DNA of 64,000 nucleotides from Geodermatophilus sabuli (lineage in GTDB: Bacteria > Actinomycetota > Actinomycetes > Mycobacteriales > Geodermatophilaceae). The notes beneath the pieces were generated by a model. It made no database searches. It had not been told where the DNA came from and saw only the letters and a list, made by a program, of their open reading frames with translations. Position numbers and translations under genes: made by a program. The stretch is from the NCBI RefSeq assembly GCF_900215145.1, contig NZ_OBDO01000008.1, positions 186,001 to 250,000 on the forward strand, written 5' to 3'. Every line of letters begins with the position of its first letter. Position 1 is the stretch's first letter. Positions 1 to 64,000 of this stretch are shown piece after piece.

Positions 1-109
1 CCGGCTGGCGCTGGAGCAGCTCGGCGCGGACTTCGCGGTGTCCAAGAGCGGCGGCCCCAAGGACGGCCGGCACAGCACCGAGGACCTCACCGAGCGCCGC
101 TCCGCCTAG
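1..109 (+). CDS. C-terminal end of an unidentified protein (cut by window edge)
   Basis: An open frame runs from the window edge (frame starting at base 2) to a TAG at 107-109, giving the last 35 residues of a protein. The tail is hydrophilic and charged, ends ERRSA, and contains no motif I recognise. Only 10 bases separate its stop from that of the convergent hydrolase gene. Codon use is GC-rich in third positions, like the neighbours, so it is probably a real gene end, but no function can be assigned. Confidence 0.5.
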   Translation, partial: RLALEQLGADFAVSKSGGPKDGRHSTEDLTERRSA

Positions 110-119
110 CGGGTCCGGC

Positions 120-803
120 TCACCGGGCCTCGCCGAGCCAGCTGTCGAGCGCGGCGGTCACGAGGTCGGGGGTCATGACGTGGCCACCGTCGAACTCCGT
201 GTAGGTGACGTCGTACCCGGCGGCGGCCAGGTCCCGGGACACCCGCCGGCCGCAGCGGTCGACCGGGAGCACGCGGTCGCCGGTGCCGTGGGAGATCCAG
301 ACGCGCGGCGTCCCGCGGTGCGCGGGGGCGGCGACGAACCCCGGGGAGAAGGCCAGGACGGCGTCGACGAGGTCGCCGTTGGCCAGGCCGAGGGACAGCG
401 CGTAGGAGGCGCCGTCGGAGAAGCCGCCGACCGCGACCCGGGTGACCGGATGCCGCGCGAAGACCTGCTCGAGCGCGGCGTCGAGCACGGCGACGTCCCG
501 GCCGAGGCCCCCGGCGACGAGGTCCCAGGTGGCGGCGACCGACGACGGGGCCAGCACCAGCGCGCCGCGGGCCGCCGCGAGGTCTCCGACGGCGGCGAGG
601 CCCTGGGCCGACGTCCCACCCGCCCCGTGGAAGAACACCAGCAGCGGTCTCGGGCGGTGAGCCCCGCCGGGGACGGCCAGCCGCGCCTCCGCGTGCGGCC
701 CCAGGTGCAGCGTGCGGACACCCTCCGGGTACGGCACCGCGGCCGGCTCGGCCAGGGGCCTGCTGCCCAGCCTGCCCTCCGGGGGGCGGCGCGCACCGCC
801 CAT
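120..803 (-). CDS. alpha/beta hydrolase (phospholipase/carboxylesterase or dienelactone hydrolase type)
   Basis: A 227-residue serine hydrolase, probably a soluble esterase. It has HGAGG (residues 59-63, oxyanion hole region), the nucleophile elbow GFSDG with Ser129, an Asp in the HGTGDRVLP segment, and a late His in GGH near residue 210, so the Ser-Asp-His triad is complete. There is no signal peptide. The ATG at 801-803 overlaps the stop of the upstream esterase-like gene by one base (TGATG), so the two are probably translationally coupled and form a three-gene run with the SDR. The substrate cannot be read from the sequence; small-ester hydrolysis is the family norm. Confidence 0.85.
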   Translation of the reverse strand: MGGARRPPEGRLGSRPLAEPAAVPYPEGVRTLHLGPHAEARLAVPGGAHRPRPLLVFFHGAGGTSAQGLAAVGDLAAARGALVLAPSSVAATWDLVAGGLGRDVAVLDAALEQVFARHPVTRVAVGGFSDGASYALSLGLANGDLVDAVLAFSPGFVAAPAHRGTPRVWISHGTGDRVLPVDRCGRRVSRDLAAAGYDVTYTEFDGGHVMTPDLVTAALDSWLGEAR

Positions 804-2089
804 CAGACCGCGTGGGCGGCCGGCGGCACGTGCTCGTCGGCACGCTCCAGGTGCAGCGGCTGCAGCGGCCGGCTGTGCTCCAGGTACAGGAAGGCGTCGT
901 AGCGCTCCCCCAGCACGGTGGGCACGTAGTTGCCCCACCGCTCGCGCTGGGGCCGGTAGACCACGCCGATCGCCCGGTGGTCCAGCCGCCGGTCCAAGGC
1001 CGCGGGGCGCGGCCCGCGCGGGGACCAGACCAGCAGCGCGTCCTCCCCCACCTCCTCGTGCAGCAGCGCCTCGAGGCTGCCGGGGCGCGCCGCGGGGACC
1101 TCCATCCGCTGCATCTGCGCGCCCCACTCCGACCCGGCGATGACCCCGCCGCGGTGACTCCCCAGCCCCACGAGGACGACGTCGTCGGCGCCGTGCCGTT
1201 CCCGGAGCAACTGCCCGACGTTGACCATCCCGGACCTCGCCATGTCGGTGGCCCGCGCGTCGCCGACGTGGGTGTTGTGCTCCCAGACGACCGCCTTCCC
1301 GCCGCTGTGCTCCAGCAGCCGGTCGAGGGTGTCGGCCATGTGCACGTCGCGGACGTTCCACGACTCCGCCGAGCCGCCGACCATCGCCCGGTAGTACCGC
1401 TCGGCGCCGGCGACGACCGCGGCGTTCATCTCGGCGGACAGGTGCGCCTCGGGGTCGTCGGCGGGCGCGCGCCGGCCGCGCTCCTCGCACAGGTGCCGCA
1501 GCAGCTCCACCACGGTCTGCTCGCAGGTGGTCGGCGCGAAGCGGGTGGCGAAGGCGTACTCGGCGCCGTCCTCCCCGAAGGGCTCGAAGCAGGCCAGGGC
1601 CAGCGTCGCCTTGGCGACGTGCTCGGGCTCGTGCTCGCGCAGCCAGCCGACCAGCTCGTGCATCGAGTCCCAGAGGCTGTAGACGTCGAGGCCGTAGAAG
1701 CCCACCCGCCGGTCCGCCGGGCGGGCCGCGTTCACCCCGCGCAGCCAGCGGCAGAAGTCGACGACGTCGTCGTTGGCCCACATCCAGGTGGGCCAGCGCG
1801 CGAACGCGTCGAGGGCGTCGCGGGGGTCGTCGTCGGCGCCGTGACGGAGCTTCACGCTGCGGTTGACCCGGTAGCAGTCGGGCCAGTCCCCCTCGACGGC
1901 GACCAGCCCGAAGCCGCGTTCCTCGAGCAGCCGCCGGGTCAGCGCCGCCCGCCACGCGTAGTACTCGTGGGTGCCGTGGCTGGCCTCGCCGATGGCCACG
2001 ACCCGCGCGTCCCCGACCCGCTCGAGCAGCGGGTCGAGGTCGGCGGGGTCCCGCAGCGGGCGGGCCAGCTCGCGGAGGCCGGCGGCCAC
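803..2089 (-). CDS. erythromycin esterase family protein
   Basis: A 428-residue member of the erythromycin esterase (EreA/EreB-like) superfamily. Near the N-terminus is IGEASHGTHE (residues 33-42), where His38 corresponds to the catalytic His of the family, followed by VAVEGDWPD and later WEHNTHVGD. Many chromosomal members in actinobacteria are broad hydrolases with no proven macrolide activity, so resistance should not be assumed. The start ATG lies 4 bases downstream of the SDR stop and the 3' end overlaps the hydrolase start, so the three minus-strand genes (2885 to 120) look like one operon. Confidence 0.85.
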   Translation of the reverse strand: MAAGLRELARPLRDPADLDPLLERVGDARVVAIGEASHGTHEYYAWRAALTRRLLEERGFGLVAVEGDWPDCYRVNRSVKLRHGADDDPRDALDAFARWPTWMWANDDVVDFCRWLRGVNAARPADRRVGFYGLDVYSLWDSMHELVGWLREHEPEHVAKATLALACFEPFGEDGAEYAFATRFAPTTCEQTVVELLRHLCEERGRRAPADDPEAHLSAEMNAAVVAGAERYYRAMVGGSAESWNVRDVHMADTLDRLLEHSGGKAVVWEHNTHVGDARATDMARSGMVNVGQLLRERHGADDVVLVGLGSHRGGVIAGSEWGAQMQRMEVPAARPGSLEALLHEEVGEDALLVWSPRGPRPAALDRRLDHRAIGVVYRPQRERWGNYVPTVLGERYDAFLYLEHSRPLQPLHLERADEHVPPAAHAV

Positions 2090-2093
2090 CGGG

Positions 2094-2885
2094 CTACCCC
2101 GCGCTGCCGGGCTCGGCCATCTTCGCGTGGCCGGCGGACTTCAGCTTGTCCGGCAGCACCGCGTTCGCCGCGGCCTGTGCCTTGGTCATCAGCGAGCCGG
2201 CGACCACCTTGTCCTCGCCCTCCATCAGCGCCTCGAACCCCTGCTTCGCGACCTGGGCCGGGTCGTCCTTGGGCCCCTGGCCGAGCTTGGTGTCCAGCAG
2301 ATCACCGCGCTCGAAGAACTCGGTGTCCGTGGGGCCCGGCATCAGCGACGTGACCGTGACCCCGGTGTCGCGCAGCTCGGTGGCCAGCGCCTCGGCGAAG
2401 GACTGCACGAAGGACTTCGAGGCGTTGTAGACGGCCTGGTAGGGCCCGGGCATGGTCGAGGCGATCGACGACGTGAACAGCACCCGTCCCCCGCCGCGGG
2501 CGGCCATGTCCCGCAGGACCAGCTTGGCCAGGCGGACGGTGGAGGTGACGTTCAGGTGGATGATGGCCAGCTCGTCCTCGAGCGGGTTGTCGACGAACGC
2601 CCCGCCCTTGCCCACGCCGGCGTTGAGCGCGGCGGCGGCGAGTGGGCGGCCGGTGGCCTGCACCGCGGCCCAGAGCGCCTCGACGCCCGCGGCACCGCGC
2701 AGGTCGGCCTGCACCGCCTGGACCGTCCTCCCGTCGCCGCGGAGCTGCTCGGCGGCGGTGGTCAGCTCGGCGTCCTCGGCGGTGACGATGAGGTCGAAGC
2801 CGGCGCCGGCGAACTGCCGGGCCAGCTCCAGGCCGATCCCGCTGGAGGCTCCGGTCACGAGGGCGAGGGGGTGTGGCTCGGTCAT
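2094..2885 (-). CDS. short-chain dehydrogenase/reductase, classical type
   Basis: A 263-residue NAD(P)-dependent oxidoreductase. The Rossmann motif TGASSGIG spans residues 11-18, a LNAGVG segment matches the NAG motif, and the catalytic Ser (FTSSIAS) and YNASK Tyr-Lys pair follow. The C-terminal region after PGPTDTEFF carries the variable substrate loop. It is the first gene of a three-gene minus-strand run with the esterase-like and hydrolase genes. The family acts on alcohols, ketones or lipids; the substrate here is unknown. Confidence 0.88.
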   Translation of the reverse strand: MTEPHPLALVTGASSGIGLELARQFAGAGFDLIVTAEDAELTTAAEQLRGDGRTVQAVQADLRGAAGVEALWAAVQATGRPLAAAALNAGVGKGGAFVDNPLEDELAIIHLNVTSTVRLAKLVLRDMAARGGGRVLFTSSIASTMPGPYQAVYNASKSFVQSFAEALATELRDTGVTVTSLMPGPTDTEFFERGDLLDTKLGQGPKDDPAQVAKQGFEALMEGEDKVVAGSLMTKAQAAANAVLPDKLKSAGHAKMAEPGSAG

Positions 2886-3033
2886 GCGCGTGCCCTACCC
2901 GGGCGCCGGCGGGCCACTCCTCGGACCAGGAGCGACCGCCGTACCCTCGCGCACCGCCTGGGCGGCCACCGCCCGCAGGTCGCCGGTGCGCCCGGGTGGG
3001 CGGGCGCGGGGACCTCCTCGCCCCAGGGGGCGC

Positions 3034-5007
3034 TCACGGCTCGGCGAACCAGGCGGAGCCGAGACCGGGGACCACCAGCCGGCCCCCCACCACCTCGAGC
3101 CGACCGTCGCTGCCGTGCACCTGGTCGAAGGTGCCGAACCCGGTGACGGTGTCGGCGTCCACGGCCCGCGGCTCCGGGGAGAAGTTGGCCAGCCCCACGA
3201 ACGTGCCGCTGCGCGGGTGGCGCCGCGACCAGGCCAGGACCGCGTCGTCCCCGACGTCCAGCACGACCGACTCGACGCCGCCGCGCAGCGCCAGCAGGGA
3301 CCGCCGGACCTCCCCCAGCCGGCGCAGGGCCGCGAAGACACGGCCTTCGAGGCCGGCCGGGTCGCCGCGGCGCGCGGCGGCGGCCCAGTCCATGGGCGGC
3401 CGGTGCATCCAGCGGTTGTCCGGCGCCCGCTCGGGGTCGGCGAGGTAGCCGGTGTCGTTGCGCAGGGCCAGCTCGTCGCCCATGTACAGCAGCGGGATCC
3501 CGCCGAAGCCGTAGGCGACCGAGTAGAGCAGCACCAGCCGCCGGATCCCCTGCTCCAGCGCCTCGGCGTCGCCGTCGGCCAGCGCGGCCTCGATGCCGCA
3601 CAGCGAGGCCGCCGAGCCGGACACGCGGGCGTCGCCGGTGGCCTCGTTCTCCTGGAACAGCGCGCCGCGGGCGAACGAGCCGGGGAAGCGGCCGGAGTAG
3701 AAGTCGTTGAGGAAGCGCCGGTGGGCGAAGCCGTCCAGGCCCACGGCGGCGGCGTCCTCGTCGGCGACCGCCCAGCCGATGTCGTCGTGCCCGCGCACGT
3801 ACGTGCACCAGGAGGACGACGGCGGGATGGGCCGCATGCGGCGCAGCGCGGTGCGGGCCAGCCGGGCGTCCTGGGTGGCCAGCCCGCTCCACAGCAGCAC
3901 CATGAGCTGGTTGTGGTAGGCCAGCTCGCACTCGGGCCGGAAGCGGTCGTGGCCGCCGAGGTAGGGCACGAGGTCGTCGGGCGAGACGATCGCCTCGGCC
4001 TTGAACACCACGCCGGGCGCGGCCAGCCGGGTCAGCGCGTGCAGCAGCTGCAGGAGGCTGTGCCCCTCCGGCTGGTTCTGGCAGCTGGTGCCCAGCCGCT
4101 TCCACATGAACGGCACGGCGTCCATGCGGAAGACGTCGACGCCGCGGTTGGCCAGCCAGACGATCTCGCCCAGCATCGCCAGGGTCACCTCGGGGTTGGC
4201 GTAGTCGAGGTCCCACTGGTACGGCCAGAAGGTCGTCCACACCCAGCCGCCGGCGCCGCCGCAGGCCTCGGGCACCCAGCTGAACGACCCCGGCGCCCGG
4301 TCGGGGAAGACCGCCGGGATCGTGGCGTCGTAGGCGTCGGGCAGCGTCCGGTCGGGGAAGGCGGTGTAGAACCCGGCGTACGCGGGGTCGCCGGCCAGCC
4401 AGCCCCGCGCCCACGGGTGCTCGCGGGCGGTGTGGTTGAGCACGAGGTCGATGCACAGGCTCATGTCCCGCTCGTGCAGGGCCGCGGCCACCGCCTCCAG
4501 GTCGGCCATGGTGCCCAGCCGCGGGTCGACGGCGCGGTAGTCGGCGACCGCGTAGCCGCCGTCGTTCTCGCCCTCGCGCGGCCGCAGCAGCGGCATGAGG
4601 TGCAGGTAGGTGGTGCCGAGTTCGGCGAGGTGGTCGAGGTGTCCGGGCAGCCGGTCGAGGGTGCCGCAGAAGCGGTCGACGTAGGCGACGTAGCCCTTCG
4701 TGCTGGCCCGCTGGAACCACGCGGGGTCGATCTCGCGCCGCCGGTCCAGCCGGCGCAACGGCTCGGGCCGCTCCGCCGCGGCGGCGAGGACGACGCCCAG
4801 CGACCGGGCGAACAGCTCGTCGGCCGCCGCCCCGTAGAGGATCGCGAGGGGTTCGTGGACGTCGTAGGGCGCCAGGTCGGCGCGGGCGAGGAAGGCGTCG
4901 GCCTCGGCCTCCCCCAGCGCGGCGACCGCCTGCTCCTGCACCCGGGGCCGCAGCTGCGCCCACGCCTGTTCCGCCGCCTCCCGGCGCGCGGCCGCCGAGA
5001 CCGTCAC
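3034..5007 (-). CDS. amylosucrase (GH13 sucrose glucosyltransferase)
   Basis: About 657 residues, the usual length for GH13 subfamily 4 amylosucrase, which makes an alpha-1,4-glucan from sucrose and releases fructose. The order is an N-terminal helical domain, then the (beta/alpha)8 barrel. The barrel carries DLVLNHT, the nucleophile Asp in VFRMDAVPFMWKRLGTSCQN, the acid/base Glu in VVFKAEAIV, and the transition-state pair in YVRGHDDIGW. The RMDAVPFMWK and TSCQNQPEGH stretches distinguish it from trehalose synthases and plain amylases. I chose the GTG at 5005-5007 because homology starts right after it; another GTG lies 13 codons upstream and no strong RBS decides between them. There is no signal peptide, so the enzyme should be intracellular. 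It is transcribed alone. Confidence 0.85.
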   Translation of the reverse strand: MTVSAAARREAAEQAWAQLRPRVQEQAVAALGEAEADAFLARADLAPYDVHEPLAILYGAAADELFARSLGVVLAAAAERPEPLRRLDRRREIDPAWFQRASTKGYVAYVDRFCGTLDRLPGHLDHLAELGTTYLHLMPLLRPREGENDGGYAVADYRAVDPRLGTMADLEAVAAALHERDMSLCIDLVLNHTAREHPWARGWLAGDPAYAGFYTAFPDRTLPDAYDATIPAVFPDRAPGSFSWVPEACGGAGGWVWTTFWPYQWDLDYANPEVTLAMLGEIVWLANRGVDVFRMDAVPFMWKRLGTSCQNQPEGHSLLQLLHALTRLAAPGVVFKAEAIVSPDDLVPYLGGHDRFRPECELAYHNQLMVLLWSGLATQDARLARTALRRMRPIPPSSSWCTYVRGHDDIGWAVADEDAAAVGLDGFAHRRFLNDFYSGRFPGSFARGALFQENEATGDARVSGSAASLCGIEAALADGDAEALEQGIRRLVLLYSVAYGFGGIPLLYMGDELALRNDTGYLADPERAPDNRWMHRPPMDWAAAARRGDPAGLEGRVFAALRRLGEVRRSLLALRGGVESVVLDVGDDAVLAWSRRHPRSGTFVGLANFSPEPRAVDADTVTGFGTFDQVHGSDGRLEVVGGRLVVPGLGSAWFAEP

Positions 5008-5112
5008 CGGGCCAGTATCGGGGCGCTGTTCGCCCACGGCATGACCGCTGCGAAGGGGCCCCGGACCGGCGTTCACTGGGAGGCGTAATCGTGTAAGCAA
5101 GGAGGCGGCCCC

Positions 5113-6063
5113 ATGTCCCTGGCCCCCGATCCCGACACCGCGGCGCTGGACGCCTACTCCCGCGTCGTCACCGCCGTCGCGGCCGAGCTCACGCCGCACG
5201 TGGCGGCCCTGCAGGTCATCGGCCCCGACGGGCGCGGCGGCGCCGGCTCGGCGGTCGTCGTCCCCGGGGACGGACTCATGCTCACCAACGCCCACGTCGT
5301 CGGCGGCGCGCGGCACGGCCGGGCGGTGTTCTCCGACGGCAGCGAGGCCGACGTCGACGTCGTCGGCGCCGACCCGCTGTCCGACCTCGCCGTGGTCCGC
5401 GCCCGGACGGCGACCCCGCCGCCGGCGGAGCTGGGCGAGGCCACCGAGCTGCGCGTGGGCCAGCTCGTCGTCGCCGTCGGCACCCCGCTCGGGCTCGCCG
5501 GCTCGGTCACCGCGGGAGTGGTCAGCGGGCTGGGCCGGTCGCTGCCCACCCGCGACGGGCGGACGGCGCGCGTGGTGGAGGACGTGATCCAGACCGACGC
5601 CGCGCTGAACCCGGGCAACTCCGGGGGCGCGCTGGCCGACTCGGGAGGCCGGGTGGTGGGCATCAACACCGCGGTCGCCGGCTGGGGGCTGGGGCTGGCG
5701 GTCCCGGTCAACGACACGACTCGGCGGATCGTCGGCGCGCTGGTCCACGACGGCCGGGTGCGCCGCGCCTACCTGGGACTGGTGAGCACTCCCGCACCGC
5801 TGCCCGCCCCGCTCGCCGAGCGGACGGGACGCCGGCGCGGCCTGCGGGTCGTCGACGTCGTCCCCGGCTCCCCCGCCGACCGGGCCGGGCTCAAGGCCGG
5901 CGACCTCGTGCTCGAGGCCGGCCGCCGCCCCGTGGCGGAGGCGCAGAGCCTGCAGCGGCTGCTGTTCGAGGACGCCATCGGGCAGCCCCTGCCGGTCACC
6001 GTCTCCCGGCGCGGGGCGATGGTCGACGTCATCACGGTGCCCACGGAGCTCACCGGCGGGTGA
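5113..6063 (+). CDS. HtrA/DegP-like trypsin-type serine protease with PDZ domain
   Basis: A 316-residue chymotrypsin-fold protease. The triad is visible: His61 (TNAHVVGG), Asp91 (SDLAVV) and Ser170 (NPGNSGGAL). A PDZ domain follows at about residues 215-310, with GLRVVDVVPGSPADRAGL. A strong ribosome site, AAGGAGG at 5099-5105, precedes the ATG. Unlike most actinobacterial HtrA proteins it has no N-terminal membrane segment or signal peptide, so it is predicted to be cytosolic. It probably degrades or handles misfolded or specific proteins. It stands alone, divergent from the amylosucrase. Confidence 0.88.
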   Translation: MSLAPDPDTAALDAYSRVVTAVAAELTPHVAALQVIGPDGRGGAGSAVVVPGDGLMLTNAHVVGGARHGRAVFSDGSEADVDVVGADPLSDLAVVRARTATPPPAELGEATELRVGQLVVAVGTPLGLAGSVTAGVVSGLGRSLPTRDGRTARVVEDVIQTDAALNPGNSGGALADSGGRVVGINTAVAGWGLGLAVPVNDTTRRIVGALVHDGRVRRAYLGLVSTPAPLPAPLAERTGRRRGLRVVDVVPGSPADRAGLKAGDLVLEAGRRPVAEAQSLQRLLFEDAIGQPLPVTVSRRGAMVDVITVPTELTGG

Positions 6064-6072
6064 CGCCCGTCT

Positions 6073-6086
6073 CCCCCGTTCGGGGG
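6073..6086 (+). terminator. short GC hairpin after the protease gene
   Basis: CCCCCG-TT-CGGGGG, a perfect 6-bp stem, starts 10 bases after the protease stop. There is no T-tract, and it is short for a terminator. It could equally be a structured leader of the following GGDEF gene. Confidence 0.3.
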
Positions 6087-6156
6087 CCGCCGTGACCGTG
6101 CGCTCCAGAACGTCACCGGTCCGGTCGATGCTGTGCCGGACGAGACGGGGAGTGAC

Positions 6157-7089
6157 ATGCACGGGGACCGACCGGGGGGCATCGCGCTGCTCGCGCTGCT
6201 CTACGCCATCAGTGGCGTCCTCTGCGGCCTCGGCGCGCTGAACCCGGTGGCCCCCGACACCCCCGTCCCGCTCATCTGGACGCTGTCGGCCGTGGGCTGC
6301 GTGGGCGCCGCGGTGCTGTACGTGCACCGGGACCGGCTGGGCTGCCGCGCCGTGCACGTCGCCGTCGCCGTCATGTCGGCGCTCATCGCCGTCCTGGCCT
6401 GGCGGTCGGTCACCGCCATCGGGATCGTCGGGCTGGGCCCCTCCATGGTCGCGGTGGGGTTGTTCTCCGCCCACCACCTGAGCCGCAACGCGGCCCGGGT
6501 GCACGTGGCGTTCCTCCTTCTCGCCTCGAGCGCCGGCGCGCTCGCCGCGACGCCGTCGGGCTTCCTCATGCCGTGGCTGACCCTGACGGTGACGGTCGCG
6601 GTCGTGGCCGAGGCCCAGGCGCGGATCGCCGGGCAGCTGCTCCGGGCCGCGGGCACCGACCCCCTCACCGGGCTGGCCAACCGGCGCGCGTGGGAGGCGG
6701 AGGCATCCCGGAGCCTGGCGCACGCCCGGCGCACCGGTGAGCCGCTGACGGTGGCGCTGATCGACCTGGACGGCTTCAAGATCGTCAACGACGAGGAGGG
6801 GCACGGCGCCGGCGACGCCCTGCTGCAGGCGCTGGCGCGGTCGTGGAGCGCGGAGCTGCGGATGGCCGACCACCTCGGCCGCTACGGCGGGGACGAGTTC
6901 GTGCTGTGCCTGCCCGGCACCGACGACGCCCGCGCCGAGGACCTGCTCACCCGGCTGCGGGCCAGCCACCCCGCCTCGTGGTCGGCGGGTACGGCCACGG
7001 CCCACCCCGGGGACACCCTCGAGCACCTCCTCCTGCGCGCCGACACCGATCTCTACCGGCACAAGCGGCGCAGCGGCCGCACCGCCTGA
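6157..7089 (+). CDS. membrane-bound diguanylate cyclase (GGDEF)
   Basis: A 310-residue protein predicted to make cyclic di-GMP from two GTP. The N-terminal half has about five or six hydrophobic segments (an unnamed membrane sensor module), ending near residue 165. The C-terminal half is a GGDEF domain with LTGLANRRAWEAE and an intact active site GGDEF at residues 244-248. RMAD lies exactly five residues before it, matching the RxxD inhibitory site, so product feedback is likely. I chose the ATG at 6157 because GGGGAG lies 5 bases before it; an in-frame GTG at 6133 lacks an RBS. There is no EAL domain. Confidence 0.88.
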   Translation: MHGDRPGGIALLALLYAISGVLCGLGALNPVAPDTPVPLIWTLSAVGCVGAAVLYVHRDRLGCRAVHVAVAVMSALIAVLAWRSVTAIGIVGLGPSMVAVGLFSAHHLSRNAARVHVAFLLLASSAGALAATPSGFLMPWLTLTVTVAVVAEAQARIAGQLLRAAGTDPLTGLANRRAWEAEASRSLAHARRTGEPLTVALIDLDGFKIVNDEEGHGAGDALLQALARSWSAELRMADHLGRYGGDEFVLCLPGTDDARAEDLLTRLRASHPASWSAGTATAHPGDTLEHLLLRADTDLYRHKRRSGRTA

Positions 7090-7223
7090 GGGCGGACCTC
7101 CGCTCCGCACCGCCCCCGCAGGGCCGGACGGGGGTCCCGCGACGTGGCCTGACGGGGTCCTACGCCCCTGTCCGCCGCGGAGTCCCCCGGCGCACGGTGG
7201 CCGGATCGGTCAGGGAGGTCGGC

Positions 7224-8624
7224 ATGGTGGCGATCGTGGTCTGTGGCGGCGGGGTCATCGGACTGTCGACGGGGATGATGCTGGCCGAGGACGGGCACGA
7301 CGTGACCGTCCTCGAGGCCGACCCCCGGGACCCGCCGGCGACACCGGCCGAGGCATGGGAGGACTGGCGGCGCGACGGCGTGGCCCAGTTCCGCCAGCCG
7401 CACAACCTGTTCGCCCGCTTCCGGGCGGTCGCGGACACCGAGCTGCCCGGCCTGACCGACGGGCTGCTGGCGGCCGGCTGCACCTGGGTGGACTACCTCG
7501 ACGCGCTGCCGCCGTCGATCGAGGACCGCACGCCGCGGGACGACGACGACCGGATCAGGTTCGTGACCGGCCGCCGCCCGGTGACCGAGGCGGTCGTGGC
7601 GACGGCCGCCCAGGAGCACCCCCGGCTCGCTCTGCGCCGGGGCGTGCGGGCCACCGGGTTGGTGGCCGGGCCGTCCGCCGTACCCGGTGTCCCGCAGGTC
7701 GCCGGGGTCCGCACCGGGGACGGCGAGGTGCTCCCCGCCGACCTGGTCGTCGACGCGATGGGCCGCCGGACGCCCAGCGGGGACTGGCTGGCCGAACTCG
7801 GCGCTCGCCAGCCGGTCCTGGAGCGGGAGGACAGCGGCTTCGTCTACTACACCCGGTACCTCGCCGGGCCCGAGCGACCGCGGCGGATCGGCCCCGCGCT
7901 CGTGCCGCTGGGCAGCATCTCCGTCCTCACCCTGCCCGGGGACAACGACACCTGGTCGGTGACGGTCTTCGGGCCGACCCGCGACGCCCCGCTGAAGGCG
8001 CTGCGCGACCCCGCCACCTTCACCCGCGTGGTGGCCGCCTGCCCGCTGCAGGCCCACTGGCTGGACGGCCGGCCGATCACCGACGTCCTGGCGATGGCCG
8101 GGGTCCTCGACTGCCACCGCCGCCACGTCGTCGACGGCGAGCCGGTGGTGACCGGCTTCCTCCCGGTGGGCGACGCGTGGGCCTGCACCAACCCCTCCGC
8201 CGGCCGGGGGCTGTCGGTGGGGCTGGTCCACGCGCAGCTGCTCCGCGCCGTGGTCCGTGACCACCCCGACGACCCCGGGGCGCTGGTGCGCGCCTTCGAC
8301 GAGGCCACCGAGCAGCGGGTCATGCCGTTCTACCGCAACCAGATCGCCGCCGACCGGGCCCGCATCGCCGAGATGGACGCGCTCCGCGCGGGCGTGGAGC
8401 CGCCGCCTCCGGACCCGGGGCAGGTGCTGCTGTTCACCGCCGCCATGTACGACCCCGACGTGTTCCGCGCGCTGATGGAGATCGTCACCTGCCTGGCCCT
8501 CCCGCAGGAGGTCCTGTCCCGCCCGGGCATGCGGGAACGGGTCGCGCGCTTCGCCGGCGCACCGGCTCCGCCTCCGACGCCCGGGCCGGACCGGGCCCGG
8601 CTGCTGGACCTGCTGGCCGGTTGA
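7224..8624 (+). CDS. FAD-dependent oxidoreductase / monooxygenase-like protein
   Basis: A 466-residue flavoprotein. The N-terminal dinucleotide fold reads VVCGGGVIGLSTGMMLAEDG with the acidic residue in VTVLEAD at the end of strand 2. A later PVGDAWACTNPSAGRG segment matches the second FAD-binding motif of aromatic-hydroxylase and geranylgeranyl-reductase-type proteins. An RBS, GGAGGT at 7214-7219, places the ATG at 7224. The gene is convergent with the next SDR, with only 3 bases between their stops. Whether it is a hydroxylase or a saturase cannot be decided, and no pathway partners flank it. Confidence 0.8.
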   Translation: MVAIVVCGGGVIGLSTGMMLAEDGHDVTVLEADPRDPPATPAEAWEDWRRDGVAQFRQPHNLFARFRAVADTELPGLTDGLLAAGCTWVDYLDALPPSIEDRTPRDDDDRIRFVTGRRPVTEAVVATAAQEHPRLALRRGVRATGLVAGPSAVPGVPQVAGVRTGDGEVLPADLVVDAMGRRTPSGDWLAELGARQPVLEREDSGFVYYTRYLAGPERPRRIGPALVPLGSISVLTLPGDNDTWSVTVFGPTRDAPLKALRDPATFTRVVAACPLQAHWLDGRPITDVLAMAGVLDCHRRHVVDGEPVVTGFLPVGDAWACTNPSAGRGLSVGLVHAQLLRAVVRDHPDDPGALVRAFDEATEQRVMPFYRNQIAADRARIAEMDALRAGVEPPPPDPGQVLLFTAAMYDPDVFRALMEIVTCLALPQEVLSRPGMRERVARFAGAPAPPPTPGPDRARLLDLLAG

Positions 8625-8627
8625 CCG

Positions 8628-9440
8628 TCAGGGGCGGCGCCAGTCGTCGGTGGTCATGTGGGAGCCGGCCATCGGGCCCATCTGCAGCATCCCGCCGTCC
8701 ACCGCCCAGGACGCGCCGGTGACGTACCCCGCCGCCGGGGAGGCGAGGAAGGCGACGACCGCGGCGACCTCCCGCGCGTCGCCCGGCCGGCGCAGGGGGA
8801 CGCCGGGCCGCTCGTGCCCCGGTGCGGTGGGGTCCTCGTCCTCCTGGCCGGTCATCGGGGTGGCGATCTCCCCGGGGGCGACGGCGTTGACGGTGATGCC
8901 GTGCTCGGCCAGCTCGATCGCGGCGACCCGGGTGAGCAGGCCGAGGCCGCCCTTGGCCGCGCAGTAGGCGGCTGCCCCCACCCGGGGCTGGTGTTCGTGG
9001 ACGCTGGTGATGTTGACGATCCGCCCCCCGCGACCGGCCGCGACCATGCGGCGTGCGGCGCGCTGCAGGCAGAGGAACGAGCCGTCGAGGTCGGTGGCCA
9101 GCACCTCGCGCCAGGTCGCGAAATCGGTGTCGAGGATCGCGCTCATGTGGCCGGTGCCGGCGTCGTTGACCAGGACGTCGACCCCGCCGAGGGCGTCGGC
9201 CAGCTCGTCGACGACGTCGGCGGCGGCGGGGAGGCGGGTGAGGTCGAGGTGCCGCACCTCCGCGCGCCGGCCCAGGGTCCGGACCTCCTCGGCGGTGGCC
9301 TCGGCCGCGGCCTGCTCGCGGTACCAGGTGATGCCGAGGTCGCAGCCGGCCTCGGCGAGTGCGACGGCGGTCGCGCGGCCGATGCCCGACTCCGACCCGG
9401 TGACGATGGCGACCCGGGACCCGTCCGCGCGCTCGGTCAT
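8628..9440 (-). CDS. short-chain dehydrogenase/reductase
   Basis: A 270-residue SDR with TGSESGIG (cofactor loop), NDAGTGH (NAG-type motif), NITSVHEHQ and YCAAKGGL (catalytic Tyr-x-x-x-Lys), and a C-terminal VTGASWAVDGGML. This is the layout of 3-ketoacyl-ACP-reductase-like or glucose-dehydrogenase-like SDRs. The start ATG at 9438-9440 begins MTERADG. It is transcribed alone, divergent from the DHFR-like gene about 245 bases away. Substrate unknown. Confidence 0.88.
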   Translation of the reverse strand: MTERADGSRVAIVTGSESGIGRATAVALAEAGCDLGITWYREQAAAEATAEEVRTLGRRAEVRHLDLTRLPAAADVVDELADALGGVDVLVNDAGTGHMSAILDTDFATWREVLATDLDGSFLCLQRAARRMVAAGRGGRIVNITSVHEHQPRVGAAAYCAAKGGLGLLTRVAAIELAEHGITVNAVAPGEIATPMTGQEDEDPTAPGHERPGVPLRRPGDAREVAAVVAFLASPAAGYVTGASWAVDGGMLQMGPMAGSHMTTDDWRRP

Positions 9441-9685
9441 GCCAGTCAGGCTAGGAAGGGTCGGCGCCCGCCGCAGGCCGGCAGCGGCACCCGCCACCGG
9501 TCGGTCTCGTGAACGCCACGACAGGCGTCGCGAGGACGCTGACCGCGGGGCGGGGTGGGGTGGTGACCGGTGCACCAGGCGAGCGGTCGACGAGGACGGA
9601 ACCGGGTGCCGTCGCAGCGATGAGTTCGCCGGGTGCCCGCAGGTCTACCTCCCGACCGGGACGACCGACTCATCGGGAGCAGGAC

Positions 9686-10330
9686 ATGGGCCTCATCCAC
9701 ATCGAGCTGTTCGCCACCCTCGACCTCGTCGGGCAGGCGCCCGGCGGCCCCGACGAGGACCCGGAGGGGTTCACGTTCGGCGGGTGGCAGGCGCCCCTGC
9801 TGGACGAGGTCACCGGGGCGCAGATCGGTGCCGCGTACGAGGGCACGGACGCCCTCCTGCTCGGCCGGCGGACGTACGACATCTTCGCCGCCTACTGGCC
9901 GCACCAGGAGGGCGGCGAGGACGACGAGATCGCCACGCTCTTCAACAGCGTCCCGAAGTACGTGGCCTCCCGCGGCAGACCCGACCTCTCGTGGGCCGAG
10001 TCCACGCAGCTCGGCCCGGACCTGGCCGGCGCGGTCCGGGAGATCCGGGACCGGCACGAGCACGTGAAGGTCGTCGGGAGCCTGGGCCTGGTGCAGACCC
10101 TCCTGCGCGAGAAGCTCTTCGACCGCCTGGACCTCTGGGTGCACCCGGTCGTGCTCGGCGTCGGGAAGAAGGTGTTCGACGGTGGCGCGGTGCCCACGAA
10201 CGTCACGCTGCTCGAGCCGCCGGTAGCCGGTCCGAAGGGCACCGTGTACCTGCGCTACGGGCTCGCTGACGGCACGCCCCGGACGGGCGACATGGGCGCT
10301 CCCGACCGCGGCGCCGGTCACGACGGCTGA
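9686..10330 (+). CDS. dihydrofolate reductase family protein (RibD C-terminal-like)
   Basis: 214 residues with a RibD_C/DHFR-like fold: an N-terminal FATLDLVGQAPGGPDED, the central LLLGRRTYDIFAAYW, then VVGSLGLVQTLL and WVHPVVLGVGKKVFD. These proteins are usually annotated as NADPH-dependent reductases of unknown substrate and are not the housekeeping DHFR. GAGCAGGA just before the ATG serves as the ribosome site. The last ~20 residues extend beyond the domain and are probably disordered. Confidence 0.85.
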   Translation: MGLIHIELFATLDLVGQAPGGPDEDPEGFTFGGWQAPLLDEVTGAQIGAAYEGTDALLLGRRTYDIFAAYWPHQEGGEDDEIATLFNSVPKYVASRGRPDLSWAESTQLGPDLAGAVREIRDRHEHVKVVGSLGLVQTLLREKLFDRLDLWVHPVVLGVGKKVFDGGAVPTNVTLLEPPVAGPKGTVYLRYGLADGTPRTGDMGAPDRGAGHDG

Positions 10331-10408
10331 CAGTGAGGATGTAGGCGGACGGGCCCCGGCGGCCGACCACCCAGGTGGGGCGTGCGGGGTGCAGTCAGGC
10401 GAGACGGG

Positions 10409-11623
10409 TCAGGCTGCGGCGGCGTGGAGCGGTGGGCCGAGGAGGATCTCGGTGCCGTCGGGGCGCCAGGTGCGCCATCGCCCGTCGGGTTGGCGTTCGA
10501 CGCGGAAGCCGTGGTGGACCTTGGTGTGGTGCCGCTCGCACAACAGGGCGGAGTTGGCCGGGTTCGTCTCGCCGCCGTTGATCCACTCGAGCAGATGGTG
10601 GGCGTCGCACCAGTGGGTCGGGGCGCCGCAGCCGGTGAAGACGCAGCCGCGGTCGCGGTGCTCCACGGCCCGGCGCAGGTGTGGGGTGACCACCCGTTTG
10701 TCCCGGCCCAGGTCCAGCGGCACGCCCTCGGGGGTCATCACGATCCGGGAGATGCTCGCGTCGCAGGACAGCCAGCGGGCGCGGGCGGCGGAGATCCGCG
10801 CCCCGAAGCCCAGCTCCGCCGCGCCCGGCCCGGGCGCGGGATCGGCCAGGTCGTCGAGGTCGACGCGGACGACCACGTGCGGCTTCACCGTGCGCAGGAT
10901 CGGCAGGCCCCCGGCGGCCAGGGCGTTGTCGCACAGCTGCACCAGGGCATCGCCCAGCTGCTGGGTGCGGGTGCGGATGTCGCCGGCGCCGCGGCCGGCC
11001 TGCACCCGCGACTCCAGGGCCGTGCAGAACTTCTCCCCACCCACGGCGTCGAGCTCGACTCGGGCGGTGAGGCTGCCGTCGGCGTGCCGGGCGATCGTCA
11101 CCGACCGGCCCTCGGTGGGATCGGGTTCGCGCCCGTCGGGGTCCAGGCGGTCCAGGTAGTGCTGCACCACCTGCCGCAGATCGTCGTAGCTGCCGGTGGC
11201 GGCGACCTCGGCGAGCACACCGTCGACCTCCGCGAGCTCCACGCCCTGCGCCGCGGCGGCCGTCAGATGCTCATCCCGCGTGATCGGGGCGATCACCGCG
11301 ACCCGCTCGGCGCTCACCGCACCCTCGGCGCACGCGGCCGCGACCGCCGGCAGCTGCGCCAACACCCGCCCGGCACGCACCACCCGCCCGGCCGCCGCCG
11401 ACGACAGCCGCCCGTGACCCCGCAGCCACGACTGCATCGACTTCAACCCGTCGTACTCCGCGGCCCCGGTCACCTCGCACTCCCGCACCGTGCGGGCGAT
11501 CTCCGCGGCGATCCGGTTCTGCGCGCTCAGCAGGCCACGCAGCCGATCCAGTAACTGCGGAGCCGCCAGTAGCGCCAGCTCGGCGCCGACGAGGGCATCC
11601 AGCTCCACCGCCACGCCGTCCAC
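10409..11623 (-). CDS. DUF222 / HNH endonuclease (13E12-repeat type)
   Basis: A 404-residue protein with an N-terminal DUF222 region (about residues 10-310, including VRECEVTGAAEYDGLKSMQS and GRVVRAGRVLAQLP) and a C-terminal HNH domain (VFTGCGAPTHWCDAHHLLEW, then NSALLCERHHTKVHHG). The CxxC, HH and CxxHH residues form a metal-binding nuclease site. These proteins are multicopy in mycobacteria and Geodermatophilaceae; their role is unknown, and they behave like repetitive or mobile-associated genes. GGAGGT lies a few bases upstream of the ATG at 11623. No terminal repeats or transposase gene are visible around it. Confidence 0.85.
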   Translation of the reverse strand: MDGVAVELDALVGAELALLAAPQLLDRLRGLLSAQNRIAAEIARTVRECEVTGAAEYDGLKSMQSWLRGHGRLSSAAAGRVVRAGRVLAQLPAVAAACAEGAVSAERVAVIAPITRDEHLTAAAAQGVELAEVDGVLAEVAATGSYDDLRQVVQHYLDRLDPDGREPDPTEGRSVTIARHADGSLTARVELDAVGGEKFCTALESRVQAGRGAGDIRTRTQQLGDALVQLCDNALAAGGLPILRTVKPHVVVRVDLDDLADPAPGPGAAELGFGARISAARARWLSCDASISRIVMTPEGVPLDLGRDKRVVTPHLRRAVEHRDRGCVFTGCGAPTHWCDAHHLLEWINGGETNPANSALLCERHHTKVHHGFRVERQPDGRWRTWRPDGTEILLGPPLHAAAA

Positions 11624-11835
11624 GACACCTCCCGCAGCCTTCGATCACCTGTTCGTAGTCTACCGCCACGAGAGGGCTGGAACCACATGAATCCGCAGGT
11701 CAAAGGCTTGTCCACAGGCCCCGGCAGGCGCTTGCGCCGCCGAGGAGAGCCTAGCCAGGCAAGCCGCCACAGGCGGCCGCGCGGTCATCGCGGGACACGA
11801 GACACAACTGGGGCCGGACGCGCACCGCCATCGCT

Positions 11836-11859
11836 GTCCTCACGGCGCACCGTGAGGAC
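11836..11859. terminator. Perfect 10-bp stem hairpin with its right arm repeated
   Basis: GTCCTCACGG (11836-11845), loop CGCA, then CCGTGAGGAC (11850-11859). The right arm occurs again at 11870-11879 because of a tandem duplication, so two alternative hairpins are possible. It may be a terminator for the minus-strand gene at 11986-12168 or a structured operator. There is no T-run. Confidence 0.4.
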
Positions 11860-11885
11860 GGCCGACGCACCGTGAGGACGGCCGA
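11846..11885. repeat. 20-bp tandem repeat, two copies
   Basis: The unit CGCACCGTGAGGACGGCCGA occurs at 11846-11865 and 11866-11885 without mismatch, followed by a partial third start (CGC). The identical copies suggest a recent slippage or duplication event. Confidence 0.8.
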
Positions 11886-11985
11886 CGCGAGGCGAGGACC
11901 GCCCGGCGAGCGTCCCGTCCTCGGTGGGCACGTGTCGCCGCGGGCCCCACGGGAGTGCGCCGACTCCGTCGACGTCGGGTGGGGG

Positions 11986-12168
11986 TCAGGCGGCGGTGGC
12001 GAGGCGCTCGTCGAGCAGCGCATCCACCGACGCGCGGGCTTCCTCGACCAGCCGGGCGTTCTCCGCCGACGGGCAGTGCGCCTCCGCGCTGCGGGCCACG
12101 CCGAGGGCGATGTAGGCGACGGCGATCTCCAGGTCGAGGTCGTCGAGGCTGGTGACGGTGCGGGTCAT
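11986..12168 (-). CDS. Small acidic hypothetical protein (60 aa)
   Basis: A 60-residue protein starting MTRTVTSLDDLDLEIAVAYI and ending LLDERLATAA, rich in Ala, Leu, Asp and Glu and probably all-helical. The ATG at 12166-12168 follows GGGGAGG at good spacing, which is why I accept it. Only 117 bases separate it from the ABC permease stop downstream on the same strand, but no shared role is evident. I do not recognise the family. Confidence 0.55.
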   Translation of the reverse strand: MTRTVTSLDDLDLEIAVAYIALGVARSAEAHCPSAENARLVEEARASVDALLDERLATAA

Positions 12169-12285
12169 GGCGGCCTCCCCGGGACGCTTCCCCGTGCTGG
12201 GACACCTCGCACGCTAGGCCGGGGGTACGACGGTTCCGGGGGTCCGGCCGGCACCCGGAGCGGGCGGCCGACCGGACCCCGGGAC

Positions 12286-13215
12286 TCACGCGGTGCGGCT
12301 CTCCCGGTCGTAGTTGCGGCCGAGGAACGCCGGCACCCGCGCCCAGCGGAACGCGAAGATCATCACCAGCAGGGTGGCCACGTAGGGCACCACGAGCAGC
12401 ACCTGGCTCGGGATGGCCACGTTCCCGACCTCGGCGCGCAGCGCGATGACGTCCATCGCGGCGAAGAACAGCGCGCCGGCGGCGATGAACTGCGGACGCC
12501 ACCCGCCGAAGAAGGTCAGCGCGATGGCCAGCCAGCCGCGGCCGCCGACGATCCCCTCGGTGAAGGTGCCGGTGTAGACCATCGGCAGGTAGGCGCCGGC
12601 GACGGCCATGAGCGCCCCGCCGGCGGTCGCCGTCCAGATCCGTGTGCGGGCGACCGGGATGCCGAGGCTGTCGGCCGCCTTCGGGTTCTCCCCCACCGCC
12701 CGCAGGTCCAGGCCCGCCCGCGTGCGGTACAGGAAGAAGTACAACCCCACGGCGACCAGCGCGGCGAAGTAGACGAGCAGGTTGTTCGAGAACAGCACGG
12801 TGCCGAGCACCGGGATCTCGCTGAGCAGCGGGATCTCCAGCCGCGGCAGCGTCTCGATCAGCGGCTGCGCCCCCGACTGCCCGACCACCACCCGGAACAG
12901 GAGCCCGGCCAGCCCGGTCGCGGCGAAGAACAGCGCCAGGCCGATGACGAACTGGTCCAGTCTCAGGGACGTCGTCGCCCAGCCGAGCACGAGCCCGAAC
13001 ACCGCGCCCACACCGGCGGCGCACAGGATCCCGACCGTGTTGCTGCCGACGCCGTAGCTGACCAGGAAGCCCACCGAGGCGCCCAGCACCATGACGCCCT
13101 CCTGCGACACGCTGAAGACGCCGGCCAGGCCGCCCAGCATCGTGCCCAGCGAGGCGAGCAGGTAGGGCACCGTGGCGATCACGGTGAGCTGCGCCAGGGT
13201 CTCGAACTCCGTCAT
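12286..13215 (-). CDS. ABC transporter permease, BMP-type nucleoside/sugar importer (second permease)
   Basis: A 309-residue polytopic protein of the YufQ/RbsC-like family with about eight to ten membrane segments. Conserved stretches include GVFSVSQEGVMVLGAS near the N-terminus, RAVGENPKAADSLGI (cytoplasmic coupling loop that contacts the ATPase) and GGRGWLAIALTFFGGWRP. It is the last gene of a four-gene importer operon: its ATG overlaps the stop of the first permease by 4 bases (13212-13215). The pair resembles the YufP/YufQ and NupP/NupQ nucleoside permeases; sugar import cannot be excluded. Confidence 0.9.
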   Translation of the reverse strand: MTEFETLAQLTVIATVPYLLASLGTMLGGLAGVFSVSQEGVMVLGASVGFLVSYGVGSNTVGILCAAGVGAVFGLVLGWATTSLRLDQFVIGLALFFAATGLAGLLFRVVVGQSGAQPLIETLPRLEIPLLSEIPVLGTVLFSNNLLVYFAALVAVGLYFFLYRTRAGLDLRAVGENPKAADSLGIPVARTRIWTATAGGALMAVAGAYLPMVYTGTFTEGIVGGRGWLAIALTFFGGWRPQFIAAGALFFAAMDVIALRAEVGNVAIPSQVLLVVPYVATLLVMIFAFRWARVPAFLGRNYDRESRTA

Positions 13216-14300
13216 GCCACGGCCCTCCGCGCGATTCGCCCGGCGATGACGTCGGACAGGAGCAGGAAGATCAGGATCAGCGCCTCGATGATGAGGACCA
13301 TCTCGGCCGGCACCCCGACCGTGCGCTGCATGGAGCTCGCACCGACCTCGAGGATCGAGATCCCGAAGGCCACCACCGGCACCCACAGCGCGTTCCCGCG
13401 GGCGATGAGCCCGACGATGATGCCGAGCAGCAGGTAGTTCGCCTGCATCCCCTCGATCGCCCGGCCGTGCACGCCGGAGACCTCGATCGCCCCGGCCAGC
13501 CCCGCGAGCGCCCCACCGACCACGAGGGCGACCACCGCCACCCGGCCGACGCGGATGCCGTTGATGGCCGCGGCCCGCGGGTTGGTCCCGGCCGCCCGCA
13601 GCTCGAAGCCGGCCGCCGTCCGGCGGGTGACGACGATGCTGGCCAGGCTCACCGCCACCGCCAGCAGGATCCCGGCGTGCACGCCCGGCGGGCCGCCCAG
13701 CACGGGCAGCTCGGCGGACTCCCCCACCGTCTGGGTGGCCGCGACGCCGGCGGCAGGGTCGGCCCACACCTCGGTGGCGGCGTAGTCCAGCACCTGGAAG
13801 GAGACGAAGTTCAGCAGCACCGTGCTGAGGATCTCGTTCACCCCGAACCGGCTCATGAGCAGCGCGGCGATCCCCGCCCACACCAGCCCGGCGAGCACGC
13901 CGGCCAGGAGCACCATCGGCAGCAGCAGGGCCGCCGGCAGGTCGGCGTAGACGATGCCGACGCCCGCCGCGGCGGTGCCGCCGACCAGCAACTGGCCCTC
14001 GCCGCCGATGTTGAACCGGCCCACCGCCAGCGGGATGGTGAACGCCAGCGCGAGCAGGACGACGGTGACCCACTTGGTGAGGGTCTCGGTGAATCCGAAC
14101 GTCGTCTTGAACGACGTGGACAGGATCGTGGTGAAGGCACCGACCGCGTCGTACCCGAGCACCGCCATGACCACCCCGGAGACCAGGAAGGCCAGCACCA
14201 GGGCGAGCACGTAGGGCACCAGGTTCCGCAGCAGCCGCAGGCCGCCGTGCAGCGGGACCGGCGGCGCGTCGGTCTGCACCGGCACGGTGGGGGTGCTCAT
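13212..14300 (-). CDS. ABC transporter permease, BMP-type nucleoside/sugar importer (first permease)
   Basis: A 362-residue membrane protein of the YufP-like family with about ten hydrophobic segments. FNIGGEGQLLVGG and SRFGVNEILSTVLLNFVS are characteristic of the nucleoside branch, and LRAAGTNPRAAAINGIRVGR is the coupling loop. It lies 55 bases after the ATPase gene and overlaps the second permease by 4 bases. With the lipoprotein and the double ATPase it forms a complete importer. Confidence 0.9.
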   Translation of the reverse strand: MSTPTVPVQTDAPPVPLHGGLRLLRNLVPYVLALVLAFLVSGVVMAVLGYDAVGAFTTILSTSFKTTFGFTETLTKWVTVVLLALAFTIPLAVGRFNIGGEGQLLVGGTAAAGVGIVYADLPAALLLPMVLLAGVLAGLVWAGIAALLMSRFGVNEILSTVLLNFVSFQVLDYAATEVWADPAAGVAATQTVGESAELPVLGGPPGVHAGILLAVAVSLASIVVTRRTAAGFELRAAGTNPRAAAINGIRVGRVAVVALVVGGALAGLAGAIEVSGVHGRAIEGMQANYLLLGIIVGLIARGNALWVPVVAFGISILEVGASSMQRTVGVPAEMVLIIEALILIFLLLSDVIAGRIARRAVA

Positions 14301-14355
14301 GCCGGGGTCCCCGCGGAGACGTGGGGTGCCGGCGGAGCGTCATCGTGGGTCGGGT

Positions 14356-15969
14356 TCATGCGTCCTCCCGGACGCCGGCCATCAGCCGGCCCAGTGCGTA
14401 GGCGTCGAAGTCCCCGCGGGCGCGCTCCCCGACCACCTGGCCGGAGTAGAGGACCACCATGCGGTCGGCGAGCAGGCTCAGCTCGTCGAGGTCCTCGGAG
14501 ATGAGCACGACGGCGCAGCCGCGGTCACGGGCCTCCTCGACACGGTCGTAGACGAAGCGGGTGGAGCGCAGGTCCAGCCCGCGGGTGGGGTTCTGCAGCA
14601 CGAGCACCGACGGCTCGCGCTCGAACGCCCGGGCCAGCACCAGCCGCTGGATGTTGCCCCCGGAGAGGTTCGCGGCGGGCGCGTCGGGCCCCGGCGTCCG
14701 GATGGAGTAGCGGTCGATGGTGCGCCGCGCGTGCTCGCGCACCCCGCGCCAGTCGATCAGCCCGGCCCGGCGGAAGGCGCTGCTGCGCTGGGAGCCGAGC
14801 AGCAGGTTGTCGGTGACCGACGCCGCGCCGAGGATGCCGTCACGGTGGCGGTCCTCCGGGACGTAGGCGACACCGGCGGACAGCCACCGCTGCGTCGGCC
14901 GGCCGGCCAGCTCGGTGCCGTCGACGGTCACGCTGCCGGACCGCACCGGGCGGACGCCGGCCAGCGCCTCGGCCAGCTCGACCTGCCCGTTGCCCGCGAC
15001 GCCGGCCACCCCCAGGACCTCCCCCGACCGGACGGCGATCTCCAGGCCGTCGAGCGCCGGCACCCCGTGGTCGTTGTCGACCTCGAGCCCGGAGACGGTC
15101 AGCCGCACCGCAGAGCCGGCAACCGGGTGCTCCGGGGCGTCCGACGCGGCGGCCCCCACCGGGGTGAGGCCGAGCGCGGCGGCGACCTCGGTGGACTGCT
15201 CGGCGGCCAGCTCGCCCACCATGAGGCCGGCCACCCCCGCGGCATCGGTCTCCTCCCGGCGGACCGTGGTGAGCCGCCGTCCGTCGCGCATGACGGAGAT
15301 GCGGTCGCAGATGGCCAGCACCTCGCGCACCTTGTGCGAGATGAACACGACGCTGGTGCCCTCGGCGACGATCTCGCGCAGGGAGGCGAACAGCGCGTCG
15401 ACCTCCTGGGGCGTCAGGTTGGTCGTCGGCTCGTCGAGGACGACGATCCGCGCCCCGCGGTAGAGCACCTTGAGGATCTCCACCCGCTGCCGGGCACCCA
15501 CCGACAGCCGGTCGGTGCGGGCCCGCGGGTCGACGGACAGGCCGAACCGGTCGGAGAGCTCGGCGATCCGCCGGCTCGCGCCGCGCAGCCCGCCGGAGCC
15601 GCCGCTGGTGCCGACGACCACGTTCTCCACGACCGTGTACGCGGGCACCTGGAGCAGGTGCTGGTGCACCATGCCGATGCCCAGGCCGATGGCGTCGCGC
15701 GGCGAGCGGACGTGCACCTCCTGCCCGTCGACCCGGATGGTCCCCGCGTCGGGCCGGTAGAGCCCGTACAGGACGTTCATCAGGGTGGTCTTGCCGGCGC
15801 CGTTGCCGCCGACGAGGCCGTGCACCTCACCGGCGGCCAGCTCGAAGTCGGCGTCGACGAGCGCCTTGACGGCCCCGAAGGACTTGGTCACGCCGCTCAT
15901 CGACAGCGGCACCCGCCCCGCGGGCGCGGATGCCCCGTCCCCGGCCCGCGGCTGCTCCGCCGTCGTCAC
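14356..15969 (-). CDS. ABC transporter ATP-binding protein (duplicated ATPase, BMP-type importer)
   Basis: A 537-residue protein with two ABC ATPase halves. The first (about 25-260) has Walker A GGNGAGKTT, a modified signature LSVGARQR and Walker B IVVLDEPT. The second (about 295-530) has a degenerate Walker A (GVAGNGQ), signature LSGGNIQR and VLQNPTRGLD. One degenerate site is normal for RbsA/YufO-type ATPases. The GTG start at 15967-15969 overlaps the stop of the lipoprotein gene (GTGA), so translation is coupled. It energises the importer with the two downstream permeases. Confidence 0.92.
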   Translation of the reverse strand: MTTAEQPRAGDGASAPAGRVPLSMSGVTKSFGAVKALVDADFELAAGEVHGLVGGNGAGKTTLMNVLYGLYRPDAGTIRVDGQEVHVRSPRDAIGLGIGMVHQHLLQVPAYTVVENVVVGTSGGSGGLRGASRRIAELSDRFGLSVDPRARTDRLSVGARQRVEILKVLYRGARIVVLDEPTTNLTPQEVDALFASLREIVAEGTSVVFISHKVREVLAICDRISVMRDGRRLTTVRREETDAAGVAGLMVGELAAEQSTEVAAALGLTPVGAAASDAPEHPVAGSAVRLTVSGLEVDNDHGVPALDGLEIAVRSGEVLGVAGVAGNGQVELAEALAGVRPVRSGSVTVDGTELAGRPTQRWLSAGVAYVPEDRHRDGILGAASVTDNLLLGSQRSSAFRRAGLIDWRGVREHARRTIDRYSIRTPGPDAPAANLSGGNIQRLVLARAFEREPSVLVLQNPTRGLDLRSTRFVYDRVEEARDRGCAVVLISEDLDELSLLADRMVVLYSGQVVGERARGDFDAYALGRLMAGVREDA

Positions 15970-16997
15970 TCGACCGGGGTGACGTCGCGCTCGACCTCGA
16001 TCTCGCCGCTGCTCAGGCCCGCGATCACCTCGTCGACCTGGTCCACGACCGCCTGGTCGACGCCGACCGGCGGCTGCAGCGAGATGCCCTGCTCGAAGGT
16101 CATGCCCAGGTAGCCGCCGGTCTCGCCGCCCTGCACCTGGCCGAGGATGTCGTCGAGCATGACCGAGAAGTCGTAGAGCACCGAGGTCAGGTAGTGGTCG
16201 GGGGCCAGGTCGGACTTGTCGGTGTACTTGGCGGTGATCCGCACCGCGCCGGCCGGCTCGGCCTTGACCGCCTCGAAGGCGCCGACCATGCCGAGGTTCA
16301 GCGAGCCGAGGACGACGTCGGCGCCGCCGGCGATCAGCTGGCTGGTGAACTGCTGGCCGCGGGTGGGGTCGTTCAGGTCGCCGGTCCACACGGGGGTGAG
16401 CGTCGCGGTGGAGCCGACGTCCTCCAGCGCCTGCTCGACGGCGTGCACCTCGGAGTAGCTGAACGGCAGGGTCGCCCCGCCGAGGTAGGCGATCTGCTGG
16501 CTCTGCGTGGTGGCGGCGGCCAGCACGCCCAGCGGGTAGAAGGCCAGGTGGAAGTTGCGGTCGAGGACCCAGACGTTGTCCGGCACGTCGGCCGGCTCGG
16601 TGTCCTGCTCGGCGATGAAGACGACGTCCGGCGCCTCCTCCGCCACCGCGACCGTGGCGTCGTAGAACTGACTGCCGTGGGTCCAGATGACGGTGTAGCC
16701 GTCGGCGACGTACTCGCGCAGGACCCGCTGCGCGTCCGGCACCGCCACGCTCTCGGAATAGGTGGTCTCCGCGCCGTACTCCGCCTCGGCCGCCTCCAGC
16801 GCCTGCAGGCCCAGGAAAGTGTAGTCGGCGTCGGTGGTCGTGCCGGAGAAGACCGCGGCGACCCGCGGGGCCTCGCCGTCCGCGGCGCCTCCGCCCCCGC
16901 CACCCCCACCTCCGCTGTCCCCGCCACAGGCGGTGGCGGTCAGGAGCAGGGCGGAGCACAGGGCGGTGGAGCGGAGCAGCACGCGGGCGGATCGCAT
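15966..16997 (-). CDS. BMP family substrate-binding lipoprotein
   Basis: A 343-residue lipoprotein. The signal peptide MRSARVLLRSTALCSALLL ends at a lipobox (TATAC) followed by a Gly-rich linker with nine consecutive Gly. The mature domain matches the Bmp/Med/PnrA family: APRVAAVFSGTTTDADYTF, YVADGYTVIWTHGSQF and GGADVVLGSLNLGMVGAF. Members bind purine nucleosides or related ligands outside the membrane. It is the promoter-proximal gene of the importer operon and overlaps the ATPase gene by 4 bases. The WYL regulator gene ends 44 bases upstream on the same strand. Confidence 0.9.
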   Translation of the reverse strand: MRSARVLLRSTALCSALLLTATACGGDSGGGGGGGGGAADGEAPRVAAVFSGTTTDADYTFLGLQALEAAEAEYGAETTYSESVAVPDAQRVLREYVADGYTVIWTHGSQFYDATVAVAEEAPDVVFIAEQDTEPADVPDNVWVLDRNFHLAFYPLGVLAAATTQSQQIAYLGGATLPFSYSEVHAVEQALEDVGSTATLTPVWTGDLNDPTRGQQFTSQLIAGGADVVLGSLNLGMVGAFEAVKAEPAGAVRITAKYTDKSDLAPDHYLTSVLYDFSVMLDDILGQVQGGETGGYLGMTFEQGISLQPPVGVDQAVVDQVDEVIAGLSSGEIEVERDVTPVE

Positions 16998-17041
16998 GGA
17001 CGGGCACCATCCTCGGTCGCACGGTCGGATGAGGGAGCCTG

Positions 17042-18052
17042 TCAGCCCGGCATCGCAGTGCCCTCGACACCGGGACCAGCCGAGACCGAATCGATACCGA
17101 CCGCCGCGCGGCCGAACCGGCCCGCCCACTCTCCCAGGAGTTCACGCAGCTCCGGCGGGGTGACGACGGTGAACTCCGCGCCCAGCGAGCCGAGGGCGAA
17201 CGCGGGCCAGTCGAGACTGTCGGTCTCCAGGTGCACCCGGCTGTGTCCGGGCCTCTCCTCGATCACCCGCGCCCAGCGGCCGATGCGGGCACGCACCCGG
17301 TCGGCCGGCGCCGCCACCAGCGCCTCGACGGCGACCGGCGTGGCGCGCGGTCCCGTTCCGGCGCGCACGAAGGCGGCGGCGTCCTCGGCCGGCAGCCGCC
17401 GCGGGGCGAAGCGGGCCCCGGTGGGCCGCGGACCGGTGAGCCGGTCGAGCCGGAAGCTGCGCCAGTCGCCGCGGCCGAGGTCGTAGGCGACCAGGTACCA
17501 GCGCCGCCCGAGCGAGACCAGCCGGGCCGGCTCGACCTCGCGCTCGGTGGGGGCGCCGTCGGCCGCGGTGTAGCCGAACGCCAGCCGCTCGGTGTCGCGG
17601 CAGGCCTGGGCGACGGTGGTGAGCACCTCCGGGTCGACGGCGGCCGCACCGTCGCGCCACGAGGCCGGCTCGGTCACCGTCCGCAGGGCGTCGGCCCGGC
17701 GGCGCAGCCGGGGCGGCAGCACCTGCACCACCTTGGTCAGCGCACGCACCGACGACTCCGCCGTCCCGGCGATCGCGCTCTGCGCCGCTGCCTGCAGGCC
17801 GACGACGAGCGCGACGGCCTCCTCGTCGTCGAGGACCAGCGGCGGCAGCACCGCCCCCGGCGCCAGCCGGTAACCGCCGTCCACCCCCGGCTGCGCCTCG
17901 ACGGGGTAGCCGAGGTCGCGGAGCCGGTCGACGTCGCGCCGGAGGGTGCGCAGCGAGACGTCGAGCCGCTCGGCCAGCTCCGCCCCCGCCCAGTGCCGCC
18001 GGTTCTGCAGGAGGGAGAGCAGTCGCAGCGTGCGGTTGCCGGTGCCGGTCAC
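17042..18052 (-). CDS. HTH/WYL-domain transcriptional regulator (YafY/DeoR type)
   Basis: 336 residues: an N-terminal winged helix (about 1-60, including AELAERLDVSLRTLRRDVDR), then a WYL domain (about 145-225, containing RWYLVAYDLGRGDWRSFRLD) and a C-terminal WCX-like part. WYL domains often sense nucleotides or nucleic-acid ligands. I start it at the GTG at 18050-18052 because the HTH begins directly after it. It is divergent from the DinB-like gene (94 bases between starts) and upstream of the BMP importer, either of which could be its target. Confidence 0.87.
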   Translation of the reverse strand: MTGTGNRTLRLLSLLQNRRHWAGAELAERLDVSLRTLRRDVDRLRDLGYPVEAQPGVDGGYRLAPGAVLPPLVLDDEEAVALVVGLQAAAQSAIAGTAESSVRALTKVVQVLPPRLRRRADALRTVTEPASWRDGAAAVDPEVLTTVAQACRDTERLAFGYTAADGAPTEREVEPARLVSLGRRWYLVAYDLGRGDWRSFRLDRLTGPRPTGARFAPRRLPAEDAAAFVRAGTGPRATPVAVEALVAAPADRVRARIGRWARVIEERPGHSRVHLETDSLDWPAFALGSLGAEFTVVTPPELRELLGEWAGRFGRAAVGIDSVSAGPGVEGTAMPG

Positions 18053-18146
18053 GCAGTCAGATTCTCCTCCATTGCGGTCAGGAACTGACACCGATTCTCC
18101 GTAGCGTCGTCCTCGACGGATCTCCCGAGCAGCAGAGGCGGATACC

Positions 18147-18671
18147 ATGACGAGCGCGACGAGCACCCTCACCGGCGAACGGGCGGACCTGCTGGAGGCC
18201 CTGGCCACGCACCGGTACTTCCTGCGGTTCACCGTGCAGGGGCTGACCGACGAGCAGGCCCGGCAGCGGACGACGGCCAGCGAGCTGACCCTCGGCGGGC
18301 TGGTGAAGCACGTGGCCCACACCGAGCGGAGCTGGGCCGACTTCATCGTCGAGGGCCCCGCCGCCATGGGCGGGCCGGACGACTCCGAGCAGATGGCGGC
18401 GTGGGCCCAGGAGTTCAGCATGGGCCCCGACGAGACCCTCGAGAGCATCCTCGCCTCCTACGAGGAGGTGGCCGCGCGCACCGACGAGCTGGTCCGCACG
18501 CTGCCCGACCTCGACGTCACGCAGCCGCTGCCCCAGGCGCCGTGGTTCCCGCCGAACGGCGTCCGCTCGGCCCGCCGGGCGTTCCTGCACATCGTCGCCG
18601 AGACCGCCCAGCACGCCGGGCACGCCGACATCCTGCGGGAGTCCCTGGACGGCCAGAAGACGATGGGTTAG
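18147..18671 (+). CDS. DinB family protein
   Basis: 174 residues of the DinB/DUF664 four-helix fold: RADLLEALATHRYFLRF, then LTLGGLVKHVAHTERSWADF and a late LHIVAETAQHAGHADILRE. His residues at these three positions form the usual metal-binding triad. Actinobacterial members include mycothiol- or bacillithiol-dependent transferases, but most are uncharacterised. It is divergent from the WYL regulator gene, a common arrangement that suggests regulation by it. Confidence 0.85.
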   Translation: MTSATSTLTGERADLLEALATHRYFLRFTVQGLTDEQARQRTTASELTLGGLVKHVAHTERSWADFIVEGPAAMGGPDDSEQMAAWAQEFSMGPDETLESILASYEEVAARTDELVRTLPDLDVTQPLPQAPWFPPNGVRSARRAFLHIVAETAQHAGHADILRESLDGQKTMG

Positions 18672-18672
18672 G

Positions 18673-18721
18673 CCCCGTCCAGACGCTCGCCCCGAGCCTG
18701 CGAGGGGTGAGGGGGACGGGG
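18673..18721. terminator. Bidirectional terminator between convergent genes
   Basis: Outer stem CCCCGTCC (18673-18680) pairs with GGACGGGG (18714-18721), and inner CTCGCCCC (18686-18693) pairs with GGGGTGAG (18704-18711) with one wobble. It lies between the DinB stop and the stop of the convergent CoxE-like gene. Confidence 0.7.
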
Positions 18722-18726
18722 TCCGC

Positions 18727-19950
18727 TCACCCGCGGACGGCGGCGGCGACCTGCTCCAGCGCGGCGAGGCTGTGCCCGCTGACGAAGGCGTCGCACAGCG
18801 GCAGCGCGGCCGCCATCCCGCCCACCAGCGGGGCGTAGCCCGGCGCGGCCTTGCGCGGGTTCACCCACACGATGCGGTGCGCCAGCCGGCGCAACCGCCG
18901 CATCGCCTCGGCGACGTCGTCCGGGTCGTCGGTGGCCCAGCCGTCCGACAGCACCACCACGACCGCCCCGCGGGCCAGCCCGCGGCGGCCGTGCGTGGCG
19001 ACGAAGCCGCCGATCCCGGCGGCCAGGCGGGTGCCGCCGGCCCAGCCGGACTCCGTCGCCCCGGCCCGGGCGAGGGCCTGGTCGGGGTCGCGGACGGCGA
19101 GCTGCCGGGTGAGCCGGGTCAGCCGGGTGGAGAACACGAACGCCTCCGCCCGCGCCCCGGCCACCGCGCCCTGCAGCAGCGAGAGGTAGACGCGGGTGTA
19201 GGGCTCCATCGACCCGGAGACGTCGCACAGCAGCACCAGCCGGCGCGGCTGCGTCCGCCGGGCGGCGTGCACCAGCCGCACCGGGTCGCCGCCGGAGCGC
19301 TGCGCGGCCCGCACCGTGCGGCGCAGGTCCAGCCGGTCGGCCCGGCGCCGGCTGGGCCGCACCCGCCGGCTGCGCCGGTCCGGTGTGCTGAGCGCGATCC
19401 GGCGGACCAGCTCGCGCACCCCGGCCAGCTCGTCGGGGGTGAGGTCGGCGAAGGAGGTGTGCCGCAGCCGCTCGTCGGGCGAGGCCGCGGCCAGGACGAC
19501 GTCCCGCCCGTCGTCGCCGCTCCCGTCGTCCCCGCTCCCGGCCGGCGCCGTCCCGCCCTGGGACTCCGCCGCGGGAGGACGGCGGTCCGGCGGGGTGGGC
19601 CGGGTGCGGGCTTCGCTGCCCACCGGCGGTGGCGCGGTGAGGTCGCCGCGGCTGTCGGCCGGGTCGAGCCGGCCGTCGAAGACGGCGGAGAAGACCGCGT
19701 CGAACACCGGCAGCTGGGCGCGGTCGGTGACCAGCGCGACCCGGCAGGTCCAGTACAGGGCGGCGCGGTCCACCGGGGGCACCAGCTGCAGGGACCGCGC
19801 CAGGCCGGCCGCCCGCTCCGGCGTGGTGGGCAACCCCGCGCGGTGCAGCGCGGTGGTCAACCCGACGGCCAGCGGGCCGGGCGCGACGGGCGGCGGCCCG
19901 GGCAGTGGCCCGGGCAGTGGCCCGGACGGCGGCCGGCCGGACTCAGGCAC
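18727..19950 (-). CDS. coxE: CoxE-like VWA-domain protein of the CO dehydrogenase cluster
   Basis: 407 residues. The N-terminus is Pro/Gly-rich, a disordered acidic stretch lies near 130-160, and a VWA domain spans about 215-400 with the MIDAS motif DVSGSM and VVVLSDGWATDDP. In Oligotropha, CoxE works with the AAA+ protein CoxD to insert the copper and sulfur of the CO dehydrogenase active site; the same role is inferred here. The GTG start at 19948-19950 overlaps the MoxR gene stop by 8 bases. It is the last gene of the cox operon. Confidence 0.85.
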   Translation of the reverse strand: MPESGRPPSGPLPGPLPGPPPVAPGPLAVGLTTALHRAGLPTTPERAAGLARSLQLVPPVDRAALYWTCRVALVTDRAQLPVFDAVFSAVFDGRLDPADSRGDLTAPPPVGSEARTRPTPPDRRPPAAESQGGTAPAGSGDDGSGDDGRDVVLAAASPDERLRHTSFADLTPDELAGVRELVRRIALSTPDRRSRRVRPSRRRADRLDLRRTVRAAQRSGGDPVRLVHAARRTQPRRLVLLCDVSGSMEPYTRVYLSLLQGAVAGARAEAFVFSTRLTRLTRQLAVRDPDQALARAGATESGWAGGTRLAAGIGGFVATHGRRGLARGAVVVVLSDGWATDDPDDVAEAMRRLRRLAHRIVWVNPRKAAPGYAPLVGGMAAALPLCDAFVSGHSLAALEQVAAAVRG

Positions 19951-20890
19951 CGGCCAGCCAGGCCGCACCCCGCGTGCGGGCCAGCTCCTGGTCGTCGCGG
20001 TTCTTGAGCACCGAGCCCCAGGTCGCCGCCACCGCGGGCGGGTCGAGCCGGTCGACGCCGAGCAGGTCGAGGGCGGCCACCCAGTCGATGACCTCGGCGA
20101 TGCCGGGTGGCTTGACCAGGTCCAGGCCGCGCAACCGCCCGACCGCGGCCGCGGCGGCGACCGCGAGCGGTTCGCTGCTGCCCGGGACCCGCCGGCGGAC
20201 GATCTCGGCCACCCGGTCCGGCGCCGGGAAGTCGATCCAGTGGTAGAGGCAGCGGCGGGTGAGCGCGTCGTGCAGGTCCCGCGTCCGGTTGGAGGTGAGG
20301 ACGACGACCGGCGGGTGGGCCGCGCGGACGGTGCCCAGCTCCGGCACGGTGACCGCGGCCTCGGCCAGCACCTCGAAGGTGAACGCCTCGAACTCCGCGT
20401 CCGCGCGGTCGATCTCGTCGAGCAGCAGCACCGCCGGCCGGGGCCCGGGGTGCTCGATCGCCTGCAGCAGCGGGCGCCGCAGCAGGTACTCGGGGCCGAA
20501 GAGGTCCTCCTCCCCCAGCGGCTTCCCGGACGCCTCCGCGAGCCGGATGCCCAGCAGTTGCCGCGGGTGGTTCCACTCGTAGAGCGCCTCGGCGGCGTCG
20601 ATGCCCTCGTAGCACTGCAGCCGGTACAGGGGGGTGCCCAGCACCCGCGCCAGCGCCTTCGCCGCCTCGGTCTTGCCCACGCCGGGCTCACCCTCGAGCA
20701 GCAGTGGTTGCGGCAACCGGACGGCGAGGAACAGCGCGGTGGCCAGGCCCGGGTCGGCGAGGTAGTCGACGTCGTCCAGCGCGGCCGCCAGCGCGCCGAC
20801 GTCCGGCACCCGGTCCCGGACCTCCTCCTCGGCCCCGGGCCGGGAGGCCGGGAGTGCCGTCCCCGGCCCGGCGTCAGGAGGCGGGGGCAT
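19943..20890 (-). CDS. coxD: MoxR-type AAA+ ATPase, CoxD-like maturation chaperone
   Basis: A 315-residue AAA+ ATPase with Walker A GEPGVGKT, Walker B LLLDEID, and VVVLTSNRTRDLHDALTRRC containing sensor 1 and the Arg finger region. In form I CO dehydrogenase clusters, CoxD partially unfolds apo-CoxL so that the Mo-S-Cu centre can be completed. It overlaps the upstream XdhC-like gene by 17 bases and the downstream VWA gene by 8, so the three are one translational unit. Confidence 0.88.
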   Translation of the reverse strand: MPPPPDAGPGTALPASRPGAEEEVRDRVPDVGALAAALDDVDYLADPGLATALFLAVRLPQPLLLEGEPGVGKTEAAKALARVLGTPLYRLQCYEGIDAAEALYEWNHPRQLLGIRLAEASGKPLGEEDLFGPEYLLRRPLLQAIEHPGPRPAVLLLDEIDRADAEFEAFTFEVLAEAAVTVPELGTVRAAHPPVVVLTSNRTRDLHDALTRRCLYHWIDFPAPDRVAEIVRRRVPGSSEPLAVAAAAAVGRLRGLDLVKPPGIAEVIDWVAALDLLGVDRLDPPAVAATWGSVLKNRDDQELARTRGAAWLAGA

Positions 20891-21770
20891 ACCGGGCCGG
20901 GTCGGTGAGGAAGGTGCTGCGGCACCCGTCGCAGCAGAACCAGGTCGTCGCCCCGTCGACGGTCACGTGCGGGCTGGCGTCGACGGCGGCGACGCTCATC
21001 CCGCAGACCGGGTCCACCACGCGGGCCGTCGCCGGGGTTCCGGGCGAGGGCGCGCGTGCCTCCGCAGCCCGCCGCTCGGCGACCACCTGCGCCCAGATGG
21101 ACAGGGCGATCTCCGCGGCGGTGCGGCCCCCGATGTCCAGGCCGGCCGGGCTGCGCACCCGCGACCGCTGCTCGTCGGTCACGTCGAGGGAGGCGAGCAC
21201 CGCCGCGCCGCGGATCCGGCTGGCCACCAGCCCGACGTAGGGGACGCCGAGCCGCAGCGCCGCGGTGAGCGCCGGCTCCTCGCCGCGGCCGTGGGAGGCG
21301 ACCACCAGCGCCGCGTCGTCCGCCGCGGGGGCGGCGTCCTCCCCCGGCACCCGCTCGACGGCGAACCCGAGCGGCCCCCCTAGGGACGCCAGCGCCTCGG
21401 CGACCGGGCTGTCCCCGACCACCAGGACCCGCGGGGCCGGCACCCGCGGCTCGAGGAAGATCTCCACCGAGCCACCGGACAGGCACGGGTTGGCGACGGT
21501 GACCGCGCCCTCCTCGGCGGCGCCGGGTTCGGCTCCGGGCACGATCCGCAGCAGCAGCGGCTCGTTGGTCGACAGGGTCATCAACCCGTACTCGCGCACC
21601 GAGGACTCCGCGCAGGTGCCGCCGACGAACCCGTCGATGACGCCGTCGGCCCGGATCACCGCGGTGTCACCGGCGTGCGCGCTGGCCGGTCGCTGCGCGC
21701 GCACCACGGTGGCCTGCACGAACGGCACCCGGCTGCGCACCAGCTCCGTCGCCCGCTCGGTGACCGTCAT
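20874..21770 (-). CDS. coxF: XdhC/CoxF-family maturation protein fused to a YHS domain
   Basis: 298 residues. The N-terminal XdhC/CoxI domain (about 1-100) has VRAQRPASAHAGDTAVI and FVGGTCAESSV, and the C-terminal XdhC Rossmann domain (about 112-235) has RVLVVGDSPVAEAL. Residues 251-295 add a YHS/TRASH-like metal site, DPVCGM (253-258) and FCCDGC (278-283). XdhC-type proteins sulfurate or insert the molybdenum cofactor, while YHS domains bind soft metals, so the fusion may link Mo and Cu maturation (inference). The ATG forms TGATG with the coxL stop, giving a one-base overlap. Confidence 0.87.
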   Translation of the reverse strand: MTVTERATELVRSRVPFVQATVVRAQRPASAHAGDTAVIRADGVIDGFVGGTCAESSVREYGLMTLSTNEPLLLRIVPGAEPGAAEEGAVTVANPCLSGGSVEIFLEPRVPAPRVLVVGDSPVAEALASLGGPLGFAVERVPGEDAAPAADDAALVVASHGRGEEPALTAALRLGVPYVGLVASRIRGAAVLASLDVTDEQRSRVRSPAGLDIGGRTAAEIALSIWAQVVAERRAAEARAPSPGTPATARVVDPVCGMSVAAVDASPHVTVDGATTWFCCDGCRSTFLTDPARYAPAS

Positions 21771-24163
21771 CAGATCGGCGGGGTCGGCCGGCCCTGCATG
21801 GCCTCCCACACGCGGGCCGGGGTGCACGGCATGTCCATGTGCCGGACGCCGAAGGGCGCGAGCGCGTCCACGACGGCGTTGACCACCGCCGGCGGCGAGC
21901 CGACGGTCGCCGACTCCCCGATCCCCTTGGCGCCGATCGGGTGGTGCGGCGAGGGGGTGACGGTGTGCCCGGTCTCCCAGTCCGGCACCTCCATCGCGGT
22001 GGGGATGAGGTAGTCCATGAACGACCCGCCGAGGTTGTTGCCCTGCTCGTCGAAGCCGATGAACTCCATGAGCGCCATGCCGACGCCGTCGGCCAGGCCG
22101 CCGTGCACCTGGCCCTCGATGATCATGGGGTTGATCCGGGTGCCGCAGTCGTCCACGGCGACGAACCGGCGCACGTGCACCTTGCCGGTGCCGCGGTCGA
22201 CGTCCACCACGCAGACGTACGCGCCGAACGGGAAGGTGAGGTTCGGCGGGTCGTAGGTCACCTCGGCGTCGAGGTTGCCGTCGATCCCCTCGGGCAGCTC
22301 GACGGTGCCGTGCGCGCCGAGCGCGATCTCGGCGATCGTCTTGCCGACCCCCGGGTCGCCCTTCACGTACCAGCGGCCCTTCTCCCACTCGAGGTCCTCG
22401 GGGCGGGTCTCCAGCATCGCCGCGGCGATCGCCCGCGCCTTCTCCTTGACCTTGCGCGCGGCCAGGGCCACCGCTCCCCCGCTGACCGGCGTGGACCGGC
22501 TGCCGTAGGTGCCCAGCCCGAACGGCGTCTGGTCGGTGTCGCCGTGGACGACGTCGATGTCCTCCGGCGGGATGCCCAGCTCCTCGGCGAGGATCTGCGC
22601 GAACGTCGTCTCGTGGCCCTGGCCCTGGCTCTGCACCGACAGCCGGACGACGGCCTTGCCGGTCGGGTGCACCCGCACCTCGGCGCCGTCGGCCATGCCC
22701 AGGCCGACGATGTCCATGTGCTTGCGCGGGCCGGCGCCGACGGTCTCGGTGAAGAACGACAGCCCGATGCCCATCAGCTCGCCGCGGGACCGCTTCTCCG
22801 CCTGCTCCCGGCGCAGCTCCTCGTAGCCGGCCATCCTCAGCGCCAGCTGCATCGTGGGCTCGTAGTCGCCGGAGTCGTACTCCCAGCCGGTCTTGTTCTT
22901 GTAGGGGAACTGCTCGGGGCGGATGAAGTTGCGCAGCCGCAGCTCGGCCGGGTCCATCTCCAGCTCCGCGGCGAGGACGTCGACCATCCGCTCCACCAGG
23001 TACACCGCCTCGGTGACCCGGAAGGAGCAGGCGTAGGCGACCCCGCCGGGCGCCTTGTTGGTGTAGACGCCGGTGACCGAGCAGTGCGCGGCCTGCAGGT
23101 CGTAGCTGCCGGTGAAGATGGAGAAGAAGCCGGCCGGGTACTTGGTCGGCTGGGCGGTGGCGTTGAACGCCCCGTGGTCGGCCAGCACCTGGGTGCGGAC
23201 GGCGAGGATCTTCCCGTCACGGGTCGCCGCCACCTCGCCGCGCATGACGTAGTCGCGGGCGAACGAGGTCGACATCAGGTTCTCCGAGCGGTCCTCCATC
23301 CACTTCACCGGCCTGCCGGTCACGATGGAGCCGACGACGGCGAGGATGTAGCCCGGGTAGATCCCGACCTTGTTGCCGAAGCCGCCGCCGATGTCCGGGC
23401 TGATCACGCGGATCTTGTGCTCGGGGATGCCGGCCACCATCGCGAACAGCGTGCGGTGGGCGTGCGGGGCCTGGGTGGTCTCGTAGAGCGTGAGCTTGCC
23501 GTCGACCGGGTCGTAGTCGGCCACCGCGCCGCAGGTCTCCATGGGCGCGGGGTGCACCCGCGGGTAGACGACCTCCTCGCTGACCACGACCTCGGCGGCG
23601 GCGAAGACGGCGTCGGTCTCGGCCCGGTCGCCGGCCTCCCAGTCGAAGATGTGGTTGTCGGTCTGCCCCTCCTTGTCGTCCCGGATGACCGGGGCGCCCG
23701 GGTCCAGCGCCCGCCGGACGTCGACGACCGGCGGCAGCTCCTCGTACTCGACGTCGATGAGCTCGAGGGCGTCGCGGGCGGCGTACCGGTCGTCGGCGAC
23801 GACGAAGGCGACCTCCTGGCCCTGGAAGCGCACCTTGGCGGTGGCCAGCACGGCCTGGACGTCGGCCGACAGGGTCGGTGCCCAGGCCAGGTTGAGCCCC
23901 TCGAGGTCCCGGCCGGTGATGACCGCGTGCACCTTCGGGTGGGCGAGGGCCTCGGTGGTGTCGATCGAGACCAGCCGGGCGTGTGCCATCGGCGAGCGCA
24001 GGATCGCGCCGTGCAGCATCCCGGGCAGCACGATGTCGTCGACGTACCGGCCCCGGCCCCGGACGAACCGCGGGTCCTCCTTGCGCTGGATGCGCCCGAA
24101 CCCGATGGGCCGGTCGGCGGCGGTGGCGGCCGGGTTGGCCGGCCGCTCCGCGAGCTCGGTCAT
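21770..24163 (-). CDS. coxL: Aerobic CO dehydrogenase large subunit, form I
   Basis: A 797-residue molybdenum-copper subunit that oxidises CO to CO2. The active-site loop reads [10 protein letters not shown] with Cys379, matching the AYxCSFR signature of form I enzymes that binds the Cu; form II enzymes have AYRGAGR instead. Other molybdopterin contacts visible are [38 protein letters not shown] and the terminal [14 protein letters not shown], with the base-catalyst Glu. The start ATG overlaps the coxS stop by 4 bases. The full length and all motifs suggest a working enzyme. Confidence 0.95.
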
Positions 24164-24690
24164 GCCGGCACCTCCTCGGCGGCGGGCGGGGCGGCCGGCG
24201 CGGGGATCGCCGGGGCCTCGGCGGCGGCCCCGGCCCCGTGCCGGGCGGCCCAGCGCACCGAGCGGACGATCGTCGCGTAGCCGGTGCACCGGCAGATCTG
24301 CCCGGAGATCGCCTCGCGGATCGTCTGCTCGTCCGGGTCGGGATCGCGGTCGAGCAGCGCGCGGGCGGTGAGCATCATCCCGGGGGTGCAGAACCCGCAC
24401 TGCAGGCCGTGCTCCTCCATGAAGCCCTGCTGCACCGGGTCCAGCGTGGCGCCGTCGGCCAGGCCCTCGACGGTGCGCACCTCGTGACCCGCGGTCATGG
24501 CCGCCAGCGCGGTGCACGACTTCACCGGCTCGCCGTCGACCAGGACCACGCAGGTGCCGCAGTTGCTGGTGTCGCACCCCCAGTGGGTTCCGGTGAGCCC
24601 GAGCGTGTCGCGCAGGAAGTGCACGAGCAGCTGGCGCGGTTCGACGTCGCGGGTGACCTCGGCCCCGTTGACGGTCATCGTGACCTGCAT
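24160..24690 (-). CDS. coxS: CO dehydrogenase small (2Fe-2S) subunit
   Basis: 176 residues with two [2Fe-2S] clusters. The plant-type cluster uses [11 protein letters not shown] and the downstream VKSC; the second uses CGFCTPGM and CRCTGY. It passes electrons from the Mo-Cu centre of CoxL to FAD in CoxM. The C-terminal 25 residues are an Ala/Pro-rich tail. It sits 2 bases after coxM and overlaps coxL by 4 bases, in canonical M-S-L order. Confidence 0.95.
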
Positions 24691-24692
24691 GG

Positions 24693-25586
24693 TCAGCCTC
24701 CGGTGGTGGCGGTCAGGACGCCGGCTCCGGCGCGCGTGGCGGCGGAGCGGAGCACCCGGCGGGTGAGCTCGTCGGCGAGGTGGCGCTTGTAGTCGACGGG
24801 GCCGCGCTGGTCCTCGACCGGCGAGCTCGCGGCCGCGGCCAGTCGACCGGCCTCGGCGAACACCTCCTCGCTGGGGTGCGCGCCCAGCAGGACGGCGGCG
24901 GCGTCGACCGCGCAGCCCTCGAGGCCGAGCGCGGTGAGGCCGATGGTGGCGTCGGCGACGGTGCCGTCGTCGGCGAGCACGAGCAGCGCCCCGGCGGCGG
25001 CGACCGCCCAGTCGCCGACCCGGCGCTCGACCTTCTCGTAGGCGCTGCCCGAACGCGGCCGGATCGGGAAGCGCACCTCGGTGATCAGCTCGGACTGCTC
25101 GCAGGCGGTCTCGTAGGGGCCACGGTGGAACTCGTCCATGCCGATGACGCGCTCGCCGGCGCGGCCGGTGACGACGACCCGCGCGCGCAGCACGTCGCAG
25201 ACGGTGGTGAGGTCCTCGGCCGGGTCGGCCTGCCCCAGCGACCCGCCGATCGTGCCGCGGTTGCGCACCACGGGGTCGGCGATGACCCGCTCGGCGTCGT
25301 GCACGATCGGGAACAGCTCCCCGACCAGCGCCGAGGACAGCAGCGTGGCGTGCCGGGTGAGCGCCCCGACGCGCAGCCAGTCACCGTCCCGGGTGACGTG
25401 GTCGAGCTCGGCGACGTCGTTGATGTCGATGAGCCACTCGGGCCGGGCCAGCCGCAGCTTCATCATCGGCAGCAGGCTGTGCCCGCCGGCGACGACGCGG
25501 GACTCGGGGCCGTGGCGTTCGAGGAGGTCCAGGGCGTCGGCGACGCTGGTCGCCCGCACGTAGTCGAAGGGGGCCGGTACCTGCAC
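24693..25586 (-). CDS. coxM: CO dehydrogenase medium (FAD-binding) subunit
   Basis: 297 residues of the CO dehydrogenase flavoprotein family. FAD motifs are [17 protein letters not shown] (about 33-49) and [14 protein letters not shown], followed by the C-terminal CODH_FAD_C domain. I use the GTG at 25584-25586, which has GGGAG 6 bases upstream and begins [14 protein letters not shown]; an in-frame GTG at 25656-25658 would add 24 residues of no evident homology. It is the first gene of the cox operon and is divergent from the LysR gene. Confidence 0.93.
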
Positions 25587-25641
25587 GGGGACTCCCGTCG
25601 GCGGAGGGGTCTCGACGGTGGGACCCCTGGTGGCGCAGGAG

Positions 25642-25661
25642 CTTGTGACCTGTCCCACAAG
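25642..25661. promoter_or_regulatory. Candidate LysR-type operator between coxM and lysR
   Basis: CTTGTG (25642-25647) and CACAAG (25656-25661) form a perfect 6-bp inverted repeat with an 8-base spacer, in the 114-base gap between the divergent coxM and LysR starts. Related half-sites follow (TCAAG at 25666-25670 and GACAAG at 25676-25681). LysR regulators bind dyads of this kind next to their own gene. Confidence 0.55.
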
Positions 25662-25700
25662 GCTGTCAAGATCGCGACAAGCGAATGGTTAAGAGGCCCC

Positions 25701-26666
25701 GTGTCCATGACGTTCACCCAGCTCCGCACCTTCGCGCTCGTGGCCGAGCTGGGGTCGCTGCGCGCCGCGGCGGCGGAACTGGGCGTGAGCGAGCCGGCGG
25801 TCTCCGCCGCGGTGGCGGCCCTGCGCGCGGACCTCGGTGACCCGCTGTTCCACCGTGCCGCCGGTGGCATCGAGCTCACCGCGGGCGGCCGCGCGCTCGC
25901 CGTCCGGGCCCGCGAGCTGGTCCGGCTGGCCGAGCGCACCCGGCGGGAGGTGACCCAGGCCGGGACGACGGGCCGGCTGCGGGCACTGGCCACCGCGGCC
26001 TGCGCCGAGCACGTCGCCGGCCCGCTGGTGGCCGCCTTCGCCCGGCGCTCGCCGCGCACCGAGGTGCACCTCGACGTCGTGCCGGCCGAGCGCACCGCCG
26101 CGGTCCTGGCCGACGACGAGGCCGACATCGTGCTGGGCGCCCGCCCCCTCCCCGCCCCGGGGCAGGCGGTCGACGCGGTGCCGTTCCTGCGCTACCAGCG
26201 GGTGGTGGTGGCCGCCCCGGGGCACCCGCTGGCCACCGGGCGGGGCCGGGTCCCGGTGGCCGAGCTGGGCCGGCACGCGTGGCTCGCGGGCCCGGCCGGC
26301 CTCGAGCCGGGCACCGAGGAGCGCCGGTGGGCGGAGCCGGCGGGTCCGGTGCCGCTGCGACGCCTGGCCAGGGAGGCCGAGGCGCTGGACGCCGCCCGGG
26401 ACGGCGCCGGCGTGCTGCTCGCGCTCGGGCACGCGGTCCGGGACGACCTGCGGGCCGGCCGGCTGGTGCGGCTGCCGGTCGAGGGCACACCGGTGACGGG
26501 CATGTGGTGGGCGGGGGTGCCCGGCGAGGGCCGCGCGGCCGCGGGGGCGACCGCGCTGCAGCGCTTCCTCACCACCCCTGATGCCACCAGCGCGCTGCTG
26601 GCCGGGCCGGCTCCCCGCGAACGGGCCCGGCCGACCGTCCGCGTCGGCCTGTGGAGCCAGCCCTAG
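25701..26666 (+). CDS. LysR-family regulator, probable regulator of the cox operon
   Basis: A 321-residue LysR-type protein. The N-terminal winged HTH (about 3-62) is typical (FTQLRTFALVAELGSLRAAA, then SEPAVSAAVAALRADLG), followed by a substrate-binding domain to about 295. Start is GTG at 25701 after AAGAG, with ATG at 25707 as a near alternative. It is divergent from coxM across a gap that holds an inverted repeat, so control of CO dehydrogenase is the simplest reading. The effector is unknown. Its stop overlaps the stop of the next minus-strand gene. Confidence 0.85.
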   Translation: MSMTFTQLRTFALVAELGSLRAAAAELGVSEPAVSAAVAALRADLGDPLFHRAAGGIELTAGGRALAVRARELVRLAERTRREVTQAGTTGRLRALATAACAEHVAGPLVAAFARRSPRTEVHLDVVPAERTAAVLADDEADIVLGARPLPAPGQAVDAVPFLRYQRVVVAAPGHPLATGRGRVPVAELGRHAWLAGPAGLEPGTEERRWAEPAGPVPLRRLAREAEALDAARDGAGVLLALGHAVRDDLRAGRLVRLPVEGTPVTGMWWAGVPGEGRAAAGATALQRFLTTPDATSALLAGPAPRERARPTVRVGLWSQP

Positions 26667-26914
26667 GCGCCCTGCGGGTCAGGGGCCGGCCGGTCACCCG
26701 GGGTCGCGGCCGGAGCCGCGCGTTCGGCCTGCACCTGGACCTCGATGTGCGTGGTGTGGGCGCGCGGGTCCCAGATCTCCTCGAACGGGGCCATCACCGA
26801 GCCGCCGATGCCGCGGCGACGGGCCCGGGCGCCCAGCCACGCGTAGCCGGCGGGGACGAGGAGCAGCACGCCGAGGACCTCCAGTGCCAGCACCACCTCG
26901 CCCACCCCGTCCAC
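26663..26914 (-). CDS. Small membrane protein, unknown (83 aa)
   Basis: 83 residues: one hydrophobic segment near the N-terminus (VVLALEVLGVLLLVPAGYAW), then a basic RARRRG stretch and a Pro/Ala-rich tail, consistent with a single-pass protein with a cytoplasmic C-terminus. Its stop overlaps the convergent LysR stop. I do not recognise a family, but the membrane segment followed by positive charges looks like a real protein. Confidence 0.6.
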   Translation of the reverse strand: MDGVGEVVLALEVLGVLLLVPAGYAWLGARARRRGIGGSVMAPFEEIWDPRAHTTHIEVQVQAERAAPAATPGDRPAPDPQGA

Positions 26915-26932
26915 GGTACGGGCGCGCGCCGA

Positions 26933-27259
26933 TCAGGTCTCCGGCTCGGCGGCGACCCGGTCCGACGCGCGGGCGCCCTGCTGCGACTGGGCGCCGCCGG
27001 AGACCCCCTCGGGCGCGGCCGGGCCGGAGCCGGTGCCGCCGCTCGCGGTGCCGTCGCCCAGCACGACCTGCCCCTCGGTCATCTCCGGGTCGCCCGCGCT
27101 GCGCTCGACCGGCGCCTCCCCGGACCGCGTCGCGGCGGGCCGGTCGTGCACCTCCTGGACCGAGCTGCCGCGCTCGGCGACCTCGATGGCCTCGGCGACG
27201 TCGGCGCCGCTGCGGGAGGGGTCGGGCGCGGTGCCCTCGGTGGCGGGTTCCTGGTTCAC
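26933..27259 (-). CDS. Disordered hypothetical protein (108 aa)
   Basis: 108 residues rich in Gly, Ala, Glu, Ser and Pro, with no hydrophobic core, predicted to be intrinsically disordered. It starts MNQEPATEGTAPDPSRSG. It lies 18 bases upstream of the small membrane gene on the same strand. The composition fits lineage-specific actinobacterial proteins, but a non-coding explanation cannot be ruled out. Function unknown. Confidence 0.5.
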   Translation of the reverse strand: MNQEPATEGTAPDPSRSGADVAEAIEVAERGSSVQEVHDRPAATRSGEAPVERSAGDPEMTEGQVVLGDGTASGGTGSGPAAPEGVSGGAQSQQGARASDRVAAEPET

Positions 27260-27333
27260 GGCTGGACCTCTCCGTCAGCGCGGCTGGGTGCGGCGCAGTC
27301 TCGACCCGCCGGCGCGGCGGGGCAAGGGGCGGT

Positions 27334-28278
27334 TCAGTCGTCGCCGCCCAGCTCCGCGAGGGACTCCAGCGCCCGGTCGCGGGCCGCGGCGGCCTCGGTC
27401 GCCTGCCGCTCGGCCGTGCGGCGGTGCCGCTCGGCCGCCTTCAGCTCCTCCGCGGTCTGCGCCGCCTCCCGTTCGGCGCGGGCCAGCTCGTCGGAGAGCT
27501 CCTCGACCCGCGCCTGCAGGTCGGCCCGGCGGGCGTCGAGGTCGTCGACCCGGTGCCGCTGCTCCTCGGCGGCGGCGCGCGTCTCAGCAGCGACCGCGGT
27601 GGCCTCCTCCGCGACCCGCCGGGCCGCCTCGAGCCGCTTCCGGCGCCGCTCCTCCTCCGCCCGGCGGGCCTCCTCCTCGCGGCGCCGGGCCTCCTCCTCG
27701 CGCTGCCGACGGCGGTCGGCGGCGTTCCCGCCGCGCGGCCGGGCGGGCATGGCCGGCTCCACCGGGCGGAACGGGGGCACCAGTCGCAGCGCCGGGCGCA
27801 CCCCCGTCGTCCCCAGGCCGCTGTAGGACATCGGGGAGGTGAGCCGGGCCGACAGCAGCGCCTCCCCCGCCTCGGGGTCGGCCATGGCGGCCCGCAGCGT
27901 GTCCTCGACCTGCGCCTCCACCGAGCTGCTCACCCGGTGGCCGCGCTCGCGCGCGAGCGCGCTGGCCTGCCGGGTCAGGGCGGTGAGCAGTTGCGAGCGC
28001 TGCCGGTTGAGCGCCTTGAGGGAGTCGCCGGCGAGGTTCTCCTGCGCCTCGCGCAGCAGGCCGCCGAGCTCGACCAGGCCCTCGATCTCCTCCCGGTGCT
28101 CGCGCACGAGGAGGTTGCACACCCACGCGGCCGCCGACGGCTTGGGCAGCGCACCGATCGCCTTCGCCAACGGGCGGTCGCCGCCGCCCCTCGCCTCGTC
28201 CTGGCGCTGCTTGCGCAGCGCCGTGAACTCCTCGGGCGGCACCTCGTAGAGCTCGTCGGCGACGTCGTCGAGGTCCAC
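27334..28278 (-). CDS. Coiled-coil hypothetical protein (314 aa)
   Basis: 314 residues starting VDLDDVADELYEVPPEEF at the GTG at 28276-28278. Residues 1-160 form a helical domain with LPKPSAAAWVCNLLV and LNRQRSQLLTALTRQA, a pattern I recognise from uncharacterised actinobacterial proteins. Residues about 185-300 are a long Arg/Glu/Ala-rich coiled coil. No catalytic motif is visible. An upstream in-frame extension reads into the arsI remnant, so a longer start would fuse unrelated sequence and I rejected it. Confidence 0.75.
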   Translation of the reverse strand: MDLDDVADELYEVPPEEFTALRKQRQDEARGGGDRPLAKAIGALPKPSAAAWVCNLLVREHREEIEGLVELGGLLREAQENLAGDSLKALNRQRSQLLTALTRQASALARERGHRVSSSVEAQVEDTLRAAMADPEAGEALLSARLTSPMSYSGLGTTGVRPALRLVPPFRPVEPAMPARPRGGNAADRRRQREEEARRREEEARRAEEERRRKRLEAARRVAEEATAVAAETRAAAEEQRHRVDDLDARRADLQARVEELSDELARAEREAAQTAEELKAAERHRRTAERQATEAAAARDRALESLAELGGDD

Positions 28279-28404
28279 GGGACCGACCCTGCCACGGCCA
28301 ATCCCGTCCCGGTGGGTCAGCAGCAGGTGGCGACGCGGGCCCCCCGTCGTCCCGGGCACAGCAGCTGCCGTCGCCACCGACGGCGGAGAGCTCGAGAGCC
28401 GACT

Positions 28405-28539
28405 CCCCTCCAGGTCCGGCCGGGCGTCGCCGGTGACCGTGTAGACCTCCCACGGCTCGCCGCCGGGGCCGGTCACCCACACCTCGTCCTGGACGGCGTA
28501 GCAGCAGGTGGTCTGGACGGGACCTCCATCGGTCAGGAC
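28405..28539 (-). pseudogene. 3' remnant of an arsI/cadI-type vicinal oxygen chelate gene
   Basis: The minus-strand frame encodes VLTDGGPVQTTCCYAVQDEV followed by a VTGPGGEPWEVYTV stretch, which closely matches the C-terminal part of ArsI/CadI proteins, including the vicinal Cys pair that binds trivalent arsenic. The N-terminal two thirds, with the first metal ligands, are absent. Downstream the likely reading shifts frame (a GDGSCC segment appears in the +1 frame), so the 3' end is damaged too. It lies directly behind the divergent arsR promoter, so it is a leftover of a larger arsenic cluster. Confidence 0.75.
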
Positions 28540-28580
28540 ATCGACGGATGTCGGTGTCTGACACCAGGCCACCACCGGCC

Positions 28581-28611
28581 ATCGACGTTTGTCAATACGA
28601 TGAGCGTCGAT
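28581..28611 (+). promoter_or_regulatory. Candidate ArsR operator upstream of the ars operon
   Basis: ATCGACG (28581-28587) and CGTCGAT (28605-28611) form a perfect 7-bp inverted repeat 36 bases before the arsR ATG. Inside it, ATCGAC-GTTT-GTCAAT (28581-28596) is a second, imperfect dyad. ArsR repressors bind dyads over their own promoter, so autorepression relieved by arsenite is expected. Confidence 0.5.
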
Positions 28612-28646
28612 ATGATGGCGGCGACGTCCCGACCGGAGGAGATCCG

Positions 28647-28988
28647 ATGAGCGACCCCGGCCTCGCCTGCTGCACGCCGCTGACCGGCACCGCCATGTCC
28701 GCCGACCAGGCCGAGCGGGTCGCCCCCCTGCTCAAGGCGCTGGCCGACCCGGTGCGGCTGCGCCTGGTCAGCCTGATCGCCTCGAGCACCACCGGCGAGG
28801 CCTGCGTCTGCGACCTCAACGACGCGTTCGACCTGACCCAGGCCACGATCAGCCACCACCTCAAGGTGCTGCACTCGGCTGGGCTGCTCGACCGCGAGAA
28901 GCGGGGCGTGTGGGTGTACTACGCGGTGCGCCGCGACGCGCTGGCCGCCGTCGCCGGGCTGTTCGATCCCGCCGCGGTGCCCGCGTGA
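28647..28988 (+). CDS. arsR: ArsR-family arsenical-responsive repressor
   Basis: A 113-residue winged-helix repressor. The metal site near the recognition helix reads EACVCDL (Cys53, Cys55), and an extra vicinal pair, Cys8-Cys9, lies at the N-terminus. This combination occurs in actinobacterial ArsR proteins that sense As(III)/Sb(III). The recognition helix is LTQATISHHLKVLHSAGLL. I chose the ATG at 28647 because GGAGGAG lies at 28634-28640. Its stop overlaps the acr3 GTG (GTGA), so repressor and pump are co-translated. Confidence 0.92.
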   Translation: MSDPGLACCTPLTGTAMSADQAERVAPLLKALADPVRLRLVSLIASSTTGEACVCDLNDAFDLTQATISHHLKVLHSAGLLDREKRGVWVYYAVRRDALAAVAGLFDPAAVPA

Positions 28989-30106
28989 GCGACGTGGTCG
29001 GCGAGACGGGGGTGGCGCCGGCTGCGGAGGCGCCGGTGCTGCAGCGGCTGTCCGCCCTCGACCGGTTCCTGCCGGTCTGGATCGTCGCGGCGATGGCACT
29101 CGGCCTGCTGCTGGGGCGGGCGGTCCCGGGGCTGGACGACGCGCTGTCGGCGGTGGAGGTCGGCAACGTCAGCCTGCCGATCGCCATCGGCCTCCTCCTG
29201 ATGATGTACCCGGTGCTGGCCAAGGTCCGCTACTCCGAGCTCGACCGGGTCACCGGCGACCGGCGGCTGCTGGGCGCGAGCCTGGTGCTCAACTGGCTGG
29301 TCGGCCCGGCGCTCATGTTCGCCCTCGCCTGGCTGCTGCTGCCGGACCTGCCGGAGTACCGCGCCGGGCTGGTCATCGTCGGGCTGGCGCGGTGCATCGC
29401 GATGGTGCTCATCTGGAACGACCTGTCCTGCGGCGACCGGGAGGCCGCCGCGGTGCTGGTCGCGATCAACTCGGTGTTCCAGATCCTCGCCTTCGCCGCG
29501 CTCGGCTGGTTCTACCTGCAGGCGCTGCCCGGCTGGCTGGGCCTGGCGACGACGTCGGCGGAGTTCAGCGTCTGGGCCATCGTGCTGTCGGTGCTGGTCT
29601 TCCTCGGCATCCCGCTGCTGGCCGGCTTCCTCACCCGGACCGTCGGCGAGCGCCGGAGGGGCCGCGACTGGTACGAGGGCCGCTTCCTGCCGCGGATCGG
29701 CCCGATCGCCCTGTACGGACTGCTGTTCACGATCGTGATGCTCTTCGCGCTGCAGGGCGAGGCGATCACCTCGCAGCCCTGGGACGTCGCTCGCATCGCG
29801 CTGCCATTGCTGGCCTACTTCTCCCTGATGTTCGGCGGCTCCTTCCTGCTCGGGATGCGGCTGCGGCTGGGCTACGCGAAGACCGCCACGCTGGCCTTCA
29901 CCGCCGCCGGCAACAACTTCGAACTCGCCATCGCCGTCGCCATCGGCACCTTCGGCGTCACCAGCGGCCAGGCACTCGCCGGCGTCGTCGGGCCGCTCAT
30001 CGAGGTGCCGGTGCTCGTCGCCCTCGTCTACGTGGCCCTCTGGGCCGCGCGCCACTGGTTCCCCGGCGACCCCACCGTCCCCGCTCCCGGGAAGAGTTCC
30101 CGATGA
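28985..30106 (+). CDS. acr3: ACR3-family arsenite efflux permease
   Basis: 373 residues with about ten membrane segments. The conserved Cys in GLARCIAMVLIWNDLSCGD and the Glu in AAGNNFELAIAVA are the residues needed for As(OH)3 extrusion in ACR3 proteins. It pumps arsenite out using the proton gradient. It overlaps arsR by 4 bases at the 5' end and arsC by 4 bases at the 3' end. The GTG at 28985-28987 is the coupled start. Confidence 0.93.
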   Translation: MSDVVGETGVAPAAEAPVLQRLSALDRFLPVWIVAAMALGLLLGRAVPGLDDALSAVEVGNVSLPIAIGLLLMMYPVLAKVRYSELDRVTGDRRLLGASLVLNWLVGPALMFALAWLLLPDLPEYRAGLVIVGLARCIAMVLIWNDLSCGDREAAAVLVAINSVFQILAFAALGWFYLQALPGWLGLATTSAEFSVWAIVLSVLVFLGIPLLAGFLTRTVGERRRGRDWYEGRFLPRIGPIALYGLLFTIVMLFALQGEAITSQPWDVARIALPLLAYFSLMFGGSFLLGMRLRLGYAKTATLAFTAAGNNFELAIAVAIGTFGVTSGQALAGVVGPLIEVPVLVALVYVALWAARHWFPGDPTVPAPGKSSR

Positions 30107-30507
30107 CGCCGTCGGTCCTGTTCGTCTGCGTGCACAACGCCGGCCGCTCCCAGATGGCCGCCGCCTGGCTGCGGCACCTGGCCGGGGACGCCGTCGAGGT
30201 CCGGTCGGCCGGCTCGCTGCCGGCCGACCGGGTCAACCCTGCCGCGGTCGAGGCGATGGCGGAGGTCGGCATCGACATCGCCGACCGGCGGCCGACGGTG
30301 CTCACCGGCGAGGCGGTCGAGGCCTCCGACGTGGTCATCACCATGGGCTGCGGCGACGCCTGCCCCGTCTTCCCCGGGAAGCGCTACCTGGACTGGCAGC
30401 TGGAGGACCCCGCCGGCAAGGGCGTCGACGCCGTGCGGCCCATCCGCGACGAGATCGAGGCCCGGGTCCGCGGCCTGCTGACCGAACTGTCGGGGACGTC
30501 ACCGTGA
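30103..30507 (+). CDS. arsC: Arsenate reductase, low-molecular-weight phosphatase fold
   Basis: 134 residues. The P-loop CVHNAGRS (Cys9 to Arg15) binds arsenate, and Cys83 and Cys87 in MGCGDACPVFPGKRY are the redox pair, matching the three-Cys ArsC class. It reduces As(V) to As(III) for Acr3 to export. Electrons come from thioredoxin or mycothiol; the Cys pair favours a thioredoxin-type relay, but this is inferred. ATGA overlap with acr3 makes it the third gene of the operon. Confidence 0.93.
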   Translation: MTPSVLFVCVHNAGRSQMAAAWLRHLAGDAVEVRSAGSLPADRVNPAAVEAMAEVGIDIADRRPTVLTGEAVEASDVVITMGCGDACPVFPGKRYLDWQLEDPAGKGVDAVRPIRDEIEARVRGLLTELSGTSP

Positions 30508-30581
30508 GAGTGCTCTCATCCCGGCCCTGAGCAGGCGTTTCGCCGAGCGGCCGAACGGAACGTCGTAGTAACACTGACGTC

Positions 30582-30779
30582 ATGCAGGAACAGCTCGCCC
30601 GCTCCCTCCGGAACACCGCGCTCGTCGCCGTCGTCCTCGGCCTGTTGCCCTTCGCCCTGGACGCCTCCGTGGTCTGGAAGGTCATCGGCCCGGTCGTCGC
30701 CGCCGCCCTGCTGGTGCACACCGGGCAGCAGGTGTGGCAGCAGGTCTTCAGCACCTCCCCGCGCCACCTGAACGTCTGA
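30582..30779 (+). CDS. Small membrane protein (65 aa), unknown
   Basis: 65 residues with two hydrophobic segments (NTALVAVVLGLLPFAL and VVWKVIGPVVAAALLVH) separated by a short loop, and a polar C-terminus. It starts 74 bases after arsC and ends just before a strong terminator, so it could be a distal member of the arsenic operon or have its own promoter. Family not recognised. Confidence 0.65.
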   Translation: MQEQLARSLRNTALVAVVLGLLPFALDASVVWKVIGPVVAAALLVHTGQQVWQQVFSTSPRHLNV

Positions 30780-30785
30780 CGCGGA

Positions 30786-30830
30786 CGCACGGCAGCCCCG
30801 GACCGCCTGGCGGTCCGGGGCTGCCGTGCG
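30786..30830. terminator. Strong bidirectional terminator
   Basis: A perfect 20-bp stem: 30786-30805 pairs with 30811-30830, closing a 5-base loop CCTGG. It lies between the convergent small membrane gene and the transporter gene ending at 30841. It is among the most stable hairpins in the window. Confidence 0.85.
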
Positions 30831-30840
30831 TCGGCGAGTG

Positions 30841-32514
30841 CTAGCCGAAGATGAGCACCCCGAGGACCGTCGCGACCACCAGACCGGCCATGACCGGCAG
30901 GAAGCAGCGGCGGGCCAGCTCGACCGCGGGCACCCGGACGAACCCGGCGACGGCGAGCAGCGAGGACCAGGCGACGAGCGTGCCGCCGCCGGACCAGATG
31001 TTGCCCATCTGACCGATGGCCGCCAGCGTCGGGCTGCTGACGCCCGCCCCCTCGGACAGCGAGCCGGCCAGCGCACCGGTGAGCGGCAGGCCGGAGAAGC
31101 CCGACCCGTCCAGACCGGCGACGACGCCGACGATCATCACGCCGAAGGCGGTCAGCAGGGCGTTCGCCGGCAGCTGATCCTGGCCGGCCACCACCAGGTC
31201 GAACAGCAGGTTCGGCGCCGGCTCGCCCTCGGGGATGCTGAGGATGGTGGCGGCGAACTCCTCGTTGCCCAGGAAGAAGAAGCCGGCGATCGGGAGGACG
31301 ACGCCCATCGCCTTGAACGCGAACACCAGCCCGTCGACGATGTGGTCGGCCGAGGTCTCCAGGAACTTGTTGCCGCCCCGGGCGTAGGCCGCACCGAACG
31401 TGACCAGCAGCGCGATACCGCCCACGAGCGCCGCGGCGTCGCCGCCCTGGAGATCGGGGACCGAGTCCGAGACGCTGGCCACGACCAGGTAGACGATCAG
31501 CGCCAGGTAGGCCAGCGGCACCAGGAGCGCGAACGCCTTGGAGGCCAGCGGCTTCTCCACCGGGGTGATGGTGTGCCCCTCCGGCGGGACCGGCCCGCCG
31601 GCCGGGGTGCCGATCAGCGCACGCCCCTTGCTCAAGCGGGCCGCGATGGTCTCCGCCTCGTCACGGGGCCGGCTCCCCGAGCCGCTGGCCACCCCGACCA
31701 GCTCGCGCTGCCCGCCGACCGACGGGCCACCGCCACCGGTCCCGTCCGCGGGCAGGCCGGCGCCGCCGGAGCCACCGGTCCCACCCTGGTCGCTCGCGTC
31801 CTCGATCGCCTCGGCGTCAGCGCTGTCGCTGCGCCGGTCGGCGGCGTTCTCCCACTCGGAGAGCAGGTCCTCGGAGGGCCGCCGCATCTTGCGGATCTCC
31901 ATGATGTAGCCGATGGCCAGCGCGACACCGCCGACGATGAGCGACAGGACCAGGCCCCGATCGGCCACCACCGCCGGGTCCGCGTTGGCCGCCGTGGCCG
32001 ACAGCTGCGGCGCGACCCCGATGACGTAGTCGGCGGACAGTGCCATCCCCTGGCCGGCGATCGCGATGGTGAAACCCACCGCCAGCGGGCGCAGGCCCGA
32101 GCGGATGGCGACCGGCACCAGCACCGCACCGACCAGCGGGACGGCCGGGGTCGGCCAGAAGAACAGCGAGATGAAGTACGTGACGATGACGAGCGTCCAC
32201 CAGGACAGGTGCGCGTTGCGCATGACCCGGCGGAACGGGGTCACCATCCGCTTGTCCGATCCCAGCCCCTCCAGCGACCGCAGCATCGCGGTGACCATCG
32301 CGATGATCAGGAAGATGTTGAACAGGCTGGTCGCGGCGACCAGGCTGGCGTTGAAGACCGACGACAGACCGGTCGCGAGACTCCCCGACCACACGAGAGC
32401 GGTGAGGAACGTGGCCACCACTGCCGGCACCACGATGTTCTTGCGCATGATCATCGTGGCGAGGATGACGACCACCCCGGCCAGGAAGACCCAGTGCGCT
32501 GCTGTGAGTTGCAT
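30841..32514 (-). CDS. Polytopic membrane transporter, unidentified family (paralogue of 34304-35995)
   Basis: 557 residues starting MQLTAAHWVFLAGVVVI, with about 12-14 membrane segments in two halves. The halves are joined by a ~110-residue hydrophilic loop (about 215-325), rich in Gly, Ser and acidic residues. Conserved blocks shared with its paralogue are SLFFWPTPAVPLVGA, IAIAGQGMALSADYVIGVAP and GLDGSGFSGLPLTGALA; the last resembles loops of ion-transporter-superfamily permeases. Substrate unknown; a carboxylate or amide is only a guess. It is divergent from the MFS gene across 172 bases containing TGTGCACA. Confidence 0.75.
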   Translation of the reverse strand: MQLTAAHWVFLAGVVVILATMIMRKNIVVPAVVATFLTALVWSGSLATGLSSVFNASLVAATSLFNIFLIIAMVTAMLRSLEGLGSDKRMVTPFRRVMRNAHLSWWTLVIVTYFISLFFWPTPAVPLVGAVLVPVAIRSGLRPLAVGFTIAIAGQGMALSADYVIGVAPQLSATAANADPAVVADRGLVLSLIVGGVALAIGYIMEIRKMRRPSEDLLSEWENAADRRSDSADAEAIEDASDQGGTGGSGGAGLPADGTGGGGPSVGGQRELVGVASGSGSRPRDEAETIAARLSKGRALIGTPAGGPVPPEGHTITPVEKPLASKAFALLVPLAYLALIVYLVVASVSDSVPDLQGGDAAALVGGIALLVTFGAAYARGGNKFLETSADHIVDGLVFAFKAMGVVLPIAGFFFLGNEEFAATILSIPEGEPAPNLLFDLVVAGQDQLPANALLTAFGVMIVGVVAGLDGSGFSGLPLTGALAGSLSEGAGVSSPTLAAIGQMGNIWSGGGTLVAWSSLLAVAGFVRVPAVELARRCFLPVMAGLVVATVLGVLIFG

Positions 32515-32686
32515 CGACGCCCCTACTGGTGAGCCCAATGTGTTGGTGCAGAAAGCTCCCTGACCGGGCAGACGCCGTCCATGAACGATGTGCACACTCG
32601 CCCCATCTCCGAATGTGCAGCCTGCCGTGGCTCCGTTCACGGCACGTTGGCAGTCTGTTCCCGGGAAGTGAACGGGGAGGACGTCT

Positions 32687-34099
32687 GTGACCGGCACCGC
32701 GACGCAGTACGGCCGACCCCAGGCTGAGCCGACCGGTCCCCCGCGGGCCGGCTGGTTGCTCGCCGCCCTGCTCGGCGCCACGTTCCTCGGCACGGTCAGC
32801 AACAACGTCGTCAACGTGCCGCTGCGCCAGATCACCGACGACTACGGCGCCCCGGTCACCCAGGGCGTGCTGGTCGCCTCCGCGTCGGTGCTCGTCCTGG
32901 CCGTGGCCATGCCGCTCACCGGTTGGATCAGCGACCGACTCGGCCGCCGCCGCACCCTCGTGCTCGCCCTCGTGGTGCTCCTCGTCGGCACCGTCGGCGC
33001 CGCGGTCGCGCCCACGCTGCCCACCCTCGTGGTCAGCCGTGCCGTGCAGGGGCTGGGCTGCGCCCTGGTCCCGACCGCCGTCATGGGCACCCTCGCCCGG
33101 TGCTGGCCGGCCAGCCGGCGCAACCGGGTCATGGGCGCGTGGGGCACGGCCAACGGCATCGGCCAGGCCGTGGGCCCACCGGTCGGCGGCCTGCTCGCCG
33201 ACGGCTGGGGGTGGCGGTCGATCTTCTGGGTCCTGGTGCCGGTGACCGTGGCGGTGCTGGTCCTCGCCGTGAGCGTCGTCCCTCGGGACGGCGGGTCGCG
33301 CACCCCGATCGACGTCCCCGGGGTGGGCTCGCTGACCCTCGGCGTCGCCGCGCTTATGGCGGCGATCACCGTGGCTCCGCAGGGCGGCGTCCCGGGGTGG
33401 GTTCCCCTGGCCGGGGTGGTCCTCGGGGTGGCGGCGCTGGTCGCGTTCGTCGTCTCCGGGCTGCGCCGCGCTCAGCCCTTCATCGACCCGCGGCTGCTCA
33501 TCGAGATCCGCTGGCTGCGCAGCGCCACGGGCGTCTTCGTGCAGCAGGTCACGCTGTTCTCCGTCCTGGTCGCCGTGCCCCTGCACCTGACCGGCGTCGC
33601 CGGGCTGTCGGGCACCGCGACCGGTCTGCTGGTCTTCCTCCTGCCAGTGGTGTGGGCGGCGTCGGCCCCGGTGGTCGGCCTGCTCGCCGACCGGATCGGC
33701 CCGCGGCCGGTGCTGCGGACCGGCCTCGGCGTGCTGCTCACCGTCTCCGTCGTCCTCGGCGTGCTCCTGGGCACGGGAGCGACGGCGGTGCTGCCGATGG
33801 CGGTCGTCCTGGTGGTGGCCGGGTTCGGGGTCGCGCTGGTGCAGACGCCGTCGCTCAGCGGGGCCACCCGCTCGCCGGCCGGTCAGCGGGGCGCCGGGCT
33901 GGGACTGTTCAACATGATGCGGTTCGTCGGCGCCTCCGTGGGCGCGGCCGGGGTCGCCGCCGCCTACCCCGACGCGCTCGGCTGGCTGTTCGGGGGGTGT
34001 GGGGTGGTCGCCGCGGCTGGGTTGGCGCTCAGCTTCGCCGGACGAGAGGTACCCGACACCCCCGCCGGCGAACCGGCACCGGAGCTCACCGCCGGCTGA
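32687..34099 (+). CDS. MFS transporter, drug:H+ antiporter type (DHA2-like)
   Basis: 470 residues with 12-14 predicted membrane segments. Motif A is clear (GWISDRLGRRRTLVLALV), as are VSRAVQGLGCALVPTAVMG and NGIGQAVGPPVGGLLAD, the motif C-like antiporter stretch. It should export a small molecule against protons. The GTG at 32687 follows GGGGAGG (32674-32680). It sits between two paralogous transporters and does not overlap either. Confidence 0.87.
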   Translation: MTGTATQYGRPQAEPTGPPRAGWLLAALLGATFLGTVSNNVVNVPLRQITDDYGAPVTQGVLVASASVLVLAVAMPLTGWISDRLGRRRTLVLALVVLLVGTVGAAVAPTLPTLVVSRAVQGLGCALVPTAVMGTLARCWPASRRNRVMGAWGTANGIGQAVGPPVGGLLADGWGWRSIFWVLVPVTVAVLVLAVSVVPRDGGSRTPIDVPGVGSLTLGVAALMAAITVAPQGGVPGWVPLAGVVLGVAALVAFVVSGLRRAQPFIDPRLLIEIRWLRSATGVFVQQVTLFSVLVAVPLHLTGVAGLSGTATGLLVFLLPVVWAASAPVVGLLADRIGPRPVLRTGLGVLLTVSVVLGVLLGTGATAVLPMAVVLVVAGFGVALVQTPSLSGATRSPAGQRGAGLGLFNMMRFVGASVGAAGVAAAYPDALGWLFGGCGVVAAAGLALSFAGREVPDTPAGEPAPELTAG

Positions 34100-34128
34100 C
34101 GCCCGCGACGTCCCACCTCGTTGGGCAC

Positions 34129-34299
34129 CGTGCACAAATCGCGAGGTGAGCAGTGGGCACCGTGCTGGTGATCTAGGTCACGGTCACCGCTAGCTTTCGG
34201 CGAACGGCCACCCGGGGTCACGGGGGGCCCGCCCGTCCCACTGTCCGGCCCGGTCGACCACCAGCTCCGGCGGCCGAGCCCCGTGCACGAATCGGGAGG
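34129..34299 (+). repeat. Two 18-bp direct repeats in the leader of the second transporter
   Basis: CGTGCACAAATCGCGAGG (34129-34146) and CGTGCACGAATCGGGAGG (34282-34299) match at 16 of 18 bases and are 153 bp apart. The second copy carries the ribosome site of the gene at 34304. GTGCAC also occurs as TGTGCACA (32589-32596) before the paralogous transporter. This is either a shared operator half-site or a leader duplication. Confidence 0.5.
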
Positions 34300-34303
34300 C
34301 ACC

Positions 34304-35995
34304 ATGCAGTTGACGGCCGCTCACTGGGTCTACGTGGCAGGAGTCGCGTCACTGATCGCCGTGATGCTGATGCGGAAGAACGTGGTCGTCCCGGCGATCA
34401 TCGCGACGTTCGTGACGACCTGGCTGTTCACCGGGGACTTCCTCAACGGCCTGGGCTCGGTCTTCAGCGCGAGCATGGTCGCGACCACCGAGCTGCTGAG
34501 CATCTTCCTGGTGCTCACCGTCGTCACCGCCCTGCTGGGCGCCCTGCGGGCGGTCGGAGCCGATCGGCGCATGATCGCGCCGCTGGCCCGGCTCATGAAG
34601 AACGGGCCCGTCTCCTACATCGCCCTGTTCGTGGTCACCTACCTGCTCTCGCTCGTCTTCTGGCCCACGCCGACGCTCGCCCTGGTCGCCGCCACGCTCC
34701 TGCCTGCGGCGATCGCGGCCGGGCTCTCCCCGCTGGGCGCGGCCATGGCCATCGCCATCGCCGGTCAGGGCATGGCGCTCGCCTCCGACTACGTCATCGG
34801 TGTCGCCCCGAGCCTCTCGGCGGGTGGCGCCGGGGTCCCGGCCGGGGAGATCGCCGACCGGGCGCTGGTCCTGAGCCTGGTCGTCGGCGGTGTGGCCATC
34901 ACGATGACCTGGTTCATGCACGTGCGTCGCGGCTCGCGCAGCGACGTGCTGCCCGGCTCCGGTACCGCGCGGGACGGCGGCCTGGCGACGCTGACGGCCC
35001 GGCGGGTCAGCCTCGCGGACATCCCGGCGACCGTCGGGGCCGCGCTCACGACCAAGGGCGAGCCGCTGCGGGTTCGCTCCGGCGGCACGGCCACCGCGAC
35101 CGACGTCGTCGGCGGCAACGGCACGGGCAACGGCTCGGGCAACGGGCACGGCCCGGTCAGCGGGAACGGCTCGGGCAACGGGCACGGCCCCGCCGGAGGC
35201 GACGGGCACGTCGGCAACGGGCACGGGCCGACCGGCGACAGCGGCTCCCTCGCCACCGGGGACGACGGCGGGACCGCCGCGCCGCTGCGGACCCGGCACG
35301 CCCGCCTCTACGCGATCGCCGTCCCGCTCGCGTTCGCCGTGCTGGTGGCCTACCTGCTCCTCGGCAAGGCCACCGATCTGGTGCCCGAGGTCGAGGCCGG
35401 CTGGGGCGCCGCCCTGGTCGGTGGACTGGCCCTCCTGCTCATGCTGGGCGTCACGACCTCCTCCGGTGGCAACGGTCTCGAGCGGGCCGGTGAGCACTTC
35501 GTCGACGGCCTGGTCTTCGCCTTCCGCGCCATGGGGGTGGTGATCCCGGTGGCCGGGTTCGTGCTCGTGGGCATCTCCGACTTCGCCGGCCGCATCATGC
35601 TGCTGCCCGAGGACGCCGCGGCGCCGGGCTTCCTGTTCGACGTCATCTCCAGCGGAGAGCGGTTCATCCCGGACAACTCCGTGGTCGTCATGTTCGCGAT
35701 GCTGATCGCCGGCATGCTCATCGGCCTGGACGGCTCCGGCTGGGCCGGGCTGCCCTTCACCGGTTCCATGGCCGACGCGTTCGCCTCCTCCTCCGGTGGG
35801 GACACCGCGACCCTCGCGGCCATCGCGCAGAACGCGGCGGGCTGGACCGGCGGCGGCACGCTGATCATCTGGTCCTCGTTGATCGCCGTCGCCGGCCTCA
35901 CCGGGGTCCCGGTCACCACGCTGGCGAGGAAGCTCTTCATCCCGGTCGTGACCGGCCTGGTCCTCAGCGTCGTCGTCGCCGCGGTGATCTGGTGA
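34304..35995 (+). CDS. Polytopic membrane transporter, paralogue of 30841-32514, with Gly/Asn/His-rich loop
   Basis: 563 residues starting MQLTAAHWVYVAGVASL, in the same layout as the other paralogue: about seven segments, a long cytoplasmic loop, then about seven more. Shared blocks are LVFWPTPTLALVAA, IAIAGQGMALASDYVIGVAP and GLDGSGWAGLPFTGSMA. The loop (about 270-315) repeats GNGSGNGHGP-like units, and the DNA there repeats GGCAACGGGCACGGCCC. GGGAGG at 34294-34299 precedes the ATG. It overlaps the amidase start by 4 bases, so it likely imports the amidase substrate (inference). Confidence 0.75.
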   Translation: MQLTAAHWVYVAGVASLIAVMLMRKNVVVPAIIATFVTTWLFTGDFLNGLGSVFSASMVATTELLSIFLVLTVVTALLGALRAVGADRRMIAPLARLMKNGPVSYIALFVVTYLLSLVFWPTPTLALVAATLLPAAIAAGLSPLGAAMAIAIAGQGMALASDYVIGVAPSLSAGGAGVPAGEIADRALVLSLVVGGVAITMTWFMHVRRGSRSDVLPGSGTARDGGLATLTARRVSLADIPATVGAALTTKGEPLRVRSGGTATATDVVGGNGTGNGSGNGHGPVSGNGSGNGHGPAGGDGHVGNGHGPTGDSGSLATGDDGGTAAPLRTRHARLYAIAVPLAFAVLVAYLLLGKATDLVPEVEAGWGAALVGGLALLLMLGVTTSSGGNGLERAGEHFVDGLVFAFRAMGVVIPVAGFVLVGISDFAGRIMLLPEDAAAPGFLFDVISSGERFIPDNSVVVMFAMLIAGMLIGLDGSGWAGLPFTGSMADAFASSSGGDTATLAAIAQNAAGWTGGGTLIIWSSLIAVAGLTGVPVTTLARKLFIPVVTGLVLSVVVAAVIW

Positions 35996-37362
35996 GCCGG
36001 ACGACGGTGCGCGGCACCGCCGCCGACGTCCGTTCCGGGCGGCGCTCGCCGCTGGAGGTGCTCGAGGCGTCGCTGGACCGGGTCCGGGCCGTCGACCCGG
36101 TCGTCCGGGCGTTCGTCTCGATCGACGGGGACCAGGTGCGGGCGGAGGCCGCGGCCCTCACCGAGGAGGCGGCACACGGGCGGTTCCGGGGGCCGCTGCA
36201 CGGCGTGCCGATCGCGGTCAAGGACCTCATCGACGTGCGCGGCCACCCCACCCGCGGCGGTTCGCTGGTGACCGAGGACGCCCCGGCGACGCGCGACGCC
36301 CCGGCGGTGCACCGGCTGCGCGCGGCGGGCGCGCTCGTGCTCGGCAAGACGACGACCCACGAGTTCGCCCACGGTGTCACCACCCCGCCCACACGCAACC
36401 CGTGGGACCCCACCCGGATCCCCGGCGGCTCCAGCGGCGGCTCCGCGGCGGCGGTGGCCTCCGGGCAGGTCCCGGCCGCGCTGGGCAGCGACACCGGGGG
36501 GTCGATCCGCGTCCCCGCGGCACTGTGCGGGGTGTCCGGCCTGCGGCCCCGGCCGGCCGACGTCCCCACCGGCGGGTGCCTGCCGTTCTCCCCGAAGCTG
36601 GACACCTGTGGTCCGATCGCTGGGGACGCCGAGGACCTCGCCCTCCTCTTCGCGGTGCTCGGGCAGGCCCCCTGCCCGCTGATCCCGTCGGTCGCCGGCC
36701 TGCGGCTGGGCACCGTGCCGCCCGCGGCGCTCGGGGACGTCGACGCCGAGGTCCTGGCGGCGGTCGAGTCGGCGGTGGGGGTCCTCGTCGCGGAGGGCGC
36801 CGTCCCCGTGCCGGTGGACGTCCCGCCGTTCCCGGAGTGGAGTGCGCCCCGGACCGTCTACGTGCTGTCGGACTTCCTCGCCGTCCACCGCGGTGCGGGC
36901 TGGTACCCCGCCCGCCGGGAGCACTACGGGGAGGAGGTGGCCTCCTACCTCACCCTGGCGGAGCGGATCACGCGGCACGAGCGCGAGGCCGCCGTCCGGG
37001 AGCTCGAACGCCTGGAGGGCCTGCTGCGCGCGGCACTCGAGGACGTCGACGCGCTGGTCCTGCCGACCACGGCCGTCGCCGCGCCGACGATCGAGGAGTG
37101 CGCGTTCCGGCCGGGCGACGCCGGACGTTCGCCGGTCGTGGGCACGCTCATGCGGCTGTGCGGGCCGTTCAGCTGGTGCGGGTTCGCCGTCGTGAGCGTG
37201 CCGTGCGGCGCCACCGCCGACGGCCGGCCGATCGGGGTGCAGGTCGTCGGCCGCGACGTCCCGACGGTGCTGGGGGTCGCCGCCCGGTACCAGGCACGCA
37301 CCGACCACCACCTGCGGACTCCCTCACCGGCCCCTGCGCCCGCAGGAGCGGGCGGTCCCTAG
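35992..37362 (+). CDS. Amidase signature family enzyme
   Basis: 456 residues of the amidase signature family. The Ser-cisSer-Lys triad is visible: Lys in AVKDLIDV, the cis-Ser in GSDTGGSIR and the nucleophile region in GGSSGGSAAAVASG. It hydrolyses an amide or carbamoyl bond in the cytoplasm. The GTG at 35992 sits in a GTGA overlap with the upstream transporter, suggesting that uptake and hydrolysis are coupled. It is not a GatA: no gatB/gatC gene is near and the C-terminal half is divergent. Substrate unknown. Confidence 0.88.
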   Translation: MSRTTVRGTAADVRSGRRSPLEVLEASLDRVRAVDPVVRAFVSIDGDQVRAEAAALTEEAAHGRFRGPLHGVPIAVKDLIDVRGHPTRGGSLVTEDAPATRDAPAVHRLRAAGALVLGKTTTHEFAHGVTTPPTRNPWDPTRIPGGSSGGSAAAVASGQVPAALGSDTGGSIRVPAALCGVSGLRPRPADVPTGGCLPFSPKLDTCGPIAGDAEDLALLFAVLGQAPCPLIPSVAGLRLGTVPPAALGDVDAEVLAAVESAVGVLVAEGAVPVPVDVPPFPEWSAPRTVYVLSDFLAVHRGAGWYPARREHYGEEVASYLTLAERITRHEREAAVRELERLEGLLRAALEDVDALVLPTTAVAAPTIEECAFRPGDAGRSPVVGTLMRLCGPFSWCGFAVVSVPCGATADGRPIGVQVVGRDVPTVLGVAARYQARTDHHLRTPSPAPAPAGAGGP

Positions 37363-37372
37363 CGGGGGATCC

Positions 37373-37402
37373 CCGGGCCGGCGCCGCACGGTGCCGGCCC
37401 GG
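37373..37402. terminator. Terminator between the amidase and the SMR exporter
   Basis: CCGGGCCGGC (37373-37382) pairs with GCCGGCCCGG (37393-37402), and the loop can pair further inside. It lies between two convergent stops. Confidence 0.75.
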
Positions 37403-37409
37403 CGTGGTG

Positions 37410-37724
37410 CTAGTGGGTGACCTTGAGGCCGATCACGCAGCCCACGACGCCCGCCAGGAGCAGCACCCGGACCACCGACACGGGCTCCTGCCCCGACCAC
37501 ATGGCGTAGCCCGCGGTCAGGGCGGCGCCGATGCCCACCCAGACGGCGTACGCCGTGCCGATCGGCAGGCCGCGCATCGCGTAGGCCAGACCGCCCATGC
37601 TGGCGGCCAGGGCGACAACGAACACGACGCTGGGGACCAGCCGGGTGAAGCCCTCCGACCGGCCGAGCGCGGTGGCCCAGACGGCTTCGAGGACGCCGGA
37701 GAGGACGAGGACGAGCCAGTACAC
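37410..37724 (-). CDS. sugE: SMR exporter of the SugE/Gdx subtype, probable guanidinium exporter
   Basis: 104 residues with four membrane helices. GVLEAVWATALGRSEGFTRL carries the essential Glu in helix 1, and MRGLPIGTAYAVWVGIGAAL matches the SugE/Gdx subtype more than EmrE (GTAYAVW.GIG, ending GLKVTH). Gdx proteins swap guanidinium for protons. The GTG at 37722-37724 has AGGAG at 37732-37736. A guanidine-III riboswitch candidate ends 4 bases before that SD, which strongly supports guanidinium as the substrate. It is convergent with the amidase. Confidence 0.9.
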   Translation of the reverse strand: MYWLVLVLSGVLEAVWATALGRSEGFTRLVPSVVFVVALAASMGGLAYAMRGLPIGTAYAVWVGIGAALTAGYAMWSGQEPVSVVRVLLLAGVVGCVIGLKVTH

Positions 37725-37738
37725 GGGGCAACTCCTGG

Positions 37739-37781
37739 AACGCCGTCTTGTCGCTGTCCGGGTACGGCGTCGCTCGTCCGG
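37739..37781 (-). promoter_or_regulatory. Guanidine-III (ykkC-III) riboswitch candidate
   Basis: Read on the minus strand, CCGGACGAG starts at 37781, GCCGTACCCGG is central and ACAAGACGGCG follows. These are the conserved blocks I recall for the guanidine-III class. Helix P1 is CCGG (37781-37778) with CCGG (37761-37758). P2 is ACGCCGT (37770-37764) with ACGGCGT (37746-37740), fully complementary, so an H-type pseudoknot forms. The outermost P2 pair is A-U where I recall G-C in the Thermobifida RNA, which would be a covariation. The element stops 4 bases before the sugE ribosome site, consistent with translational control. Confidence 0.88.
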
Positions 37782-37871
37782 GAGTCCGGTGCGGACCCAC
37801 CCCGAGGTTCTCACAGCCCCGCGGGGCCGGGCGGTCAGATCGGTCACCACCGGTCGGTCCGGACGGGCACG

Positions 37872-38339
37872 ATGACGGCCGTGGGCACGACCCGGGTCAT
37901 CCGCCTCCTGCACGCACCGCGTCCCGCCGTCTACCGCGCGCTCGTCGACGCCGACGCCGTCGCCCGGTGGAAGGTGCCCCCGGACATGACCTCCACCGTC
38001 CACGAGTTCACCGGCGCCGAGGGCGGCACCTTCCGCATCTCGCTCACCTACGACGCACCCGGGCCCGTCGGCAAGACGACCGCGCACACCGACACCTACC
38101 GCGGCCGGTTCGTGCGGCTGGTGCCGGACGAGCTCGTCGTCGAGGCCGACGAGTTCGAGACGGCAGACCCCGCACTGCAGGGCGAGATGACGATCACGAT
38201 CACGCTGCGGGACGCCGACGGGGGCACCGAGCTGGTCGCCGTCCACGAGGGGTTGCCCGACGCCGTCTCCCCCGAGGACAACGAGACGGGCTGGCGGCTG
38301 TCGCTGGACCGGCTGGCCGCGCTCGTCGAGGACCGGTGA
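37872..38339 (+). CDS. SRPBCC / AHSA1-like domain protein
   Basis: 155 residues with the START-like fold of the AHSA1 family: RVIRLLHAPRPAVYRALVDA at the N-terminus, ARWKVPPDM, EGGTFRISLTY and the C-terminal ETGWRLSLDRLAALVE. These proteins bind hydrophobic ligands; most actinobacterial members have no assigned role. It is divergent from sugE and convergent with the PucR gene (9 bases between stops). Confidence 0.85.
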   Translation: MTAVGTTRVIRLLHAPRPAVYRALVDADAVARWKVPPDMTSTVHEFTGAEGGTFRISLTYDAPGPVGKTTAHTDTYRGRFVRLVPDELVVEADEFETADPALQGEMTITITLRDADGGTELVAVHEGLPDAVSPEDNETGWRLSLDRLAALVEDR

Positions 38340-38348
38340 GCGCGGCGC

Positions 38349-40055
38349 TCACTCCGGGCCGACCACCCGGTCGACCTCGGCGCTGGTGTCGGCCAGCAGG
38401 TCGAGGGTGTGCGCCAGCCACACGGTGAACTGGTTCTCCGCCTGCCGCAGGTCCATGCCGAGCAGCCGGGAGGCCCGGTCGAGCTTGTAGAGCATCGTGT
38501 TCCGGTGGATGTGCAGGTCGCGCGAGGCGGCGTTCACGTTCCCGCCGGCGGAGACGTAGGCCAGCACGGTCGCCTCCAGCTCACCGGCGCTGGCGTCCCG
38601 CAGCGGCGCCAGGACGTCGGAGGCGAAGGAGCGCCCGGTGCGGCTGGCCGCGACGTCCTCCAGGACGGCGTGCACCCGCAGCTCCTGGTAGCCGCAGACC
38701 GGCCGCAGCCCGAGCCGTCCCTGCAGCCCGTGGGCCAGCCGCGCCTCGCGGTAGCTGTCGGGGATGGCCAGCGCGCCGACCACCGGGCGCCCGTAGGCCA
38801 CGCGCACCGGGCGCCCGCCCTGGTCCTTGCGGCCGCCGAGCCACCGGTGCAGCGCGGTCGCGTACTCCGCGACGACGTCCATCGCGGCGTCGGGGGTGCT
38901 CATGGAGCCGCGGCGGGCCGCCTCCCGGACCACCACGAGCACATCGCCGACCATGGCCGCCTGCGTGTGCCGCTCCTGCTCGGGCAGCAACCGCGCCGCC
39001 TGGGTGGCCAGGGCCTGCAGCCGGCCCGGCGCGTCGACGTCGGCCGGGGTGGCGACCCCCGAGGCCACGATGACACCGAACCAGGACCGCACCGGGAAGC
39101 CGTAGTGCGTGGCGCGGGCGCTGATGTCCTCGACGGTGCCGAACCGGCCGTGCAGCAGGCCGTGGACGAAGTCGCCGCGGGCCTGCTCCTGGGCCCGCTG
39201 CACGCTGCGCAGCCGCAGCATCTCGGTGCCGATGATCGGCGCGGCCTGCTCGACGAGGACCCGGTGCTCGGCGAGGTCGTGCGGGTGCGGGTCGTCGGTC
39301 TCCTCGAGCAGCAGGATCCAGCCGTCGTGCCGGCCACCGAGCACGATCGGGGTCAGCACGCACGACAGCTCACGCGCGCCGAGGGTGAACGGCGCCAGCC
39401 TCGGGTGCAGCTCGGTCGGCTCGCCGGTGGCACCCAGCGCCTCGGCCTGCGCACGGAAGGCCGCGACGAGGTCGGGGGCCTCCACGGTGCGGGGCTGCCG
39501 CTGTTCCAGGGCGGCCAGGTGGCCCTGGGTGTCGAAGACGGCGACCGGCCGCTGCGACATCCGCGCCATCTGGCTGCACAGCGCCGACAGCTCCGCGCCG
39601 CGGTAGAGCAGCTCGGCCAGCGCGCGGTGCACGGCCAGCCCGTACCGGAGGACGTGCGTCTCGCGGGCCAGGGTGAGGTCGGCGACCAGTCGGTTGAGGA
39701 CGGCGAAGGGCACCGCGTCGGCCATGGTCGCCAGGGGCAGCCGGGCCGCGGCCGCCGCGTCCCCCGGGTCGGCGGCGTGCCCGTCGACCAGCAGCGCCGC
39801 CGCCCCGAGCTCGGCCAGCCTCCCGGCGGCGTCGGCCAGGGACGAGCCGGAGGCGGCCAGGTCCGCGGCGTGGGCGTGCACGAGCACCCCGGTGAGCGGC
39901 TCCTCCTGGCTGAGCGCGACCGCCCAGGGGGTCACCCAGTCCAGCCGGGTGACCGCCCCCGTGCGCCCGGCGTGGATGCGCGCCCGGCGCAGCGCCGGCT
40001 CCTGCAGCAGCCGGGCGAGGGTCAGCGCGTCGTCGGAGTGGGGGTGCGGCACCAC
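38349..40055 (-). CDS. PucR/CdaR-family transcriptional regulator
   Basis: 568 residues. An N-terminal PucR-type ligand domain (about 8-130) begins LTLARLLQEPALRRARI, a GAF-like middle follows, then the CdaR C-terminal HTH (about 500-555) with YVSAGGNVNAASRDLHIHRN and LDRASRLLG. The HTH is typical of regulators of purine, amide or glycolate catabolism. The start is GTG at 40053-40055 (a second GTG follows directly). It is divergent from the DUF336 gene across 162 bases, the obvious target, and could also control the neighbouring transporter/amidase or diiron-oxygenase operons (inference). Confidence 0.87.
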   Translation of the reverse strand: MVPHPHSDDALTLARLLQEPALRRARIHAGRTGAVTRLDWVTPWAVALSQEEPLTGVLVHAHAADLAASGSSLADAAGRLAELGAAALLVDGHAADPGDAAAAARLPLATMADAVPFAVLNRLVADLTLARETHVLRYGLAVHRALAELLYRGAELSALCSQMARMSQRPVAVFDTQGHLAALEQRQPRTVEAPDLVAAFRAQAEALGATGEPTELHPRLAPFTLGARELSCVLTPIVLGGRHDGWILLLEETDDPHPHDLAEHRVLVEQAAPIIGTEMLRLRSVQRAQEQARGDFVHGLLHGRFGTVEDISARATHYGFPVRSWFGVIVASGVATPADVDAPGRLQALATQAARLLPEQERHTQAAMVGDVLVVVREAARRGSMSTPDAAMDVVAEYATALHRWLGGRKDQGGRPVRVAYGRPVVGALAIPDSYREARLAHGLQGRLGLRPVCGYQELRVHAVLEDVAASRTGRSFASDVLAPLRDASAGELEATVLAYVSAGGNVNAASRDLHIHRNTMLYKLDRASRLLGMDLRQAENQFTVWLAHTLDLLADTSAEVDRVVGPE

Positions 40056-40217
40056 GGATCCCTTCGGTCAGAGTGCACAAGGTCGCACCGAGTTGTCACG
40101 GCAGTCTCACCATTGTCGGGGCGTCCGTCCAGCGCGGAGGGTGGATCCACGCCGCCCCCACTTCCGCGGGGGACGGCAGCCGTCGACCCGGTCCCCGCGC
40201 CGGAGGAGGAGAACCCC

Positions 40218-40673
40218 GTGCACCAGGTCTTCCGCATCACCCTCGATGACGCCCTGCCGATGCTGGCCGCCGCCCGCGCGAAGGCCGAGGAGATCGGCGT
40301 CAAGCAGACGATCTGCGTCTGCGACGACGGCGGCAACGTGCTGGCGCTGCACCGGCTGCCCGGTGCCCGCCTGACGGGCGTGGAGATCTCCATGGCCAAG
40401 GCGTTCACCGCCGCCGGCCACGAGCGGGCCACGCACCTGTTCAACGAGCCCCCGAACGGCCCGGCGCTGCCGGGCAACGAGGCCTTCGGCATCGCGCACA
40501 TGCTCCCGGGCAAGTTCGCGATCTTCGTCGGCGGCTTCCCGATCGTGCACGAGGGCCAGATCGTCGGCGGCGTCGGCGTGAGCGGCGGTAACGGCGAGCA
40601 GGACAAGGCGGTGGGCGCGGCGGCGCTGGAGGCCTTCGCCGAGCACGTGACGCAGGACCCGGCGCTGGTCTGA
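40218..40673 (+). CDS. GlcG/HbpS-family (DUF336) protein
   Basis: 151 residues of the GlcG/HbpS-like fold: LDDALPMLAAARAKAEEIG, VCDDGGNVLALHRLPGAR and MAKAFTAAGHERAT, ending with an IVGGVGVSGGNGEQDKAVG loop. Members bind heme or cobalamin-like ligands or accompany diol and glycolate metabolism. The GTG at 40218 follows GGAGGAGGAG. It is divergent from the PucR gene. The last codons (QDPALV-stop) form the first unit of a 27-bp tandem array that continues past the stop. Confidence 0.85.
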   Translation: MHQVFRITLDDALPMLAAARAKAEEIGVKQTICVCDDGGNVLALHRLPGARLTGVEISMAKAFTAAGHERATHLFNEPPNGPALPGNEAFGIAHMLPGKFAIFVGGFPIVHEGQIVGGVGVSGGNGEQDKAVGAAALEAFAEHVTQDPALV

Positions 40674-40777
40674 ACAGCGCAGGACTCGGCGCTCGTCTGA
40701 GGAGCGCAGGACTCGGCGCTCGTCTGAACAGCGCAGGACCCGGCGCTCGTCTGAGGAGCGCAGGACCCGGCGCTGGT
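40670..40777. repeat. 27-bp tandem repeat, four copies, starting at a stop codon
   Basis: Units start at 40670, 40697, 40724 and 40751, each 27 bp and beginning CTGA (A or G) (A or C or G). They differ at a few sites in an alternating pattern: AACAGC in units 1 and 3, GAGAGC-like in 2 and 4. A partial fifth begins at 40778. The sequence is homologous to the 3' end of the DUF336 gene (GCAGGACCCGGCGCTGGT-CTGA), so the array is a terminal duplication of coding DNA. It has no spacers, so it is not a CRISPR array. Confidence 0.9.
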
Positions 40778-40790
40778 CTGAGCGGCGGTT

Positions 40791-40838
40791 GCACGGGGAA
40801 CGCCCCATCCGGACGTCCGGATGGGGCATTTCCCGTGC
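40791..40838. terminator. Bidirectional terminator
   Basis: Outer stem GCACGGG (40791-40797) pairs with CCCGTGC (40832-40838). The inner 13-bp arms (40802-40814 and 40815-40827) are perfectly complementary around GGACGTCC. It lies between the DUF336 gene with its repeat and the convergent RidA gene. Confidence 0.85.
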
Positions 40839-40856
40839 ATCGTCTCGGAGCTGGGG

Positions 40857-41378
40857 TCAGGCCGAGGCGCCGACGGCGGCGACGAGCTCCACCTCGACGG
40901 GGGCGCCCGAGGGCAGCGTGCGGACGCCCACCGCGCTGCGGGCCACGATGCCCCGCTCCCCCAGCCGCTCCCGCAGCACCGCCGAGGCACCGTCGGCGAC
41001 CGCCGGGTGCTGGGTGAAGCCGTCGACGGCGGCGACGAAGACGGTGAGCTTGAGCGCCCGCACCCCACCGAGGTCGCCGACGGTCTCGGCGATCGCGGTC
41101 AGCGCGTTGCCGATGGCCAGGCCCGCGGCCTCGCGGGCGGTGGCGAGGTCGACGTCGGCCCCGACCACGCCGCGCACGACCAGCTCGCCGGCGCGGCGGG
41201 GGGTCATCCCGGCTGTCCACACGAGGTCGCCGTGGACGACGGCCGGCACGTAGTCCCCTTGCGGCGGGACGGCCGTGCGCGCCCGGTCAGACGGTGTCCG
41301 CCGGTCTGCCTCCGCGCCCCGGTCCGCTCCTCGCTCGCTGGCGCTCGCTGCGATGCTCCCGCGGCTGTCGTCAGACAC
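40857..41378 (-). CDS. RidA/YjgF-family protein
   Basis: About 173 residues from the GTG at 41376-41378, which overlaps the GGT stop by 8 bases. The recognisable RidA domain starts at PPQGDYVPAVVHGDLVWTAG and ends PSGAPVEVELVAAVGASA. RidA enzymes hydrolyse reactive enamines and imines made during amine metabolism. The first ~40 residues (AADRGAEADRR-type) are low-complexity and may be untranslated; the only later in-frame start (GTG at 41249) would cut the first strand of the fold. It is the last gene of the seven-gene operon that begins at 47394. Confidence 0.75.
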   Translation of the reverse strand: MSDDSRGSIAASASERGADRGAEADRRTPSDRARTAVPPQGDYVPAVVHGDLVWTAGMTPRRAGELVVRGVVGADVDLATAREAAGLAIGNALTAIAETVGDLGGVRALKLTVFVAAVDGFTQHPAVADGASAVLRERLGERGIVARSAVGVRTLPSGAPVEVELVAAVGASA

Positions 41379-42996
41379 CGAGCGCCACCCCGTCCTGCCG
41401 CGGGTCGGCACCGCCGGCCAGCACGCCGCGGGACTCGTCGACCGAGACCACCAGCGCGCTGCCACCCGCGCCCCACGCCCCGCACGGTCGGACGTCGTGG
41501 CCGCGGTCGGCCAGCCCGGCCAGCGTGTCCGCGCCCAGCCGGGTCTCGCACTGCAGCGTCTCCGGGGCGCCGAGGGCATCGGCGTCGCTGCCCGGGTGCA
41601 CGGTGAACCGCGGCGCGGCGACCGCGGCCTGCGGGTCGAGGCCGCCGTCGACCAGGTGCGAGATGACCTGGGTGTTCCACTGCACCTGGCCGTCGCCGCC
41701 CGGGGTGTTGCCCACGTGCCGCAGCCGGCCCGACCCGTCGGTGAGCACCCAGGCGTTGAGGGTGTGCAGCGGCTTGCGCCGGGGGGCCAGCGCGTTCGGG
41801 TGCCCGGGCACGAGGTAAGCGCCGCGGCCGAGCCGGTTGTTGAGCGCGATGCCGGTGCCCGGGATCGCGATGCGGGCGCCGAAGGTGAACGCCAGCGACG
41901 AGATCGCGCTGACCGCCCGCCCCTCGGCGTCCACGGCGACGCAGCTGGTGGTGTCCCCGGCCATGCCGACGCCACCGGCGACCAGCGGCTGGTGCTCCAG
42001 TCCGGCGCGGGCGGCCGCGAGCGCGTCGGCGGTGAGCAGCGTGCGCCAGGTGTCGGTGTCGGCGGCGCAGGACTCGTAGCGGTCCCGGAACGCCCGCCGG
42101 GCCGCCAGCGCCATCAGGTGGACGGCGTCGGCGCCGAGGGTGGGCAGGTCGAGCAGCTGTCCGTCGAGCAGGCCGGCCTGCTGCAGCACCATCCAGCCCG
42201 GGGAGGGCGGTGGCGTCTGGTGGAGCACGAGGTCGCCGTAGCGGGCGGTGATCGACGGCTCGGCCGGCGCGTCCGCGCCCAGCGCCCACTCGTCGCCGGA
42301 GAACGGCGCCCCGCCGGCGCGCAGCAGGGCGACGGCCTGCTCCGCCAGCGATCCGGAGTACAGCGCGAGGGGGTCGATGGCGAGCGCCTCGATGCTGTCG
42401 GCGAGCTCGAACGCCGGCAGCCGGTCACCGACCTCCGGCACCCGCCCCGAGGGGAGCAGCCACCGGGCCAGCCCCTCGTCGGCGGCCAGGGAGCCGGCGT
42501 GCTCGGCGATGTCGGCCCGGTTCTTCACCGTGCACGGCAGGCCGGCCCGGGCGGCGGTGACGACCGGCGCCCACAGCTCGGCCAGCGACCGGGTGCCGCC
42601 GCGGGCGTGCAGGGTGTGCAGCGCGGCCATCGCGCCGGGGGTGGAGACGGCGCGGGCGCCGCCCATCGGCAGCGCGGTCAGCCCCTCGTCGAGGTAGCCC
42701 TCGGCGGTGGCGCCGTCCGGGCCGTAACCGCTGCCGTTGACCGTCCACACCCGGCCGTCGGGCTCGCGAACGACGGCGAAGGCGTCACCCCCGATGCCGC
42801 ACTGCCCGGGCAGGGACAGCCAGGCCATCGCGGTCATCGCCAGCGCCGCGTCCACCGCCGTGCCACCGTCGGCCAGGACGCGGGCGCCGAGCTGGCTGGC
42901 CACCGGCGAGCTGCTGGTGACCATGCCGCCCGCGGCGATCGTCGGCCCGCGCCCGGCCTCGTCCTCCGGCGACCAGGTGCCCCCCGCGCCGGCCAC
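41371..42996 (-). CDS. Gamma-glutamyltransferase family protein
   Basis: 541 residues of the gamma-glutamyltranspeptidase/Ntn-hydrolase family. The N-terminus has GGMVTSSSPVASQLGARVLA and GQCGIGGDAFAVV. The autocleavage site reads MAGDTTSCVAVD, where the second Thr is the nucleophile exposed on the small subunit; GNTPGGDGQVQWN is the conserved small-subunit loop. There is no signal peptide, so it is probably cytoplasmic and may cleave or transfer gamma-glutamyl groups inside the cell. It starts in a one-base overlap with the second Rieske gene (TAGTG). Confidence 0.87.
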   Translation of the reverse strand: MAGAGGTWSPEDEAGRGPTIAAGGMVTSSSPVASQLGARVLADGGTAVDAALAMTAMAWLSLPGQCGIGGDAFAVVREPDGRVWTVNGSGYGPDGATAEGYLDEGLTALPMGGARAVSTPGAMAALHTLHARGGTRSLAELWAPVVTAARAGLPCTVKNRADIAEHAGSLAADEGLARWLLPSGRVPEVGDRLPAFELADSIEALAIDPLALYSGSLAEQAVALLRAGGAPFSGDEWALGADAPAEPSITARYGDLVLHQTPPPSPGWMVLQQAGLLDGQLLDLPTLGADAVHLMALAARRAFRDRYESCAADTDTWRTLLTADALAAARAGLEHQPLVAGGVGMAGDTTSCVAVDAEGRAVSAISSLAFTFGARIAIPGTGIALNNRLGRGAYLVPGHPNALAPRRKPLHTLNAWVLTDGSGRLRHVGNTPGGDGQVQWNTQVISHLVDGGLDPQAAVAAPRFTVHPGSDADALGAPETLQCETRLGADTLAGLADRGHDVRPCGAWGAGGSALVVSVDESRGVLAGGADPRQDGVALGV

Positions 42997-43430
42997 TAGT
43001 CCGCCGCCGGTGGCCGGCGACGCCGCGGGCCGCCCTCCAGGACGTCGCGCTCGGAGATGCCGACGAGCACCTGGCCGTCCTCCTCGCGCACCGGGTAGGT
43101 GCGGATGGGCTCGGTGGCCGGGGGCTGGATCGGCTGGCCGGTCTCCAGCTCGAAGACGCTGTTGTGGCAGGAACAGCGGATGCCGTCGTCCTGCAGCTTG
43201 CCGGAGCTGAGCAGGCAGTCCAGGTGGGTGCAGTAGTTGCTGGTCGCGTAGGCCTTGCCGTCCAGCCGGGCCAGCGCCAGCTCCAGCTGGCCGTGCTCGG
43301 TCTCGGCGTAGAAGCGGCGCACGTAGCCGTTGGGCACCTGCCCGGCGCGACAGATCCGCACGAAGGCGCACTCGGTGCTGGCCGCCGCCAGTTCCTCGTC
43401 GGTGGCCGCGACGGGCCGGTTCTCGGTCAT
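42996..43430 (-). CDS. Rieske [2Fe-2S] protein (second Rieske of the cluster)
   Basis: 144 residues with one Rieske domain. The cluster ligands are in CTHLDC (Cys and His) and CSCHNSVF (Cys-x-x-His). The segment before them (YVRRFYAETEHGQLELALAR) resembles the N-terminal part of nitrite-reductase-like small Rieske proteins. It is probably an electron carrier for the oxygenase or another redox enzyme. It starts in a 4-base overlap with the aldehyde dehydrogenase stop and overlaps the GGT gene by one base. Confidence 0.85.
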   Translation of the reverse strand: MTENRPVAATDEELAAASTECAFVRICRAGQVPNGYVRRFYAETEHGQLELALARLDGKAYATSNYCTHLDCLLSSGKLQDDGIRCSCHNSVFELETGQPIQPPATEPIRTYPVREEDGQVLVGISERDVLEGGPRRRRPPAAD

Positions 43431-44887
43431 GCGCTCAGGTAGACGGTCTTGTCGACCGTGTAGAAGGCCATCATCGCTTCTCCTGCCTGTTCCTTCGAGG
43501 TCTGCGTGCTGCTGTCCTTGAGGCCGCCGAACGGTGCGTTCATGGCCTGTCCGGTGGTGGTCTGGTTGATCTTCACGAGGCCGGCGGGGACCTCCCGGGC
43601 GAACCGGAGGGCGCGGCCGACGTCGGCGGTGACGATCGCCGCCGAGAGCCCGTAGCGGGTGGCGCCGGCGAGTTCGATCGCCTCGTCGAACGAGCCGACC
43701 CGCAGGAACGCCAGCACCGGGCCGAAGACCTCCTCGGTGGCGAGCGCGGAGCCGGGGTCGACATCGGCGAAGACCGTGGGCCGCACGAAGTGGCCGTGCG
43801 CGAGGGCGGGGTCGTCCTCGCCGGGGTCGCCGGGGCCGCCGACGACCAGCCGGGCACCGTCGTCCAGGGCCCGGCGGACGTGGCCCAGCACCGACTCCTT
43901 CTGCCGGGCGGTGGCCTGCGGGCCGACGTCCACGCCGGATTCCAGGCCGTGCCCGAGCCGCAGCGCGGCCGCCTTGGCAGCGACCCGCTCCAGCAGCGCG
44001 TCGTGCACCGCATCGTGGACCAGTACCCGGCTGGTGCCGGTGCAGGCCTGGCCGGACAGACCGAACGCGCCCTTGGCGATGAGGGTCGCGGCGCGGTCGA
44101 GGTCGGCGTCCTCCAGGACGACGACGGGGTTCTTGCCGCCCATCTCCAGCTGGGTGCGCTGGCTGGCCCGCACCACCCGGTGGATCGACTCCCCCACCGC
44201 GGTCGAGCCGGTGAAGGTGATCGCGCCCACCCGGTCGTCGGCGACCAGCGCCTGCGACACCTCCGCCCCGCCGTGGAGGACGGCGAGCGCGCCGGCCGGC
44301 ACCCCGCCCTCGAGGAGCGCGTCGACCAGGCGCTGACCGAGCAGCGGGGTGACCTCGCTGGGCTTGAAGACGACGCCGTTGCCTGCGGCCAGGGCCGGGC
44401 CGAGCTTGCGGGACGGGATGTTGAGCGGGAAGTTCCACGGCGTGATCGCGGCGACCACGCCCACCGGGGACCGGCTGGTGAACACCAGGCTGCCGTCGCC
44501 GGTGGGCAGGGTCTGCCCGGCGGTCCGCAGCGCCTCCCCGGCGTAGAAGCGCAGGTTCAGCGGGGTGCGGGAGACCTCCATGGTGGCCTCGGCGCGGGTC
44601 TTGCCCTCCTCGCGGACCAGCTCCTCGACGAGGGTGTCGCGCTGGGACTCCAGCACGTCGGCGGCCTTCTCCAGCGCCCGGCCGCGCTTCTCCGGGGCGG
44701 TGTCCGCCCACTGCGACCAGCCGGCGAGGACCGCGGAGACCGCGGCGTCGGCGTCCTTGGCGTCGGACTCGGGGTGGACGCTGACCACCTGGCGGTCGTC
44801 GCCGGGGTCGCGGCGCTCGCGGGCCCGGCCGGTGACCGACTCGACCCACTGGCCGTCGATCAGGTTGCGCACGGTGCGGGGGTCCAT
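43427..44887 (-). CDS. Aldehyde dehydrogenase
   Basis: 486 residues, full length for the NAD(P)-dependent aldehyde dehydrogenase superfamily. The catalytic Glu is in LEMGGKNP and the nucleophile Cys in SGQACTGTSR; the cofactor loop reads FTGSTAVGESI, and WNFPLNIPSRKLGPALAAGN is also conserved. The SGQACTGTSR and KSSTQTSKEQ pattern resembles alpha-ketoglutaric-semialdehyde-dehydrogenase-like enzymes. It should oxidise an aldehyde released by the oxygenase step (inference). Overlaps: one base with the reductase stop, 4 bases with the second Rieske start. Confidence 0.9.
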   Translation of the reverse strand: MDPRTVRNLIDGQWVESVTGRARERRDPGDDRQVVSVHPESDAKDADAAVSAVLAGWSQWADTAPEKRGRALEKAADVLESQRDTLVEELVREEGKTRAEATMEVSRTPLNLRFYAGEALRTAGQTLPTGDGSLVFTSRSPVGVVAAITPWNFPLNIPSRKLGPALAAGNGVVFKPSEVTPLLGQRLVDALLEGGVPAGALAVLHGGAEVSQALVADDRVGAITFTGSTAVGESIHRVVRASQRTQLEMGGKNPVVVLEDADLDRAATLIAKGAFGLSGQACTGTSRVLVHDAVHDALLERVAAKAAALRLGHGLESGVDVGPQATARQKESVLGHVRRALDDGARLVVGGPGDPGEDDPALAHGHFVRPTVFADVDPGSALATEEVFGPVLAFLRVGSFDEAIELAGATRYGLSAAIVTADVGRALRFAREVPAGLVKINQTTTGQAMNAPFGGLKDSSTQTSKEQAGEAMMAFYTVDKTVYLSA

Positions 44888-46119
44888 CAGACCGGCACCT
44901 CCTCGAACTCCAGGAGCTCCTCGAGCTCGACGGACTCGTCGGCCAGCCGCTCGGCGTCCACGGGGACGGCGAGGTCGACCAGCTCGCGGGCGACGGAGAC
45001 GTCCTCGCCGCGCTCGACGGCGGCCGCGGCGACGACCACGCCGTCGCGCAGCCAGAAGACGCTGCCGTCGAGGCCGGCGACGTCGCCGCGGACGACGACC
45101 TCGTCGCCGGGGCGGATGCCGCCGAGGCCCAGGCCCTGCACGTTGACGTCGTACTGGTCGGTCCAGAACCAGTGCGGGTCGGCGAAGACCTTGGGCCGGC
45201 CGGCGAGGGTGGAGCCGATCGCGGCGGCCTGCTGCTGGGCGACGTCGGCGTGCTCGACCCGGACCCGGCCGTAGCGGGGGTGGTCGTGGGCGGCGACGTC
45301 ACCGGCGGCGAAGACGGTGGGGATGCTGGTGCGGCCGTGCGCGTCGACCTCGACGCCGTTGCCGACGGCCAGGCCGGAGGCGAGCGCGACCTCGATGTTG
45401 GGGTCGATGCCGATGCAGACGACGAGGTCGTCGACGGTCTCGGTGCCGGTCGGCAGGGTGAGGGAGACGCCGTCGGGGCGGGCGGTGACGCCCTCGATCG
45501 GCTGCCCGAGCCGGAACTCCACCCCGCGCCGGGCGTGCAGGTCGGTGAGCGCGCGGCCGATGCCGGCGCCGAGGACGCGGCTGAGCAGCACCGGGTCGCG
45601 GTCGAGGACGACCACGTCGGCGCCGCGGCTGCGGGCGGCCGCGGCGACCTCGGTGCCGAGGAAGCCGCCGCCCAGCACGCCGATGCGGCGGCCCGGGACG
45701 AGCCGGTCGCGCAGCCGGTCGCTGTCGGCGAGCGAGCGCAGGGTGTGCACGCGGTCGCCGTCGAGGCCGGGCAGCTGCCGCGGGCGGCCGCCGGTGGCCA
45801 GCACGACCAGGTCGGCGCGGACGGCGCGGCCGTCGGTGAGCAGCACCTCGCCGGTGGCGGCGCTGATCCGCTCGACCGGGCTGCCGGTGCGGATCTCGAC
45901 GTCGTTGGCGGCGCACCAGGCGGGGTCGAGCAGCCACAGGCCGGCGTCGCCGGGGCTCGTCAGCCGCTCCTTGGAGAGCATGGGGCGCTGGTAGGGGCCG
46001 ACCGGCTCCTCGCCGAGGACGACGACGGGGCCGGCGAAACCGCGGCGGCGCAGCGCCTTGGCGGTGGCGGCGGCGACGTGGCCGGCGCCGACGACGACGA
46101 GGGTCTGTTCAGCAGTCAT
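44887..46119 (-). CDS. Ferredoxin reductase (FAD/NAD(P)H)
   Basis: 410 residues of the pyridine-nucleotide-disulphide family used as oxygenase ferredoxin reductases. FAD motif VVVGAGHVAAATAKALRRRG is at the N-terminus, ATGGRPRQLPG follows, and the NADH fold GVLGGGFLGTEVAA lies at about 150-165. The late IPTVFAAGDVAAHDHP contacts FAD. The C-terminal reductase domain is complete. It lies 10 bases after the first Rieske gene and would reduce one or both ferredoxins from NAD(P)H. Confidence 0.9.
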   Translation of the reverse strand: MTAEQTLVVVGAGHVAAATAKALRRRGFAGPVVVLGEEPVGPYQRPMLSKERLTSPGDAGLWLLDPAWCAANDVEIRTGSPVERISAATGEVLLTDGRAVRADLVVLATGGRPRQLPGLDGDRVHTLRSLADSDRLRDRLVPGRRIGVLGGGFLGTEVAAAARSRGADVVVLDRDPVLLSRVLGAGIGRALTDLHARRGVEFRLGQPIEGVTARPDGVSLTLPTGTETVDDLVVCIGIDPNIEVALASGLAVGNGVEVDAHGRTSIPTVFAAGDVAAHDHPRYGRVRVEHADVAQQQAAAIGSTLAGRPKVFADPHWFWTDQYDVNVQGLGLGGIRPGDEVVVRGDVAGLDGSVFWLRDGVVVAAAAVERGEDVSVARELVDLAVPVDAERLADESVELEELLEFEEVPV

Positions 46120-46129
46120 GGGGTGCACC

Positions 46130-46522
46130 TCAGGCGGGAGCGTCGGGCGCGCTCTCGCGCCGGGGGGTGGCGGGCTCGGGGTCGAGGAGGATCGCGCCCT
46201 CGTCGGTGACCTGCACGGCGTAGGTGGCCTGGCGACCCTCCTGGTCCTCGGCCTCACCGGTGCGCGGGTCGAACCGCCACTGGTGGCCGGGGCAGATGAC
46301 CTGGCCGTTGAGGACGGTGCCCTTGGTCAGGAACCGCTCCTTGTGGACGCACACGTCGTCCATCGCGAACACCTCGTCGTCGACGAGGAACAGGGCGATC
46401 GGGCAGCCGCCGACGGTGACCTGCTTGCGCTTGCGGCGGGTGAGGTCCTTCATCTCGGCCACGTGCACCCACTCACCGGCAGTGGGAGCGGGAACGGTCG
46501 CGGGGCTCGCGGGCTGGCTCAC
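46130..46522 (-). CDS. Rieske [2Fe-2S] ferredoxin
   Basis: 130 residues with a Rieske domain: CVHKERF and CPGHQWRFD bind the cluster (C-x-H ... C-x-x-H). The short length and lack of a catalytic domain mark a ferredoxin of the BphF/NirD-like type. It is probably reduced by the flavoprotein encoded 10 bases downstream and passes electrons to the diiron protein encoded upstream. The GTG start at 46520-46522 follows GGGAGG-type DNA on the minus strand. Confidence 0.88.
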   Translation of the reverse strand: MSQPASPATVPAPTAGEWVHVAEMKDLTRRKRKQVTVGGCPIALFLVDDEVFAMDDVCVHKERFLTKGTVLNGQVICPGHQWRFDPRTGEAEDQEGRQATYAVQVTDEGAILLDPEPATPRRESAPDAPA

Positions 46523-46662
46523 GGGAGGGCCTCCGGTCGAGGTGGTGCAGGGACGCCGGTACGGGCCGGCGGGACGTTCTGGGGACGGGCGCGGGACGGC
46601 GCCGGGAGCGGGACCGGGGTGCCGGCGGGAACCGCCCGCACCCCGGTCCTGTGCGCAGCCGG

Positions 46663-47394
46663 TCAGGCGGCGCCGAGGTCCTCGGCGACGTAGGTGTCGT
46701 AGAGGGACCGGGTGTACGCGTAGCGCATCTCGGCGCCCCACCGGACGAACTGCAGGCAGCGCTGCTGCAGCTCGGGGGTGGTCGCGCCCTCGAGCACGAT
46801 CTGGAAGCCGCGCTCACCGTGCACCTCGTCGGAGGTGATGTGGAGGTCGAAGAACTCGATCTCGTCCTCGGTGAAGCCGTAGACCTCGCGCAGCGGCACG
46901 ATCTGCTTCTTGTAGATGCTCGGGACCTGCGACTTCAGGCCCACGACGAGCGCGGCGGTGGCGACGACGTAGTGCTCACGCATGGCGGTGGCGTAGCACC
47001 ACGCCTGCAGGCCCCGGGTGACGGCGTTGGCCGTGTTGGGGTCCTCGATGGCCTCGCGGGTGGTGCCGCAGGCCTCCCCGAAGCGGATCAGCAGGTCGGT
47101 GTGGCGGATGTCGGCCAGCTCCTCCTCGTACATGTTCTGGAGGAGGAAGTCCTTGGCGTCGGTCATGTGGTCGGGGGTGTTGCCGTAGATGTAGCCGAGG
47201 TAGTCGGCGAACGGCCCGACGTAGGTGTAGTGGTTCTCCGCCCAGCGGGCGAAGTGGTGGCGCTCCAGCTTTCCGTCGGCCCACGCCTTGCTGAAGGAGG
47301 CGTTCTTGGCCTCGCGGCCCTTGATGGCGTCCTGCAGGGCGACGCGGAAGTCCTCGGGGCTGAGCAGCTCGGTGCGGTCGAGCATCTGGGTCAT
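46663..47394 (-). CDS. Heme-oxygenase-like diiron oxygenase (PqqC/CADD-like)
   Basis: A 243-residue all-helical protein of the heme-oxygenase-like (TenA/PqqC/CADD) fold. Six candidate iron ligands are present: Glu91 and His98 in EEELADIRH, Glu140 in AMREHYVV, and His185, Asp189 and His192 in HITSDEVHG. The spacings E-x6-H and H-x3-D-x2-H are exactly those of the diiron protein CADD. PqqC itself and TenA do not bind iron this way, so an O2-activating diiron enzyme is the better call. It heads the seven-gene operon, 140 bases before its Rieske ferredoxin. Substrate unknown. Confidence 0.8.
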   Translation of the reverse strand: MTQMLDRTELLSPEDFRVALQDAIKGREAKNASFSKAWADGKLERHHFARWAENHYTYVGPFADYLGYIYGNTPDHMTDAKDFLLQNMYEEELADIRHTDLLIRFGEACGTTREAIEDPNTANAVTRGLQAWCYATAMREHYVVATAALVVGLKSQVPSIYKKQIVPLREVYGFTEDEIEFFDLHITSDEVHGERGFQIVLEGATTPELQQRCLQFVRWGAEMRYAYTRSLYDTYVAEDLGAA

Positions 47395-47556
47395 GGGATT
47401 CGCCTTCTCCGGTCGGTCTCCAGCGGTGGCTGTGTGAGGACGAAGTTAGGAGCGACACACCCCTCGGCATGAGGGTCACAGTGCACATGGATGCCACGGT
47501 TCCGTGGGCAGTTCGACCAAGGCGAGTGACGGCGACCGCCCGGAGACTCAAGCGTC

Positions 47557-48276
47557 GTGTCCGCTGCCGTCACCACGACGTCGTCCGCTCCGCCACTCCG
47601 CCCGACCGGGGGTGTCCGCCCCGGGTTGCGCCAGGCCCTCGTGGTGGCGCTGGCCGTCGTCAGCGGCGCGACCGACGCGATCGGCCTGCTCGCCCTCGGC
47701 GGCGCCTTCACCAGCGTCATGACCGGCAACCTGGTCATCCTCGGCGTCTCGGCCAGCTCCGCCGACGGCGCCCTCGCCATCGCCTCCGGCGGCGCGATCC
47801 TCGCGTTCTGCGCCGGCTGCGCCCTCGGCGCCCGGTTGGCCGGCCTCCCCCGGCCGGACGACGCGGTGTGGCCGCGGCCGGTGACCGTCGGCCTGGCCGT
47901 CGAGTTCGTCCTGCTCGCCGGCTACGCGGTCGGCTGGTGGGTCACCGGCGCGGAGCCCGGGCCGGTGGTCACCCAGGTCCTGCTCTTCGCGATGGCCGCG
48001 GCGCTCGGCGTGCAGAGCAGCACCGTGCAGCGGTTCGGCATCTCGGGCATGTCCACGACCTACCTGACCGGCACCCTGACCACCGTCGTCATGCGGATCG
48101 TGGCGGGACGGGCGCGCGAGGTGCGGTCCAGCGTGGAGATCATCGTGGGCCTCGTGGCCGGGGCCGCCGCGGGAGCCGGGCTGCTGCTGGTCGCGCCGCT
48201 CACGGCGCCGATCGTGCAGCTGGCGGTGCTCGGTGGCGTGGTCGTCGCGGCCGTGGTGGTGGGCCGCCGCCGCTGA
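47557..48276 (+). CDS. DUF1275 (YoaK-like) membrane protein
   Basis: 239 residues with six or seven hydrophobic segments. GATDAIGLLALGGAFTSVMT and GNLVILGVS at the N-terminus, and GMSTTYLTGTLTTVV in the middle, are hallmarks of DUF1275. The function of the family is unknown. The GTG at 47557 lies 162 bases from the divergent diiron-oxygenase start. Confidence 0.87.
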   Translation: MSAAVTTTSSAPPLRPTGGVRPGLRQALVVALAVVSGATDAIGLLALGGAFTSVMTGNLVILGVSASSADGALAIASGGAILAFCAGCALGARLAGLPRPDDAVWPRPVTVGLAVEFVLLAGYAVGWWVTGAEPGPVVTQVLLFAMAAALGVQSSTVQRFGISGMSTTYLTGTLTTVVMRIVAGRAREVRSSVEIIVGLVAGAAAGAGLLLVAPLTAPIVQLAVLGGVVVAAVVVGRRR

Positions 48277-48337
48277 CCCGCGCATCAGCGCGAGCGGACG
48301 GGGTATCCAGCGTCCAGGTCTGCGACGAGGGGGTCCC

Positions 48338-49168
48338 GTGACGACGAGGGTCGAGCGCTCCATCCAGGTGGACGTCCCGCTGCGCACCGCCTACGGGCAG
48401 TGGACGCAGTTCGAGGACTTCCCGCACTTCATGGGCGGGGTCGCCGAGGTCCGCCAGCTCGACGACCGCCGGCTGCACTGGGTGGCGGAGATCGGCGGCG
48501 TCCGGCGGGAGTGGGACGCCCGGATCCTCGAGCAGGTACCCGACGCGCGGATCGCCTGGGCCGCGACGAGTGGCGCGACCAACGCCGGGGCCGTCCGCTT
48601 CGAGGCGGCCGGGCCGAACTCCACGGTGGTCCACCTGACGCTGGAGTACGAGCCCGAGGGCGTCGTCGAGCGGGTCGGGGACGCGCTCGGCGTCGTCGAG
48701 CGGCAGGTGCGCTCGGACCTGGAGCGGTTCAAGGCGCTGGTCGAGGACGAGGGCTACCCCACCGGAGTGTGGCGCGGCTCGATCAACGCCGGCGCCGGTG
48801 TCGGGACGCCGGGTGTGGAGGACGCGACCTCCTCGCGCGGGGACAGCGGCAAGGCCGGTGTGTCGGGCACCGCGGTCGCGGCCGGGGTCGCGGCGGTGGC
48901 CGCGGGCGCCGCGGCCGTGGGTGCGGCGGTGGCCGCGCGCGGCGCCGACGAGCCCGACGACAAACCGGGCCCGGTGGAGATCCCGGAGCCGGAGCGGCTC
49001 GCGGCCCGGACGTCGGAGCCGGTACCCGAGCCGTCCCCCGAGTCGTCGACCGCGGCGGTCGGGGTGCCGTCGGAGGTGCTCGACGAGGGACCCGAGCCGA
49101 TCGCGCAACGCACGCTGGACCCGGGTGTCGGCCGCGACGCGGACGGCACCGCCGACCGCCCCCACTGA
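48338..49168 (+). CDS. SRPBCC (polyketide-cyclase-like) protein with long disordered tail
   Basis: 276 residues. The N-terminal SRPBCC domain (about 1-145) reads VERSIQVDVPLRTAYGQWTQ, FEDFPHFMGGVAEV, and ends VRSDLERFKALVE. After it comes GTWRG-like sequence, an Ala/Val/Gly-rich hydrophobic patch (GTAVAAGVAAVAAGAAAVGA, possibly one membrane segment), then an acidic Pro/Glu-rich tail. Proteins of this type are common in actinobacteria and usually called cyclase/dehydrase; no activity is proven. GTG at 48338. Confidence 0.8.
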   Translation: MTTRVERSIQVDVPLRTAYGQWTQFEDFPHFMGGVAEVRQLDDRRLHWVAEIGGVRREWDARILEQVPDARIAWAATSGATNAGAVRFEAAGPNSTVVHLTLEYEPEGVVERVGDALGVVERQVRSDLERFKALVEDEGYPTGVWRGSINAGAGVGTPGVEDATSSRGDSGKAGVSGTAVAAGVAAVAAGAAAVGAAVAARGADEPDDKPGPVEIPEPERLAARTSEPVPEPSPESSTAAVGVPSEVLDEGPEPIAQRTLDPGVGRDADGTADRPH

Positions 49169-49170
49169 CC

Positions 49171-49198
49171 CCGCCCCTCCACGGGCGCGACGGGGCGG
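49171..49198 (+). terminator. Hairpin after the SRPBCC gene
   Basis: CCGCCCC (49171-49177) pairs with GGGGCGG (49192-49198), 14-base loop, starting three bases after the SRPBCC stop; a TT follows. It is a plausible terminator. Confidence 0.55.
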
Positions 49199-49286
49199 TT
49201 GACCGGTCCGGAGCGTGAGGCCACGATGGCCGGGCCATCCGGCCTGCCCACCTGCCGTGGGCCGATCCCTGACACCAGGGGAGATC

Positions 49287-50174
49287 ATGAGCAGCGCAGA
49301 GACGATCACGGTGCCGCACCTGGGCACCTCGACCATCGGGTACCGGTTCGGCGGGCCCTACGACGCCTCGCTCCCGACGGTGGTGATGGTCAACTCGTTC
49401 ACCACCTCCGTCGACCTGTACCGGCCCCAGTTCGCGGACGAGGCGCTCGCCGCCACTGTCAACCTGCTCGCACTCGAGCCGTACGGCCACGGCCGGACCC
49501 GCGCCACGTACGAGCAGTTCACGTACTGGGACTCGGCCGTCGCCGACCTGCAGGTCCTCGACGCGCTCGGCATCCGCGAGGCCTTCGTCCTGGGCACGTC
49601 ACAGGGCGGCTGGGTGGCCGCTCGCATGGCCATGCTCGCCCCGGGCACCGTCACGGGCATCATCCCGCTCGGCACCTCGATGGACTCCGAGAGCCAGCGC
49701 AGCCGCGACCTCGGGTGCTGGGACGGGATCGACTTCTGCACCCCGGCCATCGACACCCTCGCCGAGAGCGTCGGCGAGGACTGGGTCATCCCGCCCGAGC
49801 TGGTCGACGCGGTCCTGGCGGAGGGCTTCGGCGACGACGTGCCGCCGGAGGAGCGTTCGTTCTGGCATGCGGCGTACCAGGAGAACTACACCGGCGATGC
49901 CGGCCGTGCGCGGCTGCGCACCAGCACCGTCAACCTGCGGGACCGCGACGGCCTGCACGCCCGGCTGGACGGCGTGCGGTGCCCGGTGCTGTGGATGCAC
50001 GGCACCGCGGACCCGGTCTACTCCGTCGCCAACGCCGAGGACGAGATCACGCGCTTCGTCAACAGCGAGCACGCCGAGCTCCGCGTCGTCGAGGGCGGCC
50101 GGCACTTCCTGAGCGCCTCCCACCCCGGCGAGGTCAACGCCGCGACGGTCGAGTTCGTCAACCGCTGGACGTAG
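49287..50174 (+). CDS. Alpha/beta-fold hydrolase
   Basis: 295 residues. The nucleophile elbow GTSQGG (Ser about residue 117), LALEPYGHGRTRATY, the acid WMHGTADPVYS and the His in EGGRHFLSASHP complete the triad. The oxyanion motif is VNSFTTS rather than the common HGxx. It matches the haloperoxidase/BioH-like group of soluble esterases. AGGGGAG precedes the ATG at 49287. It is convergent with the aldo/keto reductase gene (20 bases apart). Substrate unknown. Confidence 0.87.
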   Translation: MSSAETITVPHLGTSTIGYRFGGPYDASLPTVVMVNSFTTSVDLYRPQFADEALAATVNLLALEPYGHGRTRATYEQFTYWDSAVADLQVLDALGIREAFVLGTSQGGWVAARMAMLAPGTVTGIIPLGTSMDSESQRSRDLGCWDGIDFCTPAIDTLAESVGEDWVIPPELVDAVLAEGFGDDVPPEERSFWHAAYQENYTGDAGRARLRTSTVNLRDRDGLHARLDGVRCPVLWMHGTADPVYSVANAEDEITRFVNSEHAELRVVEGGRHFLSASHPGEVNAATVEFVNRWT

Positions 50175-50194
50175 CGCAGCACCCCCGGCGCGGC

Positions 50195-51226
50195 TCAGCC
50201 CTTCCGGGGTCCGGCCCAGATGTCGATGCCGGCGTCGACGGCGTGCCGGTCGATGGCGGCGAGCTCCTCGTCGGAGAACGTGAGGTGCTCCAGGGCCGCG
50301 ACGTTCTGCTCGAGCTGACCGACGCTGCTGGCGCCGATCAGCACCGTGGTCACCCGCTGGTCGCGCAGCGCCCAGGACAGCGCCAGCTGGGCCAGGCTCT
50401 GCCCCCGCTGCCGCGCGATGTCGTCCAGCGCGCGGACGTGGCCGAGCGCCTCGTCGGTGAGCAGCTCGGTGGACAGCGACTTGCCCTGACTGGCGCGGGA
50501 GCCCTCCGGGATCCCGTCCAGGTACTTGGTCGTCAGCATCCCCTGGGCCAGCGGGGAGAACGCGATGCACCCGGCGCCGACGTCCTCGAGCACGTCGAGC
50601 AGGCCCTCGGTCTCGATCCAGCGGTTGAGCATCGAGTACGAGGGCTGGTGGATCAGCAGCGGCGTCCCGAGGTCGGCGAGGATCTCCGCCGCCCGCGCAG
50701 TGTCCTCGGGCCCGTAGCTGGAGATGCCGGCGTACAGCGCCTTGCCGGCGCGGACGGCGCTGTGCAGCGCGCCCATCGTCTCCTCCAGCGGCGTGGTCGG
50801 GTCGGGGCGGTGCGAGTAGAAGACGTCGACGTAGCCCAGGCCCATCCGGCGCAGTGACTGGTCGAGGCTGGCCGTCAGGTACTTGCGTGATCCGCCGCCC
50901 TGGCCGTAGGGCCCCGGCCACATGTCGTAGCCGGCCTTGGTGGAGATGACCAGCTCGTCGCGGTAGGGCGCGAAGTCGTCGGCGAGGTGCCGGCCGAAGT
51001 TGGCCTCGGCCGCGCCGTAGGGCGGCCCGTAGTTGTTGGCCAGGTCGAAGTGCGTGATGCCCAGGTCGAAGGCGCGGCGCAGGATGTCGCGCTGCCGGTC
51101 GAACGGGACGTCGTCGCCGAAGTTGTGCCAGAGGCCCAGGCTGATCGCGGGCAGGTCGAGGCCGCTGCGGCCGGTGCGCCGGTAGGTCATGGAGTCGTAG
51201 CGGGTCTCGGACGCGCGGAAGGCCAT
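50195..51226 (-). CDS. Aldo/keto reductase, YghZ/Gpr-like
   Basis: 343 residues, NADPH-dependent. Active-site Tyr is in FDLANNYGPPYGAAE, the Lys in ISTKAGYDMWPGPYGQGGG, and the His in FYSHRPDP; NADPH contacts are LIGASSVGQLEQN. The WPGPYGQGGGSRKYL stretch is typical of L-glyceraldehyde-3-phosphate reductases such as E. coli YghZ. I chose the ATG at 51226; another ATG (MTYRRTG) lies 12 codons downstream. It is transcribed alone. Confidence 0.87.
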   Translation of the reverse strand: MAFRASETRYDSMTYRRTGRSGLDLPAISLGLWHNFGDDVPFDRQRDILRRAFDLGITHFDLANNYGPPYGAAEANFGRHLADDFAPYRDELVISTKAGYDMWPGPYGQGGGSRKYLTASLDQSLRRMGLGYVDVFYSHRPDPTTPLEETMGALHSAVRAGKALYAGISSYGPEDTARAAEILADLGTPLLIHQPSYSMLNRWIETEGLLDVLEDVGAGCIAFSPLAQGMLTTKYLDGIPEGSRASQGKSLSTELLTDEALGHVRALDDIARQRGQSLAQLALSWALRDQRVTTVLIGASSVGQLEQNVAALEHLTFSDEELAAIDRHAVDAGIDIWAGPRKG

Positions 51227-51339
51227 GGCGCCGATCCAACCAGCGGCGGTGTCGCCCGGCTCGCCGTCGTCGGGCCCGTGGGCGCGGGCGGGGTCAGGGC
51301 CTAGGGTCGGGTGGACAGCGTCCGCCATGACCCCGGGAG

Positions 51340-51501
51340 ATGACCGTGCTCCGCTTCCTCGGACTCCTGCTGGTGATCTGGCTGGCGATCAGCGTCCTCG
51401 GCGCCGTCGTCGAGGGCCTGTTCTGGCTCACCGTCGTCGGCCTGGTCTTCTTCCTGGTCACGGCGGCCCTCGGCTGGGGCAAGCAGAAGCACCGCCTCTG
51501 A
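51340..51501 (+). CDS. Conserved small membrane protein (53 aa)
   Basis: A 53-residue protein from the ATG at 51340-51342, preceded by GGGAG. It has two hydrophobic helices (RFLGLLLVIWLAISVLGA and LFWLTVVGLVFFLVTAAL) and ends in basic residues (GKQKHRL). Small two-helix proteins of this pattern recur in actinobacteria; the function is unknown. It is divergent from the aldo/keto reductase. Its stop lies just before the decayed alcohol dehydrogenase. Confidence 0.7.
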   Translation: MTVLRFLGLLLVIWLAISVLGAVVEGLFWLTVVGLVFFLVTAALGWGKQKHRL

Positions 51502-51509
51502 CCACTCCG

Positions 51510-52262
51510 GCTCGTCCGGCCGGCGGGCGCGCCGGGTGGTGATGGTGCCGGGCAGGCCGACCGTCATCTCGGTCGTGTGGTCGCTCAGCCCGGTGAGCAC
51601 GAGAGTGCCGCCCTTGCCGAGACAGGCGTAGGCGCCGCCGATGATCTCGGTGCCGGTGATGCCGGTCGTGTCGATGCCGGTGCCGGTGCCGGTGCCGCGA
51701 GAGACTTACGGCCCGAGCCACGGCCTCCCCGCTGCCCGCGACGGCGTGCGTGGCGCCCAGGGTTCGGGCGAGCTCGCGGCGGTAGGCGACAGGGTCGACG
51801 GCGATGACGCGCTGGGCGCCGACGCCCACGGCGCCCTGCACGGCGTTGCAGCCCGCTCCGCCGGTGCCCACGACCACCACGACGTCGCCGGGGCGCACCG
51901 GGCCGGCGTTGACCGCCGAGCCCCACCCGGTCGGGACGCTGCAGGCCATGAGGGCGGCGACGTCCAGCGGGTGGTGCGGGTCGATCTCCACGCAGGAGGG
52001 CTCGGACAACAGGGAGGTCTCCGCGAAGGCCCCGACGATGCAGAAGCCGCCCAGCGGCTCGCCGTCCAGGGTGAAGGGGGTAGCTGCCGTCGGGCAGCTG
52101 CCCGGTGGCGATCGTGGCGCCGAGGTCGCGGAGGTTGGACCGGTCGGAGGCGCACCAGCGACGATGCCCGCACGCGGGCAGGAGAGCGGTGACCACGCGG
52201 TCACCCGGCTGGACGCCGGTGACGCCCGCGCCGACGGCCCGGACGGCGCCGGCGGTCATGCC
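51510..52262 (-). pseudogene. Decayed zinc-type alcohol dehydrogenase (NDMA-dependent-like)
   Basis: Three frames must be joined to read it: VTGVQPGDRVVTALLPACGH, then (after a shift near 52080) FTLDGEPLGGFCIVGAFAET and a VVVVGTGGAGCNAVQG cofactor loop, then (after a shift near 51710) a GTEIIGGAYACLGKGGTLVL stretch. The N-terminal catalytic domain and the C-terminus are missing. The structural-zinc Cys residues are also altered (CGHRRWC and NLRD where CGRCRWC and NLCD are usual). Such dehydrogenases are often mycofactocin-linked. It is a clear pseudogene, not a sequencing slip, because ends and motifs are lost too. Confidence 0.8.
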
Positions 52263-52328
52263 GCCACCGCTACGAGCTCGCTCAGGGCTCCCGCGGCGTA
52301 GCGTGTGCTGCCTGCCGAGGAGACCGCC

Positions 52329-52472
52329 ATGACCGACAAGTCACCGCACGACGCTCACTCCGCGAAGAAGTCCGGGAAGGCGCTCAAGGCCAAGCGCAGT
52401 GAACGCAGGGAGAAGGGGCAGGCTGCGGCGCAGATGCAGCGTCTGATGCACCCGAGAAAGCAGAGCGGCTGA
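52329..52472 (+). CDS. Small basic protein (47 aa)
   Basis: 47 residues from ATG at 52329: MTDKSPHDAHSAKKSGKALK..., ending HPRKQSG. It is strongly basic, with no hydrophobic core. GAGGAG at 52317-52322 gives a good ribosome site. Short Lys/Arg-rich proteins with a SAKKSGKALKAKR-like run are widespread in actinobacteria; their role is unknown. It sits among decayed genes but its own frame is intact. Confidence 0.6.
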   Translation: MTDKSPHDAHSAKKSGKALKAKRSERREKGQAAAQMQRLMHPRKQSG

Positions 52473-52583
52473 AGGCGCCGTCGGGGGCCCACCAGCTCCT
52501 GGACGAAGCAGGCCGACAGGACGTTCGACAGGACCGGTCCGGGCTGCCTGTGGCGGCCGGCGCCGTCCTGTGCACGCAACCGT

Positions 52584-52779
52584 ATGGCGATCAGCGCCAC
52601 CGACTGCTCGCAGCCCGCGCCTCCGGTCAGCGTGTCCCCTCCGGCCCCGAGCTTCGCCTGGGCGCGAGCAATCGCGATCGGGGTCGTGGCCCGGCGGCAC
52701 CGACCCCGAGGACGCCTACGAGCGGGTGATCCGCGAGGCCGACGACGCGATGTACGCGATCGAGTGCCGGCAGGACTGA
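52584..52779 (+). pseudogene. Frameshifted remnant of a GGDEF domain C-terminus
   Basis: One frame reads AIAIGVVARRH and, after a +1 shift at about 52690-52700, another reads TDPEDAYERVIREADDAMYA before a stop at 52777-52779. The two pieces match the last ~45 residues of GGDEF domains (IGVA... then A...AD.ALY). The active site and everything N-terminal are absent. The remnant differs in sequence from the intact cyclase at 6157-7089. Confidence 0.6.
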
Positions 52780-52825
52780 CCCCACCGACCACCGAGCCCG
52801 GCCAGGCTCGGTGGTCGGCGGGGTC
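52778..52825. terminator. Long GC hairpin
   Basis: The 21-base arms 52778-52798 and 52805-52825 pair with one mismatch around CGGCCA. It starts at the GGDEF remnant stop, so it is probably the surviving terminator of that lost gene. Confidence 0.65.
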
Positions 52826-53179
52826 AGTCCAGCTGGATCAGCGGAGTCAGTCCAGTGACCTCCAGGACCCGTTCAAACCGGGACGTCATGCGCCGGATTC
52901 GGGCCGGTCGCCCGTCCGCCCGGGCCGCCTGAGCTCACCGCACCCGGAAGGTCGGCCCGGTGGAGTCGATGTAGCCGAGCTCACCGACGTCGACGGCGAG
53001 GATCCGCAGCCGGCCGATCCCAAGTGCGGGCCATGACGGGCAGGACGGCGAGGCGGCGGCGCAATCCTGTCCCGCCTGCCTCGCCGGCGCCCCATTCGCC
53101 CCTGGGGGCTCCAGAGGGGAGCGCCCGGGCGGGGCAGGACGAACGCCTTCACTGACACGTACGCGTTCGGCGGGCAGGG
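52826..53179. other. Gene-free stretch with a possible STAS-domain fragment
   Basis: No intact gene is visible. On the minus strand around 52945-53025 one frame reads GRLRILAVDVGELGYIDSTG before a stop. That resembles the core of an anti-sigma-factor antagonist (STAS) domain, whose phosphorylated Ser/Thr follows an IDS/T-type motif. It is short and isolated, so it could be chance. Confidence 0.3.
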
Positions 53180-54235
53180 TCAGATGCGGGCTTCGAGCAC
53201 GATGTTGAAGGGCGTCTCGGCGGCCCTCCGGACAGCACCGAACCCGGCGTCGTGCAGGAGTTCTGTCAACCTCGCCTCACCAGCCTGCGCGCCGAGGGCG
53301 GTCCGGGGCTCCGCCGACATGGAGTGCGCCACGCAGAGGACCACGGAGGCCCCGTAGTAGAGCCGTCCCACCGGGTTGACGTTGTCCTCGACCCGGTCAC
53401 CGGCCATCGGCTCCACGAGCAGGAAGGTGCCGTCCTCCTTGAGCACCTCGCGGATGTGCTTGGCCGCGCCCAGGGGGTCGGGCATGTCGTGGAGAGCGTC
53501 GAAGATCGTCACCAGGTCGTAGTCCGTGCCAGGGAAGTCCGCAGCGGAGGCGACCTCGAAGGACACCCGGTTGGCGAGCCCGGCGTCGACGGCCCGCTTG
53601 CGAGCGACGTCGATCGACGGGCGGTGGTAGTCGAAGCCGACGATCTCCGAGGCGGGGAAGGCCTCGCCCATGAGCAGGGTCGAGGCCCCGTGCCCGCAGC
53701 CGACGTCGGCCACCCGGGCCCCGGCCGTCAGCTTGCCCTCGACGCCGTCGAGGGCGGGGATCCACGCGGAGACCAGGTACATCGCGTAGCCCGGGCGGAA
53801 GAACCGCTCGACGCCCTCGAACAGTGCAGGGTCGTGCTCGTGCCACGGGAAGCCGCCGCCGGTGCGGACCGCGTCGGTGATCCGCTCGATGTTCTTGGCC
53901 ACCGCGACCGGACAGTGGAAGGCCGAGGCCGCCTGCATCCCATTGGTGTCCGCGAGGAGGAACGCCTGCTCCTCGGTGAGCGAGTAGCGGTCGCTGGTGG
54001 GGTCGTAGGTGACGTAGCCGCCGGCAGCCTGGCCGGCCAGCCACTCGCGCACGTAGCGCTCCGCGACGTGCGCGTGGGCGGCCACCTCCTCGGGGGTGGC
54101 CGGCATGGTCATCTGCAGTGCCCGGTACAGGCCCAGCCGGTCACCTATGACGGCATTCAAGGCGTGATAGCTACCACCCACGTCGGTGACGAAGCGACCG
54201 AGCAGTTCGTTGAGCTTGTTCTCGTCGAGGGTCAT
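53180..54235 (-). CDS. SAM-dependent methyltransferase with N-terminal winged helix
   Basis: 351 residues. The N-terminal part (about 1-90) is a winged-helix dimerisation domain (VAAHAHVAERYVREWLAGQA). The class I methyltransferase domain follows, with VADVGCGHGASTLLMGEAFP (motif I) and FDYHRPSIDVARKRA, then TIFDALHDMPDP. It resembles O-methyltransferases and UbiE-like enzymes. GGAGG lies 8 bases before the ATG at 54235 on the minus strand. Substrate unknown; it is isolated, with decayed genes on both sides. Confidence 0.87.
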   Translation of the reverse strand: MTLDENKLNELLGRFVTDVGGSYHALNAVIGDRLGLYRALQMTMPATPEEVAAHAHVAERYVREWLAGQAAGGYVTYDPTSDRYSLTEEQAFLLADTNGMQAASAFHCPVAVAKNIERITDAVRTGGGFPWHEHDPALFEGVERFFRPGYAMYLVSAWIPALDGVEGKLTAGARVADVGCGHGASTLLMGEAFPASEIVGFDYHRPSIDVARKRAVDAGLANRVSFEVASAADFPGTDYDLVTIFDALHDMPDPLGAAKHIREVLKEDGTFLLVEPMAGDRVEDNVNPVGRLYYGASVVLCVAHSMSAEPRTALGAQAGEARLTELLHDAGFGAVRRAAETPFNIVLEARI

Positions 54236-54664
54236 GGCAGAACCTCCTTGTGATCCCACGGGGCTTCCGGGCTCTGGGGATGAGGTGCTGCCGCGTGGGC
54301 ACCTGCCCGGGGTGGGAAGGGGCGCCTCTTCCTGGATGCAGCAGCGCCTGGCGAAGTGCCCCGTCGGGTTCAGGAGACTGTTTCGCCGGTTTGCCCACCG
54401 GGTCAAGAGGCGGAGGCAACCGCCTGCGAAGCCGGTCTGCCCGGGGGCGGTCGCGGTAGCAGACGAGGCCCGCTCCGGCGGCGCGGGGTTTTCATGCGCG
54501 CGTGTCCCCGAGCCGATTCGAGGGGAAGTTGCGGACAGATGCTGATCATGAAGAGCGTTGTGGAGAACCGGCCCCTGCCCCTGTGAGCGGTGGCCCGCGC
54601 CGTCACATCGGAGCGCCGTGGGTGCGTGGCGGGGCTGAGGGGTCCCACGCGGCCGGTCGGGCGG
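54236..54664. other. 429-base stretch without a recognisable gene
   Basis: It holds the 5' leader of the methyltransferase gene on the minus strand. I see no conserved protein motif, tRNA or terminator in it. Base composition is slightly less GC-rich than in the flanking genes, consistent with degraded sequence. Confidence 0.4.
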
Positions 54665-55078
54665 CTACCGCGGGTGGATACCGGCGCGGATGGCGAGGGT
54701 GACCAGGTGGGCGCGGTCGCGGGCACCGACCTTGCTCATCGCCCGGTTGGCGTGGGTCTTGACGGTGAGCGGGGAGAGGTGGAACCGCTCGGCGATCTGG
54801 GCGTTGTCCAGGCCGTAGACGACTGCGCCGACAACCTCGCGCTCGCGGGGCGTGAGCTCGGCGAAGCGGGCCGCCAGCGCCGGGTCGACGGCGATGACCC
54901 GCTGATCCACGACATGGTCGACGACCGCAGCGACCGCGCCGGGTGACAGGGCGCGGGCACCGACGGCGACCTGGGTGATGGCGCCGGTCAGCTCGGCCGG
55001 CCCGGTTCCCTTGCTGAGTAAGCCGTCCGCGCCGGCGCGAAGCGCGGCCAGCACGTTCTCGTCCTGGCCACCTGGGGA
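54665..55078 (-). pseudogene. 5'-truncated NarL/LuxR-type response regulator
   Basis: The frame encodes the end of a receiver domain (NVLAALRAGADGLLSKGTGP with its conserved Lys), a linker, and a complete LuxR HTH (ELTPREREVVGAVVYGLDNA, then SPLTVKTHANRAMSKVGAR). The first ~85 residues of the receiver, with the phospho-Asp, are missing. The frame opens into unrelated DNA with short iterated repeats. A start at 55052-55054 (GTG) would give a HTH-only protein of 129 residues, which might still be made, but loss of the receiver makes a pseudogene more likely. No histidine kinase is near. Confidence 0.65.
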
Positions 55079-55149
55079 GGCGGCACTCGACCCCCATCGT
55101 TGATGGAGCCGAGCGCCGCCCCCAGGTCAGTCGGTCAATGTGCCTGTTG

Positions 55150-55235
55150 GCCGAGTCCGGGACATTGCCGTCCGAACTCAGGACATTGCTGTCCGCGCCA
55201 CGCGGACATCTCCTGGCCCACTACATCAGCTGTCG
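55150..55235. repeat. Degenerate direct repeat, copy 1 (see 58539-58627)
   Basis: The core (55157-55201) shares about 37 of 45 bases with 58553-58597, including GAACTCAGGA, ATTGCTG and CCGCGCCA, and weaker similarity runs on to CATCAGCTG in both. Within this copy, GGACATTGC(C/T)GTCCG occurs twice 22 bp apart, with a third GGACAT. Iterated GGAC/GTCC half-sites like these are often found at insertion-sequence ends. Confidence 0.55.
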
Positions 55236-55338
55236 ACGGCCATCCAATGTCGGTCCAACGGCCAGGGATTGTCCCGGGAGCCGATCCGGATGCCCATAGG
55301 TCACGTGGCCAGCCGGTGAGCGCAGCTCTCAGGGCGAG

Positions 55339-56184
55339 TCAGGCCTCGGGTGGGATCTTGTACGGCGCGGTGCCTCCCGCGTCGACCTGGAGGGTCACGC
55401 CGGTCACATAGCGCGCCTCGTCCGAAGCGAGGAACAGGACGGCGTTGCTGATGTCGACGGCGTCGACCCAGGGGATAGGCAACGCGTTGACCGCCTTGAA
55501 GCCCTGAGCGGCCTCGTCGCGGCTGGCCCCCGGCATCCCGAACAGCTCGTACATGGCCGGGTTCTGCACCATCGGGGTGTCCACCGTGGTGGGGTGCACG
55601 GAGTTCACCCTGATCCGTGCCGGCGCGAGCTCCACCGCCAGCGTCCGCATGAGCCCGGTGACGCCGTGCTTGGCGGCGACGTAGTGCGCCAGGTTCGGGA
55701 ACGCCACCAGACCCGCGGTGGAGCTGATCAGGATGATGGAGCCACCTTCCCCGCGCTCCACCATCGGGCGCGCGGCGGCCTTCACCGTCTTCCACACGCC
55801 GGTGAGGTTGACGTCGATCATCGTCTGCCAGTCGTTCTCGCTGAGGTCCAGTGCACCGCCGAAGGTGGCGATGCCGGCGTTCGCGCAGACGATGTCGATG
55901 TGGCCGAACTGGGACATCCCCTCGTCGACGGCTGCCTGCAGCGCCGAGAGGTCGCGGACGTCGGCCTGCTGGGCGACGATCCGGCGGTCGAGGCTCTCCA
56001 CCTCCTTCACCGTCTGGTCCAGGTCCGCCCGGCTGGCGCCCGGATAGGGGACGCCGGGCACGTCCTCGCAGATGTCGACGGCGATGATGTCGGCGCCCTC
56101 CTGGGCGAGGCGGACTGCGTGCGAACGCCCCTGACCGCGTGCGGCTCCGGTGATGAAAGCGACCTTGCCCTGCACTCGTCCCAC
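55339..56184 (-). CDS. Mycofactocin-type SDR oxidoreductase
   Basis: 281 residues. The cofactor loop GKVAFITGAARGQGRSHAVR is the hallmark of mycofactocin-coupled SDRs (TIGR03971-like), followed by DIIAVDICEDVPGVPYPGA with the family insertion, NAGIATFGG, the Ser in ISSTAGLVAF and YVAAKHGV. Such enzymes keep NAD bound and pass electrons to mycofactocin. I use the GTG at 56182-56184 because GGGGAGG lies 9 bases upstream. No mycofactocin biosynthesis gene is in the window. It is divergent from the MoxR gene. Confidence 0.87.
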   Translation of the reverse strand: MGRVQGKVAFITGAARGQGRSHAVRLAQEGADIIAVDICEDVPGVPYPGASRADLDQTVKEVESLDRRIVAQQADVRDLSALQAAVDEGMSQFGHIDIVCANAGIATFGGALDLSENDWQTMIDVNLTGVWKTVKAAARPMVERGEGGSIILISSTAGLVAFPNLAHYVAAKHGVTGLMRTLAVELAPARIRVNSVHPTTVDTPMVQNPAMYELFGMPGASRDEAAQGFKAVNALPIPWVDAVDISNAVLFLASDEARYVTGVTLQVDAGGTAPYKIPPEA

Positions 56185-56417
56185 TTCGCGTGCCTCCCCT
56201 CGGTGGCGGCCTCTTCGATGAGCCCGGCCCCCGACAGTGGCGTGGGTCACATCCTGGGTCAAGGGTGCCGGGTGCGCAGCGGGTGAACCCTGTGGTGGCG
56301 GACGGCCCGCGCCGGCGGTAGACAGACCGCGACCGTTCACGTTCACCCGCCGCACCCCGGGAGGCGGCCCTGAGCACCGACGCCCCGCTGTCCGACCCGG
56401 CACTTTCCGGCAACCGG

Positions 56418-57359
56418 GTGACCCGCGACGAGGCACACTCCGTCCGGGACGCCCGTGCGCGCATCGCCGGCCATCTGGTCGGGCGGGGGCGCGAGCTCGA
56501 CCTGTTGCTCGCCGCCGTCGCGGCCGGCCGGGACATGCTGCTCGAGGGGCCGCCGGGAACCTCCAAGTCGACCCTGCTGCGCGCCATCACCGCCGAGTGG
56601 GGGATCCCGCTGCTGTTCGTCGAGGGCAACGCCGACCTGACGCCGTCCCGTCTGGTCGGTCACCACAACCCGGCGCGGGTGCTGCGCGAGGACTACTCGG
56701 AGGACAACTTCGTCGCGGGCCCGCTCGTGAAGGCGATGCGGTCCGGCGGCTTCCTGTACGTCGAGGAGTTCAACCGGGCGCCCGAGGACACGCTGAACAC
56801 CTTGCTCACCGCGATGGCGGAGCGGCGGATCGCCGTCCCGCGGGTGGGCACCGTGGAGGCGCTGCCGACGTTCCGCGTCATCGCCTCGATGAACCCCTAC
56901 GACAACATCGGGACGACCCGGCTGTCGACGTCCGTGCACGACCGGCTGTGCCGCCTGTCGGTCGACTATCAGGACGCCGAGGCCGAGCGCGGCATTGTCG
57001 TCCGGCGCACGGGGATCCGGTCGCCGCGCCTCGTCGCGGACGCGGTCGCGCTCACCCGGGCCACCCGGGAGCGCGAGGACGTGCAGCAGGGCAGCAGCGT
57101 ACGGGGCGCGATCGACGTGGCCCTCATCGCCGCACAGCTGGCCACGATGCGCGGCGTCGAGCTGCCCGACGACTCGTCGATCGACCCTCCGCGCGGGTTG
57201 CCCGAGGCGTACACCGGCCTGGTCCTCGACGCGATGGTCGTGGCGCTGTCCGGCAGGATCCACCTCGACGAGACGATCGAGGAGACGCCAGAGGACGTGC
57301 TCCGCCAGATCTGGGACGACCACTTCCTGCTGAGCCCCGCGGCCGCCCAGCCCGGTTGA
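56418..57359 (+). CDS. MoxR-type AAA+ ATPase (orphan pair with the next VWA gene)
   Basis: 313 residues (329 if a CTG is used). Walker A is GPPGTSKST with Ser in place of the usual GKT, Walker B is GGFLYVEEFNRAPED, and sensor 1 is RVIASMNPYDNIGT. GTG at 56418 has no SD, but an in-frame CTG at 56370-56372 has GGGAGG 5-10 bases before it and would add 16 residues; this is an unusual but possible start. The pair resembles magnesium-chelatase I/D or CoxD/CoxE chaperones, but no client metalloenzyme lies beside it. Confidence 0.85.
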   Translation: MTRDEAHSVRDARARIAGHLVGRGRELDLLLAAVAAGRDMLLEGPPGTSKSTLLRAITAEWGIPLLFVEGNADLTPSRLVGHHNPARVLREDYSEDNFVAGPLVKAMRSGGFLYVEEFNRAPEDTLNTLLTAMAERRIAVPRVGTVEALPTFRVIASMNPYDNIGTTRLSTSVHDRLCRLSVDYQDAEAERGIVVRRTGIRSPRLVADAVALTRATREREDVQQGSSVRGAIDVALIAAQLATMRGVELPDDSSIDPPRGLPEAYTGLVLDAMVVALSGRIHLDETIEETPEDVLRQIWDDHFLLSPAAAQPG

Positions 57360-57383
57360 AGGGAGATCGAGGCCGACTCCCCG

Positions 57384-58361
57384 GTGCGCCGGCCGCGCGA
57401 CTCGCGGACGTCCCGGTCGCGGACCCTGCGGCCGCTGCGTCGCAAGCCCAAGCCGCTCACCGAGGAGCCCTCGCTGTTCACCCCGGCCCCGAGCGGTCGG
57501 GGCGGGCTGGTGCTCTCCGCCCGCGACCCCGGGCGGCGCGGGCCCCCGGCCCGGCAGCGCGGGGGCAGCGCGCCGGGAACGACCGACGAGCCGGCGCGGG
57601 TCATCGGACTGGCCGACCTGGACGTCACGGACGTCGACGAGCGGGTGGCCCGGCAGCGCGCGCGGGAGATCGCGGCCCGGCTCGCCATGCCCCGCCCGCG
57701 GCGGGACACCCATGCCCGCCGCGGCATCGGCGAGCTGGAGAGTGTCCAGTACCGGGCGGTCGCCGACGACATCGACCTCGACCGGACCCTCGACGTCCTC
57801 GCCGGCAACCCGATGCCGGAGGACGACGACATCACCGTGCGCGAGCGGGAGCGGACCCGCCGATCCGTGGTCCTGGTCGTGGACGTCTCCGGGTCGATGA
57901 AGGGTGAGCGCGTCCGGACGGCGGCGGCGACCGTCGGGGCGCTCGCCGGTGAGCTGCACCGCGACCAGCTGGCCGTCGTGGCGTTCTGGTCCGACGCCGC
58001 CGTCCTGGTGCGCCTCGGCGAGCCGGTGTCCCCCCTGCGGGTGCTCGATCTGCTGCTGCGGGTTCCCGCCCGCGGGTTGACCAACGTGGCGTTCGCGCTG
58101 GAGGTGGCAGGCCGCCAGCTGGCGAACGTATCCCCGCGGGACGCGCGGGTGCTTTTGCTGTCCGACTGCGTGCACAATGCCGGTCCTGACCCGCGTCTGA
58201 CCGCTGCCCGCCTGCCGCGGCTCGACGTCCTGCTGGACACGTCAGGTGAGGACGACGTCGAACTCGCCCGGGACCTGGCCCGACTCGGCCGCGGACGGCT
58301 GCGGCCGGTGCGCGACCACCGCGACGTCGCACGGGCGCTGATCTCCCTCTTCGCCCGCTGA
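57384..58361 (+). CDS. VWA-domain protein partnered with MoxR
   Basis: 325 residues. Residues 1-75 are Arg/Pro-rich and basic. A helical section (about 75-145) precedes a VWA domain with the MIDAS motif DVSGSMKGE (about 168-176) and LLLSDCVHNAG. It starts 24 bases after the MoxR stop and is in the same operon. The MoxR-VWA layout is that of metal-insertion chaperones; the target is unknown. GTG at 57384 has a distant SD (GGGAG at 57361), so the exact start is uncertain. Confidence 0.82.
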   Translation: MRRPRDSRTSRSRTLRPLRRKPKPLTEEPSLFTPAPSGRGGLVLSARDPGRRGPPARQRGGSAPGTTDEPARVIGLADLDVTDVDERVARQRAREIAARLAMPRPRRDTHARRGIGELESVQYRAVADDIDLDRTLDVLAGNPMPEDDDITVRERERTRRSVVLVVDVSGSMKGERVRTAAATVGALAGELHRDQLAVVAFWSDAAVLVRLGEPVSPLRVLDLLLRVPARGLTNVAFALEVAGRQLANVSPRDARVLLLSDCVHNAGPDPRLTAARLPRLDVLLDTSGEDDVELARDLARLGRGRLRPVRDHRDVARALISLFAR

Positions 58362-58476
58362 CACCCGCCGACACGACGCAGATGAGCAGGTGCTCACACG
58401 TCAGCCAGCACGGCGCCCGGACTCGCGTGGCTCAAACCGACCCCTGGACAGCTGTCACGGATGCACCGCAAGACGC

Positions 58477-58510
58477 CACCGGCCCGGCCCCGCAAGGGAC
58501 CGGGCCGGTG
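58477..58510. terminator. Bidirectional terminator between the VWA gene and nrdJ
   Basis: CACCGGCCCGG (58477-58487) pairs with CCGGGCCGGTG (58500-58510), extended inside by CCC/GGG with one mismatch. It lies between convergent genes. Confidence 0.75.
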
Positions 58511-58538
58511 ACGACCTCAGTGGTCAGGGATGTCGTCC

Positions 58539-58627
58539 TGGCCAAGTTCCGGACATCTCTGCCCGAACTCAGGAGATTGCTGACCGCGCCAGCAGGGACG
58601 ATTCCTGGTCGTTCACATCATCAGCTG
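58539..58627. repeat. Degenerate direct repeat, copy 2 (see 55150-55235)
   Basis: Shares the core GAACTCAGGA, ATTGCTG, CCGCGCCA and the ending CATCAGCTG with copy 1, in the same orientation 3.4 kb away. The last bases of this copy include the nrdJ stop codon (58621-58623). The two copies bracket the mycofactocin-SDR and MoxR/VWA genes. Confidence 0.55.
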
Positions 58628-61491
58628 CAGCCGCTGGTGGAGCCGCAGCCCTCGCAGACGTAGCAGCTGCCGGCCGGACGCATCTTCGTGCCGCAGGTCA
58701 TGCACAGCGGCGCGTCGGTGGCCGTCCCGGTGACCAGCTCGAGCAGCTCCGCCGAGGAGTGAGCCTCCTTGACCGGCTTCTCCGCCTTGGCCTCCGGCTT
58801 GGTCGGGGCCTCGGTCGGCGCGGAGCCCCGCAGCGCCTCGAGATCCACCTCGTCCTCCTCGGCGACCGTGGCGGTCGAGGCGGAGGTGTCGTAGCCGGAG
58901 ACCTGAGCGGCCCGCTCCTCGGCGCTGAAGATGCCGAGGTTGGCCCGCTTGTCCACCGGCAGGTGGTCCAGCGCCAGGCGACGGAAGATGTAGTCCATCA
59001 CCGACTGGGCGATCCGGATGTCCGGGTCGTCGGTCATGCCGGCCGGTTCGAACCGCATGTTGGTGAACTTCTGGATGTAGGTCTCCAGCGGCACACCGTG
59101 CTGCAGCGCGATCGACAGCGAGATGGAGAAGGCGTCCATGACACCGGCGAGGGTCGAGCCCTGCTTGCCGAGCTTCAGGAAGACCTCGCCGAGGCTGCCG
59201 TCGTCGTACATGCCTGCGGTCATGTAGCCCTCGGCGCCGGCGACGCTGAACGAGGTGGTGACGCTGGTCCGCTTCTTCGGCAGCCGCTTGCGGACCGGGT
59301 GCGCGAGCGCGGCGGGCGCGGCGGCCTCGACCTTCGCCTCGTCCTTGGTGCCGTCGTTCTTGCCCTTGCCACCGGACAGCGGCTGGCCGACCTTGCAGTT
59401 GTCGCGGTAGATCGCCAGCGCCTTGAGGCCGAGCTTCCAGCCCTGGAAGTAGATGTTCTCGACGTCCTCGATGGTCGCCGACTCCGGCATGTTGACCGTC
59501 TTGCTGATGGCCCCGGAGATGAACGGCTGGACCGCGGCCATCATCCGGACGTGGCCCATCGGGGAGATGGCCCGCTCGCCCATCGCGCAGTCGAAGACCT
59601 CGTAGTGCTCCGGGCGGAGGCTCGGCGCGTCCACGACGTGGCCGTGCTCGGCGATGTACTCGACGATCGCCTCGATCTGCTCGTCCTGGTAGCCCAGGCT
59701 CTTCAGCGCCCGCGGGACCGTCTGGTTGACGATCTGCATGGACCCGCCGCCGACCAGCTTCTTGAACTTGACCAGCGAGAAGTCCGGCTCGATGCCGGTC
59801 GTGTCGCAGTCCATCATGAAGCCGATGGTGCCGGTGGGGGCGAGCACCGAGGCCTGCGCGTTGCGCCAGCCGGAGTCCGAACCGATCTCCAGGCACTCCT
59901 GCCACTGGGCGGTCGCGGCCTTCAGCACGTCGGCGTCATCGGCGCCGACCGGGCGGATGGCGTCGTTGGCCGCGGCGTGCTTGCGCATGACCCGGGCGTG
60001 GGCGTCGGCGTTGCGGGCGTAGCCCTCGTAGGCCCCGACGATGCCGGCGAGCTCCGCCGAGCGGCGGTAGGCCGTGCCGGTCATCAGGGAGGTGATCGCC
60101 GCGGCGAGGGTCTGGCCGCCGCGGGAGTCGTAGGCGTGGCCGGTCGCCATGAGCAGGGCACCCAGGTTGGCGTAGCCGATGCCCAGCTGCCGGTAGGCGC
60201 GGGTGGTCTCACCGATCGGGTCGGTCGGGAAGTCGGCGAAGCAGATCGAGATGTCCATCGCGGTGATGACCAGCTCGACGGCCTTGACGAAGTTCTTCGA
60301 GTCGAACGTGCCGTCGTCCTTGAGGAACTTCATGAGGTTCAGCGATGCCAGGTTGCACGAGCTGTTGTCCAGGCTCATGTACTCCGAGCACGGGTTGGAC
60401 GCGTTGATCCGCCCCGTCTCGGGGTTGGTGTGCCAGTCGTTGATGGTGTCGTCGTACTGGATGCCCGGGTCGGCGCACTCCCAGGCGGCCTGGGTGACCT
60501 TGCGGAACAGGGACTTGGCGTCGACGGTCTCGATGACCGTGCCATCGAGACGGGCCCGCAGGCCGAACTCGGTGCCGTCCTCCACCGCGCGCATGAACTC
60601 GTCGGAGACGCGGACGGAGTTGTTGGCGTTCTGGTACTGGACGCTGGTGATGTCCTTGCCGCCGAGGTCCATGTCGTACCCGGCGTCGCGCAGCGCGCGG
60701 ATCTTGTCCTCCTCGCGCGCCTTGGTCTCGATGAACTCCTCGATGTCGGGGTGGTCGATGTCGAGGACGACCATCTTGGCCGCACGGCGCGTGGCGCCAC
60801 CGGACTTGATGGTGCCGGCGGAGGCGTCGGCGCCGCGCATGAAGGAGACCGGGCCGGACGCCGTGCCGCCGGAGGACAGCAGCTCCTTGGAGGAGCGGAT
60901 GCGGGAGAGGTTCAGCCCGGCGCCGGAGCCGCCCTTGAAGATCAGCCCCTCCTCCCGGTACCAGTTCAGGATCGAGTCCATCGTGTCGTCGACGGCGAGG
61001 ATGAAGCACGCGCTGACCTGCTGCGGCGCGCTCGTGCCGACGTTGAACCACACGGGGCTGTTGAAGCTGAAGTACTGGTGCAGCAGCATCCAGGTCAGCT
61101 CGTGCTCGAAGATCTCCGCGTCACCCTCGGTGGCGAAGTAGCCGTGCTCGCGGCCGGCCTGGCCGTAGGTGAGCACGACCCGGTCGATGAGCTGACGCAG
61201 GCTGCTCTCGCGCTGGGGGGTGCCCACGGCACCGCGGAAGTACTTCGTCGTGACGATGTTGGTGGCGTTGATGCTCCACTCGGCGGGGAACTCCACGCCG
61301 CGCTGCTCGAAGTTGATCGAGCCGTCGCGCCAGTTGGTCATGACGACGTCACGACGCTCCCAGGTCACCTCGTCGTACGGGTGCACCCCGGCGGTGGTGA
61401 AGACCCGCTTGATCTTCAGGCCCTTCCCCCGGGTCGGCGCCTTGGTGGCGCGACGCGTGCGGCCCGACAAGCGATCCTCGGTCTCGGTCAC
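58621..61491 (-). CDS. nrdJ: Vitamin B12-dependent (class II) ribonucleotide reductase
   Basis: 956 residues, making deoxynucleotides with adenosylcobalamin. The barrel shows SACFILAVDDTMDS, GGSGAGLNLSRIR, the active-site loop NPCSEYMSLDNSSCNL with the Cys and Glu/Asn catalytic set, and SVLAPTGTIGFMMDCDTTGI. The C-terminal tail has a zinc-ribbon-like CMTCGTKM ... CYVCEGC set and ends in TSGCS, carrying the redox Cys pairs. The GTG at 61489-61491 follows GGGAG. It lies 101 bases after nrdR and shares its NrdR-controlled promoter. I saw no cobalamin riboswitch in the short gap. Confidence 0.96.
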   Translation of the reverse strand: MTETEDRLSGRTRRATKAPTRGKGLKIKRVFTTAGVHPYDEVTWERRDVVMTNWRDGSINFEQRGVEFPAEWSINATNIVTTKYFRGAVGTPQRESSLRQLIDRVVLTYGQAGREHGYFATEGDAEIFEHELTWMLLHQYFSFNSPVWFNVGTSAPQQVSACFILAVDDTMDSILNWYREEGLIFKGGSGAGLNLSRIRSSKELLSSGGTASGPVSFMRGADASAGTIKSGGATRRAAKMVVLDIDHPDIEEFIETKAREEDKIRALRDAGYDMDLGGKDITSVQYQNANNSVRVSDEFMRAVEDGTEFGLRARLDGTVIETVDAKSLFRKVTQAAWECADPGIQYDDTINDWHTNPETGRINASNPCSEYMSLDNSSCNLASLNLMKFLKDDGTFDSKNFVKAVELVITAMDISICFADFPTDPIGETTRAYRQLGIGYANLGALLMATGHAYDSRGGQTLAAAITSLMTGTAYRRSAELAGIVGAYEGYARNADAHARVMRKHAAANDAIRPVGADDADVLKAATAQWQECLEIGSDSGWRNAQASVLAPTGTIGFMMDCDTTGIEPDFSLVKFKKLVGGGSMQIVNQTVPRALKSLGYQDEQIEAIVEYIAEHGHVVDAPSLRPEHYEVFDCAMGERAISPMGHVRMMAAVQPFISGAISKTVNMPESATIEDVENIYFQGWKLGLKALAIYRDNCKVGQPLSGGKGKNDGTKDEAKVEAAAPAALAHPVRKRLPKKRTSVTTSFSVAGAEGYMTAGMYDDGSLGEVFLKLGKQGSTLAGVMDAFSISLSIALQHGVPLETYIQKFTNMRFEPAGMTDDPDIRIAQSVMDYIFRRLALDHLPVDKRANLGIFSAEERAAQVSGYDTSASTATVAEEDEVDLEALRGSAPTEAPTKPEAKAEKPVKEAHSSAELLELVTGTATDAPLCMTCGTKMRPAGSCYVCEGCGSTSGCS

Positions 61492-61592
61492 GGAGCTCTC
61501 CCTCTGTTGTGGGACTGCTGGCGGCTGGGGAAGAGAGCCGCGCTCTGTTCTAACGGGTGGTGCTGACAGTTCTCAGGTGCCGGCAGGCGTCG

Positions 61593-62147
61593 TCATCGAT
61601 CGGGGCTGCCGTCGGGGGCGGCCTGGCTCCGCCCCGCACCCCGCCGGCGGACGGCGGGCGGGTCGTTCTGCATGCCAGGGAGCGGCAGGGTCCCGGCCGC
61701 GATGTGCCGGGCCCGCAGCTCGGTGATCTCCTTCTCGAAGTCCTCGAGCGAGGTGAAGGCGCGGTACACGCTGGCGAACCGCAGGTACGCCACCTCGTCC
61801 AGCTCCCGCAGTGGCCGCAGGATGGCCAGCCCGACCTCGTTGCTGGGCACCTCGGCCGCCCCGGTGGCCCGGATGGCGTCCTCGACCTGCTGGGCGAGCT
61901 TCTGCAACTGGTCCTCGTCCACGGGTCGGCCCTGACAGGCTCGACGCACGCCGGCGACGACCTTGGTGCGGTTGAACGGCTCGCTCACGCCGCTGCGCTT
62001 GACCACGGCGAGCACGGCTTCCTCCACCGTGGTGAACCGCCGGCCACAGGCGGGGCAGGACCGCCGACGGCGCGTGGTGGCGCCCTCGTCGGCCTCGCGG
62101 GAGTCGATGACCCGGCTGTCGGGGTTGTGACAGAAGGGGCAGCGCAT
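61593..62147 (-). CDS. nrdR: NrdR transcriptional repressor of ribonucleotide reductase genes
   Basis: 184 residues. The N-terminal zinc ribbon has CPFC (Cys3, Cys6) and CPACG (Cys31, Cys34), with [10 protein letters not shown] between; an ATP-cone (about 46-136) starts [20 protein letters not shown]. The protein senses ATP/dATP and represses RNR genes. The C-terminal ~30 residues are a low-complexity extension. The ATG at 62145-62147 gives the standard MRCPFC start. It is the first gene of the nrdR-nrdJ operon, and two NrdR-like boxes lie 177-220 bases upstream. Confidence 0.95.
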
Positions 62148-62323
62148 CGCTCTGCCCTCCTCTCCGCACTCCGACGCGACACCCACCCGGCCCGGACGAC
62201 GACCGCGGGAGCGGTCGCCGACGCCGGTTCCGCGGGCCGGCTGTGGACCCTCCTGGGGACATCCGGTGGACGTCGGGGGGAGAACCTGAGGACCGGCCTG
62301 TGGACGGGCTTACATCCGTGCAA

Positions 62324-62336
62324 CTACTAGATGTAG
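62324..62336. promoter_or_regulatory. NrdR box 1
   Basis: CTACTAGATGTAG: palindromic arms CTAC and GTAG around TAGAT, resembling the actinobacterial NrdR consensus core CACTA-N-ATGTAGTG. Its centre is 32 bp from the centre of box 2, about three helical turns, which is the spacing expected for a paired NrdR site. Confidence 0.75.
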
Positions 62337-62356
62337 GGGAACCCTAGGACGGTCCC

Positions 62357-62367
62357 CACTAGATGTG
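62357..62367. promoter_or_regulatory. NrdR box 2
   Basis: CACTAGATGTG: arms CAC and GTG around TAGAT, the same core as box 1. It lies upstream of box 1 in transcription of nrdR. The pair should bind an NrdR oligomer and shut off nrdR-nrdJ when dATP is high. Confidence 0.75.
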
Positions 62368-62580
62368 CAAGCCGGGACACGCGCGGTTCGTTCCGTCGTG
62401 ACCCGCCCGTGACCAGCAGGGCGCTCCTGTCCCACGCGTCACCGGGACACGCGCGACACGCCTCCCGGCAGTCGCACGGTGGAGCAGGGCGGGTGTATGG
62501 CGTGTCGGTTCAGGAGGCGCAGGGCAGCCGACCACGACGGGACCGGACCGACCGACCCCGCCCCCGGGTGACGCCGGCTC

Positions 62581-63201
62581 TCAGGCGCGGACCGAGCCGT
62601 CAGGGCGCACGAGACGCGGGCGCGGCAGGCGGTCGCCCAGTCGCAGTGGCCGGGTCAGGCAGTCCACCTCGGCGCGAGGCGGAGCGGTCGCCGCCGTCTC
62701 GGCATCCGTGCGCGTCTCCTCGTCGGCGGCCCGATGCCGGCCCCTGGCGGCGGGGGCGCGGTGCCGACCGGTCACGTCGGCGCGGACCGCGGGCTGCTCG
62801 GCGGTCACGTCGACGCCGTGGCGCCGACGTCGGCGCGGAGTCTCCGCACCCGACGCCCCGACCGCACCGTCAGGCAGTCGGGGGCTGGCGACGATGTCGG
62901 CGACGAGTCGCTCCCGGGCGGCCGCCCGGCTCCAGGACACGGTCGGGGATGCCGCCAGGACCGGCGCCTCGGACCGCGGGACCGCCGGGGCGGAGACCCC
63001 GGGCTCCGGCAGTCGGAGGTCGGCCAGGTCGGTCCACGTCTCGTGCGCGGCGTCGCCGACGGTCACACGCACCCGCACCTCGCAGGCACCCCGGGCATCG
63101 TGACGCCACCCCAGGATGACGCCGGGCCGCCAGGCGCCGTCCAGCTGCACCTCGACACCCGGGGACTGCTCCGTGAAGACCGCTGCTCGGCTCGCCGACA
63201 T
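62581..63201 (-). CDS. Hypothetical protein with an N-terminal beta domain and basic tail
   Basis: About 206 residues starting MSASRAAVFTEQSPGVEVQL at ATG 63199-63201 (an in-frame upstream start adds 13 residues). The first 75 residues are compact and beta-rich (WRPGVILGWRHDARGACEVR, then ETWTDLADLRLPEP), like small barrel domains. The rest is Ala/Arg-rich, with RRRRRHG, and may bind nucleic acid. It is divergent from nothing and precedes nrdR on the same strand. I have seen similar proteins in the nrdR-lexA neighbourhood of related actinobacteria; the function is unknown. Confidence 0.6.
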   Translation of the reverse strand: MSASRAAVFTEQSPGVEVQLDGAWRPGVILGWRHDARGACEVRVRVTVGDAAHETWTDLADLRLPEPGVSAPAVPRSEAPVLAASPTVSWSRAAARERLVADIVASPRLPDGAVGASGAETPRRRRRHGVDVTAEQPAVRADVTGRHRAPAARGRHRAADEETRTDAETAATAPPRAEVDCLTRPLRLGDRLPRPRLVRPDGSVRA

Positions 63202-63371
63202 CCCAGACACGCCACCGACCGTAGGTCGCGAGCCGGGCACCGGGTGTCAGCGACCGGGCGCGCAGGCTTGACGAAGCTGAGGTGCCGGCCTTGTCGCTCC
63301 CTGGCCACACGGCCGCGTCGACCCAGCTCAGCGCCGCGTCGGCAGCCCGCAGCACGCCCGGGGCGGCCTCC

Positions 63372-63995
63372 TCAGGGCAGTCGCAGGACCTGACCGGGGA
63401 TGACGACCGCGCCGTCGAGGTCGTTCAGGTCCTCGATCGCGTCCACCACGGCGCGGACGTCCTGGTCGTCACGGGCCGCGTCACCGGCGATGGACCACAC
63501 GGTCTGCCCCGGCTGCACGACGACGCTGCGCTCGCCCACGAGTCGGAGGTCGTTCGACTCCCCGCCCAGCAGAGGGGCGAGCCAGGCCCCCAGGGCCAGT
63601 CCGACCGCGAGCGCCAGGACAGTTGAGACGCGCCGGCCCCGCAGGGTCAACCGCAGCCCGGGGCTCGTCCGCCGCCCCACCCGGCCGCAGCCACCCCGCA
63701 CCCCACGCCCCGGCGACGAGGGCACCACGACGCCCGGCACCGGACGCACCGGGCCCCGGACCCCCGGGCGCGCCCCGTTCCCCGCACCGGACCGGACACC
63801 CCCGGTCGGGGCCGGCCGACCCGCACCCGGCCCGGCGCCCCCGGCCGGCTCCGGCCCTCCCGCACGCGCACCCGGCGAGGTGGGTCGCGCCACTGCCTGC
63901 CGCAGCGCACGCCGCGCCCCGGGCTCGCCGGGCGCAGGAACCGCCCGGAGACGGGGACGCCACGGCACCTGCACCGCGTCGTCGAAGTCGAGCAC
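63372..63995 (-). CDS. LysM-domain single-pass membrane protein
   Basis: 207 residues from a GTG at 63993-63995. The N-terminal ~110 residues are Pro/Gly/Arg-rich and disordered (GGRPEPAGGAGPGAG-type). A membrane segment, VSTVLALAVGLALGAWLAPL, is at about 123-142, followed by a LysM domain (VVVQPGQTVWSIAGDAARDD, then AIEDLNDLDGAVVIPGQVLR). It is anchored with the LysM outside, binding peptidoglycan. LysM genes sit beside nrdR and lexA in many actinobacteria. The start may lie beyond the window edge. Confidence 0.8.
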   Translation of the reverse strand: MLDFDDAVQVPWRPRLRAVPAPGEPGARRALRQAVARPTSPGARAGGPEPAGGAGPGAGRPAPTGGVRSGAGNGARPGVRGPVRPVPGVVVPSSPGRGVRGGCGRVGRRTSPGLRLTLRGRRVSTVLALAVGLALGAWLAPLLGGESNDLRLVGERSVVVQPGQTVWSIAGDAARDDQDVRAVVDAIEDLNDLDGAVVIPGQVLRLP

Positions 63996-64000
63996 CGCCC

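Follow-up and report, generated by a model that had tools for sequence, protein, structure and literature searches.

Organization of the gene module in Geodermatophilus sabuli

The window analysed is a 64,000-nt stretch of G. sabuli DNA (contig NZ_OBDO01000008.1, assembly GCF_900215145.1), and all coordinates are positions in it. Open reading frames and their Pfam and NCBIfam matches bear out the seven minus-strand genes, at 40857..47394, whose families had been named in an earlier note on this DNA. They encode a heme-oxygenase-like diiron-type enzyme (HDO; 46663..47394, 243 aa), a Rieske [2Fe-2S] ferredoxin (Rieske-1; 46130..46522, 130 aa), an FAD/NAD ferredoxin reductase (44887..46119, 410 aa), an aldehyde dehydrogenase (ALDH; 43427..44887, 486 aa), a second Rieske [2Fe-2S] ferredoxin (Rieske-2; 42996..43430, 144 aa), a GGT-superfamily Ntn hydrolase (41371..42996, 541 aa) and a Rid-family (RidA-like) protein (40857..41378, 173 aa). 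The tight junctions described in that note (overlaps of 1-8 bases at four junctions, 10 bases at another) agree with the coordinates: overlaps of 1 base for reductase/ALDH, 4 bases for ALDH/Rieske-2, 1 base for Rieske-2/GGT and 8 bases for GGT/Rid, where four relatives keep open the GTG start that lies in the overlap, and a 10-base gap for Rieske-1/reductase. The HDO/Rieske-1 junction, omitted there, is a 140-base gap with the likely GTG start of Rieske-1 at 46522; an alternative longer Rieske-1 frame from 46741 would overlap the HDO gene by 79 bases. The first ~30 codons of the Rid gene lie inside a dispersed repeat. No promoters or terminators were found in a scan limited to consensus types, of which few are expected by chance.

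The whole unit is larger than the seven genes and spans about 30841-47394, with genes for a DUF336/HbpS-GlcG-like protein, a PucR-family regulator, two permeases, an MFS transporter and an amidase.

Fold and candidate metal ligands of the HDO

The HDO matches Pfam PF14518 at 116 bits (cut-off 28.9), aligns with CADD and yields an AF2 model (pLDDT 86.9, pTM 0.84) for which CADD, PqqC and UndA head the Foldseek list, with CADD on top. Pfam, model and Foldseek thus all place it in the heme-oxygenase-like helical fold of the HDO superfamily, and the modelled fold agrees with that of diiron HDOs. It scores far below the PqqC model TIGR02111 (36.5 bits vs a cut-off of 240).

Six ligands with CADD spacing had been proposed for this protein, and the six residues are indeed present (E91, H98, E140, H185, D189 and H192), the five other than Glu140 being invariant in 98/98 sequences; the full CADD-type set is not confirmed, since Glu140 appears to have been misassigned. 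Within the ESQ(I/V)P motif, the Glu that corresponds to CADD Glu142, and that we take to be a metal ligand, aligns each time with residue 154, in CADD (1rcw, 8va9) as in the Nitrosomonas p-aminobenzoate (pABA) synthase (9pj4). The Glu140 column is unstable, its partner being a gap (1rcw), Arg (9pj4) or Asp beside a gap (1rcw, second alignment). Spacing also favours residue 154, which lies 31 residues before H185, near the 32 between CADD Glu142 and His174, with Glu140 45 before H185. The CADD-equivalent third carboxylate is therefore most likely at residue 154 and not Glu140, although the latter, itself invariant in 98/98 sequences, may still have a role. At residue 154 the window HDO has Lys (AAG) and so appears to lack the complete three-His/three-carboxylate set, whereas 97/97 other hits (83 distinct aligned sequences) have Glu (GAG/GAA). 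With Lys at the predicted third-carboxylate position, the G. sabuli copy may be impaired; its dimetal function is in doubt, but its membership of the superfamily by fold and descent stands.

Given that CADD and NePabS are the closest solved sequences and CADD the top fold match, the protein might be a self-sacrificing p-aminobenzoate synthase of the folate type. The sacrificed Tyr27 and donor Lys152 described for CADD (PMC11965152), however, align with S35 and Q164, both invariant in 49 sequences, and the score against the CADD model TIGR04305 is 82.3 bits vs a cut-off of 200; moreover, a single-turnover protein would need no conserved reductase. We rejected this identity, which is extremely improbable, on the two replacements and the family score.

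Conservation, distribution and variants of the module

Conservation outside G. sabuli had been set beforehand as one test of the proposal, and the cluster is conserved. Loci were ranked by similarity of the HDO and the best 80 of 252 taken, so that the counts lean towards close relatives; 59 long loci from other genomes were compared. All nine core genes (HDO, Rieske-1, Rieske-2, reductase, ALDH, GGT-family hydrolase, Rid, DUF336/GlcG and PucR) occur together in 54 of these 59. HDO, Rieske and reductase genes are contiguous in 59/59, in support of the proposal that a dedicated electron supply accompanies the HDO. Many genera show this set of genes in this order, which is beyond chance.

In Geodermatophilaceae, the HDO, a close DUF336 and a close Rieske-2 are found in exactly the same 10 of 112 genomes, with close relatives at E<=1e-79 and the next ones at E>=1e-23. 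Among plasmids, the records with the HDO and those with the close DUF336 are identical, 6 in all; the permease occurs in these and in one more. The distribution is patchy within the family and the module is rare across the phylum (2/396 genomes, that of G. sabuli being one of the two).

Two betaproteobacterial versions (Cupriavidus, Caballeronia) keep the HDO, ALDH, DUF336 and permease, and add an ornithine-cyclodeaminase-family (OCD) protein and a BenC/MmoC-type reductase, so typed by a model scan in Cupriavidus and by 60% identity to the Cupriavidus protein in Caballeronia. Another version (G142) has the HDO with a Fer2 ferredoxin, a Rieske relative (31%), GGT-like, OCD and DUF336 proteins and ALDH. 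On an Arthrobacter plasmid, where no HDO was found, the same permease family accompanies a luciferase-like flavin oxygenase, an amidase, ALDH and a Rid protein. One Pirellula contig of 3 kb (L092) is possibly misbinned. In mycobacterial loci, genes for a sulfatase and an FGE-type protein at a distance of about 6-10 kb from the HDO were considered as a clue to the substrate and presumed to be unrelated.

Putative electron supply and accessory enzymes

Both Rieske proteins match PF00355 (63.8 bits for Rieske-1 and 63.3 for Rieske-2) and carry CxH-x16-CxxH, with all four ligands kept in 59/59 relatives for each gene. The reductase (PF07992 and PF14759) is of the AndAa/HcaD type, its best NCBIfam match being AndAa at 313.8 bits, under the cut-off of 650.

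The presence of an ALDH and an imine-handling protein beside the HDO, as the earlier note had it, is borne out in the conserved cluster. The ALDH (PF00171) scores best with models of 2,5-dioxovalerate dehydrogenases, though at 498.3 bits vs a cut-off of 750 for the best of them (NF052305), and C282 and E248 are kept in 58/58 relatives. The Rid protein (PF01042; closest structure PA0814, a Rid protein) keeps in 58/58 relatives the Arg of ARSAVG, presumably, by motif, the catalytic R105 of E. coli RidA; against TIGR00004 (RidA) it reaches 27.7 bits vs 106.25.

The GGT-superfamily hydrolase matches PF01019 (285.7 bits) but stays below TIGR00066 (199.5 bits vs 357.85), has 2i3o and 2nlz as closest structures, and retains its N-terminal nucleophile, T349, in 56/56 relatives. 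At the positions of R114, N411, Q430, D433, S462 and S463, which we take to be the gamma-glutamyl-binding residues of E. coli GGT (columns aligned through Bacillus GGT 4y23), the window protein has S89, A369, R388, R391, H411 and T412. Its relatives have S in 56/56, A in 54 and G in 2, and R in 56/56 at the first three positions, and R in 56/56, H in 55/55 and T in 55/55 at the last three, so that the GGT-type residue is absent at all six from the window and from all 55-56 relatives scored. With the binding residues replaced across the family, the gamma-glutamyl intermediate that had been read from this gene is unsupported, and we rejected it.

The amidase (35992..37362, plus strand, 456 aa; PF01425, 303 bits), of the AtzE/indoleacetamide-hydrolase type by NCBIfam, is optional: a relative lies near the cluster in 7/59 loci, with at least 60% identity in 3 of those 7.

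DUF336 protein, regulator and transporters

On the strand opposite to the operon, the DUF336/HbpS-GlcG-like protein (40218..40673, plus strand, 151 aa) matches PF03928 at 120.2 bits (cut-off 25) and, with its relatives in the module, forms a clade of its own tied to the HDO. By alignment with EfgA, its K61, S122 and D129 are equivalent to EfgA K57, S114 and D121 and are kept in 57/57 relatives; as such residues are described as largely conserved across DUF336 proteins (PMC8153426), their conservation lends weak support.

The PucR-family regulator (38349..40055, minus strand, 568 aa), with PF13556 and PF17853 above and PF07905 below cut-off, has a tblastn relative in 58/59 loci. Permease 1 (30841..32532, minus strand) belongs to an unnamed family: an NCBIfam search gave no match, and by sequence there was no solved relative at E<1. 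Its model (pLDDT 77.6, pTM 0.74) suggests an ion-transporter-superfamily-like fold, with weak Foldseek matches to MleN, TRAP, ArsB, AbgT and INDY (best TM 0.53, most 0.3-0.5), and family relatives are present in 56/59 loci (tblastn). Permease 2 (34283..35995, plus strand), a second copy of this family by its match to profile A3, overlaps the amidase gene by 4 bases; its sole Pfam match is below cut-off and NCBIfam gave none. A DHA2-type MFS transporter (32687..34099, plus strand; NCBIfam EmrB, 188.4 bits, under the 230.2 cut-off) has relatives in 54/59 loci (tblastn).

The MFS protein could export a natural product or signal that the HDO helps to build, in keeping with the mainly biosynthetic roles described for the HDOs characterised so far (PMC13108848). 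Yet the annotated genes that each recur in 54/59 loci or more, those for the ALDH, the Rid protein, the GGT-family hydrolase, the permease, DUF336, PucR, the MFS protein and the electron chain, look like a catabolic set, and from these recurrent genes we consider a biosynthetic role rather unlikely. HDO, ALDH and DUF336 might instead clear a toxic aldehyde or oxidant with no feeding on a substrate, given that DtpC, an HDO-like protein of Acinetobacter, is reported to protect against drying (PMC13232832) and the DUF336 protein EfgA to sense formaldehyde (PMC8153426). The permease, Rid protein, hydrolases and PucR suggest nutrient use, however, and the presence of the HDO in only 10/112 family genomes also argues against a stress role, which we regard as unlikely. 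A guanidine-III riboswitch at 37737-37801 (minus strand), between the amidase and PucR genes and upstream of one for an SMR protein, raised a further reading, in which guanidine or a similar cation is a product of the pathway and is exported by the SMR protein. But the other fetched loci, many of which stop less than 10 kb from the HDO, have no SMR relative at E<=1e-4, and seven related loci scanned have no such riboswitch; we rejected this link, a very unlikely one, for its lack of conservation in the loci scanned.

Proposed pathway

Gene content, conservation, co-occurrence, catalytic residues and the model fold are what the analysis shows directly. On balance we read the module, with slightly better than even confidence, as one that takes up a small nitrogen-containing organic acid and breaks it down with oxygen via an NADH-driven HDO oxygenase, although none of its genes points to a particular substrate. 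What we infer about the reaction, the path of the electrons, the class of substrate, the part played by DUF336 and the regulation is as follows. The permease would bring the acid into the cell. The FAD reductase would take electrons from NADH and hand them, by way of a Rieske ferredoxin, to the HDO for oxygenation of the substrate, perhaps at a C-N bond or next to one. ALDH would oxidise an aldehyde product, and an imine or enamine product would be cleared by the Rid protein or, in betaproteobacterial versions, by the OCD-family protein; the GGT-family hydrolase and optional amidase would cut amide bonds before or after oxygenation. The DUF336 protein may bind the reactive aldehyde or act as its sensor, much as EfgA does for formaldehyde, and expression would be under PucR control. 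In G. sabuli itself, Lys154 may impair the oxygenation step.

A more specific version, which we put forward tentatively as somewhat short of an even chance, is that this is the first catabolic HDO, acting over multiple turnovers with NADH on a nitrogen-containing, perhaps heterocyclic, carboxylate, with DUF336 as obligate aldehyde-binding partner and an unnamed transporter family, and that it has spread among Actinomycetota and Burkholderiales in versions that exchange one electron chain or imine-handling enzyme for another.

This gene module, common to many bacteria, may be an undescribed route for eating a small nitrogen-containing acid; among the top matches in the open-access literature searched, none is a paper on this gene set. 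If true, it would be a new entry reaction for nitrogen-compound breakdown, place in a pathway a DUF336 protein whose conservation equals that of its oxygenase, and point to a likely substrate class for the unnamed transporter family. Natural redox partners are, to our knowledge, known for few HDOs, and a testable natural electron chain would be at hand in a conserved HDO that comes with a ferredoxin and reductase of its own. MboB is described as the partner of MboA in a 2026 review whose abstract and sections 4 and 11 name no catabolic HDO (PMC13108848).

Comparison with known systems

Like UndA, BesC, SznF, HrmI, AetD and CADD, the HDO has the PF14518 fold and E-x6-H and H-x3-D-x2-H, with the third Glu in 97/97 other hits; what separates the module from those HDOs is a conserved electron chain, of the Rieske/FAD or the BenC type, together with neighbours of a catabolic kind and a DUF336 partner, and in the G. 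sabuli copy Lys occupies the position of the third carboxylate. CADD and NePabS are closest in sequence among solved proteins and in Foldseek rank, but differ at the Tyr27/Lys152 positions (Ser35 and Gln164) and in family score, which is under the cut-off. The AibH1H2 monooxygenase of Rhodococcus wratislaviensis is reportedly a three-component system with a partner ferredoxin and reductase; it is likewise a dimetal oxygenase outside the Rieske oxygenases so fed, but its fold is that of an amidohydrolase-related oxygenase and the module's is that of an HDO. Rut-type uracil catabolism also combines an oxygenase, an amide hydrolase and a RidA-type protein in one operon, and a luciferase-like oxygenase is found in the plasmid variant from Arthrobacter; we know of no HDO or DUF336 protein in rut. 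Finally, EfgA and other DUF336 proteins share with the module's protein PF03928 and the K57/S114/D121 equivalents, from which the latter is set apart by its own HDO-tied clade.

Gene content and conservation of the HDO module

All seven minus-strand genes that the earlier note had grouped as an operon are present in the window (G+C content, 74%), encoding the heme-oxygenase-like diiron-type enzyme HDO (46663-47394), the Rieske ferredoxin Rieske-1 (46130-46522), a reductase (44887-46119), an aldehyde dehydrogenase, ALDH (43427-44887), a second ferredoxin, Rieske-2 (42996-43430), a GGT-family hydrolase (41371-42996) and a Rid protein (40857-41378). The gene set is real and larger than had been stated, since it is adjoined by genes for a DUF336/GlcG protein (40218-40673, plus strand), a PucR regulator (38349-40055, minus), an amidase (35992-37362, plus) that overlaps permease 2 (34283-35995, plus), an MFS protein (32687-34099, plus) and permease 1 (30841-32532, minus), the two permeases being copies of one transporter family. 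A DUF1275 membrane protein gene (47557-48276, plus) lies divergent from HDO. At the GGT/Rid junction, a dispersed repeat of ~90 bases (41283-41376), with some 57 further matches in the same genome, is translated as the opening ~30 codons of Rid; four relatives (L013, L014, L021 and L023) have a short junction without this repeat.

When bacterial and archaeal genomes were scanned by pattern, 252 stretches with an HDO relative were obtained, of which the best 80 (77-90% identity) were kept. By record title these 80 are from Actinomycetota, save one Pirellula MAG, and the closest species-named relative among them is Geodermatophilus ruber (90%). We scored the 59 loci of at least 20.6 kb, leaving out 21 shorter ones, with presence defined as a tblastn match at E<=1e-6 within a span of at most 10 kb on each side. 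HDO, Rieske-1, the reductase and Rieske-2 each occurred in 59/59 loci, Rid in 58, DUF336 in 57, and GGT and the permease family in 56 each; the counts for ALDH and PucR (58 each), MFS (54), DUF1275 (27) and the amidase (7, three of them at 60% identity or more) may include some paralogues. The seven genes of the earlier note were found together in 55 of the 59 loci, 43 of which have the gene order of the window, and the complete nine-gene core (the seven plus DUF336 and PucR) in 54. Eleven arrangements of the module genes were seen, with HDO, Rieske-1 and the reductase contiguous on one strand in every locus. Median identity was 82% for HDO and 86% for DUF336, as against 40-66% for the remaining core genes. 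In mycobacterial loci, a sulfatase gene and a sulfatase-modifying-factor-like (FGE) gene lie ~6-10 kb upstream of HDO (L069:1-3532).

HDO occurs in 10 of 112 genomes of the host family, its own counted, and is rare phylum-wide (2 of 396 genomes, again including its own). The DUF336 protein had matches in 48 of the 112 family genomes, and those at E<=1e-84 were precisely the 10 HDO carriers, the best match outside them being at E=4e-23; likewise, Rieske-2 matched in 80 genomes, with the HDO carriers at E<=1e-79 and the best of the others at E=8.5e-20. Among 72,556 plasmid records, HDO and the DUF336 gene were found in the same six, and the permease in these six and one further record.

Between the amidase and PucR genes of the window lies a guanidine-III riboswitch (37737-37801, minus; 66.5 bits), upstream of a gene for an SMR-family protein that is likely a guanidinium exporter. 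No SMR relative was detected in any other fetched locus (E<=1e-4, loci reaching at most 10 kb from HDO).

Modelled fold and predicted metal ligands of HDO

The HDO fold model, built with 47 sequences (pLDDT 86.9, pTM 0.84), structurally matched CADD (TM 0.76-0.80), PqqC and UndA. The six residues that the earlier note had proposed as CADD-spaced iron ligands, E91, H98, E140, H185, D189 and H192, are unchanged in 98/98 matches. In alignments, however, CADD Glu142 of the ESQ motif, which we take to be a metal ligand, pairs with HDO residue 154, and this residue lies 31 positions from the H-x3-D-x2-H motif, compared to 32 in CADD and 45 for residue 140. Pairing and spacing thus both favour residue 154 over 140 as the CADD-equivalent ligand, so that one of the six residues was most likely wrongly chosen. 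Against this assignment, one alignment places Glu140 opposite a CADD Asp beside a gap, and this, together with its invariance, indicates that Glu140 may have a role.

Residue 154 is Glu in 97/97 matches besides the window's own (some genomes were reached twice, and distinct aligned sequences number 84 with that of the window), but Lys in the window. As judged from these sequences, the HDO family is therefore one that retains the full predicted ligand set, whereas the copy in the window probably does not. Lys154 may be a sequencing error; the window gene differs from its nearest relative by 16 amino acids and 33 silent codon changes. Substitution of the Fe ligands abolished AetD activity (PMC10654658), FlcD functions with one iron, a precedent for an altered ligand set (PMC11363339), and CADD Tyr141, adjacent to Glu142, is reported to be close to the metal site (PMC11965152).

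Partner proteins

Both ferredoxins have complete Rieske motifs in 59/59 relatives, and the Rid Arg is retained in 58/58. The nucleophile Thr of the GGT-family protein is retained in 56/56 relatives, with other, equally conserved residues at the gamma-glutamyl-holding positions, and a gamma-glutamyl intermediate, as suggested earlier, is consequently unsupported. The structures nearest to this protein are those of a GGT-related protein and of one named cephalosporin acylase. The DUF336 protein has all three residues that are implicated in how EfgA binds formaldehyde; these are described as largely conserved throughout the DUF336 family (PMC8153426). Neither permease of the window matched NCBIfam; in Pfam, a permease relative (L032) had no match and permease 2 matched only TrAA12, below the cut-off. 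Because the permease has no solved relative by sequence search and its model bears a weak likeness to organic-anion transporters of the ion-transporter type, we only infer that it may import an organic anion.

Variant clusters and proposed function

In Cupriavidus metallidurans (L093) and Caballeronia (L094), HDO (70 and 66% identity, respectively) is accompanied by ALDH (49 and 47%), DUF336 (63 and 54%), the permease (47 and 41%), a 2Fe-2S ferredoxin, an ornithine-cyclodeaminase-family (OCD) protein and a reductase, whose best models in Cupriavidus were BenC, AntC and NAD(P)H-flavin reductase, with MmoC close behind. No relatives of the Rieske ferredoxins, GGT, Rid or PucR were detected in these two stretches (E<=1e-6). 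Beside the 2Fe-2S ferredoxin, both encode a small protein (L093:11394-11714; L094:14072-14422), 37% identical between the two and, for Caballeronia, without a match in Pfam or NCBIfam, which is possibly an accessory part. The Caballeronia locus also has genes for the alpha and beta subunits of a ring-hydroxylating dioxygenase and for an amidase ~10-14 kb from HDO (L094:1110-4989). In genome G142, the cluster comprises HDO (76%), a Fer2 ferredoxin, a Rieske relative (31%), a GGT-like protein, OCD, DUF336 and ALDH; the stretch examined showed no permease. An Arthrobacter sulfonylureivorans plasmid on which HDO was not found bears a permease relative together with genes for a luciferase-like oxygenase, flavin reductase, amidase, ALDH and Rid protein (L101:9161-21654); by eye, this Rid protein has a TetR-like N-terminal part. 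These versions share a theme of oxygenase and reductase, ALDH, an imine-handling protein and, except in G142, the permease.

What the data show is which genes are present, how they are conserved and co-occur, and which motifs and modelled fold they have; on this basis, we read the module as most likely one by which a small organic acid containing nitrogen is taken up and degraded with O2. The acid would be taken up by the permease and attacked by HDO as the oxygenase, with electrons supplied by the reductase and Rieske proteins; ALDH would handle an aldehyde product, which the DUF336 protein may bind, Rid (or OCD in other versions) an imine, and the hydrolases would act on amide bonds. The optional permease 2/amidase pair hints that the substrate can also be used in amide form. 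Literature searches for the gene set or a substrate gave no paper on it among the matches listed, which is no proof of its absence from print. The HDO module is, as a family, well conserved and apparently undescribed, and the HDO enzymes characterised to date, about a dozen according to a 2026 review, are mainly biosynthetic (PMC13108848).
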